Of a DNA stretch of 37,669 nucleotides, positions 1-37,669 are shown piece by piece (positions within the stretch are counted from its first letter, which is position 1; every line of letters starts with the position of its first letter). Under the pieces are notes generated by a model. The model saw only the letters and a program-made list of their open reading frames with translations. It did not search any database and was not told where the DNA came from. Source of the DNA: Nitrospirota bacterium (GTDB taxonomy: Bacteria > Nitrospirota > Nitrospiria > Nitrospirales > UBA8639). Position numbers and translations under genes: made by a program. Where the stretch lies: positions 1-37,669 of the forward strand of contig RFGT01000145.1 in NCBI GenBank assembly GCA_003696975.1, given 5' to 3'.

Positions 1-249
1 GCGCTTTTTCTCGGGCATGATTCAGGGCTCACCCATTTGGCTGCGGTGCTGGGGGTTCCGACAATTGCTCTCTTTGGTCCCACTGATCCGACCCGTTGGG
101 GCCCACGAGGAAAACGGGTCACCATTTTGCGTGGCCCCTTATGCCAGTGTTCAAACTGGGAAGCGGTTCAGCAATGTTTCCCGAAACCTTGTCTAAACTT
201 TTCCGTGGATCAAGTGCTTGCCGCCATGCGCCAGTATCTTCCGGGATGA
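1..249 (+). CDS. Glycosyltransferase family 9 (ADP-heptose:LPS heptosyltransferase-like), C-terminal part, truncated by window start
   Basis: Frame 1 is open from base 1: ALFLGHDSGLTHLAAVLGVPTIALFGPTDPTRWGP, the typical GT9 C-terminal motif (D/HSG..H.A...G.P...LFG.T.P..WGP). Confidence 0.85.
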   Translation, partial: ALFLGHDSGLTHLAAVLGVPTIALFGPTDPTRWGPRGKRVTILRGPLCQCSNWEAVQQCFPKPCLNFSVDQVLAAMRQYLPG

Positions 250-369
250 TGGCATACAAAGATCTAGAGGACAAAACTTCTGCCCGAGCGGCTGCCTTGC
301 CATGTCGGAAGAGGCTATGTTAGATTCCGAGCCCGTTCACCCAGGTGTTTCTACTCAGAAGTCTCAAGC

Positions 370-2154
370 ATGCCAGGAGGAATCATCCAACAACAGGTTC
401 AAGTCGCCATTGCCCGAGCAGTGGAAAAACTCAAAGAGCAGGGTCACCTGCAGAATGCTCAGGTTCCCCCAATTGTTGTGGAGTTTCCAAAGCGAGCGGA
501 ATGGGGAGATCTTTCTTCCCCAATAGCGATGGCATTGGCCAAACTTGAGCGGAAACCGCCTCATGTGCTTGCCGCCCTGCTCGCAGATTCACTGCAGGCA
601 ACCTGCCCGTTCATCGAGCAGGTGCATGTGGCACCGCCTGGATTTCTCAATCTAGTGATACGGCCGGACGCCTGGTGTGCAGTGCTGCAAGACGTGGAGG
701 ACCAGCGTGACCGGTATGGATGGAGTAATCTCGGCCAAGGAAAGCGAGTATTGCTGGAATATGTGAGTGCAAATCCCACCGGTCCCCTCCATATGGGACA
801 TGGAAGGGGTGCTGCCCTTGGCGATGCGTTAGCGCGTCTGCTCACCGCCACAGGATATACAGTCCAGCGAGAATACTACATTAACGATGCCGGGCGACAA
901 ATGAAATTGTTGGCTGCTTCAGTCTATGCGCGATATTGCCAGCATTTTGGCAAGGAAATGGCTTTGCCCGAAGATGGATACTGGGGATCATATATTGAAC
1001 AGGTAGCGGTACAGATCGCCCAACAAGTCGGGCGGACCCTTTTGGATCGTCCAATTGCTGCCGCTCAAGAAGAATGTGGCCGGTTGGCCTATGAGCACTT
1101 ACTTGAGACTATCCGTCAGGATCTCAAAGCGTTCAGGGTCGAGTTCGATTCGTGGTTCCGGGAAACGCAGCTTATTGCCTCCGGAGCGGTTCAACATGCC
1201 TTGGATATGTTGCGTGAGAAGGGGCTGGTATTCGAGCAAGATGGTGCTCTGTGGTTTCGCTCGTCCCAATTTGGTGACGAGAAGGATCGAGTGGTCTGTA
1301 AACAGAATGGTGAGTACACATACTTGGCTTCGGATATTGCCTATCACTACGACAAATTGCAGCGAGGAGTCGACTTCTTGATCAATATTTGGGGGGCGGA
1401 CCACCACGGGTATGTGTCGAGAATGCAGGGAGCAGTCCAAGCATTTGGCTATGCCACGGATTGTCTGCGGGTGGTCTTGGTCCAGATGGTGAGTTTGCTG
1501 CGGGGGGGTAAGAAAGTGGATATGTCCAAGCGAGCTGGTGAGTTTGTGACCCTCCGTGAAGTGCTGGATGAAGTGGGACCAGATGCCACGCGCTTTTTTT
1601 TTCTCATGCGTCGTGCTGATACTCCTTTAGACTTTGATCTTGATTTGGCCAAGACCCAGTCAGCAGAAAATCCCGTGTATTATGTTCAATATGCGCATGC
1701 CCGATTGGCTAGTCTGTTTCGGGTGGCACAGCAACGGGGTATCACAGTGCCGTTGGTTCGGGATGCCCCAGTGCATGTTCTTGTTCAACCGGAAGAACTC
1801 AAACTGATCAAGCAGCTTTCAGTCTTTCCCGAGTTGGTGGAAACCTGTGCGCAAACGCTGGAACCCCATCGGCTGACATTCTATCTTCAAGAACTTGCCG
1901 GATTGTTACATGTCTTCTATTTTAAGCATCGGGTGCTCCCTTCACATGTGAACGGAGAAAAGGGAGAAGAGGGTGTTGTGAAAAAAAAAAAAAAAACCCT
2001 AGATGAGGTCCAAGGGACCGCCGAGGCAGGCATGGTGCAGGAACCGGTTTCTGCGGAAAAAACAGCGGCGAGACTCGCGATGCTCAGGCAGGTCCAAACG
2101 GTCATCCAAAACGGTTTGTTCCTTTTGGGAGTGACGGCACCAGAGTCTATGTAG
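370..2154 (+). CDS. argS: Arginyl-tRNA synthetase
   Basis: HIGH-type motif (GPLHMGHGRGAALGDALARLL), YYINDAGRQ, VDMSKRAG (KMSK-type), C-terminal DALR region ending RNGLFLLGV-type. Confidence 0.97.
   Translation: MPGGIIQQQVQVAIARAVEKLKEQGHLQNAQVPPIVVEFPKRAEWGDLSSPIAMALAKLERKPPHVLAALLADSLQATCPFIEQVHVAPPGFLNLVIRPDAWCAVLQDVEDQRDRYGWSNLGQGKRVLLEYVSANPTGPLHMGHGRGAALGDALARLLTATGYTVQREYYINDAGRQMKLLAASVYARYCQHFGKEMALPEDGYWGSYIEQVAVQIAQQVGRTLLDRPIAAAQEECGRLAYEHLLETIRQDLKAFRVEFDSWFRETQLIASGAVQHALDMLREKGLVFEQDGALWFRSSQFGDEKDRVVCKQNGEYTYLASDIAYHYDKLQRGVDFLINIWGADHHGYVSRMQGAVQAFGYATDCLRVVLVQMVSLLRGGKKVDMSKRAGEFVTLREVLDEVGPDATRFFFLMRRADTPLDFDLDLAKTQSAENPVYYVQYAHARLASLFRVAQQRGITVPLVRDAPVHVLVQPEELKLIKQLSVFPELVETCAQTLEPHRLTFYLQELAGLLHVFYFKHRVLPSHVNGEKGEEGVVKKKKKTLDEVQGTAEAGMVQEPVSAEKTAARLAMLRQVQTVIQNGLFLLGVTAPESM
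1981..1996 (+). repeat. Homopolymer tract A16 inside argS coding sequence
   Basis: Read directly: sixteen consecutive A residues coding KKKKK plus the first base of the following Thr codon. Confidence 0.95.
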
Positions 2155-2211
2155 AAGAGCGCTCCCAACCCTGAGAGAAGTGCGTGTATCGCAAAGGGAC
2201 TGAACAGGAAA

Positions 2212-3399
2212 ATGGGGATTTTTGCGATTGAACACCGTGATACTTGCAGCCAAGCACGAGCAGGGATGTTGATGACCGCCCATGGTCAAGTTCCGACACC
2301 GGCATTCATGCCTGTAGGGTCTGTAGGAACCGTCAAAGGCATTGATCCTGAAGAGCTTCAGGCATGCGGATTCAGGATGCTTCTGTGCAACGCATATCAT
2401 TTGCTGCTCAGACCAGGCCATCATCTAATTGCCGAGCGAGGAGGATTGCATCGATTCATTGGCTGGTCTGGCGCTATTTTAACGGACAGTGGTGGATTTC
2501 AGCTCGTCAGTTTGGCTGGGTTGTCTCGGGTAACTGATGAGGGGGTCTGGTTCAAATCCCATGTGGATGGCGCGCTGTACCACTTAACTCCGGAACGATG
2601 TATAGAGGTTCAGCGAGCCTTGGGTTCCGATATTATGATGGTTCTTGATGATTGCCCTCCTTATCCGAGTCCACTCGAACGGGTTCGCGAGGCCGTTCGT
2701 CGCACGACATCCTGGGCGCAGCGCTGCCGACTGACCTCTCGAGCTTCTCATCAAGCCCTCTTTGGCATCGTGCAAGGAGGGACCAATCACGAACTTCGGC
2801 GACAATCCGCGCGCGAGCTTGTCGCACAGGAGTTTGACGGTTATGCTGTGGGTGGGCTGTCTTTGGGCGAAGACAAGTCGGTCATGTGGGCCATCCTTGA
2901 ATCAACTCTCACCGAACTACCCGACACGCATCCGCGATATCTCATGGGGGTAGGGCGTCCTGAAGACCTCGTTGAAGGCGTGTGGCGCGGGATCGACCTG
3001 TTTGACTGCGTCATGCCTACTCGGCATGGACGAACCGGGTGGTTGTTTACCACGACAGGGCGGGTCCTGATCAAGCAAGCCCAATATGCGCGCGATGACG
3101 CCCCGATTGATCCACTGTGTCGCTGTCCAGTGTGTCGGAAGTATTCACGCGCCTATCTGCGGCATCTCTTTTTGGCCCGGGAGATGTTGGGAGTTCGTCT
3201 GAACACGCTTCACAATCTGTGGTACTACGGCATGCTGATGGAGGAAATCCGGGCGGCAATTACCGCCAATCGATTTGCCGAGTTTCGGGCACAATTTTAC
3301 GCCCAGCGTGGCGGGATGATGCGTGAGGAGACATCCATCACGACCGGTAATGGATCGCCGCAGCCCGCTGGAACTATGGAAAGGGAGGAGCGCACATGA
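2212..3399 (+). CDS. tgt: Queuine tRNA-ribosyltransferase (TGT)
   Basis: TPAFMPVGSVGTVKGI, LTDSGGFQLVSL, DIMMVLDDCPPYP, GGLSLGEDK, RYLMGVGRPEDLVEGV, DCVMPTRHGRTG and the zinc site C.CPVC..YSRAYLRHLF. Confidence 0.97.
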   Translation: MGIFAIEHRDTCSQARAGMLMTAHGQVPTPAFMPVGSVGTVKGIDPEELQACGFRMLLCNAYHLLLRPGHHLIAERGGLHRFIGWSGAILTDSGGFQLVSLAGLSRVTDEGVWFKSHVDGALYHLTPERCIEVQRALGSDIMMVLDDCPPYPSPLERVREAVRRTTSWAQRCRLTSRASHQALFGIVQGGTNHELRRQSARELVAQEFDGYAVGGLSLGEDKSVMWAILESTLTELPDTHPRYLMGVGRPEDLVEGVWRGIDLFDCVMPTRHGRTGWLFTTTGRVLIKQAQYARDDAPIDPLCRCPVCRKYSRAYLRHLFLAREMLGVRLNTLHNLWYYGMLMEEIRAAITANRFAEFRAQFYAQRGGMMREETSITTGNGSPQPAGTMEREERT

Positions 3400-3728
3400 T
3401 TCTGAAGGGAGCCGCATCGATTGTATGGGCCCAAGGGACCAGTGGCGGTACAAATGGGGCAGCGACATTCCTGTCGCTCATTCCCTTCATCCTGATTTTT
3501 GTCATCTTCTACTTTCTTCTCGTGCTGCCACAACAGCGGCGCCAGAAAGAGCACAAAAAGATGCTCGAGGCGCTTAAGAAAGGAGACAAAATCATCACGT
3601 CATCCGGTATTTGGGGGACCATCACCAACCTCGATAAAGACACAGCAACCGTTCAAATCGCCGACAATACCAAGATCAAGATTCAGCGTGAAAATATTGC
3701 AAGACTGCGTACTCCGAATGAATCGTAA
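3396..3728 (+). CDS. yajC: Preprotein translocase subunit YajC
   Basis: Single TM then LPQQRRQKEHKKMLEALKKGDKIITSSGIWGTI; ATGA overlap with tgt; followed by secD/secF. Confidence 0.95.
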   Translation: MILKGAASIVWAQGTSGGTNGAATFLSLIPFILIFVIFYFLLVLPQQRRQKEHKKMLEALKKGDKIITSSGIWGTITNLDKDTATVQIADNTKIKIQRENIARLRTPNES

Positions 3729-3757
3729 ATGACACTTCCTTCTCAAGGCATCCACTC

Positions 3758-5395
3758 ATGAAAAAAGTCCGTGCCCGTTTGTTTTTGGTGATAGGAGCCG
3801 CCCTAGTCTCTGTAATCCTTTCCTTGCCCTCATGGCCAGCGGTGTATCAGCAATTGCCTAAGGCTTTAACAGCGATCCTACCGGAACGAGGAATTGTGCT
3901 GGGGCTGGACCTTCAGGGTGGCATTCACTTGGTGCTTGAGGTGGAGGAAGATCGAGCGGTTGAGATCGCCGTAGATCGTTCAGTCAAGGCCATGCAGGAT
4001 CTGCTGGCTGAAAACGGTATTGCCATTGAACGAATCGCTCGTGAAGGCTCCATGCGTGTCCGGGTAGAGGCGAGCGATGAGCAAACCCTTGATCAGATTC
4101 GCGAGCTGCTTGGAGATGCCTTCCCCTCGTTTTTTCTGGCTTCCCATGAAGGGAATGCGTTGGTGTATGAACTTCGGGAAACTGAAGCCGACCGGATCAA
4201 AAACTCGGCTATCAATCAAGCATTGGAAACCATTCGCAATCGCGTGGATCAGTTCGGGGTTGCCGAACCGCTGATTCAGCGTCAGGGTCGTACGCAGATT
4301 GTCGTACAATTGCCCGGTGTGCAGAATCCCCAGCGCGCCAAGGACCTCATTAAAGAAACTGCTCTGCTTGAATTCAAACTGCTGGATGAGTCCAGCGACG
4401 TGGTTCGCGAGCTCCCCGCTCGGGTGGAAAAAGGACAAGAAGAGGAACTGCGCAAGAAATTTCAAGACCGCCTACCTGAAGGTACCGAAATTCTTTTTGA
4501 ACATGTGCCGGGCAAGCAGGGCTTGCCATCCTATAGCATCCCGTACTTGGTACGGCGTCAAGCCGTGCTCACGGGAGACGTGTTGCAGGATGCCCGAGTC
4601 TCGATTGGGGACTTCAACGAACCCCTGGTCCTTGTCACCTTTGATAGCAAGGGCGCTAAGGAATTTGAACGGATTACCGCCGAGAATATCGGAAAACGAA
4701 TGGCGATCGTACTGGACGGGGTCATCTATTCGGCCCCGGTGATCCAAGATCGTATCACTGGGGGGCGAGCCCAAATTACCGGTGCCTTTACCACCGAAGA
4801 GGCCAACGATTTGGCCATTGTCTTGCGTGCAGGAGCCTTGCCGGCCCCGATGAAGACGCTGCAAGATCTTACCGTTGGACCTTCATTGGGACGAGATTCC
4901 ATCGAAAAAGGCTTACGTACGACCTTGATTGCCGGCGCCCTCGTCCTTGTCTTTATGGTCGTGTACTATCGAGTATCAGGGGTGATTGCAGATGCGGCTC
5001 TAATCCTCAACTTGTTGTGCTTGTTGGGCGCTCTGTCCGGGCTCAATGCCACCTTAACCCTGCCGGGGATTGCCGGAATCGTGCTCACTATCGGAATGGG
5101 CGTGGACTCCAATGTGCTTATTTTTGAACGCATTCGGGAAGAACTGCGACAAGGTCGTCCTGTTCGCCTAGCGGTTGACGCCGGGTATGACAAAGCGCTT
5201 TTGACGATTGTTGACTCCCATGTGACCACATTGATTACCGGTTTGGCCTTGTTTTTGTTTGGGACCGGCCCCATCAAAGGATTTGCCGTGACTCTCTGCC
5301 TTGGGATTGCCATCAATTTATTTACGGCTCTGATCGGCACCAAGGTGGTGTTCGATTTGATCAATCGACGTAAACTTGAGCGCCTCAGCATTTAA
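3758..5395 (+). CDS. secD: Protein translocase subunit SecD
   Basis: GLDLQGGIHLVLEV, NRVDQFGVAEPLIQRQG, RAGALPAPM, GMGVDSNVLIFERIREE motifs. Confidence 0.97.
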   Translation: MKKVRARLFLVIGAALVSVILSLPSWPAVYQQLPKALTAILPERGIVLGLDLQGGIHLVLEVEEDRAVEIAVDRSVKAMQDLLAENGIAIERIAREGSMRVRVEASDEQTLDQIRELLGDAFPSFFLASHEGNALVYELRETEADRIKNSAINQALETIRNRVDQFGVAEPLIQRQGRTQIVVQLPGVQNPQRAKDLIKETALLEFKLLDESSDVVRELPARVEKGQEEELRKKFQDRLPEGTEILFEHVPGKQGLPSYSIPYLVRRQAVLTGDVLQDARVSIGDFNEPLVLVTFDSKGAKEFERITAENIGKRMAIVLDGVIYSAPVIQDRITGGRAQITGAFTTEEANDLAIVLRAGALPAPMKTLQDLTVGPSLGRDSIEKGLRTTLIAGALVLVFMVVYYRVSGVIADAALILNLLCLLGALSGLNATLTLPGIAGIVLTIGMGVDSNVLIFERIREELRQGRPVRLAVDAGYDKALLTIVDSHVTTLITGLALFLFGTGPIKGFAVTLCLGIAINLFTALIGTKVVFDLINRRKLERLSI

Positions 5396-5478
5396 TTTAG
5401 TCCTGTTGTGTCCTTCTAAGGAGGAGAGAGGAATGCAGTCGGGAGCGGCCGATGTGGTGAAAAGAGAGGTGCCGGGGA

Positions 5479-6399
5479 ATGCTTGAAATCATTGGAAAAA
5501 CCAACATCGACTTTATGGGAAAGCGTAAGATCGCGTTTGGGATCTCCGGGGCCCTGGTGGCGCTCGGGCTTCTGACGCTCGTACAGATCGCCTGGGGGAC
5601 GGCAAATCTCGGCATTGACTTCGCAGGGGGAACAGCGGTGCAGTTGAAATTTGACAAGCCGATCGCCATTGAGCAAGCCCGTCAAGCTCTCAAGAAGCAT
5701 GGGCTTGGAGATGCGGAACTTCAGGAATTTACCCAAGACCAGAAATTATTAATCCGAGTCAAAGCCGGGACTACCATTGAAGAACGGGTGGCGGATCAGA
5801 TTGTGAAAGCCTTTACCGAAGAATTTCCGGACAATCGATTTGTTGTGGATTCGAGCACTTCGATTGGACCGACGATTGGGAAAAAACTCCAGCAAGACGC
5901 CTTGCTCGCAATCACCATTTCCCTGGTAGGAATCATTCTCTATATCGCCTCTCGCTTTGAGCTTCGGTTTGGTATCGCGGCAGCCATTGCAACCTTTCAT
6001 GACGTCTTGGCGGTCTTGGGGATCTTCCATGTCTTGGACAAAGAGATCACACTCTTGGTTGTCACCGCTCTGCTGACTCTTGCCGGCTATTCCTTGACCG
6101 ACACGGTGGTGGTGTTTGACCGCATTCGAGAAAATCTTCGCAGTCGCCGACGAGAGTCAGTGATCACCATCATTAACAACGGCATCAATCAAGTGCTCAG
6201 TCGAACGCTGGTGACGACATTGACCGTAGTTTTGGTTCTTGTGCCGCTAACACTGTTCGGGGGAGAAGTCTTACATGATTTTGCTCTGGCACTGCTGTTG
6301 GGTGTGTTGATCGGGACCTACTCCTCGGTCTTTGTGGCGAGTCCCCTGCTTTTAGTCTGGCCAGGAGGGGAGGGGCGGCTCTTGAGTCGGGGGCGATGA
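5479..6399 (+). CDS. secF: Protein translocase subunit SecF
   Basis: NLGIDFAGGTAVQLKF, SIGPTIGKKL, GYSLTDTVVVFDRIREN, SRTLVTTLTVVLVLVPL motifs; directly after secD. Confidence 0.97.
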   Translation: MLEIIGKTNIDFMGKRKIAFGISGALVALGLLTLVQIAWGTANLGIDFAGGTAVQLKFDKPIAIEQARQALKKHGLGDAELQEFTQDQKLLIRVKAGTTIEERVADQIVKAFTEEFPDNRFVVDSSTSIGPTIGKKLQQDALLAITISLVGIILYIASRFELRFGIAAAIATFHDVLAVLGIFHVLDKEITLLVVTALLTLAGYSLTDTVVVFDRIRENLRSRRRESVITIINNGINQVLSRTLVTTLTVVLVLVPLTLFGGEVLHDFALALLLGVLIGTYSSVFVASPLLLVWPGGEGRLLSRGR

Positions 6400-6496
6400 A
6401 TGTTACCTCTTCTTGACAAGTCAGGGGGAACCAACAACAATATGGCATGGGAGATCTCCCCTAGCACAGACGATGCCAACGGCGTCTGTTACCAAA

Positions 6497-9400
6497 ATGA
6501 AACAATTCAAATGGTCATCCAGCCTCCAACAGAAAACAATTGTTGGGATTGTGCTGGTTGGCCTCTTGCCGGTCATACTCTCGCTGATTCTGACCTACCT
6601 TGAAGAGCGGAAGGCGCTTCGTGAGACCATCGGGTCCAACTTTAAAGGCATTGCCGTAGAAGTGGCCCGAAAAATCGAAACCCAGGTGACGCGCGGGATC
6701 AATGAAGCGCAGCAACTGGCGACCATTCCCTTTATTCGAGCCGCTGTGAAAGAGGCTAATCGGAGCTATGAAGGTCGCGATCCGGAAAAAATTCGGGCTT
6801 TCATCCAAGAGTGGCAAGCTCGGTGGCGCGAGCGAAGACGTGCCAATGAGTTTCCCGCCTTCATTAATCGTATTGCCACGAATTATCTGATCGATTGGCA
6901 CGCGATCCGAAAGGCGGACTATCTTGCCATCCTAGTCACTGATCAACAAGGGGCTTTGGTGTTGAGCTCTCTTCCACAAGTCCGGTTTTATCATGGAGAC
7001 CAACTCTGGTGGAAAGCCGTTGTCCAAGAGCGAGTGGGGCAAAATTTTGTCAGTGATTTGTTTTTTGATCCGGCGTTTGGCACGCATGTGTTGAACGTGG
7101 CTGTTCCGATTTGGGATGAGCGCCGGAAGCAGGCAATTGGGGCGGTGAGTATTCTCTTGCGCCGAGACTCGTTATTTCGATCCATTTCTGAGGTCACGGC
7201 TGGTGCGACAGGCCACGCTATGCTGATGGCCTCGGATGGGACAGCTTTGTTGTGTCCTATTCTTCCGCTTGAACAACATCGCGTTCAACCACAACTTGTA
7301 CGGGCTGTCGCGCAGAGCTTCGAAGGATGGGTCCAGGCGACCTACGACTCTCATGGAGCTGAGGACTCGATTGTCGGATTTGCCCATTTGCGATTGACTG
7401 AACCCTTAGCCAAGGAAAGTTTTGGCGGACGCTCGTGGGTCATCTTTGTTCGTCAAGATCCGGCCGAGTCCTTTGCCCCGCTGCGGCAGTTGGTAACCAA
7501 GATGGTGGTCTATGGCCTACTTGTCTTTGCCTTGTTGTGTGGAGCGGGTGTCCTGGTGGCTCGCCGGATCATGAGCCCTCTCAACTCGCTCCACGAAGGG
7601 GTCCAGCGCCTCGGCAGCGGCAATTTGGATCATCAATTCTCCATTCGCACCGGTGACGAGATTGAGGAGTTGGCAGAGGCTTTCAACACCATGGCCCGCA
7701 ATCTCAAGCAGTCCTTTGCCAGACTGAACGAACAAATGGGAGAGATTCGGCGGCTTGAAGAGAAGTACCGGGATCTGATCGAAAATTCGCCGGAGATGAT
7801 TCATCAGATCGACAAATCCGGGCGCTTTGTCCATGTCAATAAGACAGAGTTGGAAAAGTTGGGATATACGCTCGAAGATATGTTGACCATGCATCTGTGG
7901 GATATTGTGGCGCCTGAAAGACAAGAAGAAGTCTTGGACTATGTTACTCGGTTGCCTCATCATGGACATGATACTATTGAGACGGTCTTTGTGACGCGCA
8001 ATGGAGCACGCATCGATGTGGAAATCCATTCGACAACACTCGTCGATCCTGATACGGGAGACTTGGTGTATACCCGGGCGTTCGTTCGGGATGTAACGGA
8101 ACGGAAGGCGCTACAACGGCAGGTGGAACGGTATACCAGCCGTCTGGAACAAGAGGTTGACGCCAGGACCGCCCAACTCTCTCAATCTGAACAACGGTAT
8201 CGAGTCCTTTTCAATCGGGCTGCTGACTCTATAGTGATGGTGGATGCGCAGGGCCGTGTGACGGCTGTTAACGATCGCGAGCAGGAAGTATTGGGGCATG
8301 CTGAAGCCCTGTGGCGGGATCGTTCTTTCCTGGACATGGTGCCCCCCCAATACCACGAGTTGACGCAAGGACTCCTGGCCAAAGTTCTTCAGGGAGAGGA
8401 GAAAGTCCCTACCAGGGAGATCCTCGTCTATGATGCTCAAGGCGTCACCCGCCCTGTAGAAATGGATCTCATTCGTGTGGAGCAGGACTCTCAGCCCCTG
8501 ATTATGGTTCAGCTTCGCGACATTACAGAACGGAAACAACTGGAAGAGCAACTCCATCGCTACAGCGAGGAACTCGAGGAAAAAGTGCAAGAACGAACGC
8601 GGGAAATTCAACAAACCAAGCAATACCTCGAGAGCCTGTTAGAAAATGCTAATGATGTGATCTATACCTTGGATCAGGATCAACGGTTTACCTACGTGAA
8701 CAGCAAGGTGGAAATATGGGGGTATCGCAAGGAGGACCTACTGGGTCGCCCGTATTTGAGTTTGGTGTCTAAACGTCATCGCGGCAAGCGGCTGAAAGAC
8801 ATTCTCGACATGAGCGCGAAGCAGGAATATGAAGTGGAATTTGTCAGTCGCACGGGAGAAACGCGGGCTGTGTTGGTCAGTGTGTCACCCTTGCAGAACG
8901 CCCATGGCCAGTTGGAAGGGGTACTAGGGATTGCACGAGATATTACGGATCGCAAGAACATGGAGCAACAGATTCGGAATGCCGAGCGATTGGCATCGGT
9001 GGGAAAGTTAGCCGCTGGTGTGGCGCATGAGATCAACAATCCAATCGGTGGAATTTTGAACTGCCTGTATAATATTCGCAAGGGCACGTTACCTCCAGCG
9101 AGGCAGGAAGAATATCTCTTGTTCATGGAAGATGGGCTGCGTCGAGCTCAAAAAATTGTCAGGCAGTTACTGGACTTCTCCCAGCAACATGATCCGGAAT
9201 TTTCTCTCAACGACGTACATGCGATCATTGATCGCGTGCTGGTGTTGACGACCCATCTGATGACAGAAAAGCAGCTTCTGCTGCAGAAGGCTTACGCGCG
9301 CGACATGCCGTCCTTGTGGGTGGATCCTCATATGATTGAGCAGGTTCTCATGAATCTGATTCTCAATGCCGTGCAAGCCACACAGGCGGGGGGGACAATT

Positions 9401-9676
9401 ACAATCCAGACGCGATACGGAGGCAACATGTGCGAAATCGCCGTCCAAGATACTGGTGTGGGAATCCCTCCCGAGATCAAACCGCACATTTTCGATCCAT
9501 TTTTCACAACCAAACGCACAGGAGAAGGGACAGGATTGGGATTGTCAGTCAGCTTGGGAATCGTCGAGCGGCACGGAGGCCAGATCGCCGTTGAAAGCGA
9601 AGAAGGAAAAGGCACGACGTTTATCGTTCGCCTTCCAGTGGGAACGAACCGACTTGCGGTGACGGGGGTTTCATGA
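6497..9676 (+). CDS. Membrane sensor histidine kinase: N-terminal TM + Cache-like sensor, TM, HAMP, multiple PAS, HisKA/HATPase_c
   Basis: Start chosen at MKQFKW (6497), in frame with the longer 6413 ORF; HAMP 'ARRIMSPLNSLHEGVQRLGSGNLDHQF'; several PAS/PAC segments; H-box GVAHEINNPIGGILN; N-box NLILNAVQA; DTGVGIPPE; FFTTKRTGEGTGLGLS. Confidence 0.93.
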   Translation: MKQFKWSSSLQQKTIVGIVLVGLLPVILSLILTYLEERKALRETIGSNFKGIAVEVARKIETQVTRGINEAQQLATIPFIRAAVKEANRSYEGRDPEKIRAFIQEWQARWRERRRANEFPAFINRIATNYLIDWHAIRKADYLAILVTDQQGALVLSSLPQVRFYHGDQLWWKAVVQERVGQNFVSDLFFDPAFGTHVLNVAVPIWDERRKQAIGAVSILLRRDSLFRSISEVTAGATGHAMLMASDGTALLCPILPLEQHRVQPQLVRAVAQSFEGWVQATYDSHGAEDSIVGFAHLRLTEPLAKESFGGRSWVIFVRQDPAESFAPLRQLVTKMVVYGLLVFALLCGAGVLVARRIMSPLNSLHEGVQRLGSGNLDHQFSIRTGDEIEELAEAFNTMARNLKQSFARLNEQMGEIRRLEEKYRDLIENSPEMIHQIDKSGRFVHVNKTELEKLGYTLEDMLTMHLWDIVAPERQEEVLDYVTRLPHHGHDTIETVFVTRNGARIDVEIHSTTLVDPDTGDLVYTRAFVRDVTERKALQRQVERYTSRLEQEVDARTAQLSQSEQRYRVLFNRAADSIVMVDAQGRVTAVNDREQEVLGHAEALWRDRSFLDMVPPQYHELTQGLLAKVLQGEEKVPTREILVYDAQGVTRPVEMDLIRVEQDSQPLIMVQLRDITERKQLEEQLHRYSEELEEKVQERTREIQQTKQYLESLLENANDVIYTLDQDQRFTYVNSKVEIWGYRKEDLLGRPYLSLVSKRHRGKRLKDILDMSAKQEYEVEFVSRTGETRAVLVSVSPLQNAHGQLEGVLGIARDITDRKNMEQQIRNAERLASVGKLAAGVAHEINNPIGGILNCLYNIRKGTLPPARQEEYLLFMEDGLRRAQKIVRQLLDFSQQHDPEFSLNDVHAIIDRVLVLTTHLMTEKQLLLQKAYARDMPSLWVDPHMIEQVLMNLILNAVQATQAGGTITIQTRYGGNMCEIAVQDTGVGIPPEIKPHIFDPFFTTKRTGEGTGLGLSVSLGIVERHGGQIAVESEEGKGTTFIVRLPVGTNRLAVTGVS

Positions 9677-11124
9677 AAACACGGTCGGTATTGATCATTG
9701 ACGATGAGCCGCTGATGCGGTTGTCGATGGTGGATGCGCTGAGAGCCGTAGGGTATGAAGTTGAGGAAGCCTCGGCAGGCGACGAGGGGATCCACAAACT
9801 CCAGGGAAACCGATTTGATCTGATTATTACTGATTTGCGGCTACCCCGAAAGGACGGCATTCAGGTGGTTCAGGCGTGTAAGCAATACTCTCCGGGAACT
9901 GAAGTGATTGTGATTACGGCACACGGATCCGTGGATACCGCTGTGCAGGCCATGAAATTAGGCGCCCATGATTACATTACCAAGCCCTTTTCGATGGAAG
10001 AATTGCTCCTGATTGTTGATCGGGCGACCAAAGTGATTGCCCTGCGCCAGGAGAATGACGCATTGCGGCAAGAGCTGGAGGGGAAATTTTGTATCGACGG
10101 GTTCGTTGGGAAAAGTGCATGCATGCGGGAAGTGTTGGAAAAAGTTAAACTTGTCGCGGCGAGTGACGCCACGGTTTTGATCAGTGGAGAAAGCGGAACG
10201 GGAAAGGAAGTCGTAGCCAATGCGATTCATCGAAACAGTCCACGCCGAGATCAGGCTTTGATCAAAGTGAGTTGCGCGGCCCTGCCTGAAACGCTTCTAG
10301 AAGCCGAGCTCTTCGGCCATGAAAAGGGTGCGTTCACTGGTGCGCTAAAGCAACGCCGCGGGCGATTCGAGTTGGCGCATAAAGGCACCTTGTTCCTGGA
10401 TGAAATTGGGGACATTTCACCAGTAGTACAGGTCAAACTCCTACGAGTCCTACAAGAACGGCAGTTCGAACGAGTGGGTGGTAACGAAACGATCCACACA
10501 GATGTGCGCTTGGTATGCGCGACGCAAAAAGATCTCAAGAAAGCCGTAGAAGAAGGCCGCTTTCGGGAAGACTTGTACTACCGGTTGAATGTTGTGCCTG
10601 TACATCTTCCGCCTCTCCGGGACCGCAAAGAGGATATTTTACCTTTGGCTGAACATTTTCTTCACCTCAGTGCGCGGCGCGGGCAACGGACGGTAAAAGG
10701 GTTGAGTGCCCAGGCTCGGGAGATGCTGCTTCGCTATTCATTCCCTGGGAATGTCAGAGAGTTGGAGAACATCGTGGAGCGGGCTGTAGCGCTGGCTCAA
10801 CGTCACGACGAAATTCAAGTGTGGGATCTGTGTGGCCAAAGCAATTGCCCCTTTCTAGGAGGGACATGGCAAGAAAGTTGTGGATTCTGTCAAGAAGGAC
10901 TGGTCCCCAACCCGGGAACACGCCGCGAGCAGACAGCCACAACGCTGGCCCAAGCTCGTGAACACTTTGAGCGAGACTATATTCTCAGCATCTTGCATCA
11001 GACTGGCTGGAGTAAAACGCTGGCAGCCAAGGCGCTGGGATTGTCGCGCAAGGCTTTATGGGAGAAATGCAAACGATACGGTATCTCCACTGCCGAAGAA
11101 TCAGACGAAGAGGAGGGGGCCTGA
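9673..11124 (+). CDS. Sigma54-dependent response regulator (REC-AAA+-Fis HTH, NtrC family)
   Basis: REC domain (IDDEPLMRLSMV, ITDLRLPRKDGI, TKPF), AAA+ Walker A GESGTGKE, GAFTGA loop, ELFGHEKGAFTGA, R-finger region FPGNVRELEN, C-terminal Fis-type HTH; ATGA overlap with the kinase gene. Confidence 0.96.
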   Translation: MKTRSVLIIDDEPLMRLSMVDALRAVGYEVEEASAGDEGIHKLQGNRFDLIITDLRLPRKDGIQVVQACKQYSPGTEVIVITAHGSVDTAVQAMKLGAHDYITKPFSMEELLLIVDRATKVIALRQENDALRQELEGKFCIDGFVGKSACMREVLEKVKLVAASDATVLISGESGTGKEVVANAIHRNSPRRDQALIKVSCAALPETLLEAELFGHEKGAFTGALKQRRGRFELAHKGTLFLDEIGDISPVVQVKLLRVLQERQFERVGGNETIHTDVRLVCATQKDLKKAVEEGRFREDLYYRLNVVPVHLPPLRDRKEDILPLAEHFLHLSARRGQRTVKGLSAQAREMLLRYSFPGNVRELENIVERAVALAQRHDEIQVWDLCGQSNCPFLGGTWQESCGFCQEGLVPNPGTRREQTATTLAQAREHFERDYILSILHQTGWSKTLAAKALGLSRKALWEKCKRYGISTAEESDEEEGA

Positions 11125-11144
11125 AGCCCTATATCTAGGCCCCC
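11115..11144. terminator. Possible bidirectional terminator hairpin between convergent genes
   Basis: Perfect inverted repeat GGGGGCCT (11115-11122) / AGGCCCCC (11137-11144) at the junction of two convergent ORFs; no clear T-tract, so weak. Confidence 0.35.
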
Positions 11145-11154
11145 CGCGCTCCCT

Positions 11155-12249
11155 CTAATCCTCACCTTCCCACAGTTTGATGGTCCGATCCCATGAAGCA
11201 CTGGCGAGATAGCGACCATCGGGTGAAAAGGCCACTCCTCGCACGGGTCCTGTGTGTCCCTTGATAGTACGAAATTGACGCCCTGTTTGGATATCCCACA
11301 TTTTCATTGTATGATCATCGCTGGCGCTGACCAGGATTTTCCCATCGGGAGAGACGGCAAGGCACCGAATCCACTCAGAATGTCCTTTCAGAGTGCGGAG
11401 TTCCTTCATGTCCGGCATGGAAAAATATTTAATAGTAGCGTCGCGACTAGCCGTGATCAGCAGAGATCCGTCTGGAGTGAATGTAATGGCGCCGATCCAA
11501 TATTCCATGGGCTTTTGAAATCCTCCATGATCGTCGACAAAATAGCCCCGCGCCTCGGTATCATCGTCGTCTGGTTCATCTCGCCAATGACCGTTGTGGA
11601 CGAGTTTTTCTTCACCGCTTGGTAAGACCTCATACAGTTTCAATTTGCCAATATCGCTCCCCCCTACTAAATGAATGCCGTCAGGGGAAAATGCCGTACA
11701 CACCATCCAATGATGATCGTACTGGTCTTTTCCCAGCAGAGTCATCAATTCCGTTCCAGTCGTGACCTCCCAGATTTTGATGTCTTTATTGTGACCGGCG
11801 CGGGCGAGCATCAATCCATCCGGAGAAAAGGAAATACTTGTAACAGCATGATCGTACCGTGTGAACAACAGGCGTGTGGTCTCCCCTGTAGAGGGATTCC
11901 ATAGGCGGATAGTCCGGTCATCTCCAGCGGAAGCCAGAAATTGGCCGTCAGGACTAAACGCCACCTGGCGGATGTCATGAGTGTGCCCGCGTAACGATTT
12001 TAGAAGCCGTCCAGTCTCAATATCCCAGATGCGGACGTAGCGGTCACTTCCGCCACTGGCAAGGGTAAGCCCATCGGGAGCATAGGCCACACTCCAAACG
12101 CCATGTGAATGCCCGCGAAAGGTTTTCACTTCATGGATACCTTTTTTCCAATATTGGAGGAGGTCAATAGGGGGTTGTTGGCTCGTCAGAGGAGGCTCAT
12201 CTGGCAAAGGCGACAGAATGTTTACTGCGGGAGATTGTACCTGATCCAT
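11155..12249 (-). CDS. WD40-repeat beta-propeller protein, apparently without signal peptide
   Basis: Repeated GHS..V.SVA.SPDG..LASAS.D.TI.LW units (about seven blades) across the ORF. Confidence 0.93.
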   Translation of the reverse strand: MDQVQSPAVNILSPLPDEPPLTSQQPPIDLLQYWKKGIHEVKTFRGHSHGVWSVAYAPDGLTLASGGSDRYVRIWDIETGRLLKSLRGHTHDIRQVAFSPDGQFLASAGDDRTIRLWNPSTGETTRLLFTRYDHAVTSISFSPDGLMLARAGHNKDIKIWEVTTGTELMTLLGKDQYDHHWMVCTAFSPDGIHLVGGSDIGKLKLYEVLPSGEEKLVHNGHWRDEPDDDDTEARGYFVDDHGGFQKPMEYWIGAITFTPDGSLLITASRDATIKYFSMPDMKELRTLKGHSEWIRCLAVSPDGKILVSASDDHTMKMWDIQTGRQFRTIKGHTGPVRGVAFSPDGRYLASASWDRTIKLWEGED

Positions 12250-12559
12250 CGTTCCTTTTCCCTCCTTCCCTAAAACATATTCGAATTGCTAAGAACAGAC
12301 CGACCGTGACCGTTCTGTAATGTGCTCACTCCTGTTGTGGCAGGTTACATGGAATCATCTCTGCTTGCCAAGCTAATAAATGAGCGACTATAATCACTCC
12401 TACTCGGTCTGATACTACTGGCCTGTGGAAGGTGACGTCAAGGTGAGAGAAGAAGTTGAAGAGCGGAGATGTCTGCTTGTCACCAAAAGACCGCAGAATG
12501 AGCGACAAGAGGTGCTCCGCCATCATACTCATCTCATAAGATAAGCCGAGAGGGACGTT

Positions 12560-13558
12560 ATGGAGATCCGATTTCAGCCAGCTCTCCTTCAGGAAGTTGT
12601 GGACTCGTTCGCTGAAAAAACCGAACGAGAAGGAGATCCTACTTACTATAACGAATTTCATGAGCTTGCGGATCCCATTTACGAACGCTTTTCGTTGGAT
12701 GAACGAGAACCGGAGTTCAAGAAGCTCTATCAGCATTTATTCGCCAAGTGGGGATTTGCCGATATCCTGCGGGATGCCTTCGATGAATATCCAGATCTCA
12801 AGGAGAAAGTGGGAATCGTCCTCGTTCGAGGGGTCCTGAAAGAGGATCAGGAAGGAGTTGATATTCTTCGTAAATGGGGGACCGTCGAGGAGAAGCTTGC
12901 CAAGCAATTCGAGGAAAAAGGCTTAAAAGGCGTTGGGATTAAGCTGATTCCTCGGCGGTTTTATGATCCCGCGATCACTCGCTATTTGCGCCACGAATTG
13001 ATGCATATTTCCGATATGTTGAATCCTGCATTTGCCTATGATCCTGATACCAAGGTCGGACTCAACCCTGGAGAAGAACACCTTATCTTGAATCGCTATC
13101 GGGTCTTATGGAGCCTTCATGTCGACAGCCGGATTGCACGGGCCGGGAAGGAGCCCATGTTTTCGAAGGAATATCGCTTGCGGGAGTTTCGATCCTGGTA
13201 CCGAAAGATCCCAGCTACGCAACTTGAATCGGTCTTTGAAGGATTGTGGCAGACCGACCATTTCACGCATGGTGAACTTGTCGAAATGGCTCAGGATACT
13301 CTTCGAGTCATGGAGCGAGCCGTTGAAGTTGAGGAAGGCGAGATTCCAGAGGTGCCGACCAAACCCCTGCTCATGCCTGGATTCCCTTGTCCGCTTTGCC
13401 GGTTTCCTACCTATTCGTGGGTGGAAGACTTGGAACACAAGGTGGAAAAGTACGTATTAGACTATATTCGAGAAAACCATCCTGGATGGGATGTGGAATA
13501 CGGCGCATGTGATCGGTGTATTGAGGTATACAAGTTGCGGGCTGCCGGTGTGGTGTGA
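12560..13558 (+). CDS. Conserved-looking protein with HExxH (zincin-type) motif and C-terminal Cys pairs; function unknown
   Basis: RYLRHELMHISDMLNP contains HELMH; C-terminus CPLCRFPTYSW...YGACDRC resembles a zinc ribbon; good coding continuity and a GAGGG ribosome-binding site upstream. Confidence 0.8.
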   Translation: MEIRFQPALLQEVVDSFAEKTEREGDPTYYNEFHELADPIYERFSLDEREPEFKKLYQHLFAKWGFADILRDAFDEYPDLKEKVGIVLVRGVLKEDQEGVDILRKWGTVEEKLAKQFEEKGLKGVGIKLIPRRFYDPAITRYLRHELMHISDMLNPAFAYDPDTKVGLNPGEEHLILNRYRVLWSLHVDSRIARAGKEPMFSKEYRLREFRSWYRKIPATQLESVFEGLWQTDHFTHGELVEMAQDTLRVMERAVEVEEGEIPEVPTKPLLMPGFPCPLCRFPTYSWVEDLEHKVEKYVLDYIRENHPGWDVEYGACDRCIEVYKLRAAGVV

Positions 13559-13653
13559 GGCAGAGAACACGAGAACTAGAGGGAACGGATTTGTGGGTAG
13601 AGGTAATGGAACCGTGATAGTTGGCGTGGAAAGAAGCTGAGGCGCGGAGATTG

Positions 13654-14298
13654 ATGAGCATGGCACCCAAGCGCTCGCAATCGCATTCTTCTGACCCATC
13701 CTACGGCCGTCGGAATTTTCTTAAGCACTCCGTGGTTTCCCTCGGAGTGGCGGTGCAGGAATATGTGAAGCACCGGGATGCCTCATTACCCAAGAAAACA
13801 CCAGACAGAAAGGCAGAGCGGACCGACTGGCTGCGTCCTCCTGGAGCAGTTGAGGAGGCGCTGTTTCTAGAACGCTGTACGGCATGTGGCGAGTGCCTCA
13901 AGGCTTGTCCTCATGGAACCATCATTTCCTCGGAAAAGGATGAGACTCCCATCGTTTTTCCTGATCGCACTCCTTGTTACCTGTGCGAAGATTTCCCTTG
14001 CGTAAGTGCCTGTGAGACCGATGCCCTGCAGCCACCTGCGCAGCCACGTGATGTCCGGATGGGAATTGCGGTAGTTTCCCATCGGATGTGTTCTGCGAGC
14101 CAGGGGTGCCATGCCTGTGTCCCGCAATGTCCGACTCAGGCGCTGGCATTGGATTTTTCGGCGTTTCGCATTCAGGTCCAGGAAGAACAATGCGTGGGAT
14201 GTGGTATCTGTGAGCATATCTGCAAGACGGTCAATGATCGTGTGGTCGCTATCCGCGTGGTGCCCGAACGTTCAAGGCGTTCGGCGGAGGCATGCTAA
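13654..14298 (+). CDS. Polyferredoxin, NapG/NapF-like, with four [4Fe-4S]-type Cys clusters and N-terminal Tat-like motif
   Basis: Four Cys clusters: CTACGECLKACP, CYLCEDFPCVSAC, CSASQGCHACVPQCP, CVGCGICEHIC; N-term SYGRRNFLKHSVVSLG. ORF opens at 13621; the ATG at 13654 (MSMAPKRS) was chosen as start. Confidence 0.87.
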   Translation: MSMAPKRSQSHSSDPSYGRRNFLKHSVVSLGVAVQEYVKHRDASLPKKTPDRKAERTDWLRPPGAVEEALFLERCTACGECLKACPHGTIISSEKDETPIVFPDRTPCYLCEDFPCVSACETDALQPPAQPRDVRMGIAVVSHRMCSASQGCHACVPQCPTQALALDFSAFRIQVQEEQCVGCGICEHICKTVNDRVVAIRVVPERSRRSAEAC

Positions 14299-14604
14299 AC
14301 AACGCTTGAGATTATCCAAGCCACACGCCACAAAAAGCATCATAGACGTCAGAAGAAATGAGGACTCCTCTGACCCCCAAAAGTGAGAGTAAAACAATAT
14401 CCAAAAATGATCGCAGCTGGTGAACTGTTGCGCGTAGAGAAATTTGGCTAACATCCGTTGAGAGAGAGTGAGGGGATATGAAAGACCTTGACTTCGAGAA
14501 AGAGTTGGCCTATGATCCCCTCCATCCTTGACAGAGCAGTGTAAGGGGCGTCAGGTTTGTAAGGATGGAGAGGTAGAGGGCTAGTCAAAAGGGAGAAGAA
14601 GTTT

Positions 14605-15576
14605 ATGGCGACCAAGATGAAGAAAGCACAAAACGGATCACAATCTGTCGCTACTCCTTCCGATGCTTCTGCACAAGCTCTTACTTCGCTCAAAGATTCT
14701 TCTGCTGTTGAGCGCGCTTTATCGCGTAGCAAGCTCTACTTATTATTGTCTTGGAGTTTTCTCTATCCGGAGGACGACGAATTTCTTGATTACCTCCAAA
14801 GCGGAGAATTCGTAGAAGATGGAAAAGCGGCACTGGCAAGTCTGCAGAAGTCGCTTGAAGGGCATGGTGGAGAAGAGGCATGGGAGCGGCTTCAAGCCAT
14901 AGAACAGCATTTCAATGCTGTGGAGAATTGGGTGTCGTCTGAAGGAATTAACTGGAATATTCAAGACTTGCGTGATGAACACCGCCGAGTTTTCAGTAAC
15001 GTTATTGCATTGGATTGTCCACCTTATGAAACCTTGTTCGGGAATGATCATGTATTTGGGCAGTCCTATGTGATGGGAGATATTTCAGGGTTTTATACGG
15101 CATTTGGTCTTCAGCTTTCTCAAGACATCCATGAACGGCTCGATCACCTCAGCGTAGAGCTTGAATTTTTGCATTTTCTGGCTTACAAGGAGTCCTACGC
15201 CTTATGTCATGACGGGCAGGATAAGCTACAGACAGTGATAGACGCAGAGAAAAAGTTTGTGAAAGAACATGTGGGTCGCTGGGTCCCGCTCTTTTCCGGC
15301 ATGCTGAAAAAGAAAGCGGAATATGGGTTCTATAAAATTCTTGCTGATCTGACCGCTGATTGGGTAGGTTTTGAGGTGGCCTATCTTCAAGTGTCACCCC
15401 AACCCTACTCAGAAACGGACTATCGGCCGGCAAATTTTATGTCTCCCGAGGGACAATCCTTTGAATGTGGTGCGCAAGATAAAGGAAACGAATTGAGCTT
15501 GTTGATGGATGAGGTAGGTGCGCAAGCCTATTTGGAGAAAGAGAAATCTGAGGACGGCCCTTCGGGGACGGCGTAA
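14605..15576 (+). CDS. TorD/NarJ-family chaperone for a molybdoenzyme
   Basis: SKLYLLLSWSFLYPEDDEFLDYL, DCPPYETLFG, DISGFYTAFGLQLSQDIHERLDHLSVELEFLHFLAYKE, characteristic of TorD/DMSO reductase-type chaperones. Confidence 0.9.
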   Translation: MATKMKKAQNGSQSVATPSDASAQALTSLKDSSAVERALSRSKLYLLLSWSFLYPEDDEFLDYLQSGEFVEDGKAALASLQKSLEGHGGEEAWERLQAIEQHFNAVENWVSSEGINWNIQDLRDEHRRVFSNVIALDCPPYETLFGNDHVFGQSYVMGDISGFYTAFGLQLSQDIHERLDHLSVELEFLHFLAYKESYALCHDGQDKLQTVIDAEKKFVKEHVGRWVPLFSGMLKKKAEYGFYKILADLTADWVGFEVAYLQVSPQPYSETDYRPANFMSPEGQSFECGAQDKGNELSLLMDEVGAQAYLEKEKSEDGPSGTA

Positions 15577-15591
15577 TTTACTCAGTAATTT

Positions 15592-15654
15592 GTAAGGTAG
15601 TTTGTTCGCAGTCTAGTTTATTATTTTTGAGGGTAAGGCTGTTAGTTCGCAGTC
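15592..15654 (+). repeat. Pair of imperfect direct repeats upstream of the NxrC-like gene
   Basis: GTAAGGTAGTTTGTTCGCAGTC (15592-15613) and GTAAGGCTGTTAGTTCGCAGTC (15633-15654); 3 mismatches in 22, 41 bp start to start. Confidence 0.75.
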
Positions 15655-15695
15655 ATTTTTTGGATTAATCTTTTACCAAAGGAGGATGCGTCATT

Positions 15696-16649
15696 ATGAG
15701 AGTGGTGCAGACGCGTAACAAAGGACTGGTGTTCGGCATTCTTCTCTCTGCCCTCGTGATAGGCGTGTTATTGACAGTTGGGCAGGTGCCTCTCGCAGTC
15801 AGCCAGCCGGTGACTATTCCGGTTGGTACTATCAAGGGGCCAATTCCCATGGATGGAGCAAATCCCGTTTGGGAAACCGTCCCGGGGATTATTGTTCCTC
15901 TCAGCGGACAAACTATAACTACCCCCATGCATCCTAACATCTCCGTGAAAACGGTCATGATAAAGATGGCCACGAATGGGAAGGAGATTGCGGTATGGGC
16001 TAACTGGGGGGATCAGACACTCAATAACACAGTAATTGGTCCTCAAGATTTTCGCGACCAAATGGCTGTACAGTGGCCAGTGAACACCTCAGGACCACCT
16101 CCATTCCAATGCATGGGACAATCTGGAGGGACAGTTAATATTTGGCGTTGGAATGCTGAATGGCAAAAGGACTTGGGCGCCGGGGTTGCCGGGATGTGGG
16201 ATGTAGATCAACAATATCCTTCTATTGCCTGGGATTTCTATTATGAAGAACCAGCCGGTGGCGTCACCTATCCGGATCGTATTGGTCGGAGCCTTGGCCC
16301 GTTCAATCCTGGAATCTGGTCGGGAAATATCCTCTCAGATCCGAATCTACGGAAGAGTTCTGTGGAAGATCTCAATGCAAATGGGTTTAGCACGCTCACA
16401 ACCCAAGCCTCACAAGACGTGCTAGGAAATGGGTTGTGGGAACCGTATGGCGCCTTAAAAGGTGGCTGCTGCAGCGGACCGACCTGGCGTGTTGTCTTTA
16501 AGCGAACCCTGACGACTAATGATCCTAATGATGTACAATTCCGTTCAGGGATGAGTGTTCCAGTCGCTTTTGCCGTGTGGGATGGCCAAAATATGGAACG
16601 TAATGGAATGAAAGGGATCTCTACTTGGTTTACGGCAAAGCTTCCCTGA
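15696..16649 (+). CDS. Exported heme-b subunit of a type II DMSO-reductase-family enzyme (NxrC/EbdC/ClrC-like)
   Basis: Signal-like N-terminus; PFQCMGQSGGTVNIWRWNAEWQKD and AVWDGQNMERNGMKGISTWF are typical of the ethylbenzene-dehydrogenase heme-binding family, with the expected Met and Lys axial ligand positions. Confidence 0.9.
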   Translation: MRVVQTRNKGLVFGILLSALVIGVLLTVGQVPLAVSQPVTIPVGTIKGPIPMDGANPVWETVPGIIVPLSGQTITTPMHPNISVKTVMIKMATNGKEIAVWANWGDQTLNNTVIGPQDFRDQMAVQWPVNTSGPPPFQCMGQSGGTVNIWRWNAEWQKDLGAGVAGMWDVDQQYPSIAWDFYYEEPAGGVTYPDRIGRSLGPFNPGIWSGNILSDPNLRKSSVEDLNANGFSTLTTQASQDVLGNGLWEPYGALKGGCCSGPTWRVVFKRTLTTNDPNDVQFRSGMSVPVAFAVWDGQNMERNGMKGISTWFTAKLP

Positions 16650-16765
16650 TCGGGGATAAAAATTTGGCACTAACTCTATTAGTTTAGGTTGTGCCATTTG
16701 TGTGAGGGGACGATTCAGCGAAATTCCCCTCTGGCAGTGAAGCCGGTAAAAATCTGAAGCAGAAG

Positions 16766-16825
16766 AAAGCCCTGGCGTTGCCCTATCTCATTTTTAAGGG
16801 GACGCCAGGGTTTTCTTATTTTTTC
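16766..16825 (+). terminator. Rho-independent terminator
   Basis: Perfect 9-bp stem CCCTGGCGT (16770-16778) / ACGCCAGGG (16802-16810) followed by TTTTCTTATTTTTTC. Confidence 0.9.
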
Positions 16826-16940
16826 ACACAAGCAGATCAAGGCCTTTGGGGAAACAAAAATAGCCCTACCGGAAATAGCAAGCCCTCTCTGAGATCAGTT
16901 TCACTGGAAGATTGAAGGCTATGCCCGTTTAGAGAAACAG

Positions 16941-17032
16941 TCAACCAGATACAAGGTGTCTGCGAAAACGGTTCAACCAGATTAACGACCAAAAGCCTAT
17001 GGTGCAGATATAACGACCAAAAGCCTAGGGTG
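16941..17032 (+). repeat. Two interleaved families of direct repeats upstream of the radical SAM gene
   Basis: TCAACCAGAT at 16941-16950 and 16973-16982; TAACGACCAAAAGCCTATGGTG (16983-17004) and TAACGACCAAAAGCCTAGGGTG (17011-17032), the latter pair differing at one base. Confidence 0.8.
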
Positions 17033-17200
17033 AAGTGTTTGAAGTAAATCAAGCAAGTTAACTGAGAGATGAGAAAGGTTGCATTCAAGCGTGGAGCCCG
17101 TGTATAAGGAGAATGTGTTTTGTAAGGATACGGAGTAGAGGATTTTTTGTTAAAAGAAAATTAGGAAACTCGATTGGCTTAGAGAGCAGAGGGAGTCAGC

Positions 17201-18976
17201 GTGAAACTGGTCTTGCTTTTCCCGCCAAGTTGGCATCCTTCGCAACCGTATTTGAGTCTTCCCTGTCTCACGGCTTTCCTTGACCAAGCGGGAATTACTC
17301 AAAAAATCCAACGAGACTTAAACATTGAGCTCTTAGATGTGATGCTCTCCAAATCTTATGGGCTGGAAGTTTACGAACAACTTCGAGAGAAGTTGCGAGA
17401 TCTGGAGCGAGCGAGAAGAGGAGAAATAGGACCACGAAGTCATGAGCACTACGGCCGTGTTGTTGAGGCACTGGACCGGGTTCCGCAATTGATTGATGAA
17501 ATCGAATCGGCGAAGGCTTCGTTGCGAAGTGATGAATTCTATGATCTTGATCGGTATCGAGAATGCCTCTTCTTGATTGACCGCTGGTTGGAAGTGATCT
17601 CTTCCTTGTATTTCCCAACCCGCATTACGGTTGTTGATAATCAGTTGAACTATTCCATTTATTCATCACGCGATATCTTGAAAGCGGTCACCGATGAAGA
17701 ACAAAACCCATATATTGACTTGTACCGACGGTATTTTCTTCCCTCTTTGTGGAGTGAGGCACCTGACCTTGTGGGGGTATCCATTACAGCCACCTCTCAG
17801 ATTATTCCGGGTCTGACGTTATGTCGGCTTCTTAAATCGGCCAATCCTGATCTGCATGTTACGATTGGAGGAAGCATTTTTACTAGGTTGGTTGACAACT
17901 TACGTCGCTGCGAACGGCTCTTTCAGCTCGCAGATGATTTTGTGGTCTTTGAAGGAGAAACCGCTCTACTGGAATTAGTGAATCAACTGGAAGGAGCAAG
18001 AAATTTCGCCAAAGTTCCAAACTTAATTTACCGTCAGAATGGCCGAGTTGTCGTGAACCAGCCATTTTATTCAGAAAATTTAGCACATCATCCTCCACCG
18101 AATTATGACGGATTCCCCTTAAGAAAATATCTCGCGCCTGAAACTGTCTTGCCCGTTCAATTTTCTCGCGGGTGTTACTATAAAGACTGCGCGTTTTGTG
18201 CGCTGACCTTGGATCATCAGAATTTCAGGCAGAAGGATCCAGTCAAGGTGGTGGATGAGTTGCAATTTCTGGCTGCGAAATATCATACACCGTTCTTCTT
18301 TTTTACCGATGAATGTCTTGCGCTTTCGCCCACACGCCGGTTGTGTAAGGAGATTTTATCTCGGCAATTCGAGATTCAATGGACAGCAGAATTGCGGTTC
18401 GAAAAGAATCTGTCGCGAGAACTCTTAACGCTGATGCGAGATGCCGGCTGTCAGAAGATCGTGTTTGGGTTGGAAACGTATAACAAGCGAATGATGGAAT
18501 TCATGAAGAAAGGGATCACGCAAGAAAGCGTCCAACGCATTTGCTCGGATTGTGTGGATCTTGGGATTGCCGTGCATTGCTACATTATTGTGGGGTTCCC
18601 CACAGAGACGGAAGAAGAAGCCCTTGAAACCATGAATTTTATTCTCAACAATACTAAGCTGAATTCGTCCTATGGATTTTCCTGCCAACCCTGCCTGTTT
18701 GATTTGGAAAAAGAAGCTCCGATCATGAGTGACCCTGGTGCCTATGGTATTCGACGAATCATGCGCCCGGCGTCAGAGGATCTAAGCCTGGGTTTCTTTT
18801 ACGAAGTGCAGCATGGCATGACACCTGAACAGGCAGAGAAGCTTTATCAGTATGTCTACGAGAAAATTAGTGAAGTTGTGTGTGAATTGCCATTCAATTA
18901 TTCGATGGCTGATGGGTTGCTCTATATTGCCCGGCATAACAAACAACATGCCCCTGCATATTCGTCTGCTGTCTAA
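17201..18976 (+). CDS. B12-binding-type radical SAM protein
   Basis: RDLN-type N-terminal segment, VGVSITATSQIIPGLTLCRLLK...VTIGGSIF Rossmann-like cobalamin fold region, FSRGCYYKDCAFCAL Fe-S motif, FTDECLAL and IVGFPTETEEEALETMNF motifs. GTG start with upstream AGAGGGAG. Confidence 0.9.
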   Translation: MKLVLLFPPSWHPSQPYLSLPCLTAFLDQAGITQKIQRDLNIELLDVMLSKSYGLEVYEQLREKLRDLERARRGEIGPRSHEHYGRVVEALDRVPQLIDEIESAKASLRSDEFYDLDRYRECLFLIDRWLEVISSLYFPTRITVVDNQLNYSIYSSRDILKAVTDEEQNPYIDLYRRYFLPSLWSEAPDLVGVSITATSQIIPGLTLCRLLKSANPDLHVTIGGSIFTRLVDNLRRCERLFQLADDFVVFEGETALLELVNQLEGARNFAKVPNLIYRQNGRVVVNQPFYSENLAHHPPPNYDGFPLRKYLAPETVLPVQFSRGCYYKDCAFCALTLDHQNFRQKDPVKVVDELQFLAAKYHTPFFFFTDECLALSPTRRLCKEILSRQFEIQWTAELRFEKNLSRELLTLMRDAGCQKIVFGLETYNKRMMEFMKKGITQESVQRICSDCVDLGIAVHCYIIVGFPTETEEEALETMNFILNNTKLNSSYGFSCQPCLFDLEKEAPIMSDPGAYGIRRIMRPASEDLSLGFFYEVQHGMTPEQAEKLYQYVYEKISEVVCELPFNYSMADGLLYIARHNKQHAPAYSSAV

Positions 18977-19066
18977 GAAGGTGAAGGGAAAGGCTAGCCC
19001 AACCCAACGCAGGGAAGTCGAGGTGCCTTTAAGAGGGTATGACCGGATGGTGAGAGGATGTGAGCG

Positions 19067-20209
19067 ATGATGAGAAGCCAGGTTCTGAGCGCCCATATTG
19101 CCCGAGAGCACACAGCGTCTTCTACAGATCCTGGATTGCTTTTTGAGTATAGTCTCAAGGGGGTCATGTTGGCCGGCTTTTTGGAGCTTGTGCTCTATCG
19201 GTTGATTTCTCGACTAGGTATGCATTTCTCCAAACTGACTGAAAATTCCGAAGCTATACGGTTGACTTTTAAGACTCTGGCCTCTGTTGGATTTCTCCTG
19301 TTAAACCTTACTTCTCTGTTACTATTTCTCATGATAGGTCTCATGCTCATTCACAAACTTCGGCAAACCGCTTGGACGAGCCGGTTCGATCCATGGACGA
19401 TTCCGGCGCTCTCGCTGCTTGTGCTCATCACAGTGGTTTACCTCATTTTTCCCCCCGCTATGCTAGGATCGGTGGTCTACAACGTCATAGCATTTGTGGT
19501 GTTTTCGATCTTGGTGATAGAGTATATGGTGGTTCACCGACAGTGGAGCCAGCGCCTCATGGTTGGGTGCTTTTTCCTCGGAATTTGTGGGTGGCTGTAT
19601 TATCAGACCATGTCGACGAGTTATGGTCTGCTCGGTATCGTGACCCCACCACCCCTGGTGCACGAATTCAATCGTCTCGGTGAAGCACTTATGGTGGTAG
19701 CCAGCATTTTAGTGTTTTGGGCCTATGGGACGACTTCGTTCTTTACAAGAAATAAAATACAACGCCGTCGTGCCGTGATTTTTGCCATGAGTGGGGGGAG
19801 TATCTTTATCCTGCTCCTTTTCCTCGATTACTTTTTGTCGTTGTATAGTCCACAGGTAGCCGAGTCGGTAAGAAAAGCCGGGCAGGGGATTGGATGGATT
19901 TTTCAAATGGGGATGGGGTATACCTTTTACCTTCCATTTGCTCTGTATGTGACAGGGTTACTGTGTTGGGGGTATACCGTCGTCAAACTCATTCTTATCG
20001 GACGATTGGCTGGTTATGGATTGGGATTGATGTTTATTGCCGGGTACGCTCTTCAGCTCTCACATCTCACTCTTATGGTAGCCGCGGGATTAATGTTGCT
20101 CACACTGGATAAGCGGGGAACGCTGGGGAAACTGCGGGAGCGAGGGCACGTGCAGGAAGGTGCCGTGCTCGCTTCAGCCACCCCGGCAATGGGAAGTGCC
20201 GGGCAATAG
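19067..20209 (+). CDS. Polytopic inner-membrane protein, function unknown
   Basis: ORF with roughly 8-10 hydrophobic helices; co-oriented and closely spaced with neighbours. Confidence 0.8.
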   Translation: MMRSQVLSAHIAREHTASSTDPGLLFEYSLKGVMLAGFLELVLYRLISRLGMHFSKLTENSEAIRLTFKTLASVGFLLLNLTSLLLFLMIGLMLIHKLRQTAWTSRFDPWTIPALSLLVLITVVYLIFPPAMLGSVVYNVIAFVVFSILVIEYMVVHRQWSQRLMVGCFFLGICGWLYYQTMSTSYGLLGIVTPPPLVHEFNRLGEALMVVASILVFWAYGTTSFFTRNKIQRRRAVIFAMSGGSIFILLLFLDYFLSLYSPQVAESVRKAGQGIGWIFQMGMGYTFYLPFALYVTGLLCWGYTVVKLILIGRLAGYGLGLMFIAGYALQLSHLTLMVAAGLMLLTLDKRGTLGKLRERGHVQEGAVLASATPAMGSAGQ

Positions 20210-20240
20210 TGTCATAACACAGTGGGGTAGATGGAGTGGT

Positions 20241-21056
20241 ATGGAACAACAAACTAATACACCATCGCAAGAATCAAGGCCTGAAGCGTCAGGAACAGAA
20301 GAACGGCAGTTGACCCCGGATGAGGAAATTGCCGAGCTGGAAAAGTTGTTGGCTCAAGAGCCGGATGATTTTCAAGCGCGCTGTCGGCTGGGGGAGTTGT
20401 ACTTTGGCAAAGGCCGTCTCGATGACGCATTGGTTGAAGTGAAAAAGGCCATTGAAATGGCCGAAGGGTTGCGGACGGAGATGGATCGCTCCCTCGCCAT
20501 GTATTATTCCAATCTTGGAACCATTTATGGAACCAAGGGAATGATGGATGATGCCCGTCCCCAATTTGAACGGGCATTGGAATTAAACCCCTTTGATGTC
20601 TTGGCTCTTTTCAACCTTGGTCGGCTGTATACGGAAAAGAAAGAGTACATGAAGGCAAAGGAATATTTTGAACGGCTTATCGAGGTTACACCTGAGGACC
20701 CTATTGCATGGTATAATCTGGCAGGAGTCTATGAGCAATTGGACAATCCTCAGGTGTCTGACTACAACACATTGGATATGGCCATGCAGGCCTATATGAA
20801 GGTCTTGGAGTTTGATCCATCGCATTTAGAATCGAGTTTCAAGCTGATGGATATGGCCTTTACTCTGAAGAAGCCTGAGATGGCCATCAAAGTTATGGAG
20901 GATGCCGTTGAGCACAATCCTGACGAGCCCTTGGCCTATTACAATTTGATTAGTGCCTACGAGAAGTGCAAGATGTTTGAGCAAGCCGAAGAAACTCGAC
21001 AGCGACTGAAACAGCGATTTGCTAAACGGACCCGTGAGACAAGTAAGACACAGTAG
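20241..21056 (+). CDS. TPR-repeat protein
   Basis: Repeated A..YF.R.LE..P.D..A..NLG..Y pattern; start taken at MEQQTNTP (20241), as the 20160 start overlaps the preceding gene. Confidence 0.88.
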   Translation: MEQQTNTPSQESRPEASGTEERQLTPDEEIAELEKLLAQEPDDFQARCRLGELYFGKGRLDDALVEVKKAIEMAEGLRTEMDRSLAMYYSNLGTIYGTKGMMDDARPQFERALELNPFDVLALFNLGRLYTEKKEYMKAKEYFERLIEVTPEDPIAWYNLAGVYEQLDNPQVSDYNTLDMAMQAYMKVLEFDPSHLESSFKLMDMAFTLKKPEMAIKVMEDAVEHNPDEPLAYYNLISAYEKCKMFEQAEETRQRLKQRFAKRTRETSKTQ

Positions 21057-21087
21057 GAAATAGGTCACTTTGTAAGGAGACATTCTT

Positions 21088-21432
21088 ATGTTTGGAACAT
21101 TTGGCTTCACAGAGCTGGTGTTGATTCTGGTAATTGTGTTGATCATCTTTGGGGCCGGGAAGCTTCCGCAATTGGGAGAAGGGCTGGGAAAGGCTATCAA
21201 GGGTTTCAAGAAATCCGTTCAGGAAGCAGACGCGATCGAGGCGGAAGCGCAGACCATGGCGGCACAGCAAGCGGCTTCCACGAGCTATGCAACTCAGGCT
21301 CCTGGTGGATCTGGTTATGCCCAACAGGGGGCAGGTCCCCAGGCGTCAGTTGAACAAGCTGCGCCCCCAACAGAATCGGCCTCTACACCAGTGTCGGCGC
21401 CGGAGCAAGCTCAACCCTCAAAAGCAGTGTAG
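21088..21432 (+). CDS. tatA: Sec-independent protein translocase TatA
   Basis: [43 protein letters not shown]; typical TM plus amphipathic helix, then Ala/Gln/Pro-rich tail. Confidence 0.93.
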
Positions 21433-21525
21433 CGGAACGTGGTCGAGCAGATCAGCTTTGGTACAGAGGTCTCATCTGAAGGAGCGGATTATTATCCTTA
21501 TCCAAAGTGAGGTGAGTAGAAGGGT

Positions 21526-22779
21526 ATGGAGACCAGTGTAGCCACAGCAGTTGGGAGAATTGAGACCTTTGCAGGTAATGGAAAGTCGCGGAGTACAGGA
21601 GACGGGAAACGCGCCATCAAAGCGGGAATCCCGCTTCCTAACCAGATTTGTTTGGATAAAGAAGAACGCTGGTTGTATGTCGCAGAAAATGGATCTGATC
21701 GAGTACGTCGTATTGATCTTGCAGCAGGGACGATCCATAACTATGCGGGTATCGGAGAAACCTGTTATAGCGGTGACGAGGGGCCCTGTGGGGAAGCCGG
21801 GTTATATTTACCATTGGACGTGGCGGTGGATTCGCACAATGATTTATATATTTGCGATTCAGGCAGCAACCGCATCCGAAAAGTGGACCACAAAACAGGG
21901 ATCATCACCACTGTCGTCGGGACTGGCCAGTGGGGGTATAACGGAGATGGCCCTGCGCTAGAGACCAATCTGACGTTTCCCGGGGCAATCGCTTTTGATC
22001 ACAACGATATTCTCTATATTGCTGACACGCAAGCCCATCGGATTCGAAAATACGACCCGCGGACGGGTATGGTGACGACGATCGCCGGAACCTGGACGAA
22101 AGAAGATGAAGATTGGGTGAGCCCCTTAACGGCTCAGAATCTCGTTGTGCTTTCTGGCGACGCCATTGGCATCGATTTTACCGATGATCATGGCTGGCTG
22201 CGGCCTCAGTGCTCTGACGGGCTTGACCTTACGCCGTATCTGGATGATGGACGTCCCGCGCTAGAGGCCAAATTGTGGGACATCGTCGATATTGCTGTTG
22301 ACAAAGCGGGGAATCTTTACTTGGTCGACAAAGGCAGCAATCGGATTCGCAAGATTGATATCCAGACAGGGATCATTTCCACGGTGGCTGGAGTCTGTCG
22401 GTATGGGTATGATGGGGATAACAAGCCTGCGATCAAAGCTATGTTGAATGTCCCTGAGGGGGTCATTTTGGATGACGACGGCAACTTGTATATTGCTGAT
22501 TCCATGAATCATCGCGTCCGGAGAGTTGATGCCAAGACGGGACTTATTACCACGATCGCCGGAAATGGCGACAGCGGATACGAAGACAAACATATGGGAG
22601 GATGCGGAGCCGCTCGGTTTGTCGCCAAGGAAGAAACGGGGATGCTGAAGCACGGGGATGGACTTCCAGCCGTGGAGGCCGTTGTCAATGCCCCGTCTGG
22701 CTTAGCGCTTGACTCCCAAGGGTACCTCTATATCTGTGAACGCAACGAAAATAAAATTCGCCGTGTGAAATTATGGTGA
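21526..22779 (+). CDS. NHL-repeat beta-propeller protein
   Basis: Repeated LYI.DS.N.RIRK.D..TG.ITT.AG.G..GY.GDG..A......P.G.A.D blades; no obvious signal peptide. Confidence 0.92.
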   Translation: METSVATAVGRIETFAGNGKSRSTGDGKRAIKAGIPLPNQICLDKEERWLYVAENGSDRVRRIDLAAGTIHNYAGIGETCYSGDEGPCGEAGLYLPLDVAVDSHNDLYICDSGSNRIRKVDHKTGIITTVVGTGQWGYNGDGPALETNLTFPGAIAFDHNDILYIADTQAHRIRKYDPRTGMVTTIAGTWTKEDEDWVSPLTAQNLVVLSGDAIGIDFTDDHGWLRPQCSDGLDLTPYLDDGRPALEAKLWDIVDIAVDKAGNLYLVDKGSNRIRKIDIQTGIISTVAGVCRYGYDGDNKPAIKAMLNVPEGVILDDDGNLYIADSMNHRVRRVDAKTGLITTIAGNGDSGYEDKHMGGCGAARFVAKEETGMLKHGDGLPAVEAVVNAPSGLALDSQGYLYICERNENKIRRVKLW

Positions 22780-22894
22780 TAGCTCCTCTGATTGCGAAGC
22801 GGAACCAGAGCAAGGCACGGGGAGAAAACGGTGATGCAAATCAGGCTTCTGGTGTGGGAAACTGTGCAATTCTTCCCGTGAGAGATAGAACTTA

Positions 22895-23743
22895 ATGCGA
22901 GTGGCACGTTGGAACCGCACAATCATTCTCCTCAGCTTAAGCCTCGGTGTCTGTGCCATATTTGGTTGGTTGAGCATTCCGCTCGTCAGTTCGCAAGGTA
23001 TTATCATTCGCTCTCACTATCTGCCCGGCGATATCCCCGCTCATCCTTCTGATCCTGCATGGGAGCAAATTGCCCCTATTGCCGTGCCATTAAGCGGCCA
23101 AATTATTACCCGGCCTGTATGGCCTGAGCCTAGTGTGAAAGTGCTGTCAGTCCGCTCCGTGCACAATGGCAAAGAGATCGCATTTCTCTTAGAATGGCAG
23201 GACGCCACACGCAATGAACGCTTGACTCCCGGGGTATTTCGAGATGGGGTGGCCATTGCATTTCCTTTGGGCGATGCACCGGCGTTCTTTTGCATGGGCC
23301 AATTGGATCATTATGTCAATATCTGGCATTGGAAAGCAGATTGGCAAAGCGATGTGGACCGTCGAGCAGCCAGAGCAAAAGAGCGAAAGCGAAAGCGGCG
23401 AGGTATTCGGCGATTTGAGGTCATTCCGCGGCGGCCTTCGTCAGTGGAAGATCTCCTCGGCGGAGGGTTCAGTACGTTGACCAGCAAAAAAACCCAAGGG
23501 CGAATTCAGGGGCAGGCAGAATGGAAGCGCGGATTTTGGCGCGTGGTCATGAGACGGCCGCTCAGCGATCCCAAGACCTATCGCGAGAATGAGGCCATTC
23601 TCCTGCCAGGTCGCATGCAAGCCATTGCCTTTGCTGTCTGGAATGGAGAGAACAAAGAACGCAATGGTCAGAAAGCCGTGGCTTCATGGTTGCAGCTTCA
23701 GATTGACCCCATTGACGAATCACCTGCACCAGAAAAGACATGA
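22895..23743 (+). CDS. Second exported ethylbenzene-dehydrogenase-type heme-b subunit (NxrC-like paralogue)
   Basis: Signal-like N-terminus; FFCMGQLDHYVNIWHWKADWQSDV, SVEDLLGGGFSTLTSK, AVWNGENKERNGQKAVASWL align by eye with the 15696-16649 product. Confidence 0.87.
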   Translation: MRVARWNRTIILLSLSLGVCAIFGWLSIPLVSSQGIIIRSHYLPGDIPAHPSDPAWEQIAPIAVPLSGQIITRPVWPEPSVKVLSVRSVHNGKEIAFLLEWQDATRNERLTPGVFRDGVAIAFPLGDAPAFFCMGQLDHYVNIWHWKADWQSDVDRRAARAKERKRKRRGIRRFEVIPRRPSSVEDLLGGGFSTLTSKKTQGRIQGQAEWKRGFWRVVMRRPLSDPKTYRENEAILLPGRMQAIAFAVWNGENKERNGQKAVASWLQLQIDPIDESPAPEKT

Positions 23744-23770
23744 AAATGAGCCGAAAGGGGGTGAGCGGAT

Positions 23771-24271
23771 ATGGAACAGACACGAACATATCTGGACAGG
23801 AGACTCCGCGGGGTCCGGTTGCAAGATTATCTTCGCCTCATCTGTAGAGGGTTGGTCCCATGTCTCCTCCTCTTAGGGATGAGCTTGCAGGAGGTCCTTG
23901 TATGGGCGAGTGCCCAGAATGGCGAAATGACGGAAGAGAAAGCCCTGCAGTTGGCTGAGGAATTTGGTATCGACGTGGGAGAAGTCGATGAAGAGATCAA
24001 AGAGTATCTTGGTCTGCCGAGGGCGGAAGGGGTGGTTGTTTTTGCAGTGATAGGAGGGACACCGGCGGAACGAGCAGGAATTAAGGTCAAAGCGATTATT
24101 AAGGAAGTGGATGGAAAAGAGATTAAGACGCTCATTGACCTGGGAAAAGCTCTTGAAAAGGCCATGCCTACGGAAAATTTCTCTGTGGCCACGTTTGAAC
24201 CTGCAGACCCCAATAACCAAGGAGTGACGGGAGGCCTGAACTTTCACTTTGTTCGTGTGGAAAAAGACTAA
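23771..24271 (+). CDS. PDZ-domain protein, probably exported or membrane-anchored
   Basis: Hydrophobic N-terminal segment; PDZ-like GVVVFAVIGGTPAERAGIKVKAIIKEVDGKEIKTLIDLGKALEK. Confidence 0.82.
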   Translation: MEQTRTYLDRRLRGVRLQDYLRLICRGLVPCLLLLGMSLQEVLVWASAQNGEMTEEKALQLAEEFGIDVGEVDEEIKEYLGLPRAEGVVVFAVIGGTPAERAGIKVKAIIKEVDGKEIKTLIDLGKALEKAMPTENFSVATFEPADPNNQGVTGGLNFHFVRVEKD

Positions 24272-24306
24272 CGGTCCCACACACATGATCAGTTGATGAG
24301 AGTATC

Positions 24307-25650
24307 GTGACGCGAGTGGCAGGACGACGGGGAAAAAGACTTATTGCAGGGCTCTTAGTGCTGGGGCTTGTTGGGTGGTGGGGGAGTCCGATGGAGTGGG
24401 CTCTTGTGCTCGCTCAATCTTCCTCTCCCGCTGCCAATGAAGAGTGGATTCAGGAAATCGAAGAGATTTTTGTTCCTTCTGAGCAGTGCAAGCAATGTCA
24501 CGATCGTCACTATGAAGAATGGAAAGGGATGCGCGAACAAACACCTGACCTGAAAACATTTGGTCGGGTTGACGGTGCACTGCTCCATGGCACAGCGCTG
24601 ACCTCGCCGGTATTTCGCACGGTCTTAGGATTGTGGCTTCAAACGAAGCCCACGTCGGAAGAGCGGACCCGCTGCCTTTCCTGCCATGTTCCAGCGGTAA
24701 CAGTGTTCCCCCAATACACAGATCGGATTATTGAGCAGGTTATGGCAGGGCGGCGGAAAGTGAAGGTGGAGGGGATTGGCTGTTCGGCTTGCCATCTGAT
24801 CAACGACATTCAGAAAGACGGAGCGACCCACCCTTCATTTAAGATTCATCCAGGAAAGACCTTTTTCGGGCCCTATGCCGAACCTGAAGAAAATCTTGTG
24901 CATCCTTCTGCACAGGCGGCAGTCTATCGAGGAGCTTACTATTGTACTTCCTGTCACTTCAGTAAAGTAAAGGATGTTACGAGACCAGATATTCCCGGGG
25001 AAATCTTTAAAGGGACCATTTGCCAAGACTGTCACATGGAACAATCCACCGGCAGTTCCACCTCCAAGCGTGGAGCCTTGACCCGACCGATCGGACGACA
25101 TTGGTTTCAAGGTATTGTGATCCCGGGAATCATGTTGAGTAATCGCAATCTTCAGGCTGAGTGGTTCTCCCGAGTTGACCTTGAGGTACAACAACACGAA
25201 GAGGGGACGCTTGCGGGGAACGTGGTGATTCGCAATGGCAGTTTGCCCCACATGTTTCCTGGCGGCGATCCCGTGTTGAAACACTTTTTTGTTACCGTTA
25301 CGGTGAAAGATACCAGTGGCCGCGTTATCGACACCCAGGAGCGACAGTTCGGACTGCCGTTTGAAAAGATTCTGCGTGGTCCCATTCCACAGCCCTTGGT
25401 GAACGGTGGTGTGACACGGCGCGTGCCGTTCACGTTTAAGATTCCGGATGATCGGAACCCGTGGCTTTTGGAGGCCACACTGTCCTACGCGCTCATTCCC
25501 AAACCTAGTGATGAGCTTCTGGAGGCCTATCTGGCCACGCTGTCACAGGAGCGGGAGAAGCAGGCAGCTCGTAAGATTATCGACGATTACGCCGCGCCGC
25601 GGCTTCTGACGTTTCGCACCAAGACATTACAACACTCATCCATGAACTGA
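24307..25650 (+). CDS. Exported pentaheme cytochrome c (cytochrome c554-like N-part, beta-rich C-part)
   Basis: Five CXXCH motifs: CKQCH, CLSCH, CSACH, CTSCH, CQDCH; signal-like N-terminus; GTG start. Confidence 0.9.
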   Translation: MTRVAGRRGKRLIAGLLVLGLVGWWGSPMEWALVLAQSSSPAANEEWIQEIEEIFVPSEQCKQCHDRHYEEWKGMREQTPDLKTFGRVDGALLHGTALTSPVFRTVLGLWLQTKPTSEERTRCLSCHVPAVTVFPQYTDRIIEQVMAGRRKVKVEGIGCSACHLINDIQKDGATHPSFKIHPGKTFFGPYAEPEENLVHPSAQAAVYRGAYYCTSCHFSKVKDVTRPDIPGEIFKGTICQDCHMEQSTGSSTSKRGALTRPIGRHWFQGIVIPGIMLSNRNLQAEWFSRVDLEVQQHEEGTLAGNVVIRNGSLPHMFPGGDPVLKHFFVTVTVKDTSGRVIDTQERQFGLPFEKILRGPIPQPLVNGGVTRRVPFTFKIPDDRNPWLLEATLSYALIPKPSDELLEAYLATLSQEREKQAARKIIDDYAAPRLLTFRTKTLQHSSMN

Positions 25651-25680
25651 GCGACACCAACGATCCGTGTAGAGGTCGGC

Positions 25681-26919
25681 ATGATTCGGAGATGGTTGCT
25701 TAGAGGGGGAATACTGGTTAGCCTCATGGTGCTTGGGGGAGCACAAACCCTGTTCCTGGCGTCTAACCTCAACACAGCAGAAGCGAAAGAGAGCGTGAAG
25801 AAGCTGTTGAATAAAGCCTTTCCGCATTCACAGAAATGTAAGCGCTGTCACCTTCGCGTGTTTGAGGAATGGGAGGCGTCTGCGCAGTCTCGATCCATTC
25901 AAACTGCGCCCTTTCGGGTATCGCTTGATCGGTTTCTGGCGTCCGCTCCCAAGAACCATCAAGCCATGTGTTTTCGGTGCCATGCGCCACATATTCTTGA
26001 GTATCCCGAGCAGACCTCCTTCTTTATCAAAGAGGTTCAATCACGTGATCCCCAAATTGATGGCGTAGGCTGTGCCCAATGTCATCTTATCAAAGAAGTC
26101 GATGAAACCGTCCATCCGCCCCTCCCTACCTTTGCCTTGGGGAACACCGTATTTGGGAGCTACAAAAATGCGGTGGATAATCTGGCACACAAATCCCAAG
26201 CATTGGAACTCTATCGAACTTCAAACTATTGCGTGAGTTGTCACGAAATCTTACCCGCCATCGGGCAGAATACATCTCTCCCTGACTTGTTGGGAGCCTG
26301 GAAAAAGACAAGCGCTGAAAAGGAGGGGAAACGTTGTCAGACCTGCCATATGCCGGAAGCATTTGGCGAATCCGCCAACGGTGAGCGAAACCGCAAGATT
26401 GCGAATCATAGCTTCCCCGGTCGGTTCGGCAAAGTTCGTGCCAAGGCCGCCAAACTCGATGTGAAGACCACCGTCAACGGCGACCAATCAACCGTACAGA
26501 TCACTATACAGAGTTTAGTCCCGCATAACCTCCCGCTGCCACATCCGGGATGGTCGAGAATTGTCTTGGATTTGACCATTCTGGGGAAAAATCTCCGCAA
26601 GGTCTACGGAGAGCAGCGAACATACGAACGAGTCTTTGCCGATGCCAAAGGACGCCCAACGGTCTTTGATTTCGAGGCGGTTAAAGTTTTGAAGGATACC
26701 GTACTCAAACCAGAGGAAACCCGGGTAGAAACCTTTACCTTCCCCACGCCTAAAGATGCTCCGTCCATGGACGTGATCGTGACTCTAACCTATGGAGCCA
26801 TTCATGGTCCCGAGGAATTTGTGAAAGCCGTCGAAGCCCAAGCCACCCTTGGGCGTAAGGATCGGGCGTTTCGGCCTGTTGAGATCGTCAAATTTAAGGA
26901 GAATATTCCGCTCCGATAG
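25681..26919 (+). CDS. Exported pentaheme cytochrome c, paralogue of the upstream gene
   Basis: Five CXXCH motifs: CKRCH, CFRCH, CAQCH, CVSCH, CQTCH; same motif order and C-terminal domain type as the 24307-25650 product. Confidence 0.9.
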   Translation: MIRRWLLRGGILVSLMVLGGAQTLFLASNLNTAEAKESVKKLLNKAFPHSQKCKRCHLRVFEEWEASAQSRSIQTAPFRVSLDRFLASAPKNHQAMCFRCHAPHILEYPEQTSFFIKEVQSRDPQIDGVGCAQCHLIKEVDETVHPPLPTFALGNTVFGSYKNAVDNLAHKSQALELYRTSNYCVSCHEILPAIGQNTSLPDLLGAWKKTSAEKEGKRCQTCHMPEAFGESANGERNRKIANHSFPGRFGKVRAKAAKLDVKTTVNGDQSTVQITIQSLVPHNLPLPHPGWSRIVLDLTILGKNLRKVYGEQRTYERVFADAKGRPTVFDFEAVKVLKDTVLKPEETRVETFTFPTPKDAPSMDVIVTLTYGAIHGPEEFVKAVEAQATLGRKDRAFRPVEIVKFKENIPLR

Positions 26920-26926
26920 ACGCGAA

Positions 26927-28612
26927 TCAGCTTTCCCGCGGTGTAGTGACCGCCCCTTGTGAGGCGGAGGATACCAGGCTGGCATATTTGGCCATCACTC
27001 CGCTGGTATACCGAGGAGCAGGGGCTTTCCAATTGCGCAGGCGGCGGGTAAGCTCATCTGCAGAGAGTTCGACATCCAGCCGCCTGGCCTCAAGATCAAA
27101 GGTGATGATGTCACCGGTCTGCACGACCGCAATTGGTCCGCCTTTGGCGGCTTCCGGAGCAACATGGCCGGCCATAAGGCCATGGGTGGCTCCGGAAAAT
27201 CGACCGTCAGTCAGCAGTGCCACCGACGCTCCGAGACCTGCTCCCACGAGAGCACTAGTGACCCCAAGCATTTCGCGCATCCCTGGTCCTCCTTGGGGCC
27301 CTTCATAGCGGATCACGATCACATCACCATCCGTAATATCCCCTCGTTGAATGGCCTGAAACGCCAGTTCTTCACCGTCGAACACTTTGGCGGGACCGCG
27401 ATGAAAGCGTTTGTTGTGACCGGCAACCTTGACCACGCATCCTTCTGGGGCGAGATTGCCTTTCAAGATCATAAGACCGCCTGACGGTTGCAAGGGAGCA
27501 GTAACCGGAAGCAAGACTCGTTGGCCTGGAGTTTCGGACGCTGTTGCCGCTTCCTCCTTGAGAGAACGACCAGTGACCATGAGACATTCCCCATGGAGGA
27601 GGCCTGCATCCAACAGACGCTTGGCTAGCAGGCGGGTCCCTCCAGCTTGATAGAGATCAGCGGCCATATATCGGCCGCCAGGCTTTAAGTCGGCAAGTAA
27701 AGGGACACGGCGGTTAATGGTATCGAAGTCGTCCAAGGTGAGGGGAATACGAGCTTCGTGCGCAATGGCCAGCAAATGCAAGACGGCATTCGTCGATCCT
27801 CCTGTGGAGGCCACGGCGGCAATCGCATTTTCCAGCGCTGGGCGTGTGATGACAATCTGGGGCCGCAGGTCAGCCCGTAAGACCTCTAGAATAAGCCGTC
27901 CGCATTGCATGGCCACGGACTCCTTTGTGGGGTGCAGGGCGGGAACCTCGTTGAATCCCATGGGCGAGATGCCTAAAAACTCCAGGGCAATGGCCATAGT
28001 GTTGGCGGTAAATTGGCCCCCACACGCTCCTGCTCCTGGACAGGCATGGGTTTCCAAATCGTAGAGCTCCGCATCAGAGAGCATGCCCCGGGCATGAGCA
28101 CCTACGGCTTCGAATACATCTTGAATACTCACATCCCGGCCTTGAAACTGGCCGGGCATGATGGAGCCACCATATAGCATAAGAGATGGGAGGTTGAGCC
28201 GAGCCAGTGCCATCACGGTTCCTGGGATGGTTTTATCGCATCCGGAAATCGCGATCACGGCATCGAAGAAATGTCCTCGCACGACAAGCTCAATGGAATC
28301 CGCAACGATTTCGCGGCTGATGAGCGAGGCTTTCATCCCTTCGGTTCCCATGGTAATGCCATCAGAAACCACAATCGTGTTGAACTCAATGGGTACCCCA
28401 CCAGCATCACGAATCCCTGCCTTGACCTTTTCAGCTAAATTCCGAAGATGGGAATTACAAGGGGTGACTTCCGACCAGGTATTGGCTACGGCGATCAGAG
28501 GTTTTGAGAAATCCTCGTCACGGAGTCCCACAGCTCGCAACATGGCCCGGGCAGGAGCACGCTCTGGGCCTTCAGTCAACTGCCGGCTCTGACCTTTTAA
28601 GCTGGTGTCCAT
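26927..28612 (-). CDS. ilvD: Dihydroxy-acid dehydratase
   Basis: VANTWSEVTPCNSHL, DGITMGTEGMKASLISREIVADSIE, GCDKTIPG, CPGAGACGGQFTANTM, TDGRFSGATHG motifs. Confidence 0.98.
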   Translation of the reverse strand: MDTSLKGQSRQLTEGPERAPARAMLRAVGLRDEDFSKPLIAVANTWSEVTPCNSHLRNLAEKVKAGIRDAGGVPIEFNTIVVSDGITMGTEGMKASLISREIVADSIELVVRGHFFDAVIAISGCDKTIPGTVMALARLNLPSLMLYGGSIMPGQFQGRDVSIQDVFEAVGAHARGMLSDAELYDLETHACPGAGACGGQFTANTMAIALEFLGISPMGFNEVPALHPTKESVAMQCGRLILEVLRADLRPQIVITRPALENAIAAVASTGGSTNAVLHLLAIAHEARIPLTLDDFDTINRRVPLLADLKPGGRYMAADLYQAGGTRLLAKRLLDAGLLHGECLMVTGRSLKEEAATASETPGQRVLLPVTAPLQPSGGLMILKGNLAPEGCVVKVAGHNKRFHRGPAKVFDGEELAFQAIQRGDITDGDVIVIRYEGPQGGPGMREMLGVTSALVGAGLGASVALLTDGRFSGATHGLMAGHVAPEAAKGGPIAVVQTGDIITFDLEARRLDVELSADELTRRLRNWKAPAPRYTSGVMAKYASLVSSASQGAVTTPRES

Positions 28613-28744
28613 TGAGATCGTTCTCCTTCTGCTGAAGTTGTGTCAGGGTATGTTGTGGATCGTGGAAGAAATGTCGCATAGTCGGCCCTACTGGGTCAAT
28701 GAAGGCATGAAATCCCGCATAAACCGAAACGAAGGACTCATGAC

Positions 28745-28774
28745 CTGACAGCAGTCACGCTGACAGGGTACAAT
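28745..28774 (+). promoter_or_regulatory. Candidate sigma70-type promoter for the HpnM/MlaC-like gene
   Basis: CTGACA (28745-28750) - 18 bp - TACAAT (28769-28774) upstream of the 28850 ORF; eyeballed only. Confidence 0.3.
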
Positions 28775-28849
28775 ACTCTCAAAAATCCTACGCCTCCTGG
28801 AAAGACCCTAAAAATTCACACACTGGAATATAACACGAAAGGAAACCTT

Positions 28850-29497
28850 ATGAGGGAGTGTGACTGGAAAGTCCGGGAATTTTTATCCAAGATGCTCACA
28901 AGAGTTTTTGTCTTTTTGATTCTCGCAGGACTTGCAGCGGTGCCGGCACATGGCTTTTCGCCGGAACCAGCCGATGTGGTCAAGCAATTTCAGGAGACGC
29001 TTGTGACGGTGATGAAACAGGCAGAACGCCTTGGATACCGCGGCCGGTACCAACAGCTCGAGTCGGCTGTGCTTGATACCCATGACATTCCCTTCGTTGC
29101 ACGGATCATCATAGGACGCTACTGGAACACGCTTTCTCCAAAGGAGCAGGCCCTTTTTGTGCAAACCTTTCAGGAGTTAAGCGTAGCAACCTATGCGAGT
29201 CGATTCGACGGTTATGACGGCGAGCAGTTCCGTGTGATTGCCCAAAAGCCTCTCCCGCGCGAGAAAGTATTGGTAGAAACTCGTTTGATCCAATCCAATG
29301 GCAAGCAGAGGCAGTTCAACTACTTGCTTCGCCGCGTTGGAGAAACATGGCGTATTATCAATATTGTGGTCGATGGGGTCAGTGATCTGGCGCTGAAACG
29401 TGCGGAGTATACCAGTCTGATCAAACAAAAAGGATTTTCTGCTCTACTTGCCAAAATGAGAGCACAAATTTCTCGGTATGAAAATGGACAAGAATAG
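28850..29497 (+). CDS. MlaC/Ttg2D-family periplasmic phospholipid-binding protein (HpnM-like)
   Basis: Signal-like N-terminus; FVARIIIGRYWNTLSPKEQALFVQTFQELSVATYASRFDGYDGEQF and WRIINIVVDGVSDLALKRAEYTSLI are typical of the family. The start could also be an internal ATG (MLTRVF). Confidence 0.9.
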   Translation: MRECDWKVREFLSKMLTRVFVFLILAGLAAVPAHGFSPEPADVVKQFQETLVTVMKQAERLGYRGRYQQLESAVLDTHDIPFVARIIIGRYWNTLSPKEQALFVQTFQELSVATYASRFDGYDGEQFRVIAQKPLPREKVLVETRLIQSNGKQRQFNYLLRRVGETWRIINIVVDGVSDLALKRAEYTSLIKQKGFSALLAKMRAQISRYENGQE

Positions 29498-29571
29498 AGT
29501 ATACTATTTTAACCAGACTGGAAGAGGAATTATTATCCACATGGGTATTGCGTAGAAAGTAGAGAGCCGAA

Positions 29572-30510
29572 ATGAAAGGATGTCCACAGCGATCACGATG
29601 CCATCTCTTGGTAGCGACGGGGATCATGGTAGGATTGATCGTGGTTGTAGGATGTGCCGGTCCTCCTCAGCCGCGTCCGGAAGCGTATGATCCCCTAGAA
29701 AATATGAACCGATCATTTCACGTGTTCAATACCAAAGTGGACGAACTTGTCATGCAACCAGTGGTTGATGCTTACATTGACTGGGTGCATGAGAACTGGC
29801 GATTGAGCATCTCAAATTTTTTCGACAATTTGTCGTATCCCAATGTGATTGTGAACACATTCCTTCAGGGGAAATTTCGGCAAGGCTTTGTCGATACCGG
29901 CCGATTTCTGATAAATACGACCTTGGGCGTGGGAGGACTGTTTGACGCGGCTTCGGTCTTCGGTCTGGAGGAACATGACGAAGATTTTGGCCAAACGCTG
30001 GCGGTTTGGGGAGTTGGTGAGGGTCCCTATCTAACATTGCCGTTTTTAGGCCCGAGTACTATGCGGGATCTTCCCGATCTGGGAGGCAGTGCCTTGACGA
30101 ATGTGTTTACCTATGTCGGCACCCCGGTGCTTGTTGCGGGTGTGGCTGCGACATCGCCCCTTGCAGTGCTGGCCTTTATCGATAAGCGTGCGAGAGCTGA
30201 TCGCGCTCTGCGTGCAAGAGATGAATTGGCACTTGATTCCTACGTTTTCACCAGAGAGGCCTATCGCCAACATCGAACGTTTCTCATTTATGATGGAAAT
30301 CCGCCTATGCCAGAATTATTTGCCGAAGAAGATCTTCAGATATTTGAGGATCTTGAGCAAGAAGACGCCGTTGACGAACATGCTTCTGTGCGCCAGAGAA
30401 AATTACACGAGGACCTACCAACACTGGAGCCTATTTCAACCCTTCATCGTGTAGAGGAAACTGCCCCCGTATCTGTTAAAGAAGCTTTATTTACTGCTCC
30501 CCTGCCCTGA
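29572..30510 (+). CDS. MlaA/VacJ-family outer-membrane lipoprotein
   Basis: Lipobox-like VVVGCAG; YDPLENMNRSFHVFNTKVDE, FDNLSYPNVIVNTFLQGKF, RFLINTTLGVGGLFDAA, DFGQTLAVWGVGEGPYLTLPFLGPST. Confidence 0.95.
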   Translation: MKGCPQRSRCHLLVATGIMVGLIVVVGCAGPPQPRPEAYDPLENMNRSFHVFNTKVDELVMQPVVDAYIDWVHENWRLSISNFFDNLSYPNVIVNTFLQGKFRQGFVDTGRFLINTTLGVGGLFDAASVFGLEEHDEDFGQTLAVWGVGEGPYLTLPFLGPSTMRDLPDLGGSALTNVFTYVGTPVLVAGVAATSPLAVLAFIDKRARADRALRARDELALDSYVFTREAYRQHRTFLIYDGNPPMPELFAEEDLQIFEDLEQEDAVDEHASVRQRKLHEDLPTLEPISTLHRVEETAPVSVKEALFTAPLP

Positions 30511-30584
30511 CAAACTGGTCCTTATCCTTCAAGACCATCCAGTTTAGGCAAACCACTCCCGAGAATGTCAGAAGAAGCTGTGGC

Positions 30585-33242
30585 TCACGCGGCGTTCGTG
30601 CGGGTTTCCAACTCCGCCAGGAGAGCCGGGAGGGCCACTAACGTGCAGAAGAGTGCTGAGGACAGAGCGATTGTGAGTAAGATCCCAATGCTGGCCGTTC
30701 CGCGGTGACTAGAAAAAGCCAATGTCCCAAAAGAGACCATGGTGGTCAATGCGCTAAATATCACGGCTCGCGGGGTACTGCTATGAAAGAGTTTGACAAA
30801 ATCAAGTCCGCTGCGCTTCCGCAGAACAAGATAGATACCAAAAGCTAGTCCGAGCCCAAACAAGAGGGGAATGGCCACGATATTGGCAAGGTTTAACGGG
30901 ACATGCAAAATAACCGTACTGGCCAAAGTGATCACAATGGCCATAAATAGAGGCACAAAGACAAGCATGGCATCCCGCCATCGACCTAAGGCCAAGACAA
31001 CCACAAGCATGGCACTGCTTAATGTGAAAATTGTGGCTTGAATGCAGGCTCGAACAACAACCCGCCCCCCTTCTAATAAGAGAATCGGTGTATCTGTGAC
31101 GCGAGGAGCAACAGCTCTAATGGCCGAAACAAAACGGCGCAGAGCGTGATTGTCTGAAAGATCCTCAGCGGGAAAGATTTCGACGCGTGCCCGGCCGTCC
31201 GGGGCAAGATACCGTTCGCGGAGTTCCTGGGGTAAATCCTCTAGGGTGACTGGCTCAGCCGTTAGAAGCCGCTGCAGTCGTGTTAAATTGTATCGCAAAT
31301 CCGTGAGGAGCCGCTGTTGAAGTTCTTGAAGTGCAGGTTCCGGCCATGTTGGAGCGGCAGTCAGACGGTCTAAAGCCAGTAAGAGATGAGTTTTACTGCG
31401 GCGCAGAGGCGCAGTCAGGTGAGAAGGAGCGAAGTGTCTCAATTGGCGGTGAAATCGCTCGAAAGCCTCCTGCTGCTCGAGCTGAGTTGGCGGGGGAAGC
31501 GACGCACTTGCCAACGTAAGCGGATAAAGGACAAGGTTCATCTCTTCAAGAATCGCCAGCTTTTCTTCTTGATTCTGCGGGACAAAGCTTGCGAGAGTCG
31601 CAACCTTGTCGACTTCTGGCAATGCTTTGAGGCGTTCGGCTAAGGCTTGGGCCTGGGTGAGATTAGGGGCGAGGACTGATGCAGTGTAAGGGCTCATTTG
31701 GCCATCGTTCAGAAGATCAAGAAACGTGGCCACGGACTCTAAGTTGGGATCTTTCAAGTGGATGGGGTTAAAATCAAACTCAACTCTAGGGAGGATAAAG
31801 ACGACGGCGAGAAGCATTCCACCGGTGAACGCGAGTGTCAAGCGCCGGTGTCCCACAAGCCATACAGCAGCTTGCCAGATGATTTCGTCACGGCGGGGGC
31901 GCGGAGAAGGGTGAATAGGGAAAAGGGTGAGTAAAGCGGGCATGAAGACGAGATTGAGAAATAAGGCAATATACATCCCTGCGCCTGCAATAAGCCCAAG
32001 CTCTGCAAGCCCTTTGTATCCAGTCGGGATAAAGGAAAAAAAGCTGATGGCTGCAGCCGTAGCGGCTAATGTAAGCGCTCCTCCTACGCCTAACACGGCT
32101 TGAGTCAAGGCTGTTTGATGGTCGAGACCGGACTCACGCTCTTCTCGGTAGCGCATGCCAAGCTGAATGCCAAAATCGACCCCTAGTCCAATGAACAGCA
32201 CTGGGAAGGTGACTGAAATCACGTTCAAATGCCCGATAGCCAACGCGGTAAAGGCGGCAGTCCACGCCAATCCAATAAGAAGCGTTATGAGAATCACGCC
32301 AACAAGCCTGACGGTGCCCAATCCCCAAAACAGAATCAGGCAGACCAGCACAAAAGATAGCCCCGTCGCCAATCCGGCGCTCTTAGGAAGGCTTCCCAGT
32401 TCATCGTTGGCTAAGGCCACTGAGCCCGTGAGGCGAATGCGGGCTCGATGGGGACTCTGTCCTTGAGTCGAAAAATCTCTGGCCAATGCACGCATGACGT
32501 GGAGAGGTTCACCTCCCACTTCAAGCGTCGTGTGGTCCAAATAGGGTTTGACCAGCACAAAACGGCGATAGATCCCGTCTGACTCCTGGAGATCCCCAAA
32601 AAGTTCTTCACGCCAAAAAGGTTTGCTTGGCCGATGGGCAAGCTGATCCTCAATGGCTTGAGCGATCTTGTCAAACAGCGTGGCGAGTAGATTCTGCTGA
32701 GAAGGCTCCAATTCATGGTCAAGCGCCTGCTCAAGAGCAGTGAACAAGCCGCGCAGACTTGGATCATGCGCAAGAGTGCCGAGGAACGGTTCCGCTTCCG
32801 TCAGCCGTTCATACACCGTCCATAGCGTGTCCGTATCAAGATAAAGGAATCCATGACGGTCGAAGAATGGGCCATGGCCAGGTTGATAAATGGATTGAAA
32901 CAGATGGGGATACCGGTGAAGGGCCTGGGAGAATCGATCAGCGAGGTCCTCGGCCACATAGGCAGAATCCGATTCGATGACGGCCACGATGAGATCATTC
33001 AGCGCCGGAAAAGCCTGATCGAATTCCTGGCTGAGCTGACGATAGGGGAGCGAAGGATCAAGCATATGTGATGTGTCGGTATCCAGTGAAAGATGAGTGG
33101 CCGTATAAATGAAGAGTGGAACGGTGACAAGAACAATGCCTGCCACGACGGCGTGAGCCTGTCGTTGTGCACCATTAACTACAAGAAAAAGAATCCGGCG
33201 ACTTATCTCGGCAAGGCATACGATCAACGACAAACGAGACAT
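30585..33242 (-). CDS. RND-superfamily (MMPL/HpnN-like) hydrophobic-lipid transporter
   Basis: Two-half RND architecture, TM segments; GLGVDFGIQLGMRYREER and GLGLAFGIYLVLRKR; TMVSFGTLAFSSHRG. Start taken at MSRLSL (33242) rather than the 33302 start. Confidence 0.9.
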   Translation of the reverse strand: MSRLSLIVCLAEISRRILFLVVNGAQRQAHAVVAGIVLVTVPLFIYTATHLSLDTDTSHMLDPSLPYRQLSQEFDQAFPALNDLIVAVIESDSAYVAEDLADRFSQALHRYPHLFQSIYQPGHGPFFDRHGFLYLDTDTLWTVYERLTEAEPFLGTLAHDPSLRGLFTALEQALDHELEPSQQNLLATLFDKIAQAIEDQLAHRPSKPFWREELFGDLQESDGIYRRFVLVKPYLDHTTLEVGGEPLHVMRALARDFSTQGQSPHRARIRLTGSVALANDELGSLPKSAGLATGLSFVLVCLILFWGLGTVRLVGVILITLLIGLAWTAAFTALAIGHLNVISVTFPVLFIGLGVDFGIQLGMRYREERESGLDHQTALTQAVLGVGGALTLAATAAAISFFSFIPTGYKGLAELGLIAGAGMYIALFLNLVFMPALLTLFPIHPSPRPRRDEIIWQAAVWLVGHRRLTLAFTGGMLLAVVFILPRVEFDFNPIHLKDPNLESVATFLDLLNDGQMSPYTASVLAPNLTQAQALAERLKALPEVDKVATLASFVPQNQEEKLAILEEMNLVLYPLTLASASLPPPTQLEQQEAFERFHRQLRHFAPSHLTAPLRRSKTHLLLALDRLTAAPTWPEPALQELQQRLLTDLRYNLTRLQRLLTAEPVTLEDLPQELRERYLAPDGRARVEIFPAEDLSDNHALRRFVSAIRAVAPRVTDTPILLLEGGRVVVRACIQATIFTLSSAMLVVVLALGRWRDAMLVFVPLFMAIVITLASTVILHVPLNLANIVAIPLLFGLGLAFGIYLVLRKRSGLDFVKLFHSSTPRAVIFSALTTMVSFGTLAFSSHRGTASIGILLTIALSSALFCTLVALPALLAELETRTNAA

Positions 33243-33596
33243 ACTTGTAAAAGGTGTGTGAAAGGAATGACTCCGATCAGCGCCACAACCAATCGGAGTC
33301 ACTGATAAGACGCTGTGAATGTCTGCACATGCACGTCAGTGACACGAATCCTGTGAGAAGTGCGTTCTTGAGGACTTACTCAGAAATCCCGGCATCTTCG
33401 TTCCCAAACAACAGCCGTGCCTCCCATCCGAGGAGGTGTCCGAACTAATAGATAAGGCTCTGACACGGAATATACTGCAGGTGTACCGCTTTGTCTAGAA
33501 AGCTCGGCGTACTAGGCTCGAACAATCATCCTCTCGTCTAGTTAGGACTGCAAAGCCCATGCTTTGGAATATGCAGCAGGGCGGTGAAGATCTCGA

Positions 33597-34748
33597 TCAG
33601 GTGAGTCGGTCAACCATTGTTCTGAGCCGCTGGCAGGTCTCGCGGATGGCATGAGGCTCCCGCAGTAGCGCGCTTCCCACGATAATAATGATCTGGTTGT
33701 GGAACAAGGCTGCGATTTCGTTAATTTTGTCCTCCTGAATCTGCCCGCCGATGGCGAGCAGCAGCGGTTTGATCGATGGTAAATCCCGCCCGCTTTCATA
33801 AGCGGCCAACACGTAATCGTCCTGTCCTAGAAGAGGAGAGTCCAGATCGTGATAGGGGAGAATGCTTATGTCTGCCCCGGCCAGGCGTGGAAGAAGACCG
33901 AGAAGAATCGAGGGAGCGATGCCTGATGAGCGATGGACGAAGAAACTTCCAAGTCCGGCAGGATGCATCATGATCGGAAGGCGCACATGATGATGACTGG
34001 CCACGATCTGAATTGCATCAAAGCCTGTCAATCCCGCACAGATCAGCACCCCACCTGCGCCTGCGGCCCTTGCGAAGGTTGCCCGATCAATGAGGAGAGT
34101 GTTAGGACCGGTAATATTCGGGATGTAAAGAGTATGTCCACCGGTTTGCTGGTTCGCCCGGGCTACGGCTTCCGTACAGTGGGTGACCCGCTCCTCAAAG
34201 CGGCAAAACGGCTGGTTCATCAATCCTTGATCATCTTTGATGAGGTCCAATCCACCTAGTGCGTAGGTATAGGCGAGAGTGGCCAGCTCACGGATACTGA
34301 GTCCCAGAGGTTTTAAGACTCCGCAAAGAAGAGGGCGAGTTGGCGCGAGGCACTGAGCCCGAATGGCCTGTGCACCGAATTGAGGTCCATCGAACATTTC
34401 TAGAAGAAGGGGTGAGGGTTCAAGCCCACGAAGCTGAAGATGGGGATGTAGGCTGGCCATCCCAAACAGGACATTGAGAAATTGGGGAAATTCGTTCCCA
34501 AGCAACTCGGAGGCAAAGCTAATGGTGACCACGTACCCCTCGGATTCATCCGGTTGGATTGACTCCACCCGGCCGATGATCTGTTCACGAAGACAGGGCT
34601 CGACGAGCAATTCCTTAGGCAGTTCCACGGTTTGCTCAAGGCACAATTGCTCGGCCTGCTGTCGAGCGTCGGCTTCCGTTCCGCGAATCCAATAGTGGAC
34701 ATGAAACCGATCACCTGAAAAGGATGCAGTTGATACAGGACTCATCAC
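33597..34748 (-). CDS. RuBisCO-like protein (form IV-type), probably not a carboxylase
   Basis: GVLKPLGLSIRELATLAYTYALGGLDLIKDDQGLMNQPFCRFEERV and downstream TIM-barrel segments match the RuBisCO large-subunit fold, but several catalytic positions differ. Confidence 0.9.
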   Translation of the reverse strand: MMSPVSTASFSGDRFHVHYWIRGTEADARQQAEQLCLEQTVELPKELLVEPCLREQIIGRVESIQPDESEGYVVTISFASELLGNEFPQFLNVLFGMASLHPHLQLRGLEPSPLLLEMFDGPQFGAQAIRAQCLAPTRPLLCGVLKPLGLSIRELATLAYTYALGGLDLIKDDQGLMNQPFCRFEERVTHCTEAVARANQQTGGHTLYIPNITGPNTLLIDRATFARAAGAGGVLICAGLTGFDAIQIVASHHHVRLPIMMHPAGLGSFFVHRSSGIAPSILLGLLPRLAGADISILPYHDLDSPLLGQDDYVLAAYESGRDLPSIKPLLLAIGGQIQEDKINEIAALFHNQIIIIVGSALLREPHAIRETCQRLRTMVDRLT

Positions 34749-35080
34749 GGGCTCCCTCAGAGCAGAATGAAGGCCTGTGGGTTATGTCAGCCCAACTATA
34801 GCCCGATTTCGAGACCGATGTCACAGATAACAAGGATGACTGTAAGAAAGGAAGGGCGGTATCTAGGAAGATTTCTTGGAAAGTGCCGATAACCAAACCG
34901 AAACCCCTGAAGTGAGGAACCAAAGGGGTCCCAAAAGTTGAGCGTTTTTCTGGAAATCTGGGGAACGAGTTGTTTGACCCTTTGAGGGGACCGGGCAGAA
35001 AGAGCTGGAAGGACTGGATGAACATGGTTCTTTCGAGTACCAAGTTGAATCATCATGGAGAACCGGTCAAGGACGCTGTG

Positions 35081-35401
35081 ATGCTGAGGCTTTGGCCTCG
35101 AGTTGCGAGAATGGTCGTCGTTAGTCTTCTCGTGATGGGGTTTTTGTTCAGTTGTGTCAGGATGGAGGGAGGGAGTGCCCCTGTGCCAGGGTGGCATTCT
35201 CAGGCGGCGGCACAGGAAAATAGAGTGCATATGCCTATGGCAGAAGGGCGGCAAGGTCCTTCCTTGTCATTGGTTCCCCATTCTTCGCCCCAATCATCCC
35301 AGGCACTAGAAAGAGCCGATCAGAGACTTGATCGAAGAACCCAGAAAAAGTTGCTCTTGGTCTTGCTGCTGCTCGGTGCCGCTGCAGAGAAGCACCGGTA
35401 G
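35081..35401 (+). CDS. Putative small lipoprotein with C-terminal hydrophobic segment
   Basis: MLRLWPRVARMVVVSLLVMGFLFSC resembles a type II signal peptide; weakly supported, in frame with ORF 34970-35401. Confidence 0.4.
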   Translation: MLRLWPRVARMVVVSLLVMGFLFSCVRMEGGSAPVPGWHSQAAAQENRVHMPMAEGRQGPSLSLVPHSSPQSSQALERADQRLDRRTQKKLLLVLLLLGAAAEKHR

Positions 35402-35403
35402 CC

Positions 35404-37161
35404 TCATCGCTGCTGGCGCATGCGGACGCTCCGCAGCCGATTGAGTGCCGCAGCGATCTCCAATGGACGGGGTCGGGCAAAGTTACCCGGATGGTGGCCT
35501 GCGCGGTGGAAAGGATCGAGAAGGTCCAATCCTTCCTTGTCGAATAGCTGGTCGATGGCTCGGACGATCTCGCGGACAGGCTGTTTGTCATCCATGAATC
35601 GTTGCGCTGCCAGATGAATAGCACAACCAATGGCCCGGGTCTGGCTTATGTCCACAAGTTGTTCAACGGCATGGAGGTCAAGAGTTTCCTCGCCGAAAAG
35701 GATAAGATCGAGCGCCTTCGTGTCGATTTTCACCTCGCGCCGTCCTCGTGAGGGATCAATGCTTTCAGCCAGCGGAATGCGCGGGACGAGTGGAGGCATA
35801 GCAAAAGGAACCTCCCTCTGCCTATTCGTCCCCAGGGTTTTGGCAATATGGTGGGCCTCCTGGGTGACATCATGTGGGAGGTATTCACGCATCATGATCA
35901 CCGTGTCCGCGACGTCGAAATAATCGCCGCACCCTCCCATGACCAAGATAGTTGAAACGCCATAGGTCTGGTAGAGTTCCCGAACACGGTCGAGAAACGG
36001 CGTGATCGGCTCGTGCGCCTTGTTGACCAAGGCCTGCATGCGTGCATCCCGCACCATGAAATTGGTGGCCGAGGTATCCTCATCAAGCAAGAGAGCCGTG
36101 GCACCCACCTCCAAAGCTTCCAAAATCGAGGCCGCTTGACTAGTGCTACCGCTGGCATTATCCGTGCTGAATTGGGTGGTATCCTGTCCAAACGGCAGGT
36201 TTGTAATGAATCCGCTAATATCGACCCGTTCAATCCGGCGGCCATCCTCAGCCCGAATTTTCATTGCTTCTCGGGAAGTAACCACCCATTCCCGTCCATC
36301 GCCGGGAATATGAGGATACACACCTCGTTCCAATGCTCGAAGCAATGTGGATTTCCCGTGATAGCCGCCTCCTACAATGAGCGTGACCCCTTTGGGGATG
36401 CCCATGCCGGTGATCGTTGTGGTCCGGTGCCCCAGGTGGTCAATGGGATTGGGTAGAGAAAATGTCACCCGCAGGGAGTCTGGCGAGCGGAAGGGCTGGA
36501 CCTGGCCGCTTACAAGCGGCTTCTCAGAGGCCCCGCTGGCGCGAGGAAGAATGGCCCCGTCGCCCACAAAGGCGATCAGGCCCCGCTCATCGAGCTGGGA
36601 TCGAATGGCCTCCTGATTCTCAACACAGGAGACAAAGCGCTCGCCTTCGGCATAATCAAGCTGATTCCAGCACAGCCCCTGGTGGACGATCTGGGGCAGT
36701 TCTTGACAGAGCATGGCCTCGGCTTGCCGGCCCAAGATGGTGCGGCCTTGAGCAGGTAAGCCAACGTGCAGGCGCGCCTCAACCCACTGGTCGGTGATAA
36801 CTACCGCGGTACGCTCGAGAACCTCCTGCCCTCCCACGTCGATCGCTATCAGCCCGCTTTTTCCCATTCCGCGGTGACCGTGACTGATCTGGCGGATGGC
36901 CCGATGGACCGTGCGAGTGAGGAAGTCTTGGAGAGCAATGCGGCGGACCCTATTGGCGAATAAGCTGCTGGGAAGGCCAGCCACGGATTGGGGTACGCGC
37001 ACGCGGATTTTGGATGGCGAGGCGAATGGGTCCCCCTGCACGTGGTCAATGAATAATACAAAGCGTTCATGTCGGAACGCGCCTTCGATATCTTTGTATG
37101 CCTTGTAGCCTCGACCGTCGAGACGAGCGAGTGTATGACGCAACTGTTCAAAGGAAAGCAT
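35404..37161 (-). CDS. ABC-class ATPase domain protein (predicted P-loop ATPase, PF09818-like)
   Basis: GVTLIVGGGYHGKSTLLRALERGVYPHIPGDGREWVVT (Walker A), ATALLLDEDTSATNFMVRD (Walker B region), TILVMGGCGDYFDVADTVIMM. Start taken at MLSFEQ. Confidence 0.92.
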   Translation of the reverse strand: MLSFEQLRHTLARLDGRGYKAYKDIEGAFRHERFVLFIDHVQGDPFASPSKIRVRVPQSVAGLPSSLFANRVRRIALQDFLTRTVHRAIRQISHGHRGMGKSGLIAIDVGGQEVLERTAVVITDQWVEARLHVGLPAQGRTILGRQAEAMLCQELPQIVHQGLCWNQLDYAEGERFVSCVENQEAIRSQLDERGLIAFVGDGAILPRASGASEKPLVSGQVQPFRSPDSLRVTFSLPNPIDHLGHRTTTITGMGIPKGVTLIVGGGYHGKSTLLRALERGVYPHIPGDGREWVVTSREAMKIRAEDGRRIERVDISGFITNLPFGQDTTQFSTDNASGSTSQAASILEALEVGATALLLDEDTSATNFMVRDARMQALVNKAHEPITPFLDRVRELYQTYGVSTILVMGGCGDYFDVADTVIMMREYLPHDVTQEAHHIAKTLGTNRQREVPFAMPPLVPRIPLAESIDPSRGRREVKIDTKALDLILFGEETLDLHAVEQLVDISQTRAIGCAIHLAAQRFMDDKQPVREIVRAIDQLFDKEGLDLLDPFHRAGHHPGNFARPRPLEIAAALNRLRSVRMRQQR

Positions 37162-37203
37162 CGTTCTCACCTCAAGGAGCAAAAACCACTAAATGAGTCT
37201 TCC

Positions 37204-37669
37204 TTACCGTGGAAGCGCAGGTTGTTGTTGAGTCAAGCAATGGAGCGTGCCGAATCCCCACACCACATCTCCTGCATGGATGCCCACGACTGTCCGATCG
37301 GGAAACAGCTCGCTCAAAATCCCCAGAGCCTCTCGATCGTGTGGATCATTGAACGTGGGAACGAGCACCACCGTGTTACCAATATAAAAATTGGCATAAC
37401 TGGCTGGCAAGCGATATCCGTCAAATACAAGAGGAGCGGGCATCGGCAAGGGGATGACTTCGAGACGAGAGCCATCTGCCAATCGCTGTCCTTCAAGTCG
37501 TTCCCGGTTCTCAGCCAACGGGCGATAGTTGACATCAGAGGGGTTTGACTCCTGGCACAGGACCACAGTGCAAGGTCCCACGAAACGGCAGACATCGTCG
37601 ATATGTCCATGGGTGTCATCGCCGGCAATACCCTGCCCCAACCATATGACATTTGTGATACCGAGAGCA
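37204..37669 (-). CDS. aguA: Agmatine deiminase (peptidyl-arginine deiminase family), C-terminal part, truncated by window end
   Basis: LGITNVIWLGQGIAGDDTHGHIDDVCRFV, NFYIGNTVVLVPTFNDPHDREAL, LHCLTQQQP (catalytic Cys region). Frame open to the window end. Confidence 0.88.
   Translation of the reverse strand, partial: ALGITNVIWLGQGIAGDDTHGHIDDVCRFVGPCTVVLCQESNPSDVNYRPLAENRERLEGQRLADGSRLEVIPLPMPAPLVFDGYRLPASYANFYIGNTVVLVPTFNDPHDREALGILSELFPDRTVVGIHAGDVVWGFGTLHCLTQQQPALPR

What the first reader, a model, noticed from the sequence alone, without database searches (positions are those of the whole stretch)
12560..26919. 14-kb respiratory accessory block with maturation and electron-transfer parts but no catalytic molybdopterin subunit
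Seen: a co-oriented run encoding a TorD-type chaperone, a four-cluster polyferredoxin with a Tat-like motif, two NxrC/EbdC-type heme-b subunits, TatA, two pentaheme cytochromes c, a radical SAM protein, a membrane protein, TPR, NHL, PDZ and an HExxH protein. Known: type II DMSO-reductase-family enzymes (nitrite oxidoreductase, chlorate and selenate reductases, ethylbenzene dehydrogenase) normally pair the gamma subunit and chaperone with alpha (Mo-bis-MGD) and beta (Fe-S) subunits. No alpha or beta ORF is present here. Inference: this is the assembly and electron-handling half of a periplasmic enzyme such as Nitrospira NXR, with alpha/beta elsewhere, or a distinct complex in which the heme-b subunits and cytochromes act without a Mo subunit.
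Basis: partly seen in the sequence, partly recalled or inferred. Interest (0 to 1): 0.75.

Follow-up and report, generated by a model that had tools for sequence, protein, structure and literature searches.

The report
Nitrospira NXR accessory gene cluster
This is the known cluster of helper and electron-carrier genes that nitrite-oxidizing Nitrospira bacteria keep apart from the two catalytic genes of nitrite oxidoreductase; the missing catalytic gene was found truncated on another contig of the same genome, and two of the unexplained helper genes turn out to sit beside the catalytic beta-subunit gene in a distant relative.

Summary
The block is real: 13 co-oriented genes at 12560-26919, in the same order in 20 relatives from three families of the order (one of them rearranged). 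It is not a Mo-free complex. It is the NxrC/TorD cluster of Nitrospirales, already published as NITMOv2_3614-3631 (PMC12342949; PMC6606698). Published work also states that Nitrospira keep nxrC away from nxrAB, so the missing alpha and beta genes are expected. In this genome nxrA exists: residues 1-52 lie at the cut end of contig C29, beside the usual nxrAB neighbours. The HExxH gene is in 97 of 99 NXR-family genomes sampled and absent from the NXR-negative sister family. gam1 and gam2 match solved NxrC best, and both heme-b ligands are invariant. New here: (1) outside the class, genome G071 encodes nxrB-torD-nxrC-HExxH, with the ferredoxin gene on the apparently adjoining contig, which links HExxH and the ferredoxin to NXR. 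(2) The block is probably three transcription units, with TorD-NxrC set off by a conserved promoter and terminator. (3) The distance from block to nxrAB ranges from about 11 kb to hundreds of kb. The roles of HExxH, the B12/radical SAM protein, the membrane protein, NHL, TPR and PDZ remain inferred.

The parts
12560..13558 (+). HExxH protein, 332 aa, no known family; cytoplasmic by appearance; invariant HExxHxxD and C-terminal CxxC...CxxC (possible Zn sites); proposed NXR assembly factor
   Evidence: present in NXR-bearing families only; linked to nxrB-torD-nxrC in G071
13621..14298 (+). NapG/MauM-like polyferredoxin, four Cys clusters, Tat-like GRRNFLKH motif
   Evidence: a shorter Tat-like ferredoxin gene follows HExxH in G071
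12365..12394 (+). sigma-70-like promoter TTGCCA-18-TATAAT upstream of HExxH, score >=10 of 12 in 16 of 19 relatives
14488..14516 (+). sigma-70-like promoter TTGACT-17-TATGAT upstream of TorD, score >=10 of 12 in 17 of 20 loci (0-3 at the other genes apart from HExxH)
14605..15576 (+). TorD/NarJ-type chaperone (probable NxrA maturase)
   Evidence: 38% identical homologue next to nxrB in G071 (40)
15696..16649 (+). gam1: NxrC-type heme-b subunit, 34.4 kDa, ligands Met140 and Lys306; counterpart of N. moscoviensis nxrC_2 by position and mass
   Evidence: Met155C/Lys305C of Kuenenia NXR
16763..16817 (+). intrinsic terminator after gam1 (dG -33.4, T-rich tail); strong hairpin at this place in 21 of 21 loci
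17201..18976 (+). B12-binding radical SAM protein, 591 aa
19067..20209 (+). polytopic membrane protein, 380 aa, no known family or fold match
20160..21056 (+). TPR protein
21088..21432 (+). TatA/TatE-type translocase subunit
21526..22779 (+). NHL beta-propeller protein
22895..23743 (+). gam2: second NxrC-type heme-b subunit, 32.0 kDa, ligands Met134 and Lys260; counterpart of nxrC_1 by position
23771..24271 (+). PDZ-domain protein
24307..25650 (+). pentaheme cytochrome c 1
25681..26919 (+). pentaheme cytochrome c 2 (ExtKL/MccSep-like)
6413..11124 (+). PAS histidine kinase and NtrC-type regulator, conserved directly upstream; a two-component system is named as part of the published cluster
11155..12249 (-). 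WD40 protein, conserved divergent neighbour in every locus long enough to show it

Best explanation
The block is the Nitrospirales nitrite oxidoreductase (NXR) accessory cluster. TorD binds and loads the Tat-exported, Mo-containing NxrA (inferred from family). NxrC (gam1) is exported on its own and takes electrons from the NxrB Fe-S chain through a Met/Lys-ligated heme b (ligands shown; transfer inferred from Kuenenia NXR). gam2 and the two pentaheme cytochromes act as further or alternative periplasmic electron carriers (inferred). HExxH and the polyferredoxin are NXR assembly factors, perhaps for Fe-S or metal insertion or quality control (link to NXR shown by gene linkage and distribution; biochemical role inferred). 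The B12/radical SAM, membrane, TPR, TatA, NHL and PDZ genes form a Nitrospirales-specific module for export or modification (inferred). Transcription is probably in three units, HExxH-ferredoxin, TorD-NxrC, and radical SAM to cytochrome 2, which would let NxrC be made in amounts matching NxrAB from a distant locus.
For: NxrA N-terminus elsewhere in this genome. Identical order in three families. HExxH in 97 of 99 NXR-family genomes sampled, 0 of 4 in the NXR-negative sister family, 1 of 197 in the rest of the phylum; that one, G071, carries nxrB-torD-nxrC-HExxH on one contig (36, 40, 41) with composition typical of its genome. Best solved relative of both gammas is NXR subunit C, with ligands aligned. 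Conserved promoter before TorD and terminator after gam1. Papers: nxrC_2 transcribed at 20,365 RPKM, like nxrAB, against 354 for nxrC_1; TorD adjacent to nxrC_2; the cluster is listed as diagnostic of nitrite-oxidizing Nitrospirales.
Against: No biochemistry for any gene except by homology. TIGR03477 and TIGR03482 matches are below curated cut-offs. rSAM has no ortholog in G071 (best 115 bits against about 1,200), so nothing ties genes 17201-26919 to NXR outside Nitrospirales. nxrB itself was not seen in this MAG. Nitrospinota and anammox genomes could not be searched here.
Confidence: 0.88

Rival explanations
1. The heme-b subunits and cytochromes form a distinct respiratory complex that works without a Mo subunit.
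For: No alpha or beta gene in the window; the rSAM of the second half has no ortholog in G071; nxrC_1 is expressed far below nxrAB in N. moscoviensis.
Against: nxrA is present in the same genome; the block's marker gene is absent from the sister family that lacks NxrA; gam1 is NxrC-like with conserved ligands and its homologue sits next to nxrB-torD in G071.
Confidence: 0.05
2. Split function: HExxH-ferredoxin-TorD-NxrC (12560-16649) serves NXR, while rSAM to cyt2 (17201-26919) is a separate periplasmic electron-transfer or redox-stress module held nearby by shared regulation.
For: Only homologues of the first four genes are linked to nxrB in G071; a strong conserved terminator separates the halves; nxrC_2 and nxrC_1 differ about 58-fold in transcription.
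Against: The order of both halves is kept across three families, and the published gene set treats the whole cluster as specific to nitrite oxidizers.
Confidence: 0.3
3. The lineage has lost NXR, and the block is a relic or has been re-used.
For: No nxrB found in the 95%-complete MAG.
Against: NxrA residues 1-52 with an intact Tat signal are cut only by the contig end, beside the usual nxrAB neighbours; the same contig-end or gap pattern appears in other genomes; assembly trouble with multi-copy nxr is published.
Confidence: 0.03

Closest known systems
N. moscoviensis cluster NITMOv2_3614-3631 (PMC12342949, PMC6606698)
   Same: NxrC, TorD, two pentaheme cytochromes, unknown proteins and a two-component system; nxrC_2 next to torD; the second nxrC lies several genes away; separate from nxrAB.
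   Different: Matched by order, content and mass only; the N. moscoviensis record itself was not fetched. The paper's main text gives no operon structure or functions for the unknown genes.
Kuenenia stuttgartiensis NXR-ABC (7B04) and its gene cluster
   Same: gam1 and gam2 match chain C best; Met/Lys heme ligands; TorD-like chaperone reported in that cluster (PMC3578206).
   Different: In Kuenenia alpha, beta and gamma are close together (kustd1700-1704, PMC8387239); the rSAM, HExxH, NHL and membrane genes are not mentioned in the passages read.
Ethylbenzene dehydrogenase / type II DMSO reductase gamma subunits and their chaperone
   Same: EB_dh domain, heme-b ligands, dedicated TorD-type chaperone.
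   Different: Much weaker match than to NxrC (7e-14 against 1e-37 for gam1); normally encoded together with alpha and beta.

Membership tests
NXR gamma subunit (NxrC) | EB_dh / type II heme-b domain | tested here: met
   PF09459 over cut-off for both; the stricter TIGR03477 cut-off is not reached (129 and 151 against 169.85) but is reached by the G071 homologue
NXR gamma subunit (NxrC) | Met and Lys axial heme ligands | tested here: met
   gam1 M140/K306 and gam2 M134/K260 are invariant and align with M155/K305 of 7B04 chain C
NXR gamma subunit (NxrC) | closer to NxrC than to other type II gammas | tested here: met
   1.4e-37 and 2.3e-31 to NXR-C against 6.7e-14 and 2.6e-17 to EbDH gamma
NXR gamma subunit (NxrC) | physical complex with NxrA and NxrB | not testable with these tools
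   needs biochemistry
Nitrospirales NXR accessory cluster | gene content and order conserved in nitrite-oxidizing Nitrospirales | tested here: met
   20 relatives, three families; further loci
Nitrospirales NXR accessory cluster | marker genes absent from NXR-negative relatives | tested here: met
   HExxH 0 of 4 and NxrA 0 of 4 in family f4; HExxH 1 of 197 elsewhere in the phylum, and that one has NxrB
Ordinary nxrABC operon | alpha and beta adjacent to gamma | tested here: not met
   none in the window; nearest seen in the order is about 11 kb away in f3 genomes
TorD/NarJ chaperone | Nitrate_red_del domain | tested here: met
   PF02613 63.6 bits against 22.2; TIGR03482 80.7, below its cut-off of 152.3
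NapG ferredoxin | NapG/MauM curated cut-offs | tested here: not met
   108.7 against 269 and 87.8 against 178.85: NapG-like, not NapG

The most novel reading that the evidence does not exclude
The HExxH protein and its Tat-like polyferredoxin are a dedicated, previously unassigned NXR maturation pair, ancestral to periplasmic NXR operons in Nitrospirota, to which Nitrospirales added a B12/radical-SAM module that covalently modifies an NXR component.
Probability: 0.2. Interest if true: 0.65.

Novelty: already known. Interest (0 to 1): 0.35.

Why it matters
NXR makes nearly all biological nitrate, yet how its periplasmic form is assembled and passes electrons on in Nitrospira is unsettled. The cluster itself is published. 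The G071 linkage turns two 'proteins of unknown function' (HExxH and ferredoxin) into specific, testable NXR maturation candidates, and the promoter/terminator layout suggests why the two NxrC genes of one cluster are expressed so differently.

Tried and rejected
Mo-free complex: rejected because nxrA is in the genome. A closed-looking genome (G233) with HExxH but no NxrB seemed to decouple block and enzyme; it is a scaffold with N gaps, and its nxrA copies are truncated there. G071 contigs as misbinned: GC and tetranucleotides match the rest of that genome, though a binning error cannot be excluded. Structure prediction of HExxH was poor (pLDDT 59) and of the membrane protein fair; neither gave a significant fold match. 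Looking for Nitrospina gracilis through a published primer hit only Acidithiobacillus by chance, so Nitrospinota and anammox genomes were not searched. HExxH in plasmids: none.

Full report
What is there. The window is the whole of contig C234 (37,669 bp) of a 95%-complete, 273-contig MAG. A WD40 gene (-) and a histidine kinase/NtrC pair lie upstream; ilvD (-) lies downstream.

Is it conserved? Yes. tblastn of every window protein on 20 relatives from three families of the order gave the same order, WD40-HExxH-ferredoxin-TorD-gam1-rSAM-MP-TPR-TatA-NHL-gam2-PDZ-cyt1-cyt2, wherever the contig was long enough; one genome, G009, has the run broken within NHL. Median identities are 57-87%; gam1 (87%) and HExxH (84%) are the most conserved. 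None of the nxrAB loci first examined (20 regions from seven genomes) contains block genes.

Where are alpha and beta? The TIGR models found no NXR-type alpha or beta in this MAG. A true Nitrospira NxrA query found residues 1-52 at 98% identity, with an intact SRRQFLK Tat signal, running off the end of contig C29. The next genes on C29 (a lipoprotein with BNR-like repeats, a second conserved protein, an ABC transporter) are the upstream neighbours of nxrA in up to six relatives. So nxrA is present and its locus is broken by assembly. The same happens widely: 14 of 15 Nitrospirales genomes with no or only residual NxrB still have nxrA sequence, nearly always cut at contig ends. A one-contig genome (G233) that seemed to keep the block without NXR contains N gaps in the stretches where its nxrA copies stop. 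The literature states both points: nxrC lies apart from nxrAB in Nitrospira (PMC6606698), and multi-copy nxr complicates assembly (PMC12342949). In f3 genomes nxrAB lies about 11 kb from the end of the block (G174, G089); in closed Nitrospiraceae it is hundreds of kb away.

Does the block track NXR? In an even draw of 296 Nitrospirota genomes, HExxH occurs in 97 of 99 members of the three NXR-bearing families and in 1 of the other 197. The two exceptions, G208 and G287, are fragmented assemblies; G287 keeps the rSAM ortholog. The sister family f4 has neither HExxH (0 of 4) nor NxrA (0 of 4). The one outside hit, G071, is of another class. Its 3-kb contig C41 reads nxrB (71% identical, cut) - torD (38%) - nxrC (42% to gam1, 33% to gam2) - HExxH (cut). 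Contig C53 begins with the rest of HExxH, overlapping by 47 bases with one mismatch, followed by a short Tat-like ferredoxin gene and an Mrp-type Fe-S carrier gene. Both contigs have the composition of that genome. None of its three sampled class-mates has HExxH, so transfer is likely and misbinning cannot be fully excluded. The radical SAM of the block has no ortholog there. I did not see this linkage in the papers read.

What the gammas are. Profiles of gam1 and gam2 hit Kuenenia NXR subunit C best (1.4e-37 and 2.3e-31) and ethylbenzene dehydrogenase gamma second. The heme ligands Met155C and Lys305C (PMC8387239) align with the invariant M140/K306 of gam1 and M134/K260 of gam2. By position, mass and neighbour, gam1 corresponds to nxrC_2 of N. 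moscoviensis (34.2 kDa, 20,365 RPKM, next to TorD) and gam2 to nxrC_1 (30.8 kDa, 354 RPKM).

Transcription units. A hairpin with a T-rich tail follows gam1 in 21 of 21 loci (dG -27 to -44, median -31; medians at the other twelve genes -6 to -16). A promoter-like TTGACT/A-17-TATNNT precedes TorD: 17 of 20 loci score at least 10 of 12, against 0-3 at other genes, except HExxH, which has its own in 16 of 19. This suggests HExxH-ferredoxin, TorD-NxrC and rSAM-to-cyt2 as separate units, and it fits the published 58-fold difference between the two nxrC genes. These are consensus matches, not measured ends.

Mechanism. Shown: conserved order, co-distribution with NXR, heme ligands, heme counts, linkage in G071. 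Inferred: TorD matures NxrA; NxrC takes electrons from NxrB; HExxH and the ferredoxin assist assembly; gam2 and the pentaheme proteins carry electrons; rSAM modifies something. I put 0.88 on the block serving NXR, and keep 0.3 on the refinement that the second half is a separate module. That refinement overlaps with the main explanation, so the two figures are not meant to sum to one.

Comparison and novelty. PMC12342949 lists the cluster NITMOv2_3614-3631 with the same content as diagnostic for nitrite-oxidizing Nitrospirales, so the finding is already known. What is added here is the own-genome nxrA fragment, the G071 linkage, the transcription-unit layout and the range of block-to-nxrAB distances.

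Noticed in passing
L119:2-3053 and L118:2-2712 (G071 C41, C53): nxrB-torD-nxrC-HExxH on one small contig, apparently continuing into a short Tat-like ferredoxin gene and an Mrp-type Fe-S carrier gene, in a Nitrospirota genome outside the class.
   Followed up: yes
33597-34748 (-): RuBisCO-like protein (PF00016; nearest the MtnW enolase models but far below their cut-offs).
   Followed up: no
25681-26919: Cytochrome 2 resembles the ExtKL multiheme (seleno)protein family (99 bits) and solved MccSep; whether a Cys replaces the Sec was not checked.
   Followed up: no
L122:4920-12285 (G000 C207): Third EB_dh gamma with a C-terminal membrane helix, beside heme-c proteins and what look like cytochrome b/bd-type membrane genes; resembles the published alt_nxrC setting.
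   Followed up: partly
L091 (G005 C75): A different type II DMSO-reductase beta (best TIGR03478 match of all relatives) with an adjacent, distant gamma; possibly another Mo enzyme.
   Followed up: no
G233:C1:3587629-3591289: Tandem pair of radical SAM paralogues of the block's rSAM (about 365-410 bits), also in G208 and G287, outside the block.
   Followed up: no
L066 and L090 (G009 C1): The block is split about 95 kb apart within NHL, with NHL sequence on both sides; rearrangement or assembly error.
   Followed up: no
G233:C1 (L150, L152, L153-L155): A single-contig genome record contains 100-N gaps that hide nxrAB and misplace half of the block; absence calls from such records are unsafe.
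   Followed up: yes
35404-37182 (-): ABC-class ATPase (PF09818/PF20446/PF21117), full length.
   Followed up: no
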